A stretch of DNA of 50,820 bases. Source: a virus. Location: IMG/VR virus record IMGVR_UViG_3300050821_004725, positions 1 to 50,820 of that record. One strand, 5' to 3'. The translations under genes and the position numbers were made by a program. Position 1 is the stretch's first letter, and each line of letters begins with the position of its first letter. The notes beneath the pieces were generated by a model that made no database searches, had not been told where the DNA came from, and saw nothing but the letters and a program-made list of their open reading frames with translations. Shown in pieces: positions 1 to 50,820 of this stretch.

Positions 1-1580
1 GAAAAGTCTTTGGCATGGTCGATGACTCTGGCACAGAGACTGGACATATCGTGCAGTCAAAGAACAATAATTCGTTTCAAGTATATCAAGGCGGTAAGGT
101 CACAGGCAGTGGGAAACTTTCGGCTACGGACTTGCAGGATAAGTCAGTTACGTTCATGGGGAATAAGTATGCGCTGACGGATAGTACGACTAAAGCGATT
201 GAGGCGAACACACCGTTGCGTTATTACCATGATCCGCTGGTCAGCGCGATCCAAGGGAATATTAACTTGAATGAGGCTTTGCACAATGCGTCGTTTCTCG
301 AACAGCTCAAACACTCGCCTGAGTTTAAGTCTGTCACAGTCTCCCCTACCGGCACAGCGCCGAATGGGTTTAGAGAAGTTAACATTCCTCAGCTCAAAGG
401 ATATAAGTTCGATACGAAGGTTGCTGATGTACTCGACGACTTCTCGGGTCCGGCCCACACCGGTGGCTTCGCGGTGCTCAACAATGTGGCAAGAGCCACA
501 GTCGGATCACTGTTCTGGAACCCACTGCCACACGTAATGAATGTGCTGGATCATAAGATGATCGAAGGTGGGCTGGTGGGAAACTTGAAGGCTCTGACAG
601 TCGATCTGCCAAGCACTATCAAGACTGCGATAGCAGCCCACAACGATGTGATGACTATGTCGCCTGAGTACCGTGCAGCAATCAAGTCCGGCGCGGGACT
701 GATGTACCCAGCGCTGGCTACGCGGAACTTTGCTGAGAACATGGCGAAGGAACTGGGGACGGCGCCTGAGATGACGAACGTAGCCAAGGCTTGGGGCTAC
801 GCCAATCCCGCGGCGATGGTCAAGGCCATCTATGCCCACAGTGCGAAGTCGCTCTGGTCCTGGAACGACGTGATCATGATGCATGCTTATCGAACTCACA
901 TGGCCGGCGGAGAGTCAATGGAGGAGGCTATCAAGTCGGTGGAAAAGCATATACCGAACTATCGACTGCCTAGTGAAATCGCCGGCTCGAGGGCGTTGTC
1001 GCAAGTGATGCAGACAGTGCCGACCTTCGCGCGGTATGACTACGGTAGGCTGGCTTCGTATGGGAATATGGTGAAGGACTTGATCGGGCGGGACTCAAGC
1101 ATTGCGGATCGTGCACATGCATTGGATCAGATGGCTATGCTGGCTGTGTCTAGTGCGGTGATATATCCAGCTATGGACCATGCTATCCGCGCGGTGACGG
1201 GCAATGACGCAGCGAGTGTGCGGCGGTTTGGCGCGAACTCGGTGCCGCAGGCTATCTACAAGTTCAGCACCGGGCAAAGTGGGTACTCGCAACTGATGAG
1301 TTCGACATTGAGCCTAAGCCCCGCGTTGCGTATACCAGCGGAGTTGTTCTCGGGCAAAGATTCTTTCTCGGGCCAGCCGATATCAAAGAACCCTGCGAGG
1401 TATATTGGCGAGCAGATTCCGCCACTGGGTATTGCTGAGAGCGTAGTGTCCGGGCGCAAAGGTGCAGGGGAAGTCGCAGCTGCGCAAGTCGGGATTAACC
1501 TGCCTAGCAAGGAAGAGGTGATACGAAGAGACAAAGCTATCGCGCGAGACCAAAGGCGCAAAGCGAAGGAGGCACAATGA
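1..1580 (+). CDS. Large internal virion (DNA-ejection) protein, C-terminal part
   Basis: Open in frame from base 3, with no start needed: the codon formed by base 50820 plus bases 1-2 links it in phase to the frame starting at 49995. This gives one protein of about 801 residues, of which this is the C-terminal 525. The part contains a hydrophobic, Gly-rich stretch (GSLFWNPLPHVMNVLDH), a block around HIPNYRLPSEIAGSRALSQ resembling a conserved block of podovirus ejection proteins, and a strongly basic C-terminus (RDQRRKAKEAQ). By family such proteins are packaged in the head and enter the host envelope with the DNA. It is the third of three consecutive ejection-type genes, and its stop overlaps the start of the PurD-like gene (ATGA). 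Function is inferred from position and composition. Confidence 0.8.
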   Translation, partial: KVFGMVDDSGTETGHIVQSKNNNSFQVYQGGKVTGSGKLSATDLQDKSVTFMGNKYALTDSTTKAIEANTPLRYYHDPLVSAIQGNINLNEALHNASFLEQLKHSPEFKSVTVSPTGTAPNGFREVNIPQLKGYKFDTKVADVLDDFSGPAHTGGFAVLNNVARATVGSLFWNPLPHVMNVLDHKMIEGGLVGNLKALTVDLPSTIKTAIAAHNDVMTMSPEYRAAIKSGAGLMYPALATRNFAENMAKELGTAPEMTNVAKAWGYANPAAMVKAIYAHSAKSLWSWNDVIMMHAYRTHMAGGESMEEAIKSVEKHIPNYRLPSEIAGSRALSQVMQTVPTFARYDYGRLASYGNMVKDLIGRDSSIADRAHALDQMAMLAVSSAVIYPAMDHAIRAVTGNDAASVRRFGANSVPQAIYKFSTGQSGYSQLMSSTLSLSPALRIPAELFSGKDSFSGQPISKNPARYIGEQIPPLGIAESVVSGRKGAGEVAAAQVGINLPSKEEVIRRDKAIARDQRRKAKEAQ

Positions 1581-2884
1581 AAGTTCTGTTTATAGATGTG
1601 GATGGGGTCTGTGTGGATATGGCCGTGCGGAGCCAGTGGGCCGGCCATCAGTGCAAGGTATTTATTAGCCCACAGAAGTGTGACAACATCGGCAAGGGCT
1701 TGGTCATGCGGGTGAACGATTGGGAGGCTCACATGGATTGGGCGGACCTGATTGTGATGACTGGTGTGGGGAAGTATATGCGGAAGCTGGATGCTTACTT
1801 TGCCAAAGGCTATCCGATACTTGGCACGAACTGGGACGCGGCACAGCTGGAGATTGATCGCGAGTGCGGCATGGATTGTTTTGAGCGTGCGGAGATGGAT
1901 TGTTTGCCGTATCAGTCTTTCACCAGCCTCGACGATGGCATTGCTCACGTGAAGAAGACCAAGGGTACTTACGTCAGCAAGCCGTTGCATGACCATGCGG
2001 ACAAGTCCACCAGCTACGTCTCGTCTGGCCCCGACGATATGATCTTCATGATGGAGAAGTGGAAGAAGCAAGGCAAGAACTATCCGTTCATTCTGCAGGA
2101 AAAGCTCGATCTGATTGGCGAAGTCGGTGTCAGTGGCTGGTTCGGCCCTGGCGGCTGGTGCGGCGTCTGGGAAGAAGACTTCGAACACAAGAAGCTCATG
2201 CCTGGCGGCATCGGGCCTAACACTGGCGAAATGGGAAATGTATGCAAGTATGTAGACGACTCAAAGTTAGCGCAAGAATTTCTGCTCCCACTCACGGACA
2301 CCCTCCATGCGTTAAAGTTTGTTGGGAATTTCGCCATGGGTCTGCTCGTACCAAAGCACGGCCCACTTCATCCGTCAGAGTGCACGGCCCGACTTGGCTG
2401 GCCTATTACATTTATGCAGACGCACCTTCACAAACAACCTATGGTGGAGTTCTTTGCAGACCTGGTGCATGGGAAAGATTCATTAAAAGTTCGTAGAGAT
2501 CATACGTGTGGAGTGGTGATGGGGATCAAACCATTTCCGTATGAAAGTTTCGCGGAGCCGGATCTGTGCGAAGGCTATCCGTTGCTGAACATCACGCAAG
2601 AGGACATGGATCATGTGCATCTCGGACAAGTCCGCGCGGGAAAGTGTCTCGTCGGAGACAGGCTTAAAGAACAAGACGTGTTCGTCACAGCCGGCTGCTA
2701 CGTGGCATGTGTTGTCGACAGGGGACATACCGTTATGCAAGCTTGTGATCGAGCCTTCGAGCGGACAAAGAATATTCGTATACCGAACTCTCCCCTCTAC
2801 CGTAACGACATCGGTCATAAGCTGGCTGATACCATAGCCGCGTTGCAGAAGAAAGGCTATTGCGAGGAGTGGGTAAATGGCTAA
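1577..2884 (+). CDS. PurD-like ATP-grasp ligase homologue
   Basis: 435 residues, start overlapping the previous stop (ATGA). The ATP-grasp core of phosphoribosylamine-glycine ligase is recognisable: a GPNTGEMG motif (PurD usually GPNTGGMG), a preceding FILQEKLDLIGEVGVSGW strand with the acidic residue of the ATP site, and SECTARLGWP at the place of the metal-binding EFNxRFGDPE motif. The N-terminal domain starts MKVLFIDVDGVCVD and lacks the GxGGREHA phosphoribosylamine/glycine-binding motif of true PurD, so the substrate is probably different. It sits between ejection and fibre genes in the late operon, which argues for a role in virion or host-component modification rather than purine synthesis. 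The enzyme fold is fairly certain; the reaction is unknown. Confidence 0.8.
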   Translation: MKVLFIDVDGVCVDMAVRSQWAGHQCKVFISPQKCDNIGKGLVMRVNDWEAHMDWADLIVMTGVGKYMRKLDAYFAKGYPILGTNWDAAQLEIDRECGMDCFERAEMDCLPYQSFTSLDDGIAHVKKTKGTYVSKPLHDHADKSTSYVSSGPDDMIFMMEKWKKQGKNYPFILQEKLDLIGEVGVSGWFGPGGWCGVWEEDFEHKKLMPGGIGPNTGEMGNVCKYVDDSKLAQEFLLPLTDTLHALKFVGNFAMGLLVPKHGPLHPSECTARLGWPITFMQTHLHKQPMVEFFADLVHGKDSLKVRRDHTCGVVMGIKPFPYESFAEPDLCEGYPLLNITQEDMDHVHLGQVRAGKCLVGDRLKEQDVFVTAGCYVACVVDRGHTVMQACDRAFERTKNIRIPNSPLYRNDIGHKLADTIAALQKKGYCEEWVNG

Positions 2885-3620
2885 GCCCCTGCCACCGGCT
2901 CCGGTTGCGGCTGAAGCAAAGCCGAAGAACGCAGATAAGACCGCTGCGTATATCAGTTCCCCGATGTGGCAGCAGATGCGGGATTGGTTAGGACTGTTGT
3001 GGAAGCTGCTGAAAGGGTTTACCAATGACGGAGTGACAGTTACTATTCCCTACAACTTGACTGTAACAGGCAATGAGACGGTGGATGGGAATCTTACTGT
3101 AGACGGAACTACGACTACTGGGTCACAGTCTATCGTAGGCAATGTGGGGATTGTGGGGAATCTTACTGTCACTGGCGCGACACATACGACAGGCAATGAC
3201 GCGTTGCTTTACACCAACGGCTCGCTGCAAAGTATAGCCACTTCGACGCCGACTGGTATCACCCACTGGACCGCGGCGTATGATAACCTGGGTGCGAACT
3301 TCAACGCGACGTCGGGGGTGTTCACCGCGCCAGTGACTGGGTATTACTTAGTCTCAGCCGGAGTTCTGTTCGCCGCCAGTGCAGGCGTGGTAGGGCAGTT
3401 CACCGAACTCAGCATATGCCCTGCAGGAAGCCCGGTGATCACAGGCATTGTGGGCGAGGCCGCAACGGGTTCGTCTAACCACGCGGCCGCTGTCGCCGGT
3501 GTAGTGTCATTGGCGGTTGGAGAGATACTAACCATCCAAGTAGAGCAGACCAGTGGTGTCGCGCGGACGCTGGGAGCTAACGCTGCCGGCACATATGTTT
3601 CGATTGTGAGAGTGTTTTAA
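2877..3620 (+). CDS. Virion fibre/appendage protein with C1q-like C-terminal domain
   Basis: 247 residues, overlapping the PurD-like gene by 8 bases. Residues about 30-50 form an amphipathic Trp/Leu-rich helix (WQQMRDWLGLLWKLLKGF). Residues 58-110 are short beta repeats with the pattern NLTVDG/GNLTVTG, as in trimeric fibre shafts. The last 130 residues (SGVFTAPVTGYYLVSAGV, then a chain of hydrophobic strands ending in YVSIVRVF) match the C1q/TNF-like jelly-roll pattern seen at tips of phage fibres. Likely a trimeric host-contact or decoration protein. A hairpin, CGCCAC-6-GTGGCG at 3623..3640, follows the stop. Confidence 0.7.
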   Translation: MAKPLPPAPVAAEAKPKNADKTAAYISSPMWQQMRDWLGLLWKLLKGFTNDGVTVTIPYNLTVTGNETVDGNLTVDGTTTTGSQSIVGNVGIVGNLTVTGATHTTGNDALLYTNGSLQSIATSTPTGITHWTAAYDNLGANFNATSGVFTAPVTGYYLVSAGVLFAASAGVVGQFTELSICPAGSPVITGIVGEAATGSSNHAAAVAGVVSLAVGEILTIQVEQTSGVARTLGANAAGTYVSIVRVF

Positions 3621-3622
3621 AC

Positions 3623-3655
3623 CGCCACTTTACCGTGGCGTAAACCCGACGGAGT
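3623..3655 (+). promoter_or_regulatory. Intergenic hairpin and leader element before the holin-like gene
   Basis: CGCCAC (3623-3628) pairs with GTGGCG (3635-3640) around a 6-base loop, directly after the fibre stop codon. It is followed by CGTAAACCCGACGGAGT (3639-3655), which contains the CGGAG ribosome site of the next gene. The same 17-base leader recurs with one mismatch at 35265-35281. It may act as a processing or attenuation site. The role is inferred. Confidence 0.4.
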
Positions 3656-3661
3656 TTAACC

Positions 3662-3898
3662 ATGACCCTCGTTCCTGTTCCGGTGCAGACAGTGAATAAT
3701 GCCCCAATGTATGCGAAGTTCGCTGGTGTTGGGCTGTGCGCGGGTGTCTGGATCTACTTCGCCATATCACATACGCCAGACAACACTGGCATAGTCGAGT
3801 TTGTGAAGATGGTGTTGGTCGGGCTGGCCAGCCATCTGCTAGGTACCAATAGCCAGCCCAAACCGGTGTATCCTTTTCCACCCACTTCGAATAACTGA
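3662..3898 (+). CDS. Putative holin (two membrane segments)
   Basis: 78 residues. Two hydrophobic segments are visible: residues about 18-37 (AKFAGVGLCAGVWIYFAIS) and 45-62 (VEFVKMVLVGLASHLLG), followed by a Pro-rich polar tail. Small size, two membrane spans and location a few genes before a GH108 endolysin fit a class II-like holin, which would form lesions in the inner membrane. The ribosome site CGGAG lies 7 bases before ATG. No sequence family was recognised, so the assignment rests on topology and context. Confidence 0.5.
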   Translation: MTLVPVPVQTVNNAPMYAKFAGVGLCAGVWIYFAISHTPDNTGIVEFVKMVLVGLASHLLGTNSQPKPVYPFPPTSNN

Positions 3899-3908
3899 GG
3901 AAGAAATC

Positions 3909-4271
3909 ATGGCTGATATTTTTGAGCAATTCGGTGCGCTGCTTGGTAATGAAGCATTCGCGGCGGTCAACGCTGTAGTGTCTGCTACCTTGACCGATAT
4001 TCAAACCAACCCGCAAGCTTGGTTGAACCCACTGTCCGGACCGGTGAAAGGCGCGGCAGTTGTGGCTCAGTTAGCCGCGGCTGTGCCGACTTTGGAAAGC
4101 TCTGGTGTGACTAGCGCGGCGCAGTTGGTCGCTGTGCTGTGGCAAAAGCTGGGAGCACAGTTGGCCGCAGCAGCTCCTACGCCCGCGACCATTGCAGGGG
4201 AGGTAGCACCTGCCGCGCCTGCGGGCGGGACAGTGTCTAACGCGTCGGGTGTGGAACATTCTGGGACCTGA
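3909..4271 (+). CDS. Ala-rich hypothetical protein of the lysis/late region
   Basis: 120 residues with a good ribosome site (GAGGAAG before ATCATG). Residues 1-95 are Ala/Val/Leu-rich and probably helical; the last 25 are a low-complexity Ala/Pro/Thr/Gly tail. No certain membrane span, motif or family was recognised. It lies between a putative holin and a small virion-like protein, so a virion or lysis-associated role is possible. A GGCGTGG/CCACGCC hairpin follows its stop. Confidence 0.6.
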   Translation: MADIFEQFGALLGNEAFAAVNAVVSATLTDIQTNPQAWLNPLSGPVKGAAVVAQLAAAVPTLESSGVTSAAQLVAVLWQKLGAQLAAAAPTPATIAGEVAPAAPAGGTVSNASGVEHSGT

Positions 4272-4278
4272 TAACCAC

Positions 4279-4300
4279 GGCGTGGGAGAGCCACGCCTTT
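4279..4300 (+). terminator. Hairpin with short T-run after the Ala-rich gene
   Basis: GGCGTGG (4279-4285) and CCACGCC (4291-4297) form a perfect 7-bp stem around GAGAG, followed by TTT. It could be a weak intrinsic terminator or an RNA-processing hairpin within the late operon. The T-run is short, so read-through is expected. Confidence 0.45.
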
Positions 4301-4316
4301 CACCAGCGAGGGGACT

Positions 4317-4634
4317 ATGGCTTTTTCTACTTATCAATACGCAAGGCTTGTTGCCGCGCAGATCACTACGGCTACATTTACCACTTACTACACCGTGCCG
4401 GCTTCCACACAGGCTATCATCAAGACTTTCACCATAGCTAACTTCACCGGTACGCCCTCTACAGTTATCATAGACATACCTGGAGGGATTGGTTTTCTCA
4501 ACGAGGGCATACCGGCCAATACGACGCTTATACTTAACGGCCTATGGGTGTTGAACACGGGGGAGATCATAGCAGCAAGCTCGAGTGTTACAAGCGGCGT
4601 CTATTTGCACGTGAACGGACAGACGGGCCAATAA
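4317..4634 (+). CDS. Small beta-rich virion-type protein
   Basis: 105 residues, rich in Thr/Ile/Val with alternating hydrophobic pattern. It contains IPGGIGFLNEGIPANTTL and ends in a strand plus GQTGQ. The pattern resembles small phage head or tail decoration proteins rather than an enzyme. The ribosome site is GAGGGG before ACTATG. It sits between lysis genes and has no recognised family. A structural role is inferred. Confidence 0.6.
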   Translation: MAFSTYQYARLVAAQITTATFTTYYTVPASTQAIIKTFTIANFTGTPSTVIIDIPGGIGFLNEGIPANTTLILNGLWVLNTGEIIAASSSVTSGVYLHVNGQTGQ

Positions 4635-4645
4635 TGGAGGCTGAC

Positions 4646-4858
4646 ATGCGTCCAGAAGAAGAAAAAGAAGTAGGCGTGATGGTGCGGGCAATATTGAGTC
4701 TGTGCAAGCAGATCCGCGCGGACGCGAGAGAGACCAACGAGGTGGTGAAGGAACTGAAGCTCTGGAGGAAGTTTGTCGTATGGGGCTTCGGTATTATCAC
4801 TGTTCTGATAACACTGCTGGAGTTTGCAAAGGATATACTGGGATGGCAGACGAAATGA
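4646..4858 (+). CDS. Small membrane protein of the lysis cassette
   Basis: 70 residues from the ATG at 4646, chosen because GGAGG lies 5 bases upstream; an ATG at 4634 overlaps the previous stop. Residues 1-45 are charged and helical, probably coiled coil (EEEKEVGVM...RETNEVVKELKLW). Residues 46-66 are one membrane span (VVWGFGIITVLITLLEFAK). The layout of cytosolic coiled coil plus C-terminal anchor, placed right before the endolysin, suggests a holin, antiholin or spanin-like accessory. Its end overlaps the endolysin start by 16 bases. No family was recognised. Confidence 0.6.
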   Translation: MRPEEEKEVGVMVRAILSLCKQIRADARETNEVVKELKLWRKFVVWGFGIITVLITLLEFAKDILGWQTK

Positions 4859-5322
4859 ATGCTAGGTTTCTTGCGTGTATCACCTTGATTATTAACCGAA
4901 TCGAAGGGGGGTATGTAAATGACCCACAGGATCCAGGCGGTGAGACAAAGTACGGTATCAGCAAAGCGTCGTACCCCAACCTTGACATTGCTGGTCTCAC
5001 CTTTGATCAAGCCGCGGCGATTTACTATAGCGATTACTGGGCTCCTAGTGGGGCTAGCGCTCTCGCTGGTCAGTTGGACTTGTGGTTGCTCGATGGCGCG
5101 ATTAATCACGGGGTTGATGAGGCTGTGAAGTTGCTGCAACGGGTGTGTGGAGTGGCGGAAGACGGCGCGCTAGGGCCTGAGACTGCCAATGCCGCGATTG
5201 CCCTAGCGGAGCCAGAAGTGTACCTGGTCGCCAGGGCTAATCATTACATGGGCCTTCCAGGTTGGCCTCATGATAAGAACGGGTGGATGAAGAGGTTGTT
5301 CATCATCGCGGAGGGATGCTGA
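4843..5322 (+). CDS. Endolysin, glycoside hydrolase family 108 (N-acetylmuramidase-like)
   Basis: 159 residues starting at 4843 (AAAGGA nine bases upstream; an internal ATG at 4855 is the alternative). The GH108 signature is clear: IEGGYVNDPQDPGGETKYGIS, with Glu21 of EGGY the expected catalytic acid, followed by a Trp/Tyr-rich helix (AAAIYYSDYW) and a peptidoglycan-binding_3-like C-terminal part (GVAEDGALGPETANA and NGWMKRL). It cleaves the glycan of murein. There is no signal peptide, so release depends on a holin from the same cassette. It is the last rightward gene and meets the helicase gene tail to tail with a 20-base overlap. Confidence 0.9.
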   Translation: MADEMNARFLACITLIINRIEGGYVNDPQDPGGETKYGISKASYPNLDIAGLTFDQAAAIYYSDYWAPSGASALAGQLDLWLLDGAINHGVDEAVKLLQRVCGVAEDGALGPETANAAIALAEPEVYLVARANHYMGLPGWPHDKNGWMKRLFIIAEGC

Positions 5323-6502
5323 GCATGAGGTGGGGCCCGACTTGGCGCCGGACTAGCATGCCGGCTTGGATCAGGCCTGTCATCAAGGAATCAAACTCGT
5401 CAAAGTTAGGCACGGCGCTGTGCATTGCCGCGTAAGCCGCCGTGATTTTTATCTCTCCACTGGCCTTCACTAGTTCAATCAGTCGATCCGCCTGGATTGA
5501 ATCCTGGCTTTTCCCTACTCGATCGAAAACTTTCGGCAGATCGCTTTCTAATTGCGTCAACTCGTTCTCGGCCCTCTCTAAGTCCTGCCTCGTAATCAGC
5601 AAGTCCTCCGAGCGTGATGCGGAAAGTATCATAGCGAGCTTGTGTATGTGGGTCTGTTTCCGCGCCACGTACCCACCGAAACGAGAATCCTCCAGCAGCC
5701 CATTCCCCTTCGAGGCAAAGTGGCGATGGTACCACTCCGTGCCCCAGTCCACTGCCTCCTGACTCATGCCAAACTCGCCGGACAGCGCAGCTATCTCCAT
5801 TAAGTCCGAGATAAGGTCCGCCTCCATTTGCGCTATATCCATGCCAGCTACAGCAATGCCCGGGTATGCGACATAGTTCCGCTTCTCCTCCGCATAGACA
5901 AAAATACACCTCGACATAAAGCCTCCCCCGATCATATACTCGGGAAAGTTTCCACTGATCCACGCGGGGGTGGTACAGGCTATCATGTTGATCCATGGAT
6001 TTAAGACCTCGTCGTTTCCTGATCCTTTGGTTTCTTTTCTGAAGACTCCCTCTCTTCCATCCCAGAGCGAGACAAGCAAATCAACCATCTCTCTGTCTCC
6101 GGGAGCCATGAGATTGCCAAACTCGCTCGATGCGATTGTGAGCGGGGACATGTCGAGCTCGGTGCCATCCGGCAATGTAAATTTCTCACCTGCTCCCGCA
6201 AAGGATTTAACGAGAGCCTGCCAAGTGATGACGTCAGGTCCGAATCGAATACCGTCCACGCGTCGCAAGAGTGACATTGCAATTTCAACGGTAGTCGACT
6301 TGGAGACGATCCCGGGAGGAGCCACAAGGATAATGTATTCATTACAGTACCATTTGAAGTAGACTTGGTCGAGCCAGCATTTACGGCGTATGGCGCCGGC
6401 GAGAGCCGACACCGCACACCACCGGTACATCTTGTTTGGGGCTTCTCCGAATTGAGTATATTTTTCGAAGGCCTCAATCCAATCGGGGAAGATTCGGCTC
6501 AC
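5303..6502 (-). CDS. Putative replicative helicase (DUF3987-like P-loop ATPase)
   Basis: 399 residues. The P-loop reads APPGIVSKSTT (residues about 62-72), an unusual form of GxxxxGKST. Further on are SSEFGNLM at the Walker B position (the usual acidic DE is SE here), then SLWDGREGVFRKETKG and NPWINMIACTTPAWI, a sensor-like block typical of DUF3987-type phage proteins. The C-terminus is winged-helix-like (AMHSAVPNFDEFDSLMTGLIQAGMLVRR). As the last gene of the replication array after the polymerase, it is the best candidate for the DNA-unwinding enzyme. No separate primase was seen. Confidence 0.7.
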   Translation of the reverse strand: MSRIFPDWIEAFEKYTQFGEAPNKMYRWCAVSALAGAIRRKCWLDQVYFKWYCNEYIILVAPPGIVSKSTTVEIAMSLLRRVDGIRFGPDVITWQALVKSFAGAGEKFTLPDGTELDMSPLTIASSEFGNLMAPGDREMVDLLVSLWDGREGVFRKETKGSGNDEVLNPWINMIACTTPAWISGNFPEYMIGGGFMSRCIFVYAEEKRNYVAYPGIAVAGMDIAQMEADLISDLMEIAALSGEFGMSQEAVDWGTEWYHRHFASKGNGLLEDSRFGGYVARKQTHIHKLAMILSASRSEDLLITRQDLERAENELTQLESDLPKVFDRVGKSQDSIQADRLIELVKASGEIKITAAYAAMHSAVPNFDEFDSLMTGLIQAGMLVRRQVGPHLMLSIPPR

Positions 6503-6762
6503 CAGGCTTTCCCCCTCATGCGAATGGAAGTCATGCCGTTGAGACAGGTAGTGGCAGGGGGAACGCGGAACCAGATATTACGCGCGTGGCAAATTTGTTT
6601 TGCGAGCTCGGCAATGGCTGCGTCCTTGGTGGCCTGGACTCCCCGGCCGGAGATATCGACGAGAAACTCGTGAACGGAGGCGGTGTAGTTGGGGGGCTCG
6701 GCGAAGTGCTCGCATATGCACTTGCGCGCGAGGTAGGTTTGGACCCAGTTAGGGGAGGTCAT
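6499..6762 (-). CDS. Small hypothetical protein between polymerase and helicase
   Basis: 87 residues from the ATG that overlaps the polymerase stop (ATGA at 6762-6759); its own stop overlaps the helicase start. It is mixed alpha/beta and Cys-containing (RKCICEHF, KQICHARN), with a basic C-terminus (SIRMRGKAW). No family was recognised. Coupling on both sides places it in the replication unit. Confidence 0.6.
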   Translation of the reverse strand: MTSPNWVQTYLARKCICEHFAEPPNYTASVHEFLVDISGRGVQATKDAAIAELAKQICHARNIWFRVPPATTCLNGMTSIRMRGKAW

Positions 6763-7487
6763 GCGCAGTCTCCCCAAGAAGTCTCTGAAGTCTTGATTCC
6801 CACTGGCATGACCATTGGGTCAGCATAGGGCACTGTGATTGTGCACAAGTCTCTAACCAATCGTAAAAAATAATCCTTTCGCTCCGTGGGAAACTGTCCG
6901 ATAAGAGAATCATGCACTTGCATGAGGAGCTCGAGCTCGCCATGGTTTTTCTCCTCCCACTCGTCTATTGCGACGAGTCCTTTGTTAATGATGATACTAG
7001 TTGTTGACTGTCCAATCCAAGCCACTGCTTCATTGTATATAGTCCCTTCAATCCGATCAAAGAACTTACGTCTGTATCCAAAAGCATTGGCCACAGTTGC
7101 TGTAGTATCCATTTGTCGAGTGATTCGCTTGTGCCATTCGGAAACTTCCGGACACTTCGCAAGATACCATTGTTGTACACGGATACATCGAGACACATCA
7201 AGCCCGATTCGGCCGGATATGTTTTCAGCCTTACCCAGGTAGTTGGTGCCGTGGCAGAGGGATTTGAACTGGGTGTACGCGGGCTCGACGGTTTTGTTGA
7301 ATCCTGGGTCATTGAAATACTCCTTGCCCATTTCGACATAGGGTTTGCGGCCGGTCTTGAAACAGGCTTTGAGGAAGGCGCAGTCGGACTCCCACGCGAC
7401 TGTGCGTAGGTCGGCAGACTCAAGGTCTAGATCAAAGATTGTCTTGCCTGGATCAGGCACTAGCATTTTGCGTATATTTGGCAGCAT
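6759..7487 (-). CDS. DNA polymerase A, catalytic (palm/fingers) part
   Basis: 242 residues. It holds the polymerase A catalytic motifs: motif A DLDLESADLR (metal-binding Asp), motif B FKSLCHGTNYLG with the conserved Lys and Tyr-Gly, and motif C LLMQVHDSLIGQF with His-Asp. Everything N-terminal to motif A is in the upstream gene, which overlaps it by 35 bases in another frame. The ATG at 7487 has a ribosome site (GAGAGG/AAGGAA) just upstream, so the two halves may be made separately and assemble; a +1 frameshift would also fuse them. Together they have the domains of one family A replicative polymerase. Confidence 0.85.
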   Translation of the reverse strand: MLPNIRKMLVPDPGKTIFDLDLESADLRTVAWESDCAFLKACFKTGRKPYVEMGKEYFNDPGFNKTVEPAYTQFKSLCHGTNYLGKAENISGRIGLDVSRCIRVQQWYLAKCPEVSEWHKRITRQMDTTATVANAFGYRRKFFDRIEGTIYNEAVAWIGQSTTSIIINKGLVAIDEWEEKNHGELELLMQVHDSLIGQFPTERKDYFLRLVRDLCTITVPYADPMVMPVGIKTSETSWGDCA

Positions 7488-9204
7488 TTTCCTTATCCCT
7501 CTCCGCGTTGGTTTTGTTCTCTTTGCCCGGTAAGTTCTGCATGTTCATTCCGCTTCCAAAAGCGTTCTCCGAAGTCGAGAAACGAAAAGTGACAGCTCCG
7601 GCGATGTTAATAGAGCATCGGAGCCGCCCATCAACGTCACGAACATCGCGTAAGAATGTTGAAGCATAGACTGATACCGATCTGAACTCAGTGATAAGAT
7701 CAATGAGAGGGCCAACGATTGGCTCTCTCTGTCTAATCTTTTGAAGGCATTCATCATCGCAAGAAGGTTGTCGAATTTTGCCAGGCTTTGTTTGTTTGCC
7801 TCGTTTGTATACAGGGGGGAGCTGTAGTTCTCCATAGAAAAACTCCTTCATTTGTTTGGGAGACTTGGGGTTTAGAGTGTGGCCAACGACGAAGTTTATG
7901 TCGGCGAGCAATGATGCCGCGTGAGCATCCATGTCTTTCTCGAGCTGCTGGCGCATTTCATCGTCGACTCGCATACCACGATTCATCATGCGGAGCACAG
8001 CCGGCCACAGACGCATCTGGAATGAAACCTGCTCGGTTAGCTTAAGCGCCTTAGCCACCCCTTGGAGAGCTTCATCGCACTCCAAGGTACGCACACAATC
8101 TTCACAGTTGTAACGCCACAGGACTCGCTCGTCCATTGAAGCCGACCACGTCTTACCATCGTCTTTCCAGTACCTATAGGACTCGCAATACATAGAGGCA
8201 AGAAAGTCCAACGACTTAGGTACTCCGGGAAAGCAGACGTGTTGATAGAGCATTGTATCTCGGACCACTCTCGGGACGAAATGCATATAACGGTAGATGT
8301 ACTGGATGTCATACATGAAATTCTGGCCAACGACAGCCGCTTTAGGATGACTGAGGATTTTGTATAAGCGGTAGACAATTTCGGTCTCCTCTTCGAGATT
8401 CCAATAGCCCTCGGGCCGGCGAGAGTCGAGGAAGGGGATGCATATCGCGTCGGTCTTGTTCCAGGCAATGCCGAGGCAGGCCGTGTGGAAGTTGCGGGTC
8501 TCGATGTCCACAGACAACGTCACTTCCGCATTAGCTCGATCAAGTTTTTCTTTAAGGAAGTCAAGTACTGCCAACGCTTCAGAGTATGTCGGCTCCACAC
8601 AGAAGTTGTAGTGGGCGACAGGGAGTCCTTCCGTGAGTATGCTTCGAGCTCGGCGGAAGTCTTGGACAACAATTCTTCTAAGAGACCATTGTCTGAGGAC
8701 GCCTGCGGGGTTGTAGGTGGGGAGACAGGTCGGGCGCCAATCTCCGCTAAGCGTCGCTGTAAGTTGGCTTGCGCGCCAGGAGCCAATACCCCATTCGCTC
8801 GTGAGTACCCATAGAGCTGTGTTGCCGAGGGCGATGATGAGCTTAGGACGGACGGTCTCCACTTCCGCGCGTAGAAGTCGAATGCCTTCATATACTTCCG
8901 GCGATACGACTCGCCCGTTATAGCGTATTCCACCGCGGCCGAGGAGCGTAGCTTCTTCAGTGGCAGTGGAAGCAATCCAGTTATTAATGTCGTTCCCCGG
9001 CGGCCGGGTGCGCGCGACGTTGGTAAGATAGCAGTCACTTCGTTTCATCCCTGCCTCGCCCATCATGAGCGAGAGCTCGATACCGCTGGCACCCATGAAG
9101 GGCGCACCCAGTTGCATTTCTTCCGCGCCTGGAGCTTCGCCGACGAGCATCACCTCGGCGTTAGGTGGGCCGACTGGTTTGACTTGATGGCCTTGGACTA
9201 TCAT
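7453..9204 (-). CDS. Uracil-DNA glycosylase-like domain fused to 3'-5' exonuclease and N-terminal part of DNA polymerase A
   Basis: 583 residues. Residues about 1-190 resemble family 4-type uracil-DNA glycosylase (LVGEAPGAEEMQLGAPFMG, TNVARTRPPGND, ALGNTALWVL). The motif that is usually HPAxxLR reads NPAGVLR, and the N-terminal iron-sulfur Cys pair is absent. Residues about 225-400 form a DEDDy exonuclease: SVDIETRNF, VVGQNFMYDIQYI and YNCEDCVRTL. The rest is the polymerase thumb/palm start, ending near FRFSTSENAF and MNMQNLPG, just before motif A. The catalytic half is the next gene. It would replicate the genome, with a uracil-sensing or vestigial glycosylase module. Confidence 0.87.
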   Translation of the reverse strand: MIVQGHQVKPVGPPNAEVMLVGEAPGAEEMQLGAPFMGASGIELSLMMGEAGMKRSDCYLTNVARTRPPGNDINNWIASTATEEATLLGRGGIRYNGRVVSPEVYEGIRLLRAEVETVRPKLIIALGNTALWVLTSEWGIGSWRASQLTATLSGDWRPTCLPTYNPAGVLRQWSLRRIVVQDFRRARSILTEGLPVAHYNFCVEPTYSEALAVLDFLKEKLDRANAEVTLSVDIETRNFHTACLGIAWNKTDAICIPFLDSRRPEGYWNLEEETEIVYRLYKILSHPKAAVVGQNFMYDIQYIYRYMHFVPRVVRDTMLYQHVCFPGVPKSLDFLASMYCESYRYWKDDGKTWSASMDERVLWRYNCEDCVRTLECDEALQGVAKALKLTEQVSFQMRLWPAVLRMMNRGMRVDDEMRQQLEKDMDAHAASLLADINFVVGHTLNPKSPKQMKEFFYGELQLPPVYKRGKQTKPGKIRQPSCDDECLQKIRQREPIVGPLIDLITEFRSVSVYASTFLRDVRDVDGRLRCSINIAGAVTFRFSTSENAFGSGMNMQNLPGKENKTNAERDKENAAKYTQNASA

Positions 9205-9207
9205 AGG

Positions 9208-9597
9208 TTAGCCTCGGAAAGCAGGTGGGTCCGCGCGGTCGATGGTCTCGATGGCAGCGAGTGCAAGCGCCATGATTTTGAGATAGCGCATGCGGAAAGG
9301 ACCGCGGCCGCCGGCAGCTTGGTTGAGCTGATAGTTGATGTACTTGGACCAGGCGTAGACAGGGACAGTGTCGTCGTGGGCTTCGTCAAGACCTATTGAC
9401 TCCTGGCGTTCGCGTTCTTCCAAGCACTCGGACATAATGTCGTGCTGGCGATTGTACTGGGCGCGGCGACGTTTCTGTTCTTCGGTGGGAGATTGATTGT
9501 TGCTATCGGGAACAGGCCCATAGGTCTTGCCTTCTTCCTTGACCTCAGCGAGACCGAAGTCTTTCGGTTCAGTAGTAATGCTAGGTGTGACTTTCAT
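9208..9597 (-). CDS. Hypothetical protein with conserved phage pattern
   Basis: 129 residues. The second half (ECLEERERQESIGLDEAHDD, VYAWSKYINYQLNQAAG, then LKIMALALAAIETIDR) resembles a widespread phage protein type in which an RQ...HDD segment precedes helices. The N-terminal 60 residues are polar and probably disordered. It is immediately upstream of the UDG-polymerase gene (3-base gap). Biochemical role unknown. Confidence 0.7.
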   Translation of the reverse strand: MKVTPSITTEPKDFGLAEVKEEGKTYGPVPDSNNQSPTEEQKRRRAQYNRQHDIMSECLEERERQESIGLDEAHDDTVPVYAWSKYINYQLNQAAGGRGPFRMRYLKIMALALAAIETIDRADPPAFRG

Positions 9598-9796
9598 CTG
9601 GTACTCCGTTCTTTTTAAGAGCAGCTATCAGGTCTGACGTAAAGTGACGGTGCTCTGGGAACACAGGAAAATAAATCTTGCCATCAGTGGGACTTTCGTA
9701 CCCGCCGCACAGAAAGGCTAACAGCCATCGAGCTTCGGTAGCTGTCAAGTCGATGATGATGTTAGGTGGCTGTGGGTCGTATGTTTTGACTTTCAT
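9581..9796 (-). CDS. Small hypothetical protein
   Basis: 71 residues, started at 9796 because GGGAG lies 7 bases before that ATG. The body (IIIDLTATEARWLLAFLCGGYESPT) is a helix with two Cys/Gly turns, followed by FPEHRHFTSDLIAALKKNGV. Its end overlaps the next gene by 17 bases. No family was recognised; likely a replication-module accessory. Confidence 0.6.
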   Translation of the reverse strand: MKVKTYDPQPPNIIIDLTATEARWLLAFLCGGYESPTDGKIYFPVFPEHRHFTSDLIAALKKNGVPDESHT

Positions 9797-9797
9797 T

Positions 9798-9995
9798 TCA
9801 CGGCTCCCATTTGTAGAGTTTGTAATCGTCTTCGACCACGCGGTAGTAGCAAAGCGAATGATACGAACGCGCGGCACCGAATTCGCTGTTGAGAACCCGC
9901 GCAATGCAGATTGCCTTACGCTCGTCGATGGCAAGTGTGACGAAACTTTCCTCATACATCTCGTCGTTAAAGTTCGAAACACAAGCTACTCTCAT
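9798..9995 (-). CDS. Small hypothetical protein
   Basis: 65 residues, start overlapping the methyltransferase stop (ATGA). Short alpha/beta pattern with several aromatic residues (YHSLCYYRVVEDDYKLYKWEP). No motif or family was recognised. Its coding status rests on coupling and coherent composition. Confidence 0.6.
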   Translation of the reverse strand: MRVACVSNFNDEMYEESFVTLAIDERKAICIARVLNSEFGAARSYHSLCYYRVVEDDYKLYKWEP

Positions 9996-11263
9996 TTCAG
10001 CACCTCCAATCGTTCAATAGCTATTCCGTGGAAGGCCGGGTCTAGTTCAAACCCAATCGCACGGCACTTGCACTCTTGCGCGGCAGGGAATATGGTCCCT
10101 GTTCCGCAGAAAGGATCGCACACGACGTCACCTGCCGCCACAGACCTACGTAAGAGGTTTGTGTAAGCCCCCACAGGCTTTTGGGCAGCATGCCCCAAGT
10201 TTTCATCGGTGTCCGCACTGAATACATCCGAGACAATAGCGTTAACACTTCGGTCTCCCTTCACCGCGTACAAGACGAGCTCATAGCCACGACGAGGGCC
10301 CATAGTAGGCCAAGGAACGCGGCGACTACTAGCATGACTTTTGCTATAGACGAGAGGTGTTCTGTGTACACGCCAGCCAAGACTACCAATAAGGTCTCTA
10401 AGCCAATGATACTGATCGATATCACAGAAGAGATAGAGATGGGCTTTCGCTTTCGTAACATGCCAGCTCCATTTAGCAAAGTCTATCATTAGAGTACGCC
10501 AGTCGGCGCCGTCCATATCGTTGTACTCGTGCATTACTTCAACAGCTCCACCCCCATCTTTAAAAGCCTGAGCGCCCATGCCGTAGGGAGGATCGGTAAG
10601 TATAACATCAATTGTGCCGTTTTCAACAGAAGCACACCTAAAATCGCAGCACTCCAGGCGGTGAAGCGACGAAAGAGTTTTGACATTGACGGACTCCGAG
10701 AGGCGAGTGAGACGAGATTTCTCTTCACGCTTTTGGAGGATCTTCATCGCGTCTTTGACGGACGGCGCCGAGGAGATCTCCTTGTCTTCGAGATGCTTGG
10801 CCACAATGAGTTGATCGCGGACTCGAGTGACATTAGAGTCAGTGCCCTCCCGCGTAGTCTCCGAGATACCATGGTCCGCATTCTGGCGCGTACGAAGCGC
10901 GTGGAGGAATTCAGTCGCGGCCGCGCGCTCTTGCCACGATAGGTCTTCCCGGCGAATGTTCTCATCGAGCTGAGCCTCGTAGGTCTTTAGTGCGTTAGCA
11001 GTGTAGAAGACAACTGGGACATTGCCATATGGCAGCGTATCATCTCCAAAACGAATTGGAACTCCCATAGCTGCAAGATGTTTGCAGGCGCGAGTCCTAC
11101 GTTCGCCAGCGACCAATGCTCCGCCGATTTCAATAACAATTGGTTGTAAGAGCCCGACTGACTGGATGGAGTTAGCAAGCTCCATGATCTTGGCTCCGTC
11201 GAAGTGCTTGCGCTGGCGGTCGGGTGAGACATGGATTTGCTCCAGTGGAAAGTAGTGTATCAT
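9992..11263 (-). CDS. ParB-like domain fused to DNA N4/N6 methyltransferase
   Basis: 423 residues. Residues about 1-170 show the ParB/sulfiredoxin-type signature: ANSIQSVGLLQPIVIE, then LVAGERRTRACKHL and a helical segment LDENIRREDLSWQERAA. Residues about 215-423 are an S-adenosylmethionine methyltransferase with catalytic DPPYGMG first and the SAM-binding DPFCGTGTIFPAAQE with GFELD near the end, the order of PF01555-type enzymes. The ParB part may supply DNA binding. Likely roles are phage DNA modification against restriction, or marking of DNA for expression or packaging. The recognition site cannot be read from sequence. Confidence 0.9.
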   Translation of the reverse strand: MIHYFPLEQIHVSPDRQRKHFDGAKIMELANSIQSVGLLQPIVIEIGGALVAGERRTRACKHLAAMGVPIRFGDDTLPYGNVPVVFYTANALKTYEAQLDENIRREDLSWQERAAATEFLHALRTRQNADHGISETTREGTDSNVTRVRDQLIVAKHLEDKEISSAPSVKDAMKILQKREEKSRLTRLSESVNVKTLSSLHRLECCDFRCASVENGTIDVILTDPPYGMGAQAFKDGGGAVEVMHEYNDMDGADWRTLMIDFAKWSWHVTKAKAHLYLFCDIDQYHWLRDLIGSLGWRVHRTPLVYSKSHASSRRVPWPTMGPRRGYELVLYAVKGDRSVNAIVSDVFSADTDENLGHAAQKPVGAYTNLLRRSVAAGDVVCDPFCGTGTIFPAAQECKCRAIGFELDPAFHGIAIERLEVLK

Positions 11264-11898
11264 GAGGGGAAGTCCGCTTGAGTCAAGATGATAAGGCTCA
11301 TCCAGTCGGCGAGCCCACGTTCAGCCTTTGCGCCCTTGGAATTTTCCCAGTCTGGCAGCATGAACATATGCGTGCATTCGAGAATGGCGCAGACATCGTG
11401 CTTGATGAGGGTGAGCAAGGGGTCGGTGATCTCGCCCATCTCGGCGGGGTTGTAGACGAGGAACCCTTGCGCGCGAAGCATTGCCGCGGCAGCGTGAAAC
11501 GCAGGAAAGTTGTGCTCGGGCAAGCCAGTCATTGGCCCGGCGACATAGATTATGCCTTTGATTTCTTCTTTCCCTTCCGGGCAGTTGACAGTGCGATCGC
11601 CACAGCTTGCTTCTGCGGCTTGCCCGCTTTCACCTCCGTCTTGATGTTCGACGAGATTGCTTTCTTCGACTTCCCTTGCTTTAGCGGCATGATAGAACTC
11701 CCTAAGTTCGTTAAGCTCTGTTGATTCTTTGTGGGACAAACGCATGTCGGACAGATACCAGTCCGCGATCATTCTGAACTCGGCGAGGTACTCGACCACG
11801 TCGTGTTCAATGATGTAGCCGCCGTAGTCTTTACAGCTGTTGGCGATCTTGCGCGCCCACTCGCGCGCGTCTTCCATTCGTTGTTCGATAGAGTTCAT
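11260..11898 (-). CDS. DUF4406-type (nucleoside deoxyribosyltransferase-like) protein with N-terminal extension
   Basis: 212 residues. The C-terminal 100 residues match the DUF4406 pattern: IYVAGPMTGLPEHNFPAFH, LRAQGFLVYNPAE and MLPDWENSKGAKAERGLAD. This Rossmann-like family is related to nucleoside 2-deoxyribosyltransferases, whose reaction swaps bases on deoxynucleosides. The N-terminal 110 residues are a separate helical, acidic part of unknown role. It overlaps neighbours on both sides by 4 bases, next to a MazG-like gene, so a nucleotide-pool role is likely. Activity is not proven. Confidence 0.8.
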   Translation of the reverse strand: MNSIEQRMEDAREWARKIANSCKDYGGYIIEHDVVEYLAEFRMIADWYLSDMRLSHKESTELNELREFYHAAKAREVEESNLVEHQDGGESGQAAEASCGDRTVNCPEGKEEIKGIIYVAGPMTGLPEHNFPAFHAAAAMLRAQGFLVYNPAEMGEITDPLLTLIKHDVCAILECTHMFMLPDWENSKGAKAERGLADWMSLIILTQADFPS

Positions 11899-12299
11899 GC
11901 CAGCTTCCCGTGTTTATAAGGCCGAGAGATGTTGTAATGCATCTTTGCGAGAACGGCTTCGCCAAGTCGGAGATGATACGCGCCAGCGTAGTCAAAGGCG
12001 CGAATGAGTACGTCGGCAAGCTCGATCTCTTCGGAAGAGAACGCAGGGCAGTGCGTGTCCGGGCAAGGCTTACGAATGCCCTCGGTCATCTCGCCGAGTT
12101 CACTGTGCATCAGGGCGATTTTGGAAAGCTTGACGTCGGTGATGTACTGGCGCACATCATTGCCTCCTATCTGCCCCCACTTTTCGAGCGTGTTGAGCGT
12201 GTCGAAGTACTGATCCCAGAAGCCATGCGAAAAACTGTTGTTGTAGCACAGGTTTATCAGATCGTCGATTGTTGAAACTATCTCGTTCTGCGTATCCAT
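11895..12299 (-). CDS. MazG-like nucleotide pyrophosphohydrolase
   Basis: 134 residues. The helical MazG metal-binding motif is visible: HSELGEMTEGIRK (ExxE) followed about 25 residues later by EEIELADVLIRAFDYAG (ExxD). Such enzymes cleave NTPs or dNTPs to monophosphate and pyrophosphate; phage versions may adjust nucleotide or alarmone pools. A hairpin AGGGGCT/AGCCCCT sits 8 bases before its start codon, and a GGAGGG sequence lies just upstream of the hairpin. Confidence 0.8.
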   Translation of the reverse strand: MDTQNEIVSTIDDLINLCYNNSFSHGFWDQYFDTLNTLEKWGQIGGNDVRQYITDVKLSKIALMHSELGEMTEGIRKPCPDTHCPAFSSEEIELADVLIRAFDYAGAYHLRLGEAVLAKMHYNISRPYKHGKLA

Positions 12300-12306
12300 A
12301 GACTAG

Positions 12307-12325
12307 AGGGGCTTGGTCAGCCCCT
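12307..12325 (-). promoter_or_regulatory. Hairpin directly before the MazG-like start codon
   Basis: A perfect 7-bp stem, AGGGGCT with AGCCCCT, closes a 5-base loop. On the minus strand the order is GGAGGG, hairpin, CTAGTCT, ATG. Folding would bring the purine-rich GGAGGG to ribosome-site distance from the ATG. No T-run follows, so it is not a good terminator. Confidence 0.45.
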
Positions 12326-12333
12326 CCCTCCGT

Positions 12334-12399
12334 TTAGATGTTAGTGACTATAATGGCGGCTATTAGCAGGACCACTGCGCAAACCACAAGGAACCACAT
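12334..12399 (-). CDS. 21-residue hydrophobic micropeptide
   Basis: Reads MWFLVVCAVVLLIAAIIVTNI, one membrane span and nothing else. The ATG lies two bases after the SSB-like stop. The ribosome site is weak. Similar one-span micropeptides occur at 24904..24981 and 20823..20939 in the same array. It might be a membrane-acting peptide, or chance; there is no homologue from memory. Confidence 0.4.
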   Translation of the reverse strand: MWFLVVCAVVLLIAAIIVTNI

Positions 12400-12401
12400 G
12401 A

Positions 12402-12842
12402 TCAGGCTGCCGAGACGGCGGTGATCTTTTCTTGCGGCTCGTTGTTGTAGATCTCGTGGCCGATCTGTACTCGCGCGTAGAGATGCATGAGGTCACGTGG
12501 CTGGAACGGCCCGTCGTTCTTGCCCAAGGCTTTGCGGAACTTGCCGAGCTTGACATTCTTGCCCTTGCCTTCGGCGAGGTCGCCATTTTCGTCCAGCTCA
12601 AGCATGATGCCGTAGGTGAGGATGAGACGAGCGCGGCCTGTGCGGTCTTTCTGATGGTCGTCTTCGAGTTCAAAGACCACATCGAAGCGGGCCCAAGGAG
12701 CTTGGGATTTCTCGGAGAAACCGTTGGCGGCCTTGACGTCCGAGACGAAGGCGGAGTAAACACCGGGCTCGATGAGGATACGCTCGGTGGAAGTCGGGCC
12801 AGAGATCTGGGTGTCGAGGAAACTGTTTGCGTCGAATGCCAT
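12402..12842 (-). CDS. Probable single-stranded DNA-binding protein
   Basis: 146 residues. The pattern VYSAFVSDVKAANGFSEKSQ, RFDVVFELEDDHQKDRTGRA, then KLGKFRKALGKNDGPFQP and LYARVQIGHEIYNNE resembles phage OB-fold proteins (DUF669-type) often encoded next to Sak4 recombinases. It would coat single-stranded DNA during replication and annealing. It has no acidic C-terminal tip of its own; an FDDIPF tip is on the product of 19826..20275. Assignment is by pattern and neighbourhood. Confidence 0.65.
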   Translation of the reverse strand: MAFDANSFLDTQISGPTSTERILIEPGVYSAFVSDVKAANGFSEKSQAPWARFDVVFELEDDHQKDRTGRARLILTYGIMLELDENGDLAEGKGKNVKLGKFRKALGKNDGPFQPRDLMHLYARVQIGHEIYNNEPQEKITAVSAA

Positions 12843-12868
12843 GATAGAACCTTTGAGAGAGAAATTGA

Positions 12869-13159
12869 TTACTGGATGGTGGTGAGGTCGTCAGCCTCGG
12901 GACCAACGAGGTTCTCCTTTTTAGTGCCTAGAAATCGTTCGTCTTGATCGATGCAGTCCATGATTTCCATGATCTTCATCATCTGGGTGGTTTCGTCGAT
13001 GCTTCGGCCAGCGGCCATGATGCGGCCGGCACCGCTGGACCAGCCCATGTAGAAAAAGACTTTGCACATCTTTTTCATCAAGGGCGGCATCTTCATCTCA
13101 ACCTTTTTGCCGTTAGGGTTGATGGCTTTGTCCCAGTCTTGCTCAATTGGTGTTGGCAC
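12869..13159 (-). CDS. Hypothetical protein between SSB and Sak4 genes
   Basis: 96 residues from a GTG at 13159, chosen because GGAGG precedes it by 5 bases; it overlaps the Sak4 gene end. Met-rich helical centre (MKMPPLMKKMCKVFFYMGW, IDETTQMMKIMEIMDCI) and an acidic tail. No family was recognised. The context implies a recombination or replication accessory. Confidence 0.65.
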   Translation of the reverse strand: MPTPIEQDWDKAINPNGKKVEMKMPPLMKKMCKVFFYMGWSSGAGRIMAAGRSIDETTQMMKIMEIMDCIDQDERFLGTKKENLVGPEADDLTTIQ

Positions 13160-14060
13160 AGAGGCCTCCGCTTTCGTTACGCGCCTTCCACTTCTTAAAT
13201 ATCTGGCCAAAGTCTGGCGCGATGTTGGCTTTGATGGGAAGATTGCGGGTCTTGAGGTCCGCCTGGGTGTTCGCCGTGTCCCAATAGAACTTGTTGCCGT
13301 CTCGAACCGCCAGTGCTACATCGGAGAACATTGGAGGTATTTTCGGTGGCAGGGCTTTTCCGAGAGTGGAGACTGTAATCTTACTTCCTCCAAGAACGAC
13401 GTCAGTCTCGCGCTCAATGTGGCTGAGCAAGATGAAGTGGCATCGGCAGCTATCGGTGAGATAAAGGAGGAGTTTTTCCACCTGATCCTGAGCAATCCCC
13501 CACTCGGCCTGGGATTTGACTGGCTTTCCTCCGACAGCCATTGACATAGCCGCGCGGCTGAGTCCGGTGAGTCCATCAAAAGCCAGGACACGGTCTGTTC
13601 CCCAGTCGAGTACACGGCCAAAATTCTCTCCCGTGCGCTCGTCCACGAAACCGTTGAGATTCCGCATGAGGTCAATGTATTTGTTATATTTCCCTCTGTT
13701 GTGGTCTTGCATCTTCGCGAGATCGGCATGGTTGAGTGTGTTTACCGAGGTGGCCGCCGTGATCATCGCGTCGAGATCGCTGACGGTAGGTTGAATGTAA
13801 TTCCAGTGAAGGTTCGGTGGAATATCCTTGCCTTTGTCGACCCAATAGCCAAGGAGAGACTCCATTCCAGGCTCCAGCATCTGGACGAAGACTTCATATC
13901 CATAGTCCACTGCCGTGGCGATAGATGTAGTTTTTCCTGAACCAGTAGGACCTTCAATGAGGACGTTGACGCCTGGTAGGTTCCCGGCGCGCAGGTAGTC
14001 AGGTGTGACTGCCACCGCGGGGGGAGCTGGCGGCTTGGTAGCGGAAAGTTGGTCACTCAC
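13143..14060 (-). CDS. Sak4-like RecA-fold ATPase (single-strand annealing/recombination)
   Basis: 305 residues. Walker A is EGPTGSGKTTS (residues about 36-46); Walker B is VLAFDGLTGLSRA (about 160-172). ILLSHIERETD is at the sensor position and is followed by a strand-rich C-terminal region. This core-only RecA fold (AAA_24/Sak4 type) promotes single-strand annealing with a phage SSB, and the probable SSB gene is two genes downstream. Acts in recombination-dependent replication. Start ATG overlaps the end of the HIRAN gene by 8 bases. Confidence 0.85.
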   Translation of the reverse strand: MSDQLSATKPPAPPAVAVTPDYLRAGNLPGVNVLIEGPTGSGKTTSIATAVDYGYEVFVQMLEPGMESLLGYWVDKGKDIPPNLHWNYIQPTVSDLDAMITAATSVNTLNHADLAKMQDHNRGKYNKYIDLMRNLNGFVDERTGENFGRVLDWGTDRVLAFDGLTGLSRAAMSMAVGGKPVKSQAEWGIAQDQVEKLLLYLTDSCRCHFILLSHIERETDVVLGGSKITVSTLGKALPPKIPPMFSDVALAVRDGNKFYWDTANTQADLKTRNLPIKANIAPDFGQIFKKWKARNESGGLCANTN

Positions 14061-14388
14061 TTAACACCTCGATAGAAACGACTGCAACGAGCTGCATGTC
14101 GACGGGGTTGTCAGGTTCGTGCACGCGGACTTCGCAGGATACGAGGACAAGCTCTTCTTCCTCTTGCCAGTCGAGAAGCTTGTCGAGGATTTCTTTGCCC
14201 GCGCCGAGTTTCTTCGGCACCCAACCAATCTGAGTGCCCTGCCATAGGACCTTGATCGCACAAGTGTCGTATTGATTGCCTTTGTCTTGGACGAGACTAA
14301 GCTCGTCGAAGGCTTCGATCTCGGCCTTGTGAGCTTTGTACCCGGCAGAGTGTTGCGTGCCGGTCATTGTGAATTCAAGCAGTTCCAT
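14053..14388 (-). CDS. HIRAN-domain-like protein
   Basis: 111 residues. The central part (LVQDKGNQYDTCAIKVLWQGTQ, then IGWVPKKLG and EILDKLLD) fits the HIRAN fold, an OB-like domain binding 3' DNA ends, with the N-x-D-x-A-I-x-V pattern and the GWVP turn. Stand-alone HIRAN proteins in phages have no settled function. Its position next to Sak4 suggests recognition of DNA ends or stalled forks. A GGAG-type ribosome site precedes the ATG. Confidence 0.75.
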   Translation of the reverse strand: MELLEFTMTGTQHSAGYKAHKAEIEAFDELSLVQDKGNQYDTCAIKVLWQGTQIGWVPKKLGAGKEILDKLLDWQEEEELVLVSCEVRVHEPDNPVDMQLVAVVSIEVLSE

Positions 14389-14391
14389 TTG

Positions 14392-14703
14392 TTACTCCTT
14401 TTCTCGGTCATTAGGGAAGAGATAAATCGCGCCGGAGACCGAAATGCCGGAGCAGATTTTGATTGTCCAGCCTTTGCCGCTTTCGGTAGGCCAGGCCGCG
14501 CCGACTTTAGTCCAGCTGGTGCATTCTTCACCGGTGTTTCTATCGATCCAGTTGTTCGGCACTACGACGTTAAATGGGTTAAAGGCAGATTGTTTGGCCT
14601 GTGCGACTGGCTTGCCCATATCGTAACGTTGGGCCTTGGTCTTACGCACGCGTTTGGGCTTTGGCGCGTAGCTCTCCACATCGATATTGTCTTCGGCAGT
14701 CAT
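14392..14703 (-). CDS. Hypothetical protein with basic N-terminus
   Basis: 103 residues. Residues 14-27 are strongly basic (PKPKRVRKTKAQRY); the remainder is strand-rich with Trp residues (TSWTKVGAAWP, KGWTIKICSGISVSGAIYL). The start overlaps the Ros/MucR-like gene stop (ATGA). A nucleic-acid-binding role is possible. No family was recognised with certainty. Confidence 0.65.
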   Translation of the reverse strand: MTAEDNIDVESYAPKPKRVRKTKAQRYDMGKPVAQAKQSAFNPFNVVVPNNWIDRNTGEECTSWTKVGAAWPTESGKGWTIKICSGISVSGAIYLFPNDREKE

Positions 14704-15275
14704 TCTTTCCTCTCAAATTGTTCCAAGGCACGGAGGATACGGAAGGCGAGCTTTTCAAGCCGTTCCACGCGAGCGACAAGGCTGTTTTGCTCGTAGCCGG
14801 GAGGAAGTGGCATGCTCTTCAAAGTCGCTTGGAGCCTTTCGAACTCGTCCGGCGCGACGGAGGAATGGTCTATGACCGGCGGTTTTACGCGCTTGTAAAC
14901 CGGCGGGTGCAAGTCCTCATACCTCGGTGCTTCCTTGCGATAGTTTTTGTTCGCCGGACCATACACAGGTCCGTAGATCTGGCCCATAGCGAGCGCGTTT
15001 TCTACGCGGTCAGCACGAGTGGCGAGCTCTCGCAGGTGAAGTTTGGCCGAGGCGCCAAGAAGCCCGCGGCGTTGGGGAATGTTGAAGGCGACTTTGTACT
15101 CGCGCGCAGTGATGCCGTGCTCGTTGCCCAGGTGGACGCCAAGGGCGACAAAGGGCTTGCCACAGATTAGGCAAGGGATTTCGTCTTGCTCGATGTAGGC
15201 AAGCATTGCCGCGTGGGTTTTGAAAGCCCGGTCGGTGTAGGGAGAAAGATCGACTTTAAGCGGATAGTGTTTCAT
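14700..15275 (-). CDS. Ros/MucR-like zinc-finger transcriptional regulator
   Basis: 191 residues. Residues about 35-72 match the Ros/MucR signature: CLICGKPFVALGVHL, NEHGITAREYK and FNIPQRRGLLG, with the C-x2-C and H-x4-H zinc ligands. In alphaproteobacteria such proteins bind AT-rich promoter DNA. The 120 residues beyond the finger are Pro/Tyr-rich, then helical (LVARVERLEKLAFRILRALEQF), possibly for dimerisation. It could act on phage or host promoters. The family also hints at an alphaproteobacterial host, but that is inference. Confidence 0.8.
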   Translation of the reverse strand: MKHYPLKVDLSPYTDRAFKTHAAMLAYIEQDEIPCLICGKPFVALGVHLGNEHGITAREYKVAFNIPQRRGLLGASAKLHLRELATRADRVENALAMGQIYGPVYGPANKNYRKEAPRYEDLHPPVYKRVKPPVIDHSSVAPDEFERLQATLKSMPLPPGYEQNSLVARVERLEKLAFRILRALEQFERKE

Positions 15276-15450
15276 ACAAAGCCTCTCGGGAGGTAGTCAG
15301 TCTTGGGGTCGTCGTCGTCATTGCTTTGATCATCGTACACAGCCGGATCACGCACCGCCGGCACCAGGCCTTCGATTACGGGGGGAAAGAATACCCGCCT
15401 TGCGCGGGAACTGTAGCAGTCAATAGCAAAACGTGATAGGGTTTAGTCAT
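15272..15450 (-). pseudogene. Small gene interrupted by a -1 shift at a CCCCCC run (or programmed frameshift)
   Basis: The first frame starts at 15450 (overlapping the previous gene) and reads MTKPYHVLLLTATVPAQ, then ends 25 codons later at 15376, right after a run of six C (minus strand). The -1 frame continues without a stop from the run as VIEGLVPAVRDPAVYDD, an Asp-rich stretch and DYLPRGFV, ending with an ATGA overlap to the next gene at 15272. Joined, it is a coherent 59-residue protein. Possible readings are one C lost by sequencing or mutation, or real slippage. Function unknown. Confidence 0.6.
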
Positions 15451-15661
15451 GCTTGACTCCATTGCAATATCCACAGGCGCAGCGACTGGTTGTAGTCAGC
15501 CCGTTATGGCTATCGAAGCAGATGGCCAAAGCAGCGGTCAGCTTCCGATCTGATGACGCAATCTCATCACCATAGAGCGCGCTGAACTCTGTGTTGGCTG
15601 GGAGTTTGCGGACAGCCTCACGCAGCACAATCATCTCACCTTCGGTAATGTCGATTTTCAT
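15443..15661 (-). CDS. Small hypothetical protein with C-terminal Cys cluster
   Basis: 72 residues. Helical N-terminal part (ITEGEMIVLREAVRKLPAN) and a C-terminal Cys-rich tail (RCACGYCNGVKHD) that could bind a metal. The start overlaps the previous small gene (ATGA). The first half resembles short phage proteins of unknown role. Confidence 0.65.
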   Translation of the reverse strand: MKIDITEGEMIVLREAVRKLPANTEFSALYGDEIASSDRKLTAALAICFDSHNGLTTTSRCACGYCNGVKHD

Positions 15662-15753
15662 CCCACATCCTTATGACGGTAGCACTCCGGGTCCGACCTA
15701 CGTGAACCCAGATCATCTCTGCATCGCGCCCGCCGAACACTTTTACTCAGCAT
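15658..15753 (-). CDS. 31-residue small protein
   Basis: Starts at an ATG inside the end of the 15743..16033 gene, with GAGG eight bases upstream, and ends in an ATGA overlap with the next gene. It reads MLSKSVRRARCRDDLGS and then RRSDPECYRHKDVG, basic with two Cys. Coupling at both ends supports translation despite its size. Confidence 0.5.
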   Translation of the reverse strand: MLSKSVRRARCRDDLGSRRSDPECYRHKDVG

Positions 15754-16033
15754 GTCGATTTGCCTCTAGAAAAAATTCACGCATTAACAATGGCTTTGGT
15801 AAGGTAGCCATGACCTTGTTGCTGTAAATGTCGCGGAGAGAGCCGCCGAAACGCGGGCGGCACTTGCAGCAATAAAGTCCAGTGAAGCGCCAGGAAGAGG
15901 CGCCATAGTTGATACGACACCACACTTCTCCGCACGTCCAGCAATACGCGCCGAGGTTCACTGGTTGGTCGGGGTAGAGAGTTTCGGTGAAAACGTCTTG
16001 CCCGTCGACGGAGAAGTGGGTATAGTCGGTCAT
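15743..16033 (-). CDS. Zinc-ribbon-like small protein
   Basis: 96 residues with a four-Cys pattern typical of a zinc ribbon: YCWTCGEVWCRI, followed by LYCCKCRPRFGG. The N-terminal 30 residues are acidic/polar; the C-terminus is a helix (LPKPLLMREFFLEANRHAE). Start overlaps the winged-helix-like gene (ATGA). DNA, RNA or protein binding is possible; the target is unknown. Confidence 0.7.
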   Translation of the reverse strand: MTDYTHFSVDGQDVFTETLYPDQPVNLGAYCWTCGEVWCRINYGASSWRFTGLYCCKCRPRFGGSLRDIYSNKVMATLPKPLLMREFFLEANRHAE

Positions 16034-16428
16034 TCTGGGAGGGCCTCAATATACCCATGTGTGGTTTGGAGCAATAGCTTCGCGTGAGCTTGCATGGCCT
16101 CGAGGATCACGTAGGAAGCGGGTTTGATCACAGGCGCTTGTTCGGCTGGATAGTAGGTCGAGCCGCCTCTGCGCGCGTGAGTGTTTCGGACCATGCGAAC
16201 GCGGCCTTCCATGGCCAGGTTCTTACACGCGCCGTAGACGACCATGTTTGACTCCTCGTTTAACATGCTGAGGATCTGGGTAATAGTCAGACCGTCAGGG
16301 TGGTCAAATATCAGACGTTCGCACCTACCTTTGACTCCGGTGCCGTAGACACTCATTCGCGCGGCAGCTTGACGTCTGTTCATCGAGGCCAGGCCCGATT
16401 CACGAGATTTTGTTTCTGATGCTGTCAT
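16030..16428 (-). CDS. Putative winged-helix DNA-binding protein
   Basis: 132 residues. The centre, RLIFDHPDGLTITQILSML, then SNMVVYGACKNLAMEGRVRMV, matches helix-turn-helix plus wing patterns of small transcription regulators, followed by THARRGGSTYYP as the wing strand. The N-terminus is basic. It may regulate phage or host transcription. Confidence is moderate because no close family is recognised. Confidence 0.65.
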   Translation of the reverse strand: MTASETKSRESGLASMNRRQAAARMSVYGTGVKGRCERLIFDHPDGLTITQILSMLNEESNMVVYGACKNLAMEGRVRMVRNTHARRGGSTYYPAEQAPVIKPASYVILEAMQAHAKLLLQTTHGYIEALPE

Positions 16429-16449
16429 GTGTAAAGCTCCTAGGTTGTA

Positions 16450-16674
16450 CTACGGGTGGTAACGCTGGGTGAAAGTTTGATCCACAAGAGCTTGCCGAGC
16501 CTCCCGCTCTGTGGCGTAGTATTCTTCAGACTCGCGCGAACCTGGTTCTTTCCAGCCATCTGGATGATTGTACATAGTGCCGATGTACCAGCCGGCAGCG
16601 GATCGATACACTCCGACGTCGGTGTAACGGTCTTTGTCGGTTATGTAGTCGGCTTGGGTTAGAAGTCCGCGCAT
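16450..16674 (-). CDS. Small hypothetical protein
   Basis: 74 residues, Tyr/Trp-rich with the pattern DVGVYRSAAGWYIGTMYNHP, followed by an acidic helix (ESEEYYATEREARQALVDQ). It resembles a short beta-hairpin plus helix domain found in several small phage proteins. Role unknown. Confidence 0.65.
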   Translation of the reverse strand: MRGLLTQADYITDKDRYTDVGVYRSAAGWYIGTMYNHPDGWKEPGSRESEEYYATEREARQALVDQTFTQRYHP

Positions 16675-16677
16675 GGT

Positions 16678-16998
16678 TTAGTCCAAAAGAGCCAGTGGGC
16701 CACTCAAGCCAGCGCAGCAAGAAAGCGCCGGCAGTGGTGCGAGGTAGGACAGACGAGCTTGGACTAGCTCGGGGCTTGGTCCGGGTTCGGTTTGAATCAG
16801 CTCGCCGAGAGCAAAGTCAATAGCGGTGATGAAAGAGTCCATCTTGTCGTCGTGCGCCGCGAAGTCGACGCCGACCAAGAGCTTAGTCGCCACTCTGCAA
16901 TACTGTTGGTAAAACTCTACCGAAGAGAAATACTTCAGTTCGCCGCCGACCTTTGCTGCCACGCTGTGCCGCCGTGCGTTCGTCGATTCCCAAGGCAT
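16678..16998 (-). CDS. Hypothetical protein
   Basis: 106 residues from the ATG at 16998, which has a strong AGGAGGTG ribosome site. N-terminal MPWESTNARRHSVAAKVGG, then a helical core with many Asp (FAAHDDKMDSFITAIDFALGEL) and a hydrophobic Cys-containing tail (LPALSCCAGLSGPLALLD). No family was recognised. Confidence 0.65.
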   Translation of the reverse strand: MPWESTNARRHSVAAKVGGELKYFSSVEFYQQYCRVATKLLVGVDFAAHDDKMDSFITAIDFALGELIQTEPGPSPELVQARLSYLAPLPALSCCAGLSGPLALLD

Positions 16999-16999
16999 T

Positions 17000-17278
17000 T
17001 TACACCTCCTGTGTTTCAGGTTTATGCAAGCACAATGCTTGCCGATCACGGTTGTACTCGGCGGTAAGATCGCTAAGTATCTCGTGGATTTTGATTTCAG
17101 CCTGGACGATAGTTAGCCTCAGGCCAGGGTTGTTACGCGATACGGCTTCAAGCTGTGCAATCGCGCAAAGTGCATTGCGTCGCTGCCAATTGTAGAACAG
17201 CGTCAGACGTTGCAGGTCTGAGAACGGCTTGCCGGACTTGTGATGCTTGACTTCATAAAGTTTCATTCGTTCGAGCAT
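17000..17278 (-). CDS. Hypothetical helical protein
   Basis: 92 residues, charged and predicted mostly helical (LQRLTLFYNWQRRNALCAIAQLE, then IVQAEIKIHEILSDLTAEYN). It starts 3 bases after the upstream stop. Possibly a coiled-coil dimer. No family was recognised. Confidence 0.65.
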   Translation of the reverse strand: MLERMKLYEVKHHKSGKPFSDLQRLTLFYNWQRRNALCAIAQLEAVSRNNPGLRLTIVQAEIKIHEILSDLTAEYNRDRQALCLHKPETQEV

Positions 17279-17281
17279 GGT

Positions 17282-17464
17282 TTAACCCCCAAGTATGAGC
17301 GAGCGGATTTCGGCTACAGATTCGTCGACGCAGATGTAGTCTTCGCTATCAGCGAAAAAGATAACCGTCGACAGGTCTATGCTACTTTTGCGGAACATAT
17401 TAATTCTGTCTGTGTTGACTACGACAGGCCCTTCGTTTCCGTATTTCGTAAGTGTAAAGAACAT
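17282..17464 (-). CDS. Small hypothetical protein
   Basis: 60 residues following the nuclease gene by one base, with GGAG nine bases before ATG. It has a beta-rich pattern (MFFTLTKYGNEGPVVVNTD, STVIFFADSEDYICV) ending LILGG, like short strand-dominated phage proteins. Role unknown. Confidence 0.65.
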   Translation of the reverse strand: MFFTLTKYGNEGPVVVNTDRINMFRKSSIDLSTVIFFADSEDYICVDESVAEIRSLILGG

Positions 17465-17465
17465 T

Positions 17466-18458
17466 TCAATGTCTCTCCAAAGGATTCCAGTTACGTTCCG
17501 CGTAGTTCATCTCCATCCAGGCTTGATGATCACGCACCATACAGGGGGTTTTGAACTCACACCCTCCGTATTCGTTGCAAGGCTCGCCGAAGGCGGGAAT
17601 AGAGATGCCTTCGAGGTAATGGCGCTTGGCAATTTCGAGCTTGCGGCATGTGCCTTCGAGCCATTCGTCTATCTTCCAGTCAGGCTGATGAACGATGGCT
17701 TGGGCGCTGTCATACTTTGTCTTGAGTATAGAGATTCCACGTACCAAGGTTCCGTCCACTTTAATCCCCAACTCCCGCGCACCCCATGCGTAGGAAGCAA
17801 ACTGCCCCCGCATATCCCATTGATTAGGCCAGCTTTGGCCAAGTGAAGAGGTAGTCTTGTCGTCCACCTGATAACACCCGCCGTATATGTCCAGAATGAC
17901 GTCGAGCCGCCCGCAATAAAGAAGGGGCATTCCAGTCTCGGGGTGTGCCACAGGCAAGGGAAGACAAAAATTCCACTCAATGCCAGGCTTATCACCAATG
18001 GTCGCAATCGTACCGAAGGTAGCATCGTCGAGGGGGAAGACTGACGAGTAGAACTCCAATGCTCCACACATTCTGTCCAAGGTTTTGGCAGTGCTGTGCT
18101 CCGGCTCGACGCCGTAGGCCAACATAAGGGCTTCGATGCCGAGTGTGAGACAGTCATCGGGCGATTCAATGACACAATGCTCTGTGCCAGTGACCTGAGA
18201 CGTGACAACTCCAGTGGCGTCATCTGTGACGCTGGTGTAAACGTCTCGGTCGAAGTATCCTTGGTAATAGGCAAGGCGCTGAACCTCAAGGCCGCGCGCA
18301 AAAGCTGCTCCTGCTGTGAGGTGTATGGACTTTCCTCCGTCGGGGGTGTAGTTTTGTATGTAACTTGCATCAAATCTCCTGGAACAAGAGAGCGCGGCGA
18401 TCATTGTCGAATCAATGACGGAGGGGAAGCGACGAGCATGGCCTTTGGGGTTTAGCAT
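17466..18458 (-). CDS. PD-(D/E)XK nuclease, Cas4/RecB-like exonuclease
   Basis: 330 residues. Visible motifs: CSRRFDASYIQ at the start of the fold, LTAGAAFARGLE (His/Glu helix region), CGRLDVILDIYGG with the catalytic Asp, YQVDDKTTSSLG with the D-x-K pair, and QFASYAWGAREL. Four Cys (one in CSRR and three in CNEYGGCEFKTPC near the C-terminus) match the iron-sulfur cluster layout of Cas4/AddB nucleases. It probably resects double-stranded DNA ends to feed Sak4/SSB annealing. Its start overlaps the previous stop (TAATG). Confidence 0.85.
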   Translation of the reverse strand: MLNPKGHARRFPSVIDSTMIAALSCSRRFDASYIQNYTPDGGKSIHLTAGAAFARGLEVQRLAYYQGYFDRDVYTSVTDDATGVVTSQVTGTEHCVIESPDDCLTLGIEALMLAYGVEPEHSTAKTLDRMCGALEFYSSVFPLDDATFGTIATIGDKPGIEWNFCLPLPVAHPETGMPLLYCGRLDVILDIYGGCYQVDDKTTSSLGQSWPNQWDMRGQFASYAWGARELGIKVDGTLVRGISILKTKYDSAQAIVHQPDWKIDEWLEGTCRKLEIAKRHYLEGISIPAFGEPCNEYGGCEFKTPCMVRDHQAWMEMNYAERNWNPLERH

Positions 18459-18751
18459 TACATTGTCTCCATCACGTCGTCGTAGGGAGCCACAATAACG
18501 TTCATTGTGTCGAGGTAAAGAATACGTTGTTGCGCGCCGATCGTGGCATCCATGAGGAGAAAGTGGGCTCGCGCGCGATCGACTGTGATGTTGGCTGAAC
18601 CTGTGCCATTGTCCAAGCTCTCGCCAACATACCGAAAGACATAACAGCCGGCACCGTGAAACTCGCCTGGGACATAGTAGGCGTCACAATGGATCAGACG
18701 CTGATGTGAGCTAACCCACACGTCTGCACCGGTTTTTACACAAAGGCTCAT
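18458..18751 (-). CDS. Hypothetical protein
   Basis: 97 residues, strand-rich (GCYVFRYVGESLDNGTG, RILYLDTMNVIVAPYDDV) with Cys and His in the first third (SSHQRLIHCDAYYVPGEF). It lies between the outer-membrane barrel gene and the nuclease gene. No family was recognised. Confidence 0.65.
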   Translation of the reverse strand: MSLCVKTGADVWVSSHQRLIHCDAYYVPGEFHGAGCYVFRYVGESLDNGTGSANITVDRARAHFLLMDATIGAQQRILYLDTMNVIVAPYDDVMETM

Positions 18752-18759
18752 CTCGGCTC

Positions 18760-19482
18760 CTAGTAAAAAGTATAGTTGAAAGTGCCCATGAAGACACCCT
18801 TAGTCCCCACGGGATTTTGATTGCCTGCGCGGCGGGTTGAAAGGTAGTTTAGGCGAAGGGAAACGGGGCCGCGGCTAAGCGACAGGCCGAGGATGTACGA
18901 TAGCTGCCACTTGGCTTTGACCGAGATGTCTTGCACAGTCCCAGCCGGGCCGAAGGAGCCGTCCGAAAGCGCAGTGGCTTGGGTATTCCACTCCGCGCGA
19001 TACATTGCCGGACCGGCTTCGAGCCCCAACGTATAACCATGACCAATGTCCCAGTACGGCTCGACCGTCAGCGCAACAGCTTGGGTGAGCCCCGAGGACG
19101 AAAAATTCCGAAACGTGCCGCAGTTATTGTTTGTGCACGAGTCCGTCGAGGCGTTGTAACCGCCAGACACTCCGTTTCGCGTAAATCCGTCTTCGGGTAC
19201 GGTGGCATGCCAGGTGACCGCGCCGAAGTTGTAATAGGTCGCGTGGGCTCGCAAACCTGGAATGAGCCCGGAAGGATTGTAAAAGTCGGCCATAATTCCG
19301 ACGCGTCCGGCCGGAGCTGCAATGGGTGTTGAGTGAGCAAAGCCCTCATCGTAGTAAACATTGTTGCCAGTCTTGACATAGGAAGATCCTCCGATCCCGG
19401 CTTCGATTTCGAAGAACGATTGGGCTTGCGCGTGGCAAGCTGCGATTGTTGCAAGTGCTAAAACGGTCATATGGCGTTTCAT
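18760..19482 (-). CDS. Phage-encoded outer-membrane beta-barrel protein
   Basis: 240 residues from the ATG at 19482. Residues 1-20 are a typical Sec signal peptide (MKRHMTVLALATIAACHAQA, cleavage expected after AQA). The mature part alternates hydrophobic and polar residues in about eight strands, has Gly-rich turns and ends in the aromatic-terminated strand GTFNYTFY expected for barrel assembly. Two Cys in one loop (DSCTNNNCGT) may form a disulfide. Lom-like barrels of other phages alter the host surface; superinfection exclusion or adhesion are the natural hypotheses. It implies a Gram-negative host. Confidence 0.8.
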   Translation of the reverse strand: MKRHMTVLALATIAACHAQAQSFFEIEAGIGGSSYVKTGNNVYYDEGFAHSTPIAAPAGRVGIMADFYNPSGLIPGLRAHATYYNFGAVTWHATVPEDGFTRNGVSGGYNASTDSCTNNNCGTFRNFSSSGLTQAVALTVEPYWDIGHGYTLGLEAGPAMYRAEWNTQATALSDGSFGPAGTVQDISVKAKWQLSYILGLSLSRGPVSLRLNYLSTRRAGNQNPVGTKGVFMGTFNYTFY

Positions 19483-19513
19483 GCCAGCCCCCGTGGTTTG
19501 TTGAACCGTTGAA

Positions 19514-19738
19514 CTACTCTCCGTTTGAAGCCTTTCCGAGTACGATCGGGTCACGCTTCTCTGTAAAGCAACCTTCGTAGAACCGAGCCCGGTCGAAGGT
19601 TTTGTTAAACTTCTCCCCAACGTTCGCTACCGCGCGAGCGGCTTCGAGCTGGGCCTTCCGGTCTTTGATTTTGTTGATTTCCTCCATCAGCGCGGTGAAA
19701 TGCCGCGTGGTCATACTGCCGTGAGCGCCGCGTCGCAT
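19514..19738 (-). CDS. Small helical hypothetical protein
   Basis: 74 residues. The ATG at 19738 has AAAGGAG eight bases upstream. Central charged helix (ALMEEINKIKDRKAQLEAARAV), then NKTFDRARFYEGCF. A UUCG-capped hairpin separates it from the upstream gene. It lies just before the outer-membrane barrel. No family was recognised. Confidence 0.65.
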   Translation of the reverse strand: MRRGAHGSMTTRHFTALMEEINKIKDRKAQLEAARAVANVGEKFNKTFDRARFYEGCFTEKRDPIVLGKASNGE

Positions 19739-19775
19739 GATGCATCTCCTTTGGTTAGCCCTCGTGCCTCAGTGG

Positions 19776-19796
19776 AAAAGCCACCCGAAGGTGGCT
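19776..19796 (-). terminator. UUCG-loop hairpin with T-run between leftward genes
   Basis: On the minus strand AGCCACC, loop TTCG, GGTGGCT is followed by TTTCC. A 7-bp GC-rich stem with the very stable UUCG tetraloop and a short T-run fits a partial intrinsic terminator or attenuator. It lies after the stop at 19826 and before the start at 19738. Confidence 0.6.
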
Positions 19797-19825
19797 GTGG
19801 TCGACTCGCCTACGGCGTTGGCGCG

Positions 19826-20275
19826 CTAGAAGGGAATGTCGTCAAACTCCGTGTCGGTGGCGTCTTGCGCGGGCTTGCGCGGATACGGCGCAAACACGGA
19901 GTCGGTTGGAACAAGCTGCTCTTCGCCTACCGGCGCGTCGACACGTTGGTCTGTGATGCAAAGCAGTTTGTTGATTTTCTCCTCAATCAGGTTGCAACTT
20001 GCCTGGGCTTCCGCGCGCAGCTCCGTTTGCTTTTCCCGCAAGCCAGCTACCATGCCCGTGACTACTTCCTCGCGCGTTACGTGCTCCGAATCGAGCAACG
20101 TTACTTCTTTCAGACAGACCAGGACCATGCCTTGGTCTCGGCGGTAAAAGTCCGTGGCGTGCTGATCACACCAGTCTTTGACCTTGTACGCCAGATGTTC
20201 TTCGTACCGCATCGTCTTGCTGTTGTACTTCTCTTCCAGCACGGCGTAGATCCCAACTGTAAATTCTTGCATCAC
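19826..20275 (-). CDS. Hypothetical protein ending in an SSB-type FDDIPF tip
   Basis: 149 residues. The C-terminal end, DATDTEFDDIPF, is nearly the acidic tip of bacterial SSB (DFDDDIPF), the segment that docks RecO, RecQ, PriA, Pol III chi and others. The N-terminal 75 residues are mixed strands and helices without a clear OB fold; residues about 75-115 are a likely coiled coil (REKQTELRAEAQASCNL). It could be a divergent SSB, or a tip mimic that competes for host SSB partners. The fold is uncertain; the tip is directly visible. Confidence 0.7.
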   Translation of the reverse strand: MMQEFTVGIYAVLEEKYNSKTMRYEEHLAYKVKDWCDQHATDFYRRDQGMVLVCLKEVTLLDSEHVTREEVVTGMVAGLREKQTELRAEAQASCNLIEEKINKLLCITDQRVDAPVGEEQLVPTDSVFAPYPRKPAQDATDTEFDDIPF

Positions 20276-20469
20276 ATTACCTCCAGATCATAGTCATAAT
20301 AAGCGAAAAGAAACTGCTTCAGCGGGACGTAGGAATACAGAAATCGTTCGCCGAAGAAGTCTTCTTCATTGACCGCAAACCCACCGCGCGGAAACGGATA
20401 GACTTTGTCCTCAAACACATACACTTGCATGCGCGAGACATTCACCCTGCCTAGAAACTCTTCTCCCAT
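20272..20469 (-). CDS. Small hypothetical protein
   Basis: 65 residues, GGGAGAATAAG upstream of ATG. Aromatic-rich (RMQVYVFEDKVYPFPRGGF, FLFAYYDYDLEVM), probably a small beta domain. Overlaps the next gene by four bases. No family was recognised. Confidence 0.65.
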   Translation of the reverse strand: MGEEFLGRVNVSRMQVYVFEDKVYPFPRGGFAVNEEDFFGERFLYSYVPLKQFLFAYYDYDLEVM

Positions 20470-20470
20470 C

Positions 20471-20602
20471 TTATTCTCCCATTAAGCGCAGCCAATCCGC
20501 GCGGTAGTCGGCAAAACAGGTCCAAGGTACAAAATGCCCTATCTGTGCATAGCTTGCTTTCATGTGCAGGTAGGAGAGAAATATCAAAGTGGAGTGGTTC
20601 AT
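20471..20602 (-). CDS. 43-residue small protein
   Basis: Starts at an ATG overlapping the previous stop (TGATG at 20602) and ends just before the next start. It reads MNHSTLIFLSYLHMKASYA, then QIGHFVPWTCFADYRADWLR and LMGE. Trp/Tyr-rich with one hydrophobic N-terminal stretch. Coupled position supports expression; function unknown. Confidence 0.5.
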   Translation of the reverse strand: MNHSTLIFLSYLHMKASYAQIGHFVPWTCFADYRADWLRLMGE

Positions 20603-20826
20603 CACCAATTCTCCGGGTCAATACAGGCTGCTTCGCCCCAGGTGCAAACGCCGCACATGTAATTGCTGAAGCCGCTTGCGTGAGGTTTTGTCGGATAGAC
20701 TTCGACGCCGTTTTCATCTACACCTGTGACGACTGGAAAACCATCACAGACTCCGCAACGATGATCATAATCCGGCTTCCACGTTACGATGGTACGCTCA
20801 GGGCTATTTGCCGACTGATCAATCAT
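20602..20826 (-). CDS. Small zinc-ribbon-like protein
   Basis: 74 residues from the ATG at 20826 (GGAGA upstream; overlaps the previous stop). Two Cys pairs, HRCGVCDGFP and YMCGVCTWGEAACID, are spaced like zinc knuckles around a short strand region (GVDENGVEVYPTKPHAS). A small metal-binding protein of unknown target. Confidence 0.65.
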   Translation of the reverse strand: MIDQSANSPERTIVTWKPDYDHRCGVCDGFPVVTGVDENGVEVYPTKPHASGFSNYMCGVCTWGEAACIDPENW

Positions 20827-20939
20827 TTGCATTCTCCTATGAAATACCCTGGCACGCGCATGTTCACGACGTCGAGGGTTATGGTCCAGGCTACTAAGAG
20901 CCAAACTGCAATGGCGATGCTAATCATGGCAGTCTTCAT
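20823..20939 (-). CDS. 38-residue membrane peptide
   Basis: Start ATG overlaps the previous stop (ATGA). Residues 4-25 form one hydrophobic span (AMISIAIAVWLLVAWTITLDVV) with a short polar tail (NMRVPGYFIGECK). It could insert in the inner membrane; role unknown. Confidence 0.55.
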   Translation of the reverse strand: MKTAMISIAIAVWLLVAWTITLDVVNMRVPGYFIGECK

Positions 20940-21172
20940 TGCTTGTGCTCCAGATATTCCTTCAGTATCGCGGCGGCTGCCAACAGCGCTTTGACGTCGA
21001 AGTAACCATCGAGGCAAAGTACATCGCACGACACTGCCGCGTAGCTTCCCACTTCACGATCGAGACGACGGCCTGCTATCGCGGCAACTTCGTTGTTGTG
21101 TATCCTGCGCTGGTTAGCGATCCGCAGAGCTTCGATGTACCGCGGATCTTCACGCTCTTGATCTGTGCTCAT
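20936..21172 (-). CDS. Hypothetical helical protein
   Basis: 78 residues. The ATG at 21172 overlaps the upstream stop; an upstream in-frame extension with Cys residues was rejected because it lies wholly inside the neighbouring gene. Charged helices (DQEREDPRYIEALRIANQRR) and an Ala-rich C-terminal helix (VKALLAAAAILKEYLEHKQ). No family was recognised. Confidence 0.65.
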   Translation of the reverse strand: MSTDQEREDPRYIEALRIANQRRIHNNEVAAIAGRRLDREVGSYAAVSCDVLCLDGYFDVKALLAAAAILKEYLEHKQ

Positions 21173-21393
21173 TTTTTCACCATCTCCCCTAGCCCGCCGA
21201 GTATCGATTTTACGTCCACACCAGGAGCAGTGCCACGTGCTTTGGCCGCGGTAGACGCGCGAGCAACGGTCGCAGCTCCATGTCTTACCTTCCTCAAGTC
21301 GTCGATCGCCTCGTTCAACTCCTGACGCGTGATCGTCCCGAGGGCACATTTTTGCCTCCACATGGCTAGTTTGGCTGATATTTCTGGGGTCAT
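21169..21393 (-). CDS. Small phage-type hypothetical protein
   Basis: 74 residues. The N-terminal half (LAMWRQKCALGTITRQELNEA, IDDLRKVRHGAA) matches a common short phage protein pattern with a helix-turn-helix-like layout. The middle is basic and Ala-rich. ATGA coupling at both ends. Function unknown in the family. Confidence 0.7.
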   Translation of the reverse strand: MTPEISAKLAMWRQKCALGTITRQELNEAIDDLRKVRHGAATVARASTAAKARGTAPGVDVKSILGGLGEMVKK

Positions 21394-21662
21394 GAGCGGC
21401 TCCCGAGCATGTCTCTAAGGAAAGGAGTTTTCCACGTCCTATCGTTGTCTTTGCTGACAGTTTCGCAGCTCCCGTATTTCCACTCTTGATCGTGCAACAA
21501 CACTTCGGGAAACTCGCCCAACGTCGCCGAGCGAATCACTTTGTTGTCGTCAATGCGATGCGAGCCATTAGCCGGCACTGCGCCTTTCTCTAACGTCGTC
21601 TCCACCCATTCGCGCGGACCTACGTACTCTAGAATCCGCAAAACCCTTACTATGTCGGTCAT
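21390..21662 (-). CDS. Small hypothetical protein
   Basis: 90 residues, ATGA-coupled. Strand-rich first half (MTDIVRVLRILEYVGPREW, VETTLEKGAVPANGSHRI), followed by an EVLLHDQEWKYGSC segment. The layout is common in short phage proteins of unknown role. Confidence 0.65.
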   Translation of the reverse strand: MTDIVRVLRILEYVGPREWVETTLEKGAVPANGSHRIDDNKVIRSATLGEFPEVLLHDQEWKYGSCETVSKDNDRTWKTPFLRDMLGSRS

Positions 21663-21868
21663 TTCCGTTCCCCCCGCATCTTGCCAAGGTAGTAGCGCGA
21701 ATTCTGCGTATGTACCATACCGTGGTGGACGCAGACAACTTCTGTCGTCGTAATCCGCGTGCCGTCGGGCATCTCTTCGTGGTCAAATATGCGCCCTTCG
21801 CAACGCAGAACACCGTTAAAGACCGCCAATATAGACCAATCTTCAATCGTTCCTTTAATCGGCTTCAC
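21659..21868 (-). CDS. Small hypothetical protein
   Basis: 69 residues from a GTG at 21868 with AAAGGAG eight bases upstream. Beta-rich (DWSILAVFNGVLRCEGRIFD, TRITTTEVVCVHHGMVHTQ), ending in a basic stretch. It overlaps both neighbours by 4 bases. No family was recognised. Confidence 0.65.
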   Translation of the reverse strand: MKPIKGTIEDWSILAVFNGVLRCEGRIFDHEEMPDGTRITTTEVVCVHHGMVHTQNSRYYLGKMRGERK

Positions 21869-22068
21869 TTGAATTCTCCTTTTGGTAAGTATGCAACAAC
21901 TTTGCGATCTCTGTTGAATACAACATGCGCGTACTCGGGACAGATTCCCTCCTCGACGACTAACACGGTGTATTCAGGCTGTGTGAAAAACGGCTTTGCG
22001 CGGTGCCAGTCCTCAGTCTTTTTCACTTCACCTGAAGCCAGCTCGAACACAAAATACACAGTTGTCAT
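21865..22068 (-). CDS. Small hypothetical protein
   Basis: 67 residues, ATGA start. Strand-rich (TTVYFVFELASGEVKKTEDW, YTVLVVEEGICPEYAHVVF). The pattern of a short five-stranded domain is plausible. Role unknown. Confidence 0.65.
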   Translation of the reverse strand: MTTVYFVFELASGEVKKTEDWHRAKPFFTQPEYTVLVVEEGICPEYAHVVFNRDRKVVAYLPKGEFK

Positions 22069-22256
22069 GCTCTAGCCTCCGTGAATTTTCTCAGCTCCTC
22101 TGTCGCTTTTGTTGTATCGTACAGTCGCGAATCCGACGCGTCCAGGAGAAATAAAATCTCCTCTATAAGCTCCATCGGAACCAGCGCGTAGCGCACAGTC
22201 ACCATCAAGTCCTGCGGCATGAATTGCAATGCCGCAATCAACTCAGACACTTTCAT
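22065..22256 (-). CDS. Small hypothetical protein
   Basis: 63 residues from the ATG at 22256 (GAGGAAA directly upstream, overlapping the previous gene end). Contains VSELIAALQFMPQDLMVTV, a pattern typical of short phage proteins with an LxxLPxD-like turn, then two helices. Role unknown. Confidence 0.65.
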   Translation of the reverse strand: MKVSELIAALQFMPQDLMVTVRYALVPMELIEEILFLLDASDSRLYDTTKATEELRKFTEARA

Positions 22257-22440
22257 TTTCCTCTCCCTCCACAATGTTGAGATAATTCGTCAACAGGCTC
22301 ACAAACAGGTCCGACCTCGCTCCATACGGCACTTTTCCGAGCAAATCAGACCACAAAAACCGATCGAGCCTTTCGGCCAGATCGGCAGGTAAATTCACAT
22401 GAACCTCGCGCGGAGGATTCGCGTTCGCCGGTCTAGGCAT
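22243..22440 (-). CDS. Small protein, possibly ribbon-helix-helix type
   Basis: 65 residues, GGAGG seven bases upstream. The stretch REVHVNLPADLAERLDRFL resembles the strand plus first helix of ribbon-helix-helix DNA-binding proteins, followed by a second helix (RSDLFVSLLTNYLNIVEG). If so, it would bind operators as a dimer. This is the best regulator candidate in this part of the operon, but the match is by pattern only. Confidence 0.65.
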   Translation of the reverse strand: MPRPANANPPREVHVNLPADLAERLDRFLWSDLLGKVPYGARSDLFVSLLTNYLNIVEGEENESV

Positions 22441-22442
22441 GC

Positions 22443-22592
22443 TCAGCCTCCGCTGTTGTCAGGATACTTCAGCCTCGAAGCATTATCGCGCGCTTGCTGC
22501 CATAGCTTTCTCAATCGTGCAATCTCTTGCTCCAGTCTGAGAATTTCCTTCGCGCGCTCTTCCGCGAGTTCAACCCACTCATGTTTAAGCAT
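22443..22592 (-). CDS. 49-residue coiled-coil protein
   Basis: Start overlaps the upstream stop. One long amphipathic helix (WVELAEERAKEILRLEQEI, ARLRKLWQQARDNASRL) with a short polar tail. Likely an oligomerising peptide. Function unknown. Confidence 0.55.
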   Translation of the reverse strand: MLKHEWVELAEERAKEILRLEQEIARLRKLWQQARDNASRLKYPDNSGG

Positions 22593-22965
22593 GATGAAAA
22601 TGCTCCTTTGCGCGCACTTTGTAATATGCGTAGAGTAACTTTTCTAACTGCCCTGCTAAGGCAGTCGTGTTCGCGAATGAATCACAAGCTAGCTTCACGT
22701 CAGCTGTAAGCAAGCGCGCAGCTTCGCTGTGGCAATTCTTACACCAAGCTAGCTCCACAACTTCAAATTTCAACGGCGCGTTAGCATGGTCTTCCATTGG
22801 CTCATTGCATTGCAGCCACCAGCCCGAGCGTTCCTCGCGCATTAATACCGGCTGCATCTCATGCACTTCGCCACATGCGCGGCATTTTGACTGCTTCACG
22901 AACCAGCAGTAAGGCTTAGTCTGCGCCGTAGCCTGTGCCACTAGCGCTTCAAAAGTCGGAAGCAT
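22585..22965 (-). CDS. Zinc-binding hypothetical protein
   Basis: 126 residues from the ATG at 22965 (GGGGAGG five bases upstream). Cys/His groups at KCRACGEVHEMQ, WLQCNEPMEDH and WCKNCHSEAARL suggest one or two structural zinc sites. The C-terminal third is helical (NTTALAGQLEKLLYAYYKVR). No family assigned. Confidence 0.65.
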   Translation of the reverse strand: MLPTFEALVAQATAQTKPYCWFVKQSKCRACGEVHEMQPVLMREERSGWWLQCNEPMEDHANAPLKFEVVELAWCKNCHSEAARLLTADVKLACDSFANTTALAGQLEKLLYAYYKVRAKEHFHHA

Positions 22966-23179
22966 AGCATCCTCCCCACGGAAGAACTTCACAATCGAGA
23001 ATAATCGAGCCGAATGAATCGATGTAGTCTGTCGTCAGCGCGTCAATGTCCAACATTGACGTGCAGAGATCAGCGTCGAGAGGCTCATGGGTCAAACGTT
23101 TGACGCCCTTGCGAGTGCAAGGCCATGCGAGCGCGGTGCAACCTGCACCAAGCCCGACTTGAAATTGAACGGTAAACAT
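22949..23179 (-). CDS. Small hypothetical protein, first gene after an internal promoter
   Basis: 76 residues from the ATG at 23179 (GGAG six bases upstream). Starts MFTVQFQVGLGAGCTALAW, with a basic turn CTRKGVKRL and an acidic C-terminal half. It follows the consensus-like promoter at 23254..23282 by about 70 bases. A perfect 14-bp palindrome (GTCAAACGTTTGAC, 23091-23104) lies within the gene. Function unknown. Confidence 0.6.
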   Translation of the reverse strand: MFTVQFQVGLGAGCTALAWPCTRKGVKRLTHEPLDADLCTSMLDIDALTTDYIDSFGSIILDCEVLPWGGCYASDF

Positions 23180-23253
23180 AGTTGTCTCCACAACAATGCA
23201 AAACCATGGCTGAATGAAACAAACCGGCGCGTTTACATACCGGTAAAACACCC

Positions 23254-23282
23254 ATTGTACTACAAACTGTACCACTTGTCAA
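23254..23282 (-). promoter_or_regulatory. Leftward sigma70-type promoter
   Basis: On the minus strand TTGACA (23282-23277), a 17-base spacer, and TACAAT (23259-23254), close to consensus. Expected start near 23247, upstream of the gene starting at 23179. It lies three bases beyond the foldable element at 23285..23414. Confidence 0.75.
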
Positions 23283-23284
23283 TC

Positions 23285-23414
23285 GTTTTATGTAAGCCGT
23301 CGCGTAATTACTCGCCTCAGCTGCCGTTCTAGGCCGAGTGGAGACGCGCGAAACGTTTGCGGGGAGCGATAGCGGCCTATGTGCCACAAACGAACACGAC
23401 GGCTTGCATAAAAC
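23285..23414. other. Foldable non-coding element (long inverted repeat)
   Basis: An 18-base inverted repeat with one mismatch (23285-23302 with 23397-23414; arms GTTTTATGTAAGCCGTCG and CGACGGCTTGCATAAAAC) encloses a second 7-bp stem (TAGGCCG 23330-23336 with CGGCCTA 23373-23379). No convincing gene overlaps it. It is the core of the 350-base gene-free stretch 23180..23527. Possible identities are a structured RNA on either strand, a cruciform or protein-binding site, or a secondary origin. Confidence 0.5.
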
Positions 23415-23527
23415 AGGTCCGCGGAGGCGAGCCAGCTCTCCGTACTCTAAACAATTCCACTTTCAATTGCCTCGGACCAAACCTGCGCGCCCTCCTCAGG
23501 GAAAATGCAACGCGCAGGGGAGACGCA

Positions 23528-23716
23528 CTAAGCTAACAAAATTATCTCATTCGGTTCCAGCCTCGCCGTCGCCACAGTCACAATCCAGTCCGGATCAGAC
23601 TCTTGCACCAGCGCGATACATTGGCCTTCATCTGGGTTCATTACCACCACGCTATGCTGGCGCGTATGCGAGCCCACCTTCACCTTATACGTCACTTCCC
23701 ATCCTGCAGCTATCAT
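23528..23716 (-). CDS. Small hypothetical protein
   Basis: 62 residues from the ATG at 23716 (GGAG six bases upstream). Beta-rich (GWEVTYKVKVGSHTRQHSVVV, IALVQESDPDWIVTVATARL). A strong hairpin precedes it. It is the last gene before the non-coding stretch 23283..23527. Function unknown. Confidence 0.65.
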   Translation of the reverse strand: MIAAGWEVTYKVKVGSHTRQHSVVVMNPDEGQCIALVQESDPDWIVTVATARLEPNEIILLA

Positions 23717-23732
23717 TATCGTCTCCACGATA

Positions 23733-23765
23733 GCGCGGGAGAGCCGCTCTTCGCGGTTCCCGCGC
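23733..23765 (-). promoter_or_regulatory. Intergenic hairpin
   Basis: GCGCGGGA and TCCCGCGC form an 8-bp outer stem, with an inner CCGC/GCGG stem and a 5-base loop. It fills the gap between the genes ending at 23775 and starting at 23716. No T-run follows, so RNA processing or stability control is more likely than termination. Confidence 0.5.
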
Positions 23766-23774
23766 ACTGTTGAA

Positions 23775-24353
23775 TTACAGCCCGCTAAGCCCAGCCAACG
23801 CATTCGCGGCCGCCACACTTGCTGCCTCGTTCACTTTCTTTTCCTTCTTCGGCGGCCGAATGCGTTCGATCTCAGCCGCGACTTCGTCCTGTGCGCGCAA
23901 GGCTGCATGAATCTTGGCGCGTTCCTTCGGATCCTCGTGCAATGCCGCGAGGTAGGTTTGTACTTCGGCGAGAGCCTTGCCGTACAAATTCGCCAAAGCC
24001 TTAGCCAGCAATCCCCCTGTCGGTTCACCATCACCCGAGCCCTTCATCGACCATTCGCCTGCCTCGAGCGCCTCGATCAATCCCGACACAGCCTTTTCGG
24101 CTTCCTCGGCCGTTTTCTTCGTGCTACCGGCGTCGCTCAGCTTCTGCCGCGCCCCGTGCGTAGCAAACCGCGCATACATCTCAGCCTGTGGGTCCAGCGT
24201 AAATTGATGCACCGCGCCGTTGGCAAACTCCGCGCGAAACACTACCACGCCATTCTCGCCATAGGTTTCCGACAACTTCATTTTCTTCTTCGCCGGCAGT
24301 GCCCCTGTTGCATCCGCAAAACCATCCGTGCTTTGTTCCAGAACGTCTGACAT
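23775..24353 (-). CDS. Acidic helical hypothetical protein under its own promoter
   Basis: 192 residues from the ATG at 24353 (GGAG nine bases upstream). Strand segment ENGVVVFRAEFANGAVHQFTL, then long helices with GLLAKALANLYGKALAEVQTY and a Lys-rich stretch (RIRPPKKEKKVNEA). It follows a TATAAT-type promoter whose start region carries a palindrome. Abundant Ala/Glu helices suggest a stable cytosolic protein. Similar proteins are common in phage early regions, with no known function. Confidence 0.7.
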   Translation of the reverse strand: MSDVLEQSTDGFADATGALPAKKKMKLSETYGENGVVVFRAEFANGAVHQFTLDPQAEMYARFATHGARQKLSDAGSTKKTAEEAEKAVSGLIEALEAGEWSMKGSGDGEPTGGLLAKALANLYGKALAEVQTYLAALHEDPKERAKIHAALRAQDEVAAEIERIRPPKKEKKVNEAASVAAANALAGLSGL

Positions 24354-24393
24354 TATCCAATCTCCAAAATTAGGCCATTGTGGCCGGGTATGC

Positions 24394-24410
24394 GCCAAAC
24401 TACGTTTGGC
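24394..24410. promoter_or_regulatory. Palindromic operator-like site at a leftward transcription start
   Basis: GCCAAAC-TAC-GTTTGGC, a perfect 7-bp inverted repeat, lies directly downstream of the -10 box at 24418-24423. A further half site, CCAAACGT (24432-24439), lies near the -35 region. The geometry fits a repressor operator, though a 5' RNA hairpin is equally possible. Confidence 0.5.
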
Positions 24411-24417
24411 TGATTCC

Positions 24418-24446
24418 ATTATAGCCCATTACCAAACGTCGCAAAG
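24418..24446 (-). promoter_or_regulatory. Leftward promoter with perfect -10 box
   Basis: On the minus strand TATAAT (24423-24418) with only a weak -35 (TTTGCG or CTTTGC, spacer 16-17). Expected start near 24411, reading the gene at 24353. The weak -35 suggests dependence on an activator or control through the adjacent palindrome. Confidence 0.55.
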
Positions 24447-24470
24447 GACTAAATTGTAACTTCACTACGC

Positions 24471-24845
24471 CTATTCTTTCCCACCCTTGGCGCGTAACTT
24501 CGCCATTAGGTCTTCAATTTCCAGCTCTTCCCTCACCTTTTCATCCACAACCCCGGCCGCGGCATTATTCCACACTTCTGCCGCGTCAGTGCTAGGCAAC
24601 GTCAGGCGCAAAATCCGCTTCGCTTTCTCCCCGGGCAAGTGTTTCAGTTGAACTGTCACTTTGCATGCCACCTCATACCCGGGATTACCCGAATTCTCGC
24701 GCACGGTTGACAAAAACCGATAAAACTTCAGCCTTTCGCGCGTACAGTCATCCGCTGTGGGAAACGAGAGTATCAGCTCCCCCTTTTCCTCCAGCGCAGT
24801 CAAGGCTTGCGCGTAGACTGTTGGAAAATTTTCCTTCCGTGCCAT
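24471..24845 (-). CDS. Hypothetical protein
   Basis: 124 residues with an excellent ribosome site (GGAGGTG, 4 bases before ATG). Polar helical start (MARKENFPTVYAQALTALEEK), a strand-rich centre (CKVTVQLKHLPGEKAKRILRL) and an acidic-basic helical tail (REELEIEDLMAKLRAKGGKE). No family was recognised. It is preceded by a hairpin (24864-24883). Confidence 0.7.
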   Translation of the reverse strand: MARKENFPTVYAQALTALEEKGELILSFPTADDCTRERLKFYRFLSTVRENSGNPGYEVACKVTVQLKHLPGEKAKRILRLTLPSTDAAEVWNNAAAGVVDEKVREELEIEDLMAKLRAKGGKE

Positions 24846-24863
24846 GGTTCACCTCCAATACAC

Positions 24864-24883
24864 TAGCCAAAGGGCCTCCCCTT
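24864..24883 (-). promoter_or_regulatory. Intergenic hairpin
   Basis: CCAAAGGG and CCCTTTGG form an 8-bp stem around CCTC. It lies between the 25-residue membrane peptide gene and the gene starting at 24845. No T-run on the minus strand, so it probably acts in RNA processing or stability. Confidence 0.5.
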
Positions 24884-24903
24884 TGGTAAGCGCACTGTCC
24901 CAG

Positions 24904-24981
24904 TCACAACCAGACGTTCAGCCATCCCAGCCCAGCCATAATCAAACAAACAATCGCAAACCCGAACAGAAACTTGCTCAT
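24904..24981 (-). CDS. 25-residue membrane micropeptide
   Basis: ATG overlaps the previous stop (ATGA), with AGGGGG six bases upstream. It encodes MSKFLFGFAIVCLIMAGLG, then WLNVWL, a single membrane span. Translational coupling supports expression. Role unknown. Confidence 0.5.
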   Translation of the reverse strand: MSKFLFGFAIVCLIMAGLGWLNVWL

Positions 24982-25226
24982 TCTATCCCCCTGCTCATAT
25001 CCGACCATGCGCCGCTTGCGCGGCTCACCACAAACTTATACCCCCGCGTCAGCACAATCCCATGCGAATCCCGTGGATAGCACTCCAGCCAGCTCAATGC
25101 ATCGTCCACAGTCCACGCGTAATGCACATTCATTGTCCCTTCCCATTCCACCATCACTTGGTAAGGCCGCAACGCATCATGCACCGCGCGGATGAAGTCT
25201 GTGACTTTATTAAACGCATTATACAC
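24978..25226 (-). CDS. Small hypothetical protein
   Basis: 82 residues from a GTG at 25226 (GGAGG six bases upstream), overlapping the previous stop. Contains FIRAVHDALRPYQVMVEWEGT and DALSWLECYPRDSHGIV. Mixed alpha/beta with many aromatics. No family was recognised. Confidence 0.65.
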   Translation of the reverse strand: MYNAFNKVTDFIRAVHDALRPYQVMVEWEGTMNVHYAWTVDDALSWLECYPRDSHGIVLTRGYKFVVSRASGAWSDMSRGIE

Positions 25227-25434
25227 AATCGACCTCCACACATGCTCTATGCATTTCCAACATTTCCACACATTCGCTAACCGCATGCACCTGGGCTTCT
25301 TCCTCGCCGAGTATGCACACAAGGTCTGCCCATGTGTCTGCCACAACCCGTTCCTCTTCCCACCCGCGCACTGGCGCGTAAGCCTGCTCATACAACCTAT
25401 GCGCAACCGCGCTTCTCAATTGATCCATGGTCAT
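25219..25434 (-). CDS. Small acidic hypothetical protein
   Basis: 71 residues; the ATG at 25434 has GGAG at 6-base spacing (another ATG at 25437 and a GTG at 25446 are possible). Mostly helical and acidic (GWEEERVVADTWADLVCILG, EEEAQVHAVSECVEMLEM). Second gene of the leftward array. Function unknown. Confidence 0.6.
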   Translation of the reverse strand: MTMDQLRSAVAHRLYEQAYAPVRGWEEERVVADTWADLVCILGEEEAQVHAVSECVEMLEMHRACVEVDCV

Positions 25435-25445
25435 CATAGTCTCCA

Positions 25446-25577
25446 CTACGGTTGACGTAACTTATCAGTCAGCATGCGACGTCTAAGCCTATTTTGCTCT
25501 TTCGCCTCATACCGCCTTGCCCTTTCTTCCAGTTCCTTTCGCTTCTGTAACCTTTCTTTCTCGCTTAGGGTAATCAC
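25446..25577 (-). CDS. 43-residue charged helical protein, first leftward gene
   Basis: GTG start with GGGAG six bases upstream. It encodes one long charged helix (MITLSEKERLQKRKELEERA, then RRYEAKEQNRLRRRMLT). It starts about 38 bases after the predicted transcription start of the promoter at 25623..25651. Highly basic and acidic repeats suggest a small RNA- or DNA-binding or coiled-coil peptide. Confidence 0.55.
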   Translation of the reverse strand: MITLSEKERLQKRKELEERARRYEAKEQNRLRRRMLTDKLRQP

Positions 25578-25622
25578 TTAGGCTCCCAGGTAGCAGGTCG
25601 CGTTGCGTCTGACCATGAAACT

Positions 25623-25651
25623 ATTATAGATGGTGCAACGGATGATACCAA
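25623..25651 (-). promoter_or_regulatory. Main leftward sigma70-type promoter
   Basis: On the minus strand TTGGTA (25651-25646), a 17-base spacer, then perfect TATAAT (25628-25623). Expected start near 25615. It faces the first leftward gene and lies 44 bases from the left arm of the large inverted repeat. Confidence 0.75.
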
Positions 25652-25694
25652 TTGATTGTTGCTATTGAAAACTATCGACCATAGTGATAATTCC

Positions 25695-25949
25695 CAAACA
25701 TGAATACATGGATATATGGGCTAGAAAGTTTCGACAGCCGAGAGGCTATCGGTTAGGGGAGGCTGATTGGTAGGAGGATAGAGGTGTAAGGTAGGTGTAA
25801 TTTCTATTTGTATTATTATTATATATTTTTTTTTTTACAATTACCTTACAACACTACTGTTCACCCGGGTGAACTCCTTACAGCCACCTTACACCCCTCC
25901 TCCCGAGCCTCTCAAAATTCCAATCCATATATCCATGTATTCATGTTTG
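25695..25949. other. Candidate replication origin/control hub: inverted repeat, iterons, AT-rich tract
   Basis: A perfect 25-bp inverted repeat (25695-25719 with 25925-25949) encloses three copies of a 16-bp motif TGTAAGGTRNNTGTAA: plus strand 25785-25800, and minus strand 25835-25850 and 25878-25893. An AT-rich tract (25801-25843, including 12 T) lies between the first two copies, and a perfect 16-bp palindrome GTTCACCCGGGTGAAC (25859-25874) between the second and third. Iterons next to an unwinding-prone tract at the divergence point of two operons are the classic look of an origin. An operator for both operons is the alternative. No initiator gene was recognised. Confidence 0.6.
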
Positions 25950-26405
25950 CGCCGTCGCATGAGTATCACTATCGACTGACGCACTATCATAGCCTCTATC
26001 ACCATCCTACCATCCACGCGTTGGTGTATCTGCGTGCATACATTCACTATTGACTGTCGCATGACACCAAGCTTTCACCGCGCTTACGCACGAGCCGCGC
26101 GTAGGCTGGCTGTGCGCTAGGTGTCGGGCTTCCGTAAGCCTAGGGTGGGGGGCAAATCGAGTCGGTCGATGCGCGCGATATAGCACTCTCGTGTGGTGCG
26201 AGAGGGAATGACTAAAGACCGTCGGGTTTACACGAAAGTAAAGTGGCTGCGGTATTGTGCATTGCGTGGGGGCGGTGACGGGTTCGATCGACGGTGGGGC
26301 GGTTTCCCGGACCGTGGTGGGCACGGCGGGGGAGGGTAGGCATTGGCATGGCGGGGGAAAAATTAGACGCGTATAAACGCCGCCTATGACCGCCGGATGT
26401 TGTGG
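25950..26405. other. Gene-free stretch between hub and rightward promoter
   Basis: No convincing gene. It contains an 18-base direct repeat with two mismatches (TCACTATCGACTGACGCA 25966-25983 and TCACTATTGACTGTCGCA 26044-26061), a repeated GTCGCATGA (25954-25962, 26056-26064), and short hairpins (GGCTT/AAGCC at 26127-26140 and CTCTCG/CGAGAG at 26186-26204). The last part is G-rich. Binding sites for a phage protein are likely; nothing else is seen. Confidence 0.5.
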
Positions 26406-26434
26406 TTGACTACTGCGGAACTTTGGTCTATGAT
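26406..26434 (+). promoter_or_regulatory. Rightward sigma70-type promoter of the packaging/virion operon
   Basis: TTGACT (26406-26411), a 17-base spacer, and TATGAT (26429-26434). Expected start near 26441, 29 bases before the first rightward gene. Close to consensus, so host RNA polymerase could read the late genes without a phage polymerase. Confidence 0.75.
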
Positions 26435-26469
26435 CTGTAGTCTAATCGCGAAGCGAAACGGAGGCTGTG

Positions 26470-26652
26470 ATGACACTGATCGAAGTGGTGGCACTGGGCG
26501 AGACGGAAGGCCAAAGTGCGGAAGAAACGGCTGGGTCGTTGTCGAGACTGCAGGGGGTGGAGGTGGATGCGGATTGGGTTCGCGCCGTGAGAAGCTCCGA
26601 TGGCTATCGCACAGTGCTGGCGCGTATGGGAGGCAGCTGTGGCGAACGCTAG
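26470..26652 (+). CDS. Small hypothetical protein, first rightward gene
   Basis: 60 residues from the ATG at 26470 (CGGAGG five bases upstream; a GTG directly before is possible). Acidic N-terminal half (LIEVVALGETEGQSAEETAG), then SLSRLQGVEVDADWVRAV. It ends inside the next small gene. No family; position next to the small terminase gene suggests a packaging or regulatory helper. Confidence 0.55.
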   Translation: MTLIEVVALGETEGQSAEETAGSLSRLQGVEVDADWVRAVRSSDGYRTVLARMGGSCGER

Positions 26653-26773
26653 ACCGAAAGGGATGATGAAGATCGTCAGCGCGCAGTCGGCGAAGCCGGG
26701 TCGACCAAAGACTGTGAAAGTAACCAAGCCGATGAAGGTCAAGGCTGGGAAAATGCCAAAGGTGAAGAAATGA
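26639..26773 (+). CDS. 44-residue highly basic protein
   Basis: GTG start with GGGAGG six bases upstream, stop overlapping the terminase small subunit start (ATGA). The product (VANARPKGMMKIVSAQSAKP, GRPKTVKVTKPMKVKAGKM, PKVKK) is rich in Lys/Pro/Val, like histone-tail or AT-hook-type peptides (GRPK). Probably binds nucleic acid. It is too short for usual gene-length cut-offs, but both ends are coupled to neighbours. Confidence 0.6.
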   Translation: MANARPKGMMKIVSAQSAKPGRPKTVKVTKPMKVKAGKMPKVKK

Positions 26774-27438
26774 GAGTGTATGGGGCTGGAGGGGTGCTGG
26801 TGACGGAATCGCCGAGTAGGGAGGCGGTGAGCGAACCTCTGGCTGTGGAAGGGAAGATGGATTGTACGTTGCTGGAGGATGTGAGAGCGCTCGCGCCGGT
26901 TTCGATTGAACTGGAGGCAGTGAGGCTGTATGCGGAATCGGGAAGCCTGGCTTCGGTTTCGCGCGAACTCGGCATTGCGATTTACGAACTGCAAAAGCTC
27001 CAACGCACTAGCTGGTGGCAAGCGGAGCTAGCCGCGCTTCGGCGCGAAGAGTCGGCGATGAAGAATGCTCGCCTGACGCGGATTCACAACCTGACACTCG
27101 AAGCCCTCGAGGACCGTCTTGAACACGGCGACTTGGTAATGAAGGGCCGTGGTTTTGTCCGCGCGAAATTGTCCGGCCGAGACCTCGCGCGCATCTCAGA
27201 AGCCGTGTTCAAACAACGTCAACTGTTGAACGGTGAACCGACTCACATCGACAACAGCAACAAGAAGCTGGAAGAACTGAGCCAAAAGCTCCGCGCGCTT
27301 GGCGCGAGGGATGCCACTCACCTGACGATCGATATGGAGGCGCAAGATGTCACGCCTATCAATAGAACCTCCGATCGAGCCCGAGTGGAGCCTCGCCAGC
27401 CTGAATTCGCTGGACACGATACTGAAGGAGATGATTGA
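26770..27438 (+). CDS. terS: Terminase small subunit
   Basis: 222 residues. A helix-turn-helix-like region (VRLYAESGSLASVSRELGIA, IYELQKLQRTSWWQAEL) followed by a long helical oligomerisation region is the usual layout of small terminases, with the Trp-Trp after the recognition helix. It binds the packaging site and loads the large subunit. Located one small gene before the large subunit. ATGA-coupled to the basic peptide gene. Confidence 0.75.
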   Translation: MRVYGAGGVLVTESPSREAVSEPLAVEGKMDCTLLEDVRALAPVSIELEAVRLYAESGSLASVSRELGIAIYELQKLQRTSWWQAELAALRREESAMKNARLTRIHNLTLEALEDRLEHGDLVMKGRGFVRAKLSGRDLARISEAVFKQRQLLNGEPTHIDNSNKKLEELSQKLRALGARDATHLTIDMEAQDVTPINRTSDRARVEPRQPEFAGHDTEGDD

Positions 27439-27685
27439 TGACTGGTTCTCTGCCTGGGTTAATTACCATGGGTTCAGCTGTGAAGACGATGTGGCCTGGG
27501 TTGAAAGCTCTCTTCGATTCCAGGTATTCACTGTTAGAGCAAGCACACAAGACTTGCTCGGAGCCATTGCCGAGTTCGACGATGCCCTCACTAGCTGGCT
27601 TGGGTCAGCTCGCTCCATTGTCTGGCGAACCCGGCCACACTGGACTCACCATCTGGTCATTGAATGCGAGTGCGCTCGCAGATAA
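27347..27685 (+). CDS. Hypothetical protein between terminase genes
   Basis: 112 residues, ATG with GGAGGC six bases upstream, overlapping the small terminase by 92 bases. Contains EMIDDWFSAWVNYHGFSCEDD and ALTSWLGSARSIVWRTRPHW, a Trp/Arg pattern of small phage virion-region proteins. A second frame (27438..27737, also with AAGGAG upstream) overlaps it. Protein-like composition favours this one. Role unknown. Confidence 0.55.
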   Translation: MSRLSIEPPIEPEWSLASLNSLDTILKEMIDDWFSAWVNYHGFSCEDDVAWVESSLRFQVFTVRASTQDLLGAIAEFDDALTSWLGSARSIVWRTRPHWTHHLVIECECARR

Positions 27686-27737
27686 CGCGTGCGTAGCACG
27701 AAGAGCAGCTGACCCGACTGACCCAACGGCGGACTAG

Positions 27738-29273
27738 ATGGCGCGGAAGCCGAAGGACTATCCGTGGGAAACCGCTGCGGCGGAAAGGATTAGCTTAGAT
27801 GCTCATCTTATCGCAGGATTTTCTGAAACCTTTCTCGCTGCCGGATTCGACAAGGCAAAGCCTACTCCAGCATTCCACTATGATCTGTGGGAGTGGGACT
27901 GCAGCGCGGCAGAGTTGGGGGTTGCCGTGTGTCCTCGAGGACACGCAAAGACCACCGGCTCCACGATTACTTGTACTCTTGCCGATGTGCTTTTCGGCGC
28001 GGAAGACTTCGAGATGCTTATCGGAGTTAACGAAAAGAAAGCTGCCCAGTTCCTTGAAAACATCACCTATATACTGGAAGACAGTGCGTACCGGGACCTG
28101 CAGGAAGTCTTCCAAGTCCAAGTGCTGAAGTCGAATGAGACTGAGTTGGTGGGGCGAGTCAAAGGCCGTGAGTTCTGCGTCATGGCGCGCGGTGCAGGGC
28201 AGAAGGTACGTGGTGAACTGTGGCGGCAAATGCGGCCTGGGAAAATCCGGGTCGATGATCTCGAAGACGATGAGACGGTATTGAACGATCTCTCGCGCGC
28301 GAAGTTGAAATACTGGTTCATGAACGCAGTCTTGCCGGCGGTAAGCGACGAAGGCCAGATTCGAATGGTCGGCACGATTCTTCACGAAGACTCTCTACTA
28401 AACAACTTCCTGCATCAGTCGCAATTGTACGAGGCTGAACTCAGGGAAAAAGGCGAAGAGCCGACCTGGAATGGTTTCTACCGCCGGGCTCACAAGTCTT
28501 ACTCGAACTTCACTGAGCTGCTTTGGCCAGAGAAGTTCACGGAGAAAAAACTCCGTCAGATTCAGAAACGCTACGAGCAGCTGCGGAACAAGAACGGCTA
28601 CTCGCAAGAATATCTAGGCATAGCGATTGCCGAGGGCAATGAGTTCTACGTCAGTGAAGGCTTCATCCCGATGGAGGGTAAAGACTTCGAACGCTCAATG
28701 ACTATCTATGGCGCGATTGACTTCGCAGTCTCGGAAAAGAAAGACACAGACAACACAGCATTTGGCATAGCCGGCGTGAACTCGGACAACATCGCCTGTG
28801 TTCTCGAAATGCACGCGGACTTAATCGACACCCTCAAGGCAGCGGAAAAATGGTTCGAGCTCGATCTATTGTACAAGCCGGAATTCTGGATAGTCGAAGC
28901 GGAAAACATCGCGAAGTCTATCTTACCATTTCTCACTTTGATGATGCACGAGCGAAACCACTTCCTGCCGATGAAGCTCGTAAGCCCCAAAAACGACAAG
29001 AAAATGAGAGCCCGGAGTTGGCAAGCGAGACATGCTGCGCGTGGGGTCCGATACAACACTGCTATGCCTGGTGGTTTTGAAGAACTGAAGCAGGAGATGC
29101 AAGGCTTTCCCCGCGCGAAACACGACGACCGCGTAGACGTACTGAGCATGATAGGTATGGAGCTGGCGACAATGGTCCCTGCTCTGACCGAGGAAGAGCA
29201 AGATGAAGAAGATTACGACGAAATGGTTGCTACAACGGGAAGCACGGGCCGCAGCGAGACGACAGGTTACTGA
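27738..29273 (+). CDS. terL: Terminase large subunit (ATPase and nuclease)
   Basis: 511 residues. Walker A is PRGHAKTT (residues 66-73, Lys71); Walker B is KIRVDDLEDDE (169-179); coupling motif region FMNAVLPAVSDEGQIRMVGT. The nuclease domain begins at GAIDFAVSEKKDTDNTAFG (catalytic Asp) and ends with HDDRVDVLSMIG (about 460-471). It drives DNA into the procapsid and cuts the concatemer. If the genome is circularly permuted, as the closed reading frame suggests, headful cutting is expected. The ribosome site before ATG is weak. Confidence 0.93.
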   Translation: MARKPKDYPWETAAAERISLDAHLIAGFSETFLAAGFDKAKPTPAFHYDLWEWDCSAAELGVAVCPRGHAKTTGSTITCTLADVLFGAEDFEMLIGVNEKKAAQFLENITYILEDSAYRDLQEVFQVQVLKSNETELVGRVKGREFCVMARGAGQKVRGELWRQMRPGKIRVDDLEDDETVLNDLSRAKLKYWFMNAVLPAVSDEGQIRMVGTILHEDSLLNNFLHQSQLYEAELREKGEEPTWNGFYRRAHKSYSNFTELLWPEKFTEKKLRQIQKRYEQLRNKNGYSQEYLGIAIAEGNEFYVSEGFIPMEGKDFERSMTIYGAIDFAVSEKKDTDNTAFGIAGVNSDNIACVLEMHADLIDTLKAAEKWFELDLLYKPEFWIVEAENIAKSILPFLTLMMHERNHFLPMKLVSPKNDKKMRARSWQARHAARGVRYNTAMPGGFEELKQEMQGFPRAKHDDRVDVLSMIGMELATMVPALTEEEQDEEDYDEMVATTGSTGRSETTGY

Positions 29274-29308
29274 GGTAATGCAAATGCCGGAAGTCAAGGA
29301 GATGCTCG

Positions 29309-29488
29309 ATGGATCAGCCCAAAAAAGTTTGGCCGCTAGTGGAGCTTCGAGACTTGAGTGTCCTAGGCGGTGCGCTGCAGGACGAGCTGTATGCGGTAGT
29401 AACGAACCCGAAGTTCGACAACATGTCGCTGTCGCAGACTGTCGGTGTGCTGGAGTTCCTCAAGTGGAACCTGATCAACGGGGCTTGA
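29309..29488 (+). CDS. Small hypothetical protein between terminase and portal
   Basis: 59 residues, ATG with AAGGAG seven bases upstream. Reads WPLVELRDLSVLGGALQDEL, then YAVVTNPKFDNMSLSQTVG and a helix. Compact alpha/beta composition and a good start mark it as the real gene here, rather than the longer frame 29203..29550. Role unknown. Confidence 0.6.
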   Translation: MDQPKKVWPLVELRDLSVLGGALQDELYAVVTNPKFDNMSLSQTVGVLEFLKWNLINGA

Positions 29489-29549
29489 CGTGTGATTGCT
29501 GTGCTTGCGGGTATCCCATCTGGAATTGCAACTTTGACTGTGACATGTG

Positions 29550-31736
29550 ATGACCTGGGAAATAGACGAGGCAATTGACATTCACACGCTGGTCGCGTGT
29601 CCGAACATTTGCGAGCTAATGGACGCAGATGATTTGTCTCATCTCGGCTTTCGAGTGTGCGAGAATTTCGTCGCAGACCAAAACTCCCGCCGTGAGTGGG
29701 AGAAGCGAATGGGCAAGGCAATGGAACTGGCCTTGCAGGTTGTGGAAAAGAAAACTTTCCCCTGGGAAAACGCGGCGAATGTTAAGCTTCCTCTCATCAC
29801 AACTGCGGCGCTTCAATATCAGTCTCGCGCTTACCCTGCTCTTCTTAACGGCCCTATGCCTGTGGCCGCTAAAGCCATCAAGCCGGGGGATCAGCAAGAA
29901 GAAGCTCGCGCAGTGCGCATTAAAATGCATATGTCCTTTCAGATATTGGAGGAAATGCTCGACTGGGAAGAAGAACAGGACAAGGCTTTTTTGATCCAGG
30001 CCATCATGGGCTGTGTGTTTAAAAAGACTTGGTATGATCCTATTAGAGGTATCAACCGCTCGGTCTGCGTTAACCCGCGGGACCTGGTTGTCAACTACTG
30101 GGCCACGTCGGTTGAAGAGTGCCAGCGCGTAACCCACGTCATGTACATGTCTCACAACGCTGTTCGTGAGATGCAACTGACAGATCTCTTTTGCGAGTTC
30201 AAAGATGGTACCAAACATGCCCAACTCCCGACTCTACGCGACGGCAATGGTATCGACAAACGACAGGGTACTAACCCACCTCCCGTCGACTCAGACACTC
30301 CGTACGAGCTATTGGAACAATGCGTCTATCTCGACCTGGACAACGACGGGTACCGTGAGCCATACGTGGTTACAGTCCGGTATGATTCACGGCAGGTGCT
30401 GCGAATCGCCCCCCTCTACACCCGCAAAGACATCACCTGGACGGTACCGCGCAAAGGGAGTTCAAAAAAGCCCCAGGTTCTTCGGATTGCCCCTTGCGGA
30501 ATGTACACCAAATACACCTTCATACCCTCTCCTGATGGCGGCTTCTATGACCTCGGCCTCGGAGCTTTGCTTGGCCCGGTTAGCGAAATCATCGACTCTG
30601 CGCTCAATCAAATGCTCGATGCAGGCACGCTCCAGAATGCTGGCGGCGGGTTCCTCGGCAAGGGCGCGAAGCTCAAGAAGGGAGACATTCATCAAAGCCC
30701 AGGAAAGTGGACGACGCTAGACTGTATCGGCGCGGACATGAAGGATAACATTTTGCCCTTGCCAGTGCCGGCGCCGAGCGAGGCTTTGTTCAAACTCGTC
30801 CAGCTGTTGATCGAGTGGGGTCAGAATGTGATTGGCGCCACTGACCTTCTCCTCGGCGGCAACCCTGGCCAAAATACTCCTGCGCAAACGTCGCAGACCA
30901 TGGTCGAACAGGGAATGACTACCTTCAATGGAATATACAAGCGGACTCACAAAGCTTTCACCCGGGAATTACAAAAGCTCTTTAGACTCAATGTTAATTT
31001 CTTGGCAGATGGTAAGACTTCATACTATGACGCAAAGGGCAACAGCGCAGAGATATTTGACGCCGATTACTCTCCGACGGGAATCAATCTCATCCGTCCT
31101 GCGGCAAACCCGTTTTATATGTCAGATGTCCAAAGAATGAACCAAGCTCAGGCCATCTTCACCGCGTCGGTGCAAATGCCTGGGTTCGACCGTTATCAAG
31201 CGACCCTCTACTGGCTCGAAGCCTGGAAGGTCCAAGACCCCGATCGGTTTGTGATTAACCCTCAGTTCTTCCTCGACGACCAGAAGCTACAGCAAGCCGG
31301 CAAGCCTCCGAGCGGCAAGGTCCCCGCTGGCGCGCAGCCGATGCCGAATCCAAAGATGATGGAAGTTCAAGTCAAACAAGACCTCGCCGCCACCAAGAAG
31401 ATGGAAGCGCAAGGCAAGCTCAAGGTCATGATGGACGAACTCGAGCAACAAGAGTCCAAGCTGCAAGCAGAAATTGCCCTGCTTTCGGCTCAGGCAGCGG
31501 AGGCCATAGCAAACGCCGATGGGGTCAAAGAAGGCCACCAGATTGCAATGCTAGAAGCCCAGATAGGCGCGAAGAACTCGCACCTTGATTCAGTCATCAA
31601 GGCCATGTCTCTCGCGCATGAGATGATCAAGACCCAAGACAAGGGAGAGGAAGACGATGCCAATCGTGAGCACGAGAGATCAATGGCTAGCTTGGCAGCT
31701 AAGTCAAGTAACACAGGAAGTTCTGGCGGGGCTTAA
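29550..31736 (+). CDS. Portal protein (head-tail connector)
   Basis: 728 residues from the ATG at 29550 (a GTG directly before is possible). The N-terminal third (MGKAMELALQVVEKKTFPWEN, AALQYQSRAYPALL, MLDWEEEQDKAFLIQAIMG, WYDPIRGINRSVCVNPRDLV) and the centre (GPVSEIIDSALNQMLDAGTL, GATDLLLGG) follow the pattern of large portals of P22-type podoviruses. Residues about 600-690 form a long coiled coil (barrel-like) and the end is Ser/Gly-rich. Twelve copies form the DNA channel and dock the terminase. Longer than T7-type portals. Confidence 0.85.
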   Translation: MTWEIDEAIDIHTLVACPNICELMDADDLSHLGFRVCENFVADQNSRREWEKRMGKAMELALQVVEKKTFPWENAANVKLPLITTAALQYQSRAYPALLNGPMPVAAKAIKPGDQQEEARAVRIKMHMSFQILEEMLDWEEEQDKAFLIQAIMGCVFKKTWYDPIRGINRSVCVNPRDLVVNYWATSVEECQRVTHVMYMSHNAVREMQLTDLFCEFKDGTKHAQLPTLRDGNGIDKRQGTNPPPVDSDTPYELLEQCVYLDLDNDGYREPYVVTVRYDSRQVLRIAPLYTRKDITWTVPRKGSSKKPQVLRIAPCGMYTKYTFIPSPDGGFYDLGLGALLGPVSEIIDSALNQMLDAGTLQNAGGGFLGKGAKLKKGDIHQSPGKWTTLDCIGADMKDNILPLPVPAPSEALFKLVQLLIEWGQNVIGATDLLLGGNPGQNTPAQTSQTMVEQGMTTFNGIYKRTHKAFTRELQKLFRLNVNFLADGKTSYYDAKGNSAEIFDADYSPTGINLIRPAANPFYMSDVQRMNQAQAIFTASVQMPGFDRYQATLYWLEAWKVQDPDRFVINPQFFLDDQKLQQAGKPPSGKVPAGAQPMPNPKMMEVQVKQDLAATKKMEAQGKLKVMMDELEQQESKLQAEIALLSAQAAEAIANADGVKEGHQIAMLEAQIGAKNSHLDSVIKAMSLAHEMIKTQDKGEEDDANREHERSMASLAAKSSNTGSSGGA

Positions 31737-31929
31737 GCTTCGTAAGCAGGAATATATGGAACTTCTCGCCAGCGGCGGCACCACGTTCAAAACCATGGAA
31801 GCCACCGCGATGCGAACAGCCGACGTGGTAGGTCGGATAGCTGAGGTAGATAGTTTGATTGACTTATTGACCGAGGAAGACTATGACAGAGATCGCGAAG
31901 ACAGTCCGGAAGGCATTGAGGGAACCTGA
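31657..31929 (+). CDS. Small hypothetical protein overlapping the portal gene
   Basis: 90 residues, GAGGAAGAC before ATG, overlapping the portal end by 80 bases. Helical: TRDQWLAWQLSQVTQEVLAG, LKLRKQEYMELLASGG, then an acidic tail. Typical of small phage proteins in this position. It overlaps the GroES-like gene by 47 bases. Role unknown. Confidence 0.65.
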   Translation: MPIVSTRDQWLAWQLSQVTQEVLAGLKLRKQEYMELLASGGTTFKTMEATAMRTADVVGRIAEVDSLIDLLTEEDYDRDREDSPEGIEGT

Positions 31930-32272
31930 ATGGGTCCCGTCCGGAAATAAGATAGCAATTCAGCTGGATCTGGTAGAGAGCTATTCGCACGGTGGGATTT
32001 TTGTTTTGCCCTCCCAAAGCGAGCGCGATGCCATGAACCAGACCGAAGGCACCGTGGCAGCAATGGGGCCGCTAGCCTTCAAAGACATGCGCAGATGGGA
32101 CAGCGAGTTGCAAGCTTGGATCCAAACAGACTGGGTTCACGTTGGCGACCGGGTTAAGTTCCAGAAGCACCACGGCTGGGTCCATATGGAAAAAGACTCA
32201 GAAGACAACAATGTCGAGTATCGTATTATGCATGACACGGACTTGACAATGGTATACAGAGGCAAGCAATGA
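31883..32272 (+). CDS. GroES-like co-chaperonin (Cpn10 fold)
   Basis: 129 residues. Cpn10 pattern: GNKIAIQLDLVESYSHGGIF, where the mobile-loop/GGI(V/L)LP region reads SHGGIFVLPSQS; TEGTVAAMGPLAF; VGDRVKFQKHHG; and the final strand DTDLTMVYRGK. Phage co-chaperonins such as T4 gp31 replace GroES to fold large capsid proteins inside GroEL. It lies directly before the scaffold and capsid genes. The insertion after GPLAF (FKDMRRWDSELQAWIQTDW) is longer than in GroES. Confidence 0.85.
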   Translation: MTEIAKTVRKALREPEWVPSGNKIAIQLDLVESYSHGGIFVLPSQSERDAMNQTEGTVAAMGPLAFKDMRRWDSELQAWIQTDWVHVGDRVKFQKHHGWVHMEKDSEDNNVEYRIMHDTDLTMVYRGKQ

Positions 32273-33108
32273 GCACGCTCGACGAAGGTGAAGTGGATAC
32301 AGGTGGTGATAACGAAGCCATCGAACGTGAGGCACGGGTGCAAGGCTGGCGCCCGGCGGACGAGTTTAAGGGCAAGGAAAAGGACTGGGTGGATGCAGAA
32401 ACTTTCGTTGCCCGTGGACGGGAGATTAAGCAGTTTACCAAGAAAGAAAATGAAGCCTTGCGCCGGGAGCTGGCGGCAGCCACTGCCAAGCTCGAAGACC
32501 AAGGGAAGACGATCGAGGAAATTCGGAAGTACCACGAGGGCATGGAGAAGCGCGCTATCGACGCGGCTCTTGCCCGGATGAAGTCAGAACGGCGCGAAGC
32601 TCTAGTTGCAGGCAACATGGAGCTCGCAGCTGAGATAGACGACGAGATGACGGAGTTAAAAGCCGCTCCATCCGCCGTACCAAAGACCCAGCCAGCGGCG
32701 ACCGCGCCGAAGCAACTCGAAACACCGCCGCAACTCACACAGTGGTACAAAGACAACGCGTCCTGGTACAACACCTCGCCAGAGAACGAAGACATGGTTG
32801 CATTTGCCGACGGTCACGCAACACGCCTGGGCAAGCGCGCAGACCTTTCAGTCGATGACAGGCTCGAAGAATTAGACGAGCGAGTACGGAAGATGTTCCC
32901 CGATCGTTTTGGTGTAAAGAAAAAGATCAGCATCACTCCAGGTGCTGGTGAAGGTGGCGGCGGAAGACCCCGCACGGGCAAGAAATCCGTGTCGGCTCTT
33001 CCCGACGACGCAATGAAAGCAGGGCAGCGTTATGTCAAAGCGGGGATCTATAAGACCCTCGAAGACTATGCCGAAGAATATTGGAAACAGCCAGGAGCAG
33101 GATCATGA
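32269..33108 (+). CDS. Scaffolding-like protein
   Basis: 279 residues, start overlapping the co-chaperonin stop. Acidic N-terminus (LDEGEVDTGGDNEAIE), central charged coiled coil (FTKKENEALRRELAAATAKLE, EIRKYHEGMEKRAID), Pro/Ala linker, and a basic C-terminal helical end (PGAGEGGGGRPRTGKKSV, KAGQRYVKAGIYKT) that could bind capsid. Such proteins guide procapsid assembly and then leave. Based on composition and order (portal, scaffold, capsid). Confidence 0.75.
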   Translation: MSTLDEGEVDTGGDNEAIEREARVQGWRPADEFKGKEKDWVDAETFVARGREIKQFTKKENEALRRELAAATAKLEDQGKTIEEIRKYHEGMEKRAIDAALARMKSERREALVAGNMELAAEIDDEMTELKAAPSAVPKTQPAATAPKQLETPPQLTQWYKDNASWYNTSPENEDMVAFADGHATRLGKRADLSVDDRLEELDERVRKMFPDRFGVKKKISITPGAGEGGGGRPRTGKKSVSALPDDAMKAGQRYVKAGIYKTLEDYAEEYWKQPGAGS

Positions 33109-33638
33109 AGATTGCTGAAGAAAACATGGACCAAGGTCCGAACGAACGTATCCCTTCGCGGGCTGCAGTGGACGATGTGGTGAATCCACGCGCGCGTAAC
33201 CCCGAACTCGAGGGCGGTTTCGAACGCACTCGCACGATGTTCGGCACGGGGAAACTCACATTGGCAGTCACGAAGATTCCAGGTTACCATCTCCATTGGA
33301 TCGCGGACTACCCAGGCAGGCTCGAAGACGCGGAAGAAAACGGCTACGAGTACGTATTGAGGTCGGAAGTCAAGCGCGCTCGTCGGCGCGGCAATGACAC
33401 CGACTCCGCTGGCGAATACATGACTTGCATCTCTGGCTCGCACGACAGCGGCAAGCCCTTGACCATGCACCTGATGAAGATCAAGCAAGAGTGGTACGAA
33501 GAGAATTGCGCCTTCTACCAGTCTCGCGCGCGCAAGGTCGACGAACAGATCAAGTCCGGCAAAATAGATGGTGTGAGGCGCCCGGAGACCTACATCCCTA
33601 ACGGCTCTCGCATCTCGATCGACACTAAACGTGAATAG
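33105..33638 (+). CDS. Conserved podovirus-type head-region protein
   Basis: 177 residues from the ATG at 33105, which overlaps the scaffold stop (ATGA); the frame is open further upstream inside the scaffold gene. Contains YHLHWIADYPGRLEDAEENG and YEYVLRSEVKRARRRGND, a pattern seen in phage proteins next to the capsid gene, and a helix KIKQEWYEENCAFYQSRARK. Probably interacts with the capsid or scaffold; no biochemical role is known. Confidence 0.65.
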   Translation: MKIAEENMDQGPNERIPSRAAVDDVVNPRARNPELEGGFERTRTMFGTGKLTLAVTKIPGYHLHWIADYPGRLEDAEENGYEYVLRSEVKRARRRGNDTDSAGEYMTCISGSHDSGKPLTMHLMKIKQEWYEENCAFYQSRARKVDEQIKSGKIDGVRRPETYIPNGSRISIDTKRE

Positions 33639-33646
33639 GTGGAGAA

Positions 33647-34276
33647 ATGGCAAACCCTCTAAGCCCGCATGGCTTTTCCGTGCTGGGCGCAAACGGAGCT
33701 TTTGACTACAGCTCTCAGTGCCATATGTACGAAATCCCGTCTTCAGACGCGACGAACACGTATGCCATTGGGGACGCGGTCAAGTCGGTCACAGCCGGCG
33801 GCTCCGATACGAGCAACCCTTGGGGTACGTTCGGGATTCCCCAGGTAGTCAAATGCCTCGGCACCGGTGTGGCAACTGACCTTGCGCGCGGTATCATCGT
33901 GAGTATTTTTCGCGATCCCTTCGCGCTGGACTATACCTACATCCCGCAGACGAAGCTGCACAACTACTACGTCATGGTCGCGGATGATCCCAATTTGACC
34001 ATGGAGATCATGGCGGACAACGCTGGCGCGGTGACTGCAACCTGGATCGGCCTGAACGCGCTGTACACAGTCACTGCCGCGCAGACAGTCCCGACCGGCA
34101 TCACCAGCATTTTGAGCACTACAGTTCTTGCAACTGGCACTATCGCCGGCACGTCTACGTTCCCGCTGAGAGTTCTCAGCGTCTCGCAGCGTGTCAACGT
34201 TTCTAACTCCGCCAACGTGCCTTTGATCGTGACTTGGAATAGCCACGAACTGAAGTCCGTCGGTACACAAAACTAA
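33647..34276 (+). CDS. Putative capsid decoration/head protein
   Basis: 209 residues, ribosome site GGAG before AAATGG. Gly/Ala/Thr-rich with many short strands (MANPLSPHGFSVLGANGAFD, YAIGDAVKSVTAGG, KLHNYYVMVADDPNLTMEI). The position directly before the capsid and its beta-rich composition fit a head decoration or stabilising protein. Assignment by context. Confidence 0.65.
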   Translation: MANPLSPHGFSVLGANGAFDYSSQCHMYEIPSSDATNTYAIGDAVKSVTAGGSDTSNPWGTFGIPQVVKCLGTGVATDLARGIIVSIFRDPFALDYTYIPQTKLHNYYVMVADDPNLTMEIMADNAGAVTATWIGLNALYTVTAAQTVPTGITSILSTTVLATGTIAGTSTFPLRVLSVSQRVNVSNSANVPLIVTWNSHELKSVGTQN

Positions 34277-34288
34277 GGGGAGGCTATC

Positions 34289-35212
34289 ATGGCAGCAGTT
34301 GGCGGTCCGATTACCACTGGTTCCCACCCCCTAGCGCTCTGGCCTGGCATCCACGGCTGGTGGGGTCGTATGTACAACGAGCATGTCCCCGAGTGGACTG
34401 CGTTGTGCGAGCAAGAAACCTCATCGCAGAACTACGAGAAAGATACCCAGATCATCGGGTTCGGTCTCGCGCAAGTGAAGCAAGAAACGGCTTCGACAAA
34501 CTACGTCTCGGAAGTGCAAGGCTTTTCCTCGATCTGGACCCACGTTGAATATTCGTTGGGCTACATCGTCTCACAGGTAGAGTTGGAAGATGACCTCTAC
34601 GAGTCGGTGTCGAAAACGCGTTCTCGTGCGCTGGCCTTTGCTTTCAACCAGACGAAAGAAAACGTCGTCGCAAACGTCTATAACAACGCGTTCACTGCCG
34701 GCTTCATCGGCGGCGACGGCGTTTCGCTGTGCAACACGGCCCACCCGAATACCTCGGGCGGCACGTGGTCGAACATGTTGGCCGTCGGCGCTGACCTGTG
34801 CGAAGCCTCCATTGAAGATCTGATTATTCAGATGATGGGAGCGACGGACGACGTCGGCAACTTGATCAATATCATTCCCAAGAGTCTGCACATCGCGCGC
34901 CAGGAATGGTTCAATGCCAACCGTATTCTCAAGTCAGTGTTCCAGTCTGGCACAGCCGATAACGACATCAATGTGCTCAAGGCCACGAACAGCATCCCCG
35001 GCGGGATTCACCTCAACCACTATTTCACCTCGCCGCATGCATGGTTCCTCCGCAGCAATGCGCCGAACGGCATGATTTACTTCAACCGCGTCGGTATCTC
35101 TTTCACCCAAGACAATGACTTCGACACGGACAACGCCAAGGCCAAGTCCCGCGAACGTTATTCGATCTTCTGGGGCGACCCGCGTTGCGTATGGGGCTCG
35201 AACGGTCCGTAG
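34289..35212 (+). CDS. Major capsid protein
   Basis: 307 residues with a strong GGGGAGG ribosome site. Visible: N-terminal arm, long helix region (SRALAFAFNQTKENVVANVYN), LCNTAHPNTSGG loop (typical of a P22/N4-like group of capsids), PKSLHIARQEWFNANRILKS and the final ERYSIFWGDPRCVWGS strand. An HK97-type fold is expected. The size, expression signals and its place after the scaffold make it the shell protein. Confidence 0.85.
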   Translation: MAAVGGPITTGSHPLALWPGIHGWWGRMYNEHVPEWTALCEQETSSQNYEKDTQIIGFGLAQVKQETASTNYVSEVQGFSSIWTHVEYSLGYIVSQVELEDDLYESVSKTRSRALAFAFNQTKENVVANVYNNAFTAGFIGGDGVSLCNTAHPNTSGGTWSNMLAVGADLCEASIEDLIIQMMGATDDVGNLINIIPKSLHIARQEWFNANRILKSVFQSGTADNDINVLKATNSIPGGIHLNHYFTSPHAWFLRSNAPNGMIYFNRVGISFTQDNDFDTDNAKAKSRERYSIFWGDPRCVWGSNGP

Positions 35213-35245
35213 ACCGCCGGCCAAGCCAGGGCGGGGCTAGTATAG

Positions 35246-35279
35246 TCCGCCGGTTTTACACCATCGTAAACCCGCCGGA
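35246..35279 (+). promoter_or_regulatory. Hairpin hiding the ribosome site after the capsid gene
   Basis: TCCGCCGGTTTTAC (35246-35259) pairs with GTAAACCCGCCGGA (35266-35279), 12 of 14 positions, with a 6-base loop. The right arm includes most of the CGGAG ribosome site of the gene starting at 35288. It could end or pace the capsid message, or control the next gene. The 17 bases at 35265-35281 match a leader at 3639-3655. Confidence 0.55.
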
Positions 35280-35287
35280 GTCTCTCC

Positions 35288-35503
35288 ATGTCCAATCAAA
35301 AGCTTCGAATCTCTCGCATGAACCCGAACGAGAAGGGGCCAAGCAACGGGCCTTCTCAACCTATCCTAGGGGCAGAAACAATCCGCAATACTCCATATGA
35401 GTCGACGGGAACTCCCACTCGCTCATCCGGTCCTGTACACCAGCCTAACTCAAGCCTCGGCGCCAAGCGCGTCCCGCATCCGGTCTACGGCAAAAAGGCT
35501 TAA
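35288..35503 (+). CDS. Small basic Pro/Ser-rich protein
   Basis: 71 residues. Disordered-looking: NQKLRISRMNPNEKGPSNGP, SQPILGAETIRNTPYESTG, ending RVPHPVYGKKA. The ribosome site lies in the hairpin described at 35246..35279. It might be a capsid-associated or head-completion peptide. No family was recognised. Confidence 0.55.
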   Translation: MSNQKLRISRMNPNEKGPSNGPSQPILGAETIRNTPYESTGTPTRSSGPVHQPNSSLGAKRVPHPVYGKKA

Positions 35504-35512
35504 GGAGATATC

Positions 35513-36295
35513 ATGGTACAAGTCGCATCGCAACAACCCACATCGTTCTTGTCGGGCTTTAGCTCCGATGCGAACTTTCAACCATTGGATCTCTGCGGCG
35601 TGCAGAATCCTTTTTTCTACCATGTCTTTTCCGACGACTTCGATCAGAATGATTCGGTTACGACACTGAACACATACACGATTGGGGGGACTACGCCAGG
35701 TACTCCGACGTTGGTTGTGGGCGCAGACGGTGGAGCTATCAGCATTCCGACTACCGCGGCGGCTTTGAGTGAGACTCAAATACAAGTTGTCCGCGCATCG
35801 TTCACGGTTAATGCCGCACCGAAGAAGATTTTCTTTTTGACTCGTCTCCAACTTAGCCTCGCGGCGACGTCGAACTTCGTCGCAGGCTTGATGAACATCC
35901 AGGGCAATGCCTATGTCACACCGACTGATGGCGTCTACTTCAAGTGGATTGGTGGCACGGGGCTTACGATCAACTCGACTGTAACAAGCGTGACCACGAG
36001 TGTGACGGTTCCCGCGGCCGCCTACACAATGGCTAACACGACAAACATCGACCTGGCTTTTGCTATCACGCGGCTTGGTGATATCCTTGCATATGTCGAT
36101 ACACAGCTTGTGGGTTATGTGCCGCAGTCCAACATCGGCACTACCAACGGCCCGCAGAATGCTGGTGCAGTCGCGCGTATCACTGCACCGACGTTGACAG
36201 CGGTTGCGTTGTCCCCGACGCTGGCAATTCAAACAGCCAACTCATCGGTCGACACACTGCAGGCTGATTTTCTTGCTGCTATGAAGGAGCGTTAA
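35513..36295 (+). CDS. Beta-rich virion protein (lectin-like fold possible)
   Basis: 260 residues, AAGGAG six bases before ATG. Strand-rich: FFYHVFSDDFDQNDSVTTLN, KKIFFLTRLQLSLAATSNFV, VYFKWIGGTGLTINSTVTSV, DLAFAITRLGDILAYVDTQL. Resembles the concanavalin-like jelly roll of phage head or fibre proteins. Follows the capsid gene in the structural cluster. Role inferred from context. Confidence 0.65.
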   Translation: MVQVASQQPTSFLSGFSSDANFQPLDLCGVQNPFFYHVFSDDFDQNDSVTTLNTYTIGGTTPGTPTLVVGADGGAISIPTTAAALSETQIQVVRASFTVNAAPKKIFFLTRLQLSLAATSNFVAGLMNIQGNAYVTPTDGVYFKWIGGTGLTINSTVTSVTTSVTVPAAAYTMANTTNIDLAFAITRLGDILAYVDTQLVGYVPQSNIGTTNGPQNAGAVARITAPTLTAVALSPTLAIQTANSSVDTLQADFLAAMKER

Positions 36296-36296
36296 A

Positions 36297-36746
36297 ATGG
36301 CCTCTTTCGCTATTGCTACACAGATTCTTATCGACGGGCCGCGGAATACTGTATCGAAAGTGACAGGTGATCTGGCTTCGCCTGGCACCAGCGGCCCAAC
36401 CGTAATTATTGATCCTGCTCTGCTTACAGATATGTTGCCAGGTATGACAGGATCACATTTAGCGTCATTGCTTCGTATAGACTACATTGACTACTCTATC
36501 ACAGATGGTCTTGTATGTCTGCTAACATGGGTAGCAACTGCGCCGGTTGCCATTGTCGAGTTATATGGCCGAGGTAGACTCGAAGCCAAGCAGTTCGGTG
36601 GGTACCAGAACAACGCCGGTGCGGGTGTAACGGGGCAAATAGCCCTGACGACTTATGCAACAACAGCTACCGCGCCGTCTGATGCATCTATTCTGCTCGT
36701 GATCCACACTGTCAAGTATCGTCCTATCGCCGTCGGAGGTGCATGA
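36297..36746 (+). CDS. Small virion-type protein
   Basis: 149 residues beginning two bases after the previous stop. Beta-rich (GPTVIIDPALLTDMLPGMTG, LVCLLTWVATAPVAIVELYG, ASILLVIHTVKYRPIAVGGA). Part of a run of six small strand-rich proteins between capsid and fibre. Likely structural; no family was recognised. Confidence 0.65.
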   Translation: MASFAIATQILIDGPRNTVSKVTGDLASPGTSGPTVIIDPALLTDMLPGMTGSHLASLLRIDYIDYSITDGLVCLLTWVATAPVAIVELYGRGRLEAKQFGGYQNNAGAGVTGQIALTTYATTATAPSDASILLVIHTVKYRPIAVGGA

Positions 36747-36949
36747 TGGAACTGTTTCATATTCCGGTTTTTACTAAGCCAGAAGAACCTTCGCAAGTTC
36801 TTGGTACTAAGGTTGGTGACAAAGTCATGTGGAACGGTATTGGTCCTTTGACTGTAAATCGTATTACCGAAGACGGCCACATCTACGCGCACTGTCTTAC
36901 TATGCAGATTTGTGTAAGCGATGCGAGCCGATTTGACAAGGTGCCTTAA
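36743..36949 (+). CDS. Small hypothetical protein
   Basis: 68 residues; the ATG at 36743 overlaps the previous stop, and a second ATG at 36746 has better spacing from GGAGG. Reads FTKPEEPSQVLGTKVGDKVM and GPLTVNRITEDGHIYAHC, a SH3-like short barrel pattern. Role unknown. Confidence 0.6.
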   Translation: MMELFHIPVFTKPEEPSQVLGTKVGDKVMWNGIGPLTVNRITEDGHIYAHCLTMQICVSDASRFDKVP

Positions 36950-37273
36950 ATGCCAAGTCAGTTCCAAGTCCAATACTCATTCGCCAATCCGGCTTCCAGT
37001 GGGCTTACCACTGTAGTGTCGGCGCAGACAGGCCAGCGTATCATCGTCTTGCAATGTTGCGTGATAACGAGCGGCGCGAATACGGTGAACTTCGCCGGCA
37101 GCGTTTCGGGTCCGATCTCTGCAGCGTTTCCGTTAGCGGCGAGCGGTGGCTTCGTTCTGCCCTATAGCGAGGTAGGCTGGTTTCAAACAGCAATTGGAGA
37201 AGCCCTGCAAATCAATATGTCTGCAGGCGCTGGTACAGGTGTTCAGGTGGTATGGTGCCCCGCTAATTTTTAG
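36950..37273 (+). CDS. Small beta-rich virion protein
   Basis: 107 residues, starting at the previous stop. Pattern GLTTVVSAQTGQRIIVLQCC, NTVNFAGSVSGPISAAFPL, VLPYSEVGWFQTAIGEALQI matches a common phage decoration or fibre-associated protein type with a Gly-Trp-Phe turn before the last strands. Structural role likely. Confidence 0.65.
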   Translation: MPSQFQVQYSFANPASSGLTTVVSAQTGQRIIVLQCCVITSGANTVNFAGSVSGPISAAFPLAASGGFVLPYSEVGWFQTAIGEALQINMSAGAGTGVQVVWCPANF

Positions 37274-37282
37274 GAGTTTTAT

Positions 37283-37546
37283 ATGGCTTCTCCAGATGGT
37301 TCTACTACAGGCAACGTTTATCCTATACAGGATGCTGGTATAAACAGTTATTCTGTATATCCCAGCAATCAAGGAGTTATGGTGCAAACCATAGCTTATC
37401 AAATTGACCCGCCTACATCCACTATAGATTTTATTCTGTACTATGGTGGGGCTATTTATATCAAGTGTGCCAATGGTAATTGGTACGAGTACACCCCTGC
37501 GACAGCAAGTGGTGCGAGCTTTACTTCTACCAGCGATCCTCGCTAA
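37283..37546 (+). CDS. Small virion-type protein
   Basis: 87 residues, ribosome site TAGGAG before ATATG. Beta-rich with aromatics (YPIQDAGINSYSVYPSNQGV, IDFILYYGGAIYIKCANGNW). Belongs to the cluster of small structural genes. No family. Confidence 0.6.
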   Translation: MASPDGSTTGNVYPIQDAGINSYSVYPSNQGVMVQTIAYQIDPPTSTIDFILYYGGAIYIKCANGNWYEYTPATASGASFTSTSDPR

Positions 37547-37561
37547 CTCAGGGAGACTGTT

Positions 37562-38023
37562 ATGTCTGTTTACTCCGCAACGGTATCAAATACTCCGGTA
37601 TCGAGCATTACCAACGATATCATGACTCTGACACCTGCTGCTAATCGCCGCGTGCAGTTGATCGAGTTCACCGTCGCCGGCTGTGGTACGGCTTCGTCCG
37701 CAGCACAGATCAACGCGTATCAGGTGACTACGGCAGGGGCTAGTGGCTCAGGTACAATCACGTCGAACAAGTTTGACTTCTACGCGCCAGCGTCGGCGTC
37801 CACAGTCAGCACTGCGTGGACAACACAACCAGTAGTAGGCCAGCCTATTATTCCACTCGCGGTCAACGGCAATGGAGGCATATATCGTTGGGTGGCTCGG
37901 CCAGGAGAAGAGGTCTACGCCATTGGGGGGTTGGCTACGAACATGCAGATTTCTATTCGCGCTTCCCTCGCACCTTCCACCAACTTTACCATATCCATTG
38001 TCTGGGTCGAGGATCCGTTCTAA
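37562..38023 (+). CDS. Small beta-rich virion protein
   Basis: 153 residues, AGGGAG upstream. Patterns RRVQLIEFTVAGCGTASSAA, QPIIPLAVNGNGGIYRWVAR, PGEEVYAIGGLATNMQISIR resemble small head/tail surface proteins of other podoviruses. A structural role is inferred. Confidence 0.65.
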   Translation: MSVYSATVSNTPVSSITNDIMTLTPAANRRVQLIEFTVAGCGTASSAAQINAYQVTTAGASGSGTITSNKFDFYAPASASTVSTAWTTQPVVGQPIIPLAVNGNGGIYRWVARPGEEVYAIGGLATNMQISIRASLAPSTNFTISIVWVEDPF

Positions 38024-38061
38024 GCCAGCAACCGTTCCCACATCTGCCAGCAGGAATCAAA

Positions 38062-38526
38062 ATGGCCTCGTACCTTGGTATTTTTACTTGCTACGCAGAT
38101 TTGCCACAATCCTTCACCGCAGCTAACGCGGTAGGGGTTGTGGCTTTTGGTATCAGTCAATTTCTCACAAACGCCGGCTTGCAAGGTACATCAACAGTCC
38201 AGATCACCGGAACGTTCCCGAACCAAAGCGTAGCCTTTCCAACCATCGAGGGCTTTCAACTCTACAAACTAACAGTCAATGCGATTCTTCCAACAACAGT
38301 GCCGCCGACCGCGGCAGAGACCTACATCGCCACAGGCATTGCATGGTACCTTGCCGCGAATGGTTTCCCTGGCAATTGCAGTGCTACGTTAACAGGCACA
38401 GGCCCGACGGCGATTATAACTAACCCGACGCCAGTCGTTAACTTGGCAAGTTTACTAATGGCTGCGACGCTCACTGTCACAGCTAACCCGCCGATGGCCG
38501 CTCCTGTTATGATGACCACGTTATGA
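38062..38526 (+). CDS. Virion-type protein
   Basis: 154 residues from the ATG at 38062 (AGCAGGAA upstream). The frame is open upstream inside the previous gene but has no good start there. Thr/Ala/Pro-rich (GISQFLTNAGLQGTSTVQIT, EGFQLYKLTVNAILPTTVPP, ANGFPGNCSATLTGTG). Overlaps the fibre gene by four bases (ATGA), suggesting coupled expression with it. Confidence 0.6.
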   Translation: MASYLGIFTCYADLPQSFTAANAVGVVAFGISQFLTNAGLQGTSTVQITGTFPNQSVAFPTIEGFQLYKLTVNAILPTTVPPTAAETYIATGIAWYLAANGFPGNCSATLTGTGPTAIITNPTPVVNLASLLMAATLTVTANPPMAAPVMMTTL

Positions 38527-40658
38527 CAGTTGTCGTTCTCACCTCCGGTACTAGCTGGCCGATACCGGGCGACTGGACGGCGGTCAACCAAGAGGAGACT
38601 TGGGGAGCCGGCGCTGGAGGTGCGGGCAACGGCTCGTACGGTGGTGGGGCAGGCGGTAGCGGAGGATACAACACCACGTCGAATCTGGCGGGGTTAAGCG
38701 GTTCGATTAATATAGGCATAGGTGTAGGCGGGGCTTTTGGCAACGCGGCAAACGGCGGTAATGGTACTGCAACATGGTTCAACGGAGCGAACCTAGCTGC
38801 CTCTAGTTGCGGGTCAAACGGTGGGTCTGGTGGTACGCCTGGCACTACAGCAGCTGGTGTTGGTGGCGCAGGAGCTTCGACTACCGGCTCCAAAGGCACA
38901 GCAACAGCGGGGTCTGCAGGTGGCTCCGGCTGGACCGACCTTGGTGATTCCTATGGCGGTGGTGGTGGCGGTGCTGGCGCACCAGGGCCAAGCGGCCTAG
39001 GCGCAGTCGGTGCCACGGCTACAGGTGGAACTGGCGGAGGCGCAAACAGCGTCGGTGGTACAGGCGGCACTGGAGACAGCGGCAGTGGCGGCGCCGGTGG
39101 AGCAGGCGGACCGACGAGTGGCACAGGCAGTGGCGTAGCAGGCACGGCGAATGTCAATGGTGGTGGAGGCGGAGGCGGTGGTACTGCCAATGGCACTGTC
39201 ACTACGGGCAATGGTGGGCCAGGCGGCTTACCGGGCGCCGGCGGAGGCGGTGGTTCAAACATCGGTAGCGCGAATGGTACAGGCGGTGGCGGACAGATTC
39301 GTATCACGTACACTCCCGCGGCAACCAACGCACCGCATGAGTCATACGACCTACCCGTTTTACCTAAGCCCATCGCTTGGAACAAGCACAGTTTCCAAGG
39401 CTGGCAACGGAATCCGCTCTCAGCTCCGTCTGTCCTAGGCTACCGTTGGACGGAGTTGCCCGCGCCGAAGTCGCGCTTGTATGACTACAGCGGCTTTCAC
39501 AGCTCGCCAATACCGGCTCCTGTAATTTCATTCAACGCGAGTAAAGTATTCGATGTACCTCGGGGGAATAGAGACAATCCGAGATGGGACTACAGCGGGT
39601 TTGTATCGTCGCCTCTAGCTGCGTCAGCGCTGATGTTAGGCTTTATTATCATCGGCGAAGAGACTCTTCCACAACCGTTCTATGATTTGTTGAAGTTTGT
39701 CAAGCGGTATGACTACAGCGGTTGGGAGATGGCTCCTCAGCCGTTCGGAGTAGTGGCGGAAGAACCTGGCATAATGACGGACTTGCCGGTGAGAGCCCGG
39801 CCGCATGACTACTCTGGATGGAGGAACAATGGTCTGGTAGGCTCACCGTCGGTGTTAGGGTATCGTTGGACCGACTTGCCTGGGCGTGGGTTCACTTCGG
39901 GGTATTATCAAGACTGGAAGTTAGCCCCACAGCAAGCGCCGACGAACAACCCTGGTCGGACATACGACGTACCACAGTCCATATGGACAACGAGGAACGT
40001 TGAGGTAGACTACAACGGCTGGCTGAATACAACGCGGCCGGCTGAGTACCTAGTCCCGGCACCGCGCACGGAAGTACCTGGCGGCAAGTACAACGCGGCA
40101 TTGTATCAAGATTGGCAGGAGGAGCCTAACGCTTCAATCATACACCCGGTGTATGTGCAACCTTGGACTGACTTGCCTCTCACGAGGAACGCAAAGTTTG
40201 ACTACTCGGGATGGCAGTTGGTTCAGCCGCCGATACCAATGCAGCCCCCTGTACCTGTGTACGATATACCGAGAGGCGTATGGAAGTCAACCAGCTACCA
40301 GCATCACACTGCGGGCTATCAGCGGTTGGAATTCCAGGCTCCAGCGCCTGTTGTAGAAGTCCCACGTAACGTAGCAAAATTCGACTTCACTGGCTGGGCA
40401 GACTACCAGTCCCCCATCCTCGGCCCGGTGCAGTCGCAAGGCACTCGCAGCTATGATCTACCGCCGTATGGAGCATTGTCGGTGGCGTTACATTCACCTG
40501 TGTTCTACCAAGGCGCGCAAGGTTCTCCAACGCCGCCTAGTATAACCCCTACAGGCGCAGCTTGTTGGTTGCCTCTAGTCTACGTCGGCAATACGCCTAT
40601 CGGTGGCGGAGGCGCATCTAGTGGAATAATGCTCGGACCTTTAGTAGTCGCACCATAG
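38523..40658 (+). CDS. Gly-rich tail fibre/adhesin with about eleven DYSGW repeats
   Basis: 711 residues. Residues about 28-260 are extremely Gly-rich with Ala/Ser/Thr/Asn, ending in GGGGQIRITYTP, the pattern of Gly-rich phage receptor-binding domains. Residues about 270-670 hold about eleven degenerate units of 33-45 residues: a (Y/T/F)(D/E)(L/V/I)P turn, then [FY]D[YF][ST]G[WF] or (Q)DW, then a Pro-containing linker. Clear copies include LYDYSGF, RWDYSGF, RYDYSGW, PHDYSGW, VDYNGW, KFDYSGW and KFDFTGW. The final 60 residues are separate. Likely an extended host-binding filament next to the tailspike. Confidence 0.7.
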   Translation: MTVVVLTSGTSWPIPGDWTAVNQEETWGAGAGGAGNGSYGGGAGGSGGYNTTSNLAGLSGSINIGIGVGGAFGNAANGGNGTATWFNGANLAASSCGSNGGSGGTPGTTAAGVGGAGASTTGSKGTATAGSAGGSGWTDLGDSYGGGGGGAGAPGPSGLGAVGATATGGTGGGANSVGGTGGTGDSGSGGAGGAGGPTSGTGSGVAGTANVNGGGGGGGGTANGTVTTGNGGPGGLPGAGGGGGSNIGSANGTGGGGQIRITYTPAATNAPHESYDLPVLPKPIAWNKHSFQGWQRNPLSAPSVLGYRWTELPAPKSRLYDYSGFHSSPIPAPVISFNASKVFDVPRGNRDNPRWDYSGFVSSPLAASALMLGFIIIGEETLPQPFYDLLKFVKRYDYSGWEMAPQPFGVVAEEPGIMTDLPVRARPHDYSGWRNNGLVGSPSVLGYRWTDLPGRGFTSGYYQDWKLAPQQAPTNNPGRTYDVPQSIWTTRNVEVDYNGWLNTTRPAEYLVPAPRTEVPGGKYNAALYQDWQEEPNASIIHPVYVQPWTDLPLTRNAKFDYSGWQLVQPPIPMQPPVPVYDIPRGVWKSTSYQHHTAGYQRLEFQAPAPVVEVPRNVAKFDFTGWADYQSPILGPVQSQGTRSYDLPPYGALSVALHSPVFYQGAQGSPTPPSITPTGAACWLPLVYVGNTPIGGGGASSGIMLGPLVVAP

Positions 40659-40663
40659 GAGCA

Positions 40664-42442
40664 ATGATGCAGAAATACCAAAATACTATTTTAACCACAG
40701 CTGGTACCCCAGCTGTTGGTGCTTCGGTAACAGTGCTTAACTACCCGTCGCTAAGCCCGGCTACGATCTATTCGTCTGTCACAGGTACGCCTGTCGCGAA
40801 TCCGCTGACGACAAGTGGAACAGGGTATTTTTCCTTCTACGCCGTGAACGGGCATTACACCTTGAGCGTTTCGGGTGGGAGCTTGCTAACGACACAGTTC
40901 ACGGATATTATACTCAATGATGGGATTAACACTGCGGGCTCGATCCAAGTCGGCGCGGGGTCTACGTGTGGAGTAAACACAACGATTCCGCTCCAGTCTA
41001 CCTCGTCCGGCACATACCCGTCGCAACTCCAAGTCGTCGGCGTCCCTGCGAATACGCTTGGCATCAACGGCCAAATGGACATTCAGTTCAGTGTTACTAC
41101 CTCCAACACCTCAGGGATAAAGAATTTTTACATCACCTGGAATGGTGTAGTCGTAGGACCGACTTTCAGCATTACTACGGAAGTCTCTACCACTGGGATT
41201 ATCCGAATTAGGAATGCAGGAGCAACCAACGCCCAGGTAGTGTCGGTGCTTTCGACTGACGGACAGTCTACATCAGCCTTTCCTACCTTGTCTATGGATA
41301 CGACTAAGTCGTCTCTTGTCATCCTATGGGGCGCGTGCGCGACCAATGCAGATAGTATTAACTTGTCCGGCTTCAATGTCACCTACTACAATCCGCCTGT
41401 CATTCCCACTCCGCCTCCGTTGATCCCAGGTTCGACTATATTCTGGGGCGTGAACTCACATCCGGATGAATTCACCAGTGGCCCAGATTTCTTGCAGTGT
41501 ATGCAGTTGTTGAACTGCGGCATTCTTCGGCTGGATTGGGCGAGCCCCACAGACAACGCGAACATCATTGCGACTGCCAATGCCTTCGCCGGCACAGGGA
41601 TACAGCTGTACATATTGGTCTCTACCACGGGGATGAACAGCGCGGTGAATACGGCCTACACAAGCGAAGCCGCCGCGTACTCAGCCAACTTTACCCTAGC
41701 CCAGACTTGTGCCACTGCGCTTATACCTCACGGCATAACCTTGTTCGAATGTGCGAACGAGCTCGACGCTGCACTATGGGGCTCGACCGAGATACGCACT
41801 CCGGGTGTTTTTGTGCAGGGCACCTACAGCGCTGATTATATATCTGGCTCTTTCTTTCCAATCTTTCGCGGAGCCTGCAATGGAACCACGGATGGTGTAC
41901 GGGCTGCTGCTACTTCTCTTGGAGCAACTAATGTCCTTGTTGCTTCTAATGCCTTTACTAACGCGTCGATCTGGCTAAGTGATGCGCTGTGGACCGGCAC
42001 AGACATCAATGGCACACCAGGCTTCCAGCCTTGTAAGTGGGATATCACAGCCTGGCATGCTTACGGCAACGCGACAATGCTTGGACCGGCGACACAGTAT
42101 TCCGGGGGCGGCGGAACATCGAACTTCAACTTGCTCGAATACATCTCTAACGCCTACGGAAAGCCTATTATTATCAGCGAGTTTAACCCTTCGCTAACCC
42201 CAGGCTCGACCAACGCCTCTACCACTACTTCATGGATGGCGGCTTGGCTAGCCGTCCAAGCCCAGTACAACATAGCCAGTGTGATGTTCTATGACCTGTT
42301 TGACGTCGGTAGCGGCCAGCCTGGTACAACCTACTATAACCTGTATCTTGCTAACTCCCCGCCGTTTAACAACACATCGAACCTCAACGCAACAGGCCTT
42401 GCATTCAAAGCCTTTACCGCAGCTAACCCAGCCCCGCGCTAG
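40664..42442 (+). CDS. Tailspike with GH-A clan glycosidase-like domain (depolymerase candidate)
   Basis: 592 residues (a second ATG at 40667 has better spacing). Residues 1-75 are a virion-binding head of tailspikes (QNTILTTAGTPAVGASVTV, TSGTGYFSFYAVNGHYTLSV). Residues 80-250 are beta-rich. From about 255 a TIM-barrel pattern follows: FWGVNSHPDE, CGILRLDWASP, FECANELDAALW with Glu366 as acid/base candidate, WDITAWHAYGN, and KPIIISEFNPS with Glu506 as nucleophile candidate, then VMFYDLFD. This is the clan GH-A order. It probably cleaves a host capsule or exopolysaccharide at adsorption; the sugar is unknown. Confidence 0.8.
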   Translation: MMQKYQNTILTTAGTPAVGASVTVLNYPSLSPATIYSSVTGTPVANPLTTSGTGYFSFYAVNGHYTLSVSGGSLLTTQFTDIILNDGINTAGSIQVGAGSTCGVNTTIPLQSTSSGTYPSQLQVVGVPANTLGINGQMDIQFSVTTSNTSGIKNFYITWNGVVVGPTFSITTEVSTTGIIRIRNAGATNAQVVSVLSTDGQSTSAFPTLSMDTTKSSLVILWGACATNADSINLSGFNVTYYNPPVIPTPPPLIPGSTIFWGVNSHPDEFTSGPDFLQCMQLLNCGILRLDWASPTDNANIIATANAFAGTGIQLYILVSTTGMNSAVNTAYTSEAAAYSANFTLAQTCATALIPHGITLFECANELDAALWGSTEIRTPGVFVQGTYSADYISGSFFPIFRGACNGTTDGVRAAATSLGATNVLVASNAFTNASIWLSDALWTGTDINGTPGFQPCKWDITAWHAYGNATMLGPATQYSGGGGTSNFNLLEYISNAYGKPIIISEFNPSLTPGSTNASTTTSWMAAWLAVQAQYNIASVMFYDLFDVGSGQPGTTYYNLYLANSPPFNNTSNLNATGLAFKAFTAANPAPR

Positions 42443-42451
42443 GAGACGACT

Positions 42452-42931
42452 ATGGGCCGCGCAGACTTTTGGCAACCCGGCGGTTGGAACATGCTGTGTG
42501 TTGTCTGTGGCTTCAAGTACAAGAACACTGATATGAAACTTCGGTGGGACAATGTGTGGACTTGCCCGGACGATTGGGAACGTAGGCAGCCACAGGACTT
42601 TGTCCGCGGCGTGAAGGATCAGATGTCAGTACCATACGCGAATCCGGAGCCGACCCCGACGTTCAGCGGCGACATACCGGTACCGACTGGAGAGATTGTT
42701 CTAGGTACACCAGCGGTCTTCCTGAACGGCGTCATGACCGCGGCTTACACAATCCAGCTTCCCTACGGCGCCATCACTTTCAACACCGCGCCAGCGGATG
42801 GTACCAAGATCCAGTGGGAAGGTATTTGGATTCATAACTCTGGCGCGCAGCAGCGTTTCGCAACCCCGTTTCAATTCGCCCTTGGCGACGGCTTCACGAC
42901 GAAGTTCAACATCTACTGGAGCTATATCTAA
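42452..42931 (+). CDS. Zinc-knuckle virion-region protein
   Basis: 159 residues. The N-terminal 50 contain CVVCGFKYKNTDMKLRWDNV and WTCPDDWERRQPQDF, a conserved phage motif with C-x2-C and a later Cys that binds zinc. The second half is beta-rich (GEIVLGTPAVFLNGVMTAAY, QRFATPFQFALGDGFTT). Found in many phages beside tail or portal genes. Probably a structural or assembly factor. TAATG overlap with the connector. Confidence 0.7.
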   Translation: MGRADFWQPGGWNMLCVVCGFKYKNTDMKLRWDNVWTCPDDWERRQPQDFVRGVKDQMSVPYANPEPTPTFSGDIPVPTGEIVLGTPAVFLNGVMTAAYTIQLPYGAITFNTAPADGTKIQWEGIWIHNSGAQQRFATPFQFALGDGFTTKFNIYWSYI

Positions 42932-43659
42932 TGGCCACCGCTTTTCCGGTCACACAGAACCAGATCATCATTGCGACGATGTTGGAGCTCGGGGCGTTGG
43001 ATCAATCGTCGCAGCCAAACCCTTACGACTACTCTAACATTAGCTTCGCGCTGAACCTTTTACTCAAGACCTGGATGGCAAGTGGCATCGCACTGTGGAA
43101 GGTGTCGACGCTGCAGCTTCCATTTGTGGCGAACAATCAGACTTACTACATCGGTCCGAGCGCGACAGGCCCAGGCGCGCTAGTGACCGACAGGGTCTTG
43201 CGCGTGACTGAGGCAGAGATTGTGAACAACAGCTCGCTGCAGTCCATCGACCTATGGCCACTTGCGCGCGAGCAGTTCGTTGAACTAAGCGGGAAGTTCA
43301 CTTCATTAGGAGTCCCTACGCAGTACTGGTTCGAGCCTCTTGGAAGCGAATTGAACAGCCCTAACTCTCGTATAACGTTCTACCCAATACCGGCTGACAC
43401 TACGTTCACCGCGTATTTGAAAGCCTTGCAACCGCTCACGAATGCGGTTAACCTGTCGGATGTGATTGACTTTCCGTCTGAGTATTATTGGCCCTTCATC
43501 AAGTGTCTGTCGTATGAGCTAGCTAATCAATACCCGGTATCGAGCGAACGTTACGCTCGAATCGAGAAACGCGCCATTGGCCAGCTCGAGCTAATCGAAG
43601 AATGGGGCCAAGAGCAAGACGTCGAGGTCCGTATCAAGTTTGACCGCAGGGGGCACTGA
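42931..43659 (+). CDS. Head-tail connector/tail tubular A-like protein (P22 gp4 type)
   Basis: 242 residues. Helical N-terminal half (TMLELGALDQSSQPNPYDYS, FALNLLLKTWMASGIALWKV) and a C-terminal helix bundle (DFPSEYYWPFIKCLSYELAN, RIEKRAIGQLELIEEWGQE), the usual layout of P22 gp4/T7 gp11-like adaptors. It binds under the portal and holds the nozzle. Placed immediately before the nozzle gene, as in other podoviruses. Confidence 0.8.
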   Translation: MATAFPVTQNQIIIATMLELGALDQSSQPNPYDYSNISFALNLLLKTWMASGIALWKVSTLQLPFVANNQTYYIGPSATGPGALVTDRVLRVTEAEIVNNSSLQSIDLWPLAREQFVELSGKFTSLGVPTQYWFEPLGSELNSPNSRITFYPIPADTTFTAYLKALQPLTNAVNLSDVIDFPSEYYWPFIKCLSYELANQYPVSSERYARIEKRAIGQLELIEEWGQEQDVEVRIKFDRRGH

Positions 43660-46517
43660 TGGCTGATCAAGCGCCACTTCGGCTGCAAGTGATTGAGCAG
43701 ATCAACAGCCGTGATACGACATTGAACTATGACTCTAAACTCGTCAATGGGCTGGTTGAGCAGGGGCAGCTCGGTCCGCGCGCGGTGAAGCGGGCAGGAT
43801 ATAGCATAGCGTTTGAAGGAGAAGGAGGAACTGGTCAGGGTATTGTGAATTACAACGGTACGTTGTATGGGGTCTCGGCTGATTTTCTGAATCAGTACGG
43901 TGGAGATGCCTCCATCGCGCCAGTGCAGATCCAGCCCAATGCAGCCTTTGGCCCACGAGAGGGCGCGGCTATTGCCGGCTTCCTTGGCCAGCTTTTCCTC
44001 ATCGGCGGAGACAATGGCATTGGTATGTTGCTTAACGACGCATGGACTTCGATCGATGGTATTACCTGGAACCCGCTAGTCGGCGCGCCAGCTGGCCGAA
44101 CCTACGGCAAAGCTATTGTGCTAAACAACGTGCTGTTTGTCATGGGCGGGCAGGCTGCGTCCGGTGCTTTCTTGCACGATGTATGGAGCACACCAGACGG
44201 AGTCACATGGACGGAGGTTACCGCCTCGGCTCCGTGGGGTGGACGGGCGGACTTTGAAGTCCAGTTGTTCAACGGGGCAATATATCTCGCCGGCGGTCAA
44301 GGGCTTCCCTCGCCATCTGGCATTCCGTCAGACGGCCTGTGGCACGACGTATGGACGACTCCAGACGGGACCAACTGGACCGCGCAGAATAAATCCTGCC
44401 CTTGGATTGGCCGGCGGAGGTTTGGATTCTTCAACGTTGGGACTACGATGTATGTCCTCGGCGGGTTCATGGGCAACGGGAGTAATACAAACTTCCAGAA
44501 CGCAGTGTCGGACCAATGGGCTTCGACAAACAACGGCGTCACGTGGACTCGGGTGAATACAAATCCGTTTGAAGTCGGCGGCTGCCCCATGTACCCGTTG
44601 ACTGTGATTACGTCCATCGGCTTAGGAGAGGTGTACGGTACAGGTGCGACTGTGACCAACGGTGTGGGCGGTAGTGGCGCGGCAGCCTACGCTTACGTTG
44701 ATGACGGGGATCAAGGCGCAGACGATATTAACTACTATCAAGTGAAGACTGTCACGTTTACCACAGTTGGCTCAGGCTATACCACACCTTGTACGTTTGT
44801 TTGCAATGCGCAAGGCGCAGGTATTCCCGCAGTCGGTTATGCGTTTATGGACGGTAGCTCAGTCAGCGGCGGTAGAGCTGGCGAGGTTGTGTTTGACACA
44901 ACGAATAGTCTGTATTACTTCTTCACCACTTACATCAACGGCGCGCAGTCGAACGAAATATGGACTTCCCCAGATGGAGTAACCTGGACGTTGTTCACCT
45001 CCGCGCCAGGGTATGCAACACGTTCAATGCAGGCAATTGTCTACGGCGACGTCTTTATCATCGGCGGTTTTAGCTCTGCCACCAGTACAGCCTTCAATGA
45101 CGTATGGGCGCTGGAAGCCGGCTCGACCAGCTTTCCGCTAAACCCTACGGTCTCTAACGAGTTCTACAACTTTAATCAGACATCAAATGGCCTTGCCACT
45201 CCATACCTTGTGTTCAAGTCTGCGCACCAAGGTTATTACTTCAGCGCCGCACTCGCTTCTCTTAATCGAATCACCAGTGCAAATTACCCCGCAGTTACAG
45301 TCTATGGTTTGGTTTATCTCGACACTACCTTCTACGTCATGGACCCTAACGGAAAGATTTGGGGCTCTAACCTAAACGATCCGACGAACTGGACCGCGCT
45401 GAACGAGATTGCGATTCAGAACGAACCAGACGGGGGAGTTGGTATTGCCAAGGTCGGACCGTACTTGGTCGGCTTTGGCCAGTGGTCGAGCGAATTCTTC
45501 TACGACAATGCTAACGCGGCACCCGGCTCTCCGCTTAGCGCGAACTCGACTCTAGCCTACCAAGTCGGTTGTGCTTGCGGCCGTAGCATATGTGAGATGG
45601 AAGGCTCTGTGATCTGGGTAGGCCAGACGAGTACCGAGGGCGCGAAAGTCTACGTGATGCAAGGCTATACGCCTGTCGTTGTGTCGACTCCGTTTGTCGA
45701 CCGCATTATTCAGAACGACCCACTCACTCTCGCGCAGTCGTTTGCCACGACTCACTTCGGCCATCCGTTGTATGTATTGACATTGTTGACAACAGGTGTT
45801 ACACTGGTCTACGACTTTGGTTCGCAGGATTGGTATACCTGGAACAGCTCAGTACCAGCAACGCCAGTCACAGCCACGTCGCTGAGCGTGTTGTCACTTA
45901 GCACTCCGACGTATGCTACGGCTGTAGTAAGCACAGCGCCGTTGTCGCATGGCTTGCAAGACGGTGATCCGGTAAATATCTCCGGCACCGTGCAGCCTCA
46001 ATACTCAGGCTTTTACAATGTCAATGTTATTGACTCAATGACTTTCCAGTACACAATCAGTGCCACAGCTACACCAGAAACCTTCGCCACGATACAAAGT
46101 TGGACTATCACTCCCTATCAACCTATCGACAGTGCTGAGCTAACCGACGTCGACTACATGCAGGACCCAAGCAACGGCAACGTCTATGCGCTGACCTATG
46201 GCACAGGCAGCGACAATGGCAACCCCATAGACTTTAACATTGTCACCCCGCGCTGGGACGGCGGTGTCATGTGGAAGAAGTTCATTCGCCGCGTAAGCAT
46301 TGTCGGCGATGCTACCTCCAGCAATGTGCTTGTCCGCAGGACTGAGACAGATTACCAAAACTGGATGCCCTACCGCATGATCAACATGCAAGCTTCTTGG
46401 CCTTTTGCCAACTCCTTCGGCATGACCACGCGCACGGCTTTCCAACTCCGCCACACAGCTTTCACGCCTCAGCGACTCGAGGCATTGGAAATTGAAACTG
46501 AGACAGGTGTAGGATGA
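43659..46517 (+). CDS. Tail nozzle-like protein with Kelch-like insertion (tail tubular B/P22 gp10 type)
   Basis: 952 residues, overlapping the connector stop. The N-terminus (RLQVIEQINSRDTTLNYDSK, LVNGLVEQGQLGPRAVKR) and residues about 560-952 (VYGLVYLDTTFYVMDPNGKI, LVGFGQWSSEFFYDNANAA, MWKKFIRRVSIVG) resemble nozzle proteins of P22/Bcep22-like phages. Residues about 95-490 are an insert with at least five Kelch-type blades: GGDNGIGMLLNDAWTS, MGGQAASGAFLHDVWST, LAGGQGLPSPSG, LGGFMGNGSNTNF, IIGGFSSATSTAFNDVWAL, each followed by DGVTW or a similar turn. The insert may contact sugars, proteins or the fibre. Confidence 0.8.
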   Translation: MADQAPLRLQVIEQINSRDTTLNYDSKLVNGLVEQGQLGPRAVKRAGYSIAFEGEGGTGQGIVNYNGTLYGVSADFLNQYGGDASIAPVQIQPNAAFGPREGAAIAGFLGQLFLIGGDNGIGMLLNDAWTSIDGITWNPLVGAPAGRTYGKAIVLNNVLFVMGGQAASGAFLHDVWSTPDGVTWTEVTASAPWGGRADFEVQLFNGAIYLAGGQGLPSPSGIPSDGLWHDVWTTPDGTNWTAQNKSCPWIGRRRFGFFNVGTTMYVLGGFMGNGSNTNFQNAVSDQWASTNNGVTWTRVNTNPFEVGGCPMYPLTVITSIGLGEVYGTGATVTNGVGGSGAAAYAYVDDGDQGADDINYYQVKTVTFTTVGSGYTTPCTFVCNAQGAGIPAVGYAFMDGSSVSGGRAGEVVFDTTNSLYYFFTTYINGAQSNEIWTSPDGVTWTLFTSAPGYATRSMQAIVYGDVFIIGGFSSATSTAFNDVWALEAGSTSFPLNPTVSNEFYNFNQTSNGLATPYLVFKSAHQGYYFSAALASLNRITSANYPAVTVYGLVYLDTTFYVMDPNGKIWGSNLNDPTNWTALNEIAIQNEPDGGVGIAKVGPYLVGFGQWSSEFFYDNANAAPGSPLSANSTLAYQVGCACGRSICEMEGSVIWVGQTSTEGAKVYVMQGYTPVVVSTPFVDRIIQNDPLTLAQSFATTHFGHPLYVLTLLTTGVTLVYDFGSQDWYTWNSSVPATPVTATSLSVLSLSTPTYATAVVSTAPLSHGLQDGDPVNISGTVQPQYSGFYNVNVIDSMTFQYTISATATPETFATIQSWTITPYQPIDSAELTDVDYMQDPSNGNVYALTYGTGSDNGNPIDFNIVTPRWDGGVMWKKFIRRVSIVGDATSSNVLVRRTETDYQNWMPYRMINMQASWPFANSFGMTTRTAFQLRHTAFTPQRLEALEIETETGVG

Positions 46518-47200
46518 AAAACTTTATCAAGATCGCCGCGGGATGGAACGTTACCAGCCTCGCCCTCGAAATCCACCAACATCCGGAGCTATGGAATGTC
46601 GACAAGGAACGCCTCAGCGAAGCCGGGCCACACCGAGACTCTGATGATATGTGGATCAGACTCAATGACAAGACACCTTTCGTGGAGTCAGGTGATTGGT
46701 CGGACTTCAATTCCGAGCATGAGTCAATCTGGTACCCGGCTTACTATGCACTACCTTCCATCAGAAAGTTGGTCTTTGATCTGGCTAGGTGCGTGGAGGC
46801 CGAAAGGATCGGCGACGTGATTCTCTGGCGCGTAAAGCCTGGCCACAAGATCCACAAGCATATAGACAGGAGTTGGCATGTGGACTACTATGATAAGTTT
46901 AATATCTGCATCCAATCCAGCCCAGGAGCAGCTTTTGTATATGACGACGAGTCTATTAGGGATAACCCTGGCGACGTCCATCGTTTTGTTAATAATGTCC
47001 CTCATGGGGTTGTGAACGAGTCGGACCAAGATTACATTGTGATGGTTGTGTGTCTGCGTACGCACGACTACGAAAGGAGATTCAAACGTGAAAACCTTGG
47101 ACGAGGAACTGAACGTGATGCACTTCTTCCCGACTCCAGGGAACCCGGTGTACATGAGGAAAATGAAAGCCTCTGCGGGGACGGTGATTGGGTCGCATAG
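46514..47200 (+). CDS. 2-oxoglutarate/Fe(II) oxygenase-like protein (Asp/Asn beta-hydroxylase type)
   Basis: 228 residues, ATGA-coupled to the nozzle gene. The cupin-type core has the metal triad: VKPGHKIHKHIDRSWH with His116 and Asp118, and FVNNVPHGVVNES with His164. Such enzymes hydroxylate Asp/Asn side chains or act on small molecules. The last about 40 residues lie in the 113-base overlap with the next gene and look like out-of-frame sequence, so the natural stop may have been lost. The location among virion genes suggests modification of a virion or receptor component. Confidence 0.75.
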   Translation: MKNFIKIAAGWNVTSLALEIHQHPELWNVDKERLSEAGPHRDSDDMWIRLNDKTPFVESGDWSDFNSEHESIWYPAYYALPSIRKLVFDLARCVEAERIGDVILWRVKPGHKIHKHIDRSWHVDYYDKFNICIQSSPGAAFVYDDESIRDNPGDVHRFVNNVPHGVVNESDQDYIVMVVCLRTHDYERRFKRENLGRGTERDALLPDSREPGVHEENESLCGDGDWVA

Positions 47201-47402
47201 GCATACTTACGAACATTACAGTGTGCTGTGCACGGGACTGGTGAAGGTAGAGTACGATGGGGAAGTAGAGTGGTACGAGTCAGGTGATGCGATTACGGTT
47301 CCGGCAGGGGTCGAACACCGCATCACGGCGATTTCAGATATCGTTTGGTATTGTATCCACGGCGTGGAAGACGCTGACGACGTGTCACTTGAAAGGGGCT
47401 GA
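47088..47402 (+). CDS. Cupin-domain protein
   Basis: 104 residues from a GTG at 47088 (AAAGGAGA seven bases upstream); the frame is open further upstream in the oxygenase gene. Motif 1, SAGTVIGSHRHTYEHYSVLCTG, contains HxH and a Glu; motif 2, SGDAITVPAGVEHRITA, has Pro-x-Gly and the later His. These residues bind a metal in a small beta-barrel. It overlaps the oxygenase by 113 bases and may act with it. Substrate unknown. Confidence 0.8.
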   Translation: MKTLDEELNVMHFFPTPGNPVYMRKMKASAGTVIGSHRHTYEHYSVLCTGLVKVEYDGEVEWYESGDAITVPAGVEHRITAISDIVWYCIHGVEDADDVSLERG

Positions 47403-47404
47403 TA

Positions 47405-48748
47405 ATGCCAGCAGCATGGGTAGGGGCAGCGGCTAGCGCGGTGGGGGCTGGTGAGAGTTTGTTCGGCGGTGGAGGGGGGAGTTCGTCTAGCGGTAGCTCG
47501 TCGAGCACGGGTACAGGCGGGTATGGTGACCCAGGGTCGTTGATCTCGGGTGGACTGAGTGCGGCTCTCGGGTTGAACCAGTTGCTCGGGTCAGGTTCCA
47601 CCACGGTGCAAGGTAGTGCGCAAGCTGGCGCGGTGGCTGCGAACCCAGCTGGGCAATTTGCCCAAGGCTATGAGCCAGCATTGCAAGCACTGTTGCAAGG
47701 CCCAGGGCTGACTAGCCAGATACTCGGGGACCAAGGCGCGGAAGCCGGGTTGCTCGAAAGCTTGCTGGGAAGTGCGAATATAGGGACGAACACTGGCGCA
47801 CTGCCTACCAACGTAGGGACGAACACGACTGCGCTTGCGGGCCTTACCAACGTCGGTACGCCAACGCAGAACGCGCAGCTGCAAGCGCTAGTGAACAACC
47901 CGACGCAATTGATTAAGACTTTGCAGGGAGGCGGAGTATCGACGCCGGCGAGCTTGGAAGCCGTGGCGAACCAGAACCCGTATGGGCTGAACGCGGGGGA
48001 ACAATTCCAAGAGACCCAAGGTGAGCAGGCATTAAACCGAAGCCTGGCGCAAACCGGCCAAACAGGCTCGGGCAATCAGCTTGTCGCGGCGGAACAGTAC
48101 GGGCAGAATTTTGCTTCCCAGTCTCAGGCGGCTAACATTGCCCAGATGGAAAGCGCGCAAGGTACGATTAACCAAACTGCACAGACGAACCAAGGTCTGC
48201 AAGCCATAGTCAATAACATGGGGCAGACGCAGTTCGGCGAGACGGCATCGTTGGCGAGCCTGCTGCAGGGGCAGAACCAAGCGAATTTCTCTAACACCCT
48301 CGGCACACAGCAACTGGAAACACAAGAAGAGCAAGGGACGTTTGCGAATACGTTGCAGCAACAGCAGCTCCAAACACAGCAACAAACAACGAGTCAGACT
48401 AATTTGCAAAACCTGCTGTCGCAATTGATCGGACTAAACACCACAGCCACAGGCCAAGAGATCGGCGAGTTGAATCCGTTGCTGAGTGCAACTGAGACCA
48501 ACCAATCGAGCCCGTCGTCGGCTGGGCAAATTTTGTCGGAAGAGTTTGCGAATGCCAACAACGCGGCAGGGAATGTGACTTCTGGTATAGGTGGGATTGC
48601 TAATGGATTGGCTGGCGCGACAAACAGCATTAACAGTATCGTCAATGGCTTCGGCGCAAGCGGTAGCGAAAACCCTGGCGCGGCATCGACATCAACTCCG
48701 GATGATCTAATCTCCGGCTTTACCGGCAGTGTGGGAGGTGACTTCTAA
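47405..48748 (+). CDS. Internal virion/ejection protein 1
   Basis: 447 residues. N-terminal Ala/Gly/Ser-rich (AAWVGAAASAVGAGESLFG then a Gly/Ser run), followed by Gln/Asn/Ala-rich helical stretches (GEQFQETQGEQALNRSLAQT, QTQFGETASLASLLQGQNQ), with no membrane anchor. Composition and the first place in a three-gene block match podovirus ejection proteins (P22 gp7/T7 gp14-like position). It would enter the envelope to help DNA passage. Confidence 0.65.
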   Translation: MPAAWVGAAASAVGAGESLFGGGGGSSSSGSSSSTGTGGYGDPGSLISGGLSAALGLNQLLGSGSTTVQGSAQAGAVAANPAGQFAQGYEPALQALLQGPGLTSQILGDQGAEAGLLESLLGSANIGTNTGALPTNVGTNTTALAGLTNVGTPTQNAQLQALVNNPTQLIKTLQGGGVSTPASLEAVANQNPYGLNAGEQFQETQGEQALNRSLAQTGQTGSGNQLVAAEQYGQNFASQSQAANIAQMESAQGTINQTAQTNQGLQAIVNNMGQTQFGETASLASLLQGQNQANFSNTLGTQQLETQEEQGTFANTLQQQQLQTQQQTTSQTNLQNLLSQLIGLNTTATGQEIGELNPLLSATETNQSSPSSAGQILSEEFANANNAAGNVTSGIGGIANGLAGATNSINSIVNGFGASGSENPGAASTSTPDDLISGFTGSVGGDF

Positions 48749-49998
48749 TGGCTGCGTTCATTCCGATTTATCAAGGATATGTGGATGCTGTAAGGCAGAA
48801 TGCTGAGGCTAAGTTAGCCAAGCAGGATCTGGTTATACACCAGCTGCAAGGGCAGCAACAGCTGATTGACATACAGAACCAGATCCAAGAGCGAAAGATT
48901 GCCGCGCAGGTGTGGGGACAACAAGGGACGACGCCGGATACGGCTGGCGCAGGGGATGACCCAAGTGAGCAGAACGCGGCCAGGATGGACAAGATGGCGC
49001 AGGCGCTGGCACCGGTTAATCCCAAGGCGAGTCTCGAATGGGCCACCAAAGCCAGCACGCTGCGAGACCAAGTCGCTACGCGGAAGAAGGATCAACTGGC
49101 CGCTGGTGCAGCGCAAATGAAAGCTGTGGGGGACTTGTTCGGCGCGGTGAAGGATCAAGCCGGGTATACCGCCGCGTTGCAGACGCTGGCTTCCCAAGGC
49201 GTGGATATTACTAAGTTTCAATTGTCGGGTCAGTTGGACCAAGATACACCGAAGCTCGAACAGCTTGCTAAGGGATCGCAGACGTATAGCGAGAAGCTCA
49301 CTGCCGCGCACCAGAACGTTACGGAAGACCAAGCACAGGCTAACTACCTGGAGAAGGTTCGACATGACCGGACTGATGAAGGCTTGAAGGGCGCGCAGAT
49401 AAACCTGCAAGGCCGATCGCTTGCGTTGCGGGACTCGGTCGAGAAGTCCAACATGGATTATAAAGCTCGTAGTGATGCTCGCGCGGCAGCGGGCTTTCAA
49501 CGATCCACCGACATGGATCTGGCCAAGGCGCAGGCGCAGGCAGGAAGGCCGACACCGGCGGATAAAGCCTATGTGGACAGTTTGATCGCGAGTGATCCGG
49601 TGTTGAGCACACTGCCTGACAACCAGAAGAAGGCTGCGGCTAGCGAGATGGTGCTGAGTGCCCGATCCAAGCTGGCTAAGGGAGTGAAGAAACCTGGAGA
49701 CTTGCCTAGTGCGGATGACTTCATGGGTGCGGTGGATGAGGTGAAGCAGGATATCAGCAAGCGAGTGACGAAGGGCAATGAAGGCACATGGTTTGGTATT
49801 GGCAAGAAAGACGCTACCTTAGCCCCGCGCAATGCCGGCAGCACAGGCACTGCCAGCAAACCCGCCAACAAACCGCCGTTACCTCCGACTGCCAACAGCC
49901 CCGCCGACTTGGCGAAGGTAGGCATCGGCGACTCGCTTATTATCAAAGGCAAGCTGTATAAGAAAATCAGCGCGACTGAAGTGGAGCCGATAGAATGA
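48748..49998 (+). CDS. Internal virion/ejection protein 2
   Basis: 416 residues, TAATG overlap with the preceding gene and ATGA with the next. Long helical heptads (AKLAKQDLVIHQLQGQQQLI, DIQNQIQERKIAAQVWGQQ), Lys/Ala/Asp-rich centre, and a C-terminal Pro-rich linker (NKPPLPPTANSPADLAKVGI) with a short beta end (LIIKGKLYKKISATEVEPIE). Typical of middle ejection proteins (P22 gp20-like position). Inferred. Confidence 0.6.
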   Translation: MAAFIPIYQGYVDAVRQNAEAKLAKQDLVIHQLQGQQQLIDIQNQIQERKIAAQVWGQQGTTPDTAGAGDDPSEQNAARMDKMAQALAPVNPKASLEWATKASTLRDQVATRKKDQLAAGAAQMKAVGDLFGAVKDQAGYTAALQTLASQGVDITKFQLSGQLDQDTPKLEQLAKGSQTYSEKLTAAHQNVTEDQAQANYLEKVRHDRTDEGLKGAQINLQGRSLALRDSVEKSNMDYKARSDARAAAGFQRSTDMDLAKAQAQAGRPTPADKAYVDSLIASDPVLSTLPDNQKKAAASEMVLSARSKLAKGVKKPGDLPSADDFMGAVDEVKQDISKRVTKGNEGTWFGIGKKDATLAPRNAGSTGTASKPANKPPLPPTANSPADLAKVGIGDSLIIKGKLYKKISATEVEPIE

Positions 49999-50820
49999 AT
50001 ATCAATGATGCCTTCGCCGCGCAACCAAGCGATACCCCTCCGCTACCGTCTAGCCCTGGCAGCAAAGCCATTCCCGTGTCTTCCCTCTTTGGAGGAGGCG
50101 ATGACCAGCAAAAGCAAGAGACGAGCCCACTTGGACAGTCAAAATCAGCACTTCCAAAAGCGGAAGAAAAGCAAGCGCTTGCGAGCCCTAGCGCTGCTGC
50201 GCCGAATCCGCCAAGCCCAGGCGACGTGCAACGAAACGTCAATGATCTCGAAGGAGGAAAGCGAGATATAATGGGAAAGGTGAAGGCGCAGTTTGAGAAG
50301 GAACTGCCGACGGCGGAGAATATGTCAATGGGTTTTGCTATGGGAGACGTAGCAGGGCCATTGAAAGGTGTGAAGGCGGCTATCAACGCGGTGACTAATC
50401 GCTCGGCCGGTGTGTCGAGCCTTAACGCGGTGACCTCCGTAGCCGGCGACACAGTGCAGAAGCTGAGCGACAGCCTATATACCCTGGGCAAAACAAACAC
50501 TGGCATGCGTATGCAGTGGTTGACAGATGTAAAAAACTTTCTACCGAAGGACTGGGCAGAGCACGCTGAGAATATTTACCATTCGTTCGAGGATGCGTCG
50601 GCCAAACTCTCGCCTCGCGCGCAAGAGTTGAAAGACAAAGCCGTAGCCCCGATCATGGCGAAGAACGCAGTGATGCTCCAAAAGCTTCGTGTGCTAGGAG
50701 TTCAAGTTGGCCCTGACGTGGAGAAGTACATCAGTCGTGTGCCCATTGGCAAGAGCTCGCTCATTGACACAATCCAAAGCGTCGTGCCTCAGGGAAAACC
50801 GAGAGGCATCAGCACGTTTG
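49995..50820 (+). CDS. Large internal virion protein, N-terminal part (continues at base 1)
   Basis: ATG overlaps the previous stop. Open for 275 codons to the window end and continuing in phase at base 1. Residues 1-90 are Pro/Ser/Gln-rich (AFAAQPSDTPPLPSSPGSKA), then a Gly/Ala segment (MSMGFAMGDVAGPLKGVKAA) and long helices (WLTDVKNFLPKDWAEHAENI, KLRVLGVQVGPDVEKYISRV). With 1..1580 it totals about 801 residues. The largest ejection protein is usually the last of the block, as here. Confidence 0.8.
   Translation, partial: MNINDAFAAQPSDTPPLPSSPGSKAIPVSSLFGGGDDQQKQETSPLGQSKSALPKAEEKQALASPSAAAPNPPSPGDVQRNVNDLEGGKRDIMGKVKAQFEKELPTAENMSMGFAMGDVAGPLKGVKAAINAVTNRSAGVSSLNAVTSVAGDTVQKLSDSLYTLGKTNTGMRMQWLTDVKNFLPKDWAEHAENIYHSFEDASAKLSPRAQELKDKAVAPIMAKNAVMLQKLRVLGVQVGPDVEKYISRVPIGKSSLIDTIQSVVPQGKPRGISTF

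Follow-up and report, generated by a model that had tools for sequence, protein, structure and literature searches.

The window, meaning the whole stretch of DNA that was analysed, corresponds to an entire IMG/VR virus record, whose length is exactly 50,820 bases, and represents one metagenome-assembled contig. A gene for a terminase large subunit marks the contig as a tailed phage, and one late gene, hereafter the crossing gene, is distributed over the two contig ends, in the midst of the following features.

27738..29273 (+), terminase large subunit, late-module start
29547..31736 (+), portal protein (SU10_portal / PHROG 1216)
42931..46517 (+), genes for an adaptor (SU10_adaptor) and for a head-closure protein of Hc3 type, both ahead of the crossing gene
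48748..49998 (+), gene before the crossing gene, encoding 416 aa, in a structural-module position, with a 4-base overlap with the crossing-gene start
49995..50820 (+), crossing gene, 5' part: 275 complete codons and base 1 of a following codon that encodes Ala in every relative
1..1580 (+), crossing gene, 3' part: bases 2-3 of an Arg codon, 525 codons, stop at 1578-1580
1577..2884 (+), next gene, a PurD/GARS-like ORF, with a 4-base overlap (ATGA) with the crossing gene
4702..5322 (+), endolysin-like gene (glycosyl hydrolase 108) that closes the late module after the junction
16713..16809 (no strand), cut site of a related genome, G002; the window has this stretch once, without a break

The late operon begins at 26.7 kb, crosses the junction and ends at 5.3 kb, with the capsid gene lying between the SU10-type portal and the SU10-type adaptor in the listed order. 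The terminase had no relatives in the PDB. The N-terminal half of the Hc3-type head-closure protein, encoded at 43659-46517 (+), matches Kelch repeats, with PHROG 578 (Hc3) found at 524-731, and the PurD/GARS-like protein of 1577-2884 resembles the phosphoribosylglycinamide synthetase C domain with a score below the Pfam cut-off.

The preliminary description of this DNA held that a frame beginning at 49995 reaches the last base and passes in phase into a frame ending at 1580, and both ORFs are as it described them. The first (49995..50819, +) has 275 codons and an open 3' end, the second (3..1580, +) has 525 codons and an open 5' end, and base 50820 together with bases 1-2 reads GGA, so that a stop is absent. 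When the ends are joined as a circle, the crossing frame is open for 806 codons, compared to 99, 25, 36, 60 and 35 codons for the other five frames. The agreement in phase and openness is beyond chance, as had been proposed, because only 981 of 101,640 positions on either strand (0.97%) precede a run of 525 open codons or longer in the phase considered. The two ends show no exact overlap, and the terminal 3-kb segments have no 16-mer in common. A frame that stays in phase from one contig end to the other is a sign of adjacency and not of direct abutment, and a gap whose length is a multiple of three is indistinguishable from abutment until relatives are aligned.

Such relatives were found by scanning IMG/VR with the joined protein, which yielded five records from three lineages, each with the whole protein in one uninterrupted frame. 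Identity over the best segment of the crossing protein is 86% in two records that are nearly identical to each other, 59% in one, and 54% in two overlapping fragments that show no difference along 8.6 kb. The preliminary description had named a homologue that fails to span the junction as an observation that would count against it; all five (G001 to G005) run through the window's junction point. Two of them, G002 (IMGVR_UViG_3300050821_008276) and G001 (IMGVR_UViG_3300021181_000039), have the same gene order as the window and an intact crossing gene, with aligned blocks mostly at ~77-93% nucleotide identity, but are cut at other places and carry an extra 18 nt where the window has its junction. 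G002 is of the same length class (50,756 bp) and, unlike the window, has a 97-bp end repeat. The third, G003 (IMGVR_UViG_3300045012_000081), is a full-length genome of 50,046 bp from a more distant lineage, with a crossing-protein homologue at 59%; its own ends fall within the split polymerase gene described below, with a 7-bp overlap, at a cut near 9.1 kb of the window. One likely tail-fibre/receptor region of the window (37072-42442) has no nucleotide similarity to G002, although its flanks align at 81-85%, a pattern that probably reflects module exchange.

The additional 18 nt are common to all five records. The relatives' consensus at the junction is GIST[F/Y]-A-P-E-x-Q-[A/S]-R-K-[V/I]-F, whereas the window's join reads GISTF-G-KVF, such that a single fused codon stands in place of the seven codons A-P-E-x-Q-[A/S]-R present in every relative (5/5 records). 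In the alignment of the relatives, A276, P277, E278, Q280, R282 and K283 are invariant. At the nucleotide level, window position 50820 corresponds to G002 position 33086 and window position 1 to G002 position 33105, with 18 nt between, and G001 likewise has 18 nt between the positions matching the window's ends. The Ala codon (GCG) supplies its base 1 as the final base of the window, and the Arg codon (AGA) supplies its bases 2-3 as the window's opening two bases. The phase looked right because the gap seen in the relatives is a multiple of three. Thus the glycine codon that the preliminary description had split across the junction is not real, the Ala base 1 having been fused to Arg bases 2-3 across an 18-nt gap; the 801 residues that it gave for the joined protein fall six short of the gene inferred for the window, for which 275 + 7 + 525 = 807 is the codon count; and its direct abutment of the ends in a circle of 50,820 bp is at odds with every relative. 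Most likely, as read from the aligned sequences, the gene crossing the ends encodes ~807 aa and the circle is ~50,838 bp.

An 18-nt in-frame deletion that arose naturally in this virus would also keep the frame and create no stop, and the ends would then abut exactly in a circle of 50,820 bp that encodes 801 residues. The residues lost are, however, among those invariant in three lineages, and gaps of at least 9 nt between the window and G002 number only 9 in 33,480 aligned columns. Because indels of such size are so rare (9 in 33.5 kb), a chance deletion located exactly at the contig ends, where it must coincide with the contig break, is very unlikely, and this reading is accordingly considered improbable. 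We infer that the 18-nt difference reflects an assembly gap rather than a deletion. The assembler would have halted at either edge of a short segment within one late gene, leaving a contig that would be the whole genome minus ~18 nt, and the Gly codon at the join would be an artefact composed of base 1 of one codon and bases 2-3 of a codon six further on. A pattern scan for the junction flanks with 0-30 nt between them, from which near-identical records may have been left out, yielded no contig of the same virus that spans the junction; its hits were the two 86% relatives alone, each in the longer form.

Ends that do not overlap set no limit on the length of a gap, and introns can occur in phage genes, so that on general grounds the contig might be linear, its ends separated by a longer insert that was left unassembled, such as a mobile intron or a homing-endonuclease insert. 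Against such an insert, the stretch at the junction is exactly 18 nt in 5/5 relatives, and the total lengths of the full relatives agree within ~2%; its likelihood is placed slightly below that of exact abutment. Far less probable than either, and close to negligible, is a linear packaged genome whose physical termini coincide with the contig ends, as these ends fall inside a conserved gene and G001, G002, G003, G004 and G005 all run through the point, and no evidence favouring physical ends was found.

The assembly-gap reading is accompanied by a circular map that extends to the other full-length genomes. The 97-bp repeat at the ends of G002 is exact, with a breakpoint near 16.7 kb of the window. 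When the ends of G003 are joined via their 7-bp overlap, the polymerase reads ...FVGASGIELSLMM..., matching the window's FMGASGIELSLMM, and only the overlap join does so. The three full-length genomes are therefore cut at three places, each reading through the cuts of the other two, and as circles their lengths are 50,838 (window), 50,659 (G002) and 50,039 bp (G003). By the CheckV criterion of a direct terminal repeat 20 bp or more in length (PMC8116208), the window lacks such a repeat and G002 has one (97 bp). The authors of CheckV state that end repeats often arise from the assembly of circular or concatemeric templates and that odd repeat lengths often reflect assembler k-mers (PMC8116208). 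Because end repeats are often assembly-derived (PMC8116208), the circular map does not tell permuted packaged DNA from fixed repeats. Of the earlier proposal of a complete circular genome, the circular map and essential completeness stand, with five relatives continuous at the junction and other genomes broken elsewhere, while exact closure does not, ~18 nt being missing. The two ends are neighbours within a single gene, and the comparisons thus support the window as the essentially complete, circular-map genome of an uncultivated tailed phage.

Two annotated phages share part of this organization. The nearest annotated record by terminase is MW202796.1, 'Myoviridae sp. ct2os315' from Manatee Spring, a circular record of 43,832 bp whose TerL, portal, major capsid and PurD-like gene are 34%, 41%, 63% and 40% identical to those of the window. 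Its PurD-like homologue comes immediately behind the gene that holds the ejection position, as in the window, which supports the gene order across the window's junction; unlike the window, the crossing-gene position is occupied by a 505-aa protein with no detectable homology. Alcaligenes phage vB_Af_QDWS535 (OK172329.1), a circular record of 50,121 bp, has homologues of the window's terminase, portal and capsid, and also resembles it in a two-gene family A polymerase and in a TerL frame that crosses the record's own ends, but lacks a homologue of the crossing protein. The end-crossing terminase frame of OK172329.1 is annotated as two separate CDSs.

The family A DNA polymerase of the window is split over two overlapping frames, 7453-9204 (-) and 6759-7487 (-), that account for 583 aa and 242 aa. 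It is split in G002 and G003 as well, with the overlap nearly unchanged in nucleotides between the window and G002, and two or more polymerase CDSs are listed in each of QDWS535 and MW202796. A frameshift error as the cause of the split was rejected, since the split is conserved in G002 and G003. A further protein, encoded at 18760-19620 (-), has an apparent signal peptide and the look of an outer-membrane beta-barrel; it has no Pfam match, and the region is 81% conserved in G002.

Less can be said of the crossing protein itself. It matched no PHROG at E<=10, no Pfam family at 0.05 and no PDB entry in a meaningful way, and no homologues were found among 50,697 phage records (INPHARED) or in GTDB genomes, the latter leaving no link to a host or prophage. 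A sequence-family match to ejection proteins of the P22 gp7/gp16/gp20 type was not found, nor was a relation seen when its profile was compared with the proteins at the equivalent position in MW202796 and QDWS535. An AlphaFold model of an intact homologue, built with five sequences, is mostly helix but has a mean pLDDT of 37.9, too poor for a fold search. Within the late module the gene comes later than those for portal, adaptor and head closure, as would suit an ejection protein. The ejection-protein label of the preliminary description therefore fits by gene position and finds no match for the protein in PHROG, Pfam or the PDB. From gene position only, the product is fairly likely to be an internal virion protein of ejection type; it would be mostly helical, with its gene preceded by those for adaptor and head closure and followed by the lysis gene. 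The chances are judged even that the 807-residue protein represents an undescribed internal virion family, seen to date in no phages but uncultivated ones of this lineage and characterized by a strict APExQ[A/S]RK motif, and if that is true, the contig break happens to remove this very motif.

The account as a whole, a circular-map uncultivated tailed phage with an assembly gap of ~18 nt in a late gene that encodes a product of ~807 residues, is held with high confidence. The near-closed genome is an ordinary outcome of metagenome assembly, useful mainly for annotation, and the phage is new and uncultivated with an otherwise ordinary genome. The preliminary description had considered gene absences to be informative, and this is borne out by relatives that are continuous across the junction: with all but ~18 nt present, absences of genes from the window can be taken as real, and the late operon can be read across the contig ends as one module, with the joined protein corrected.
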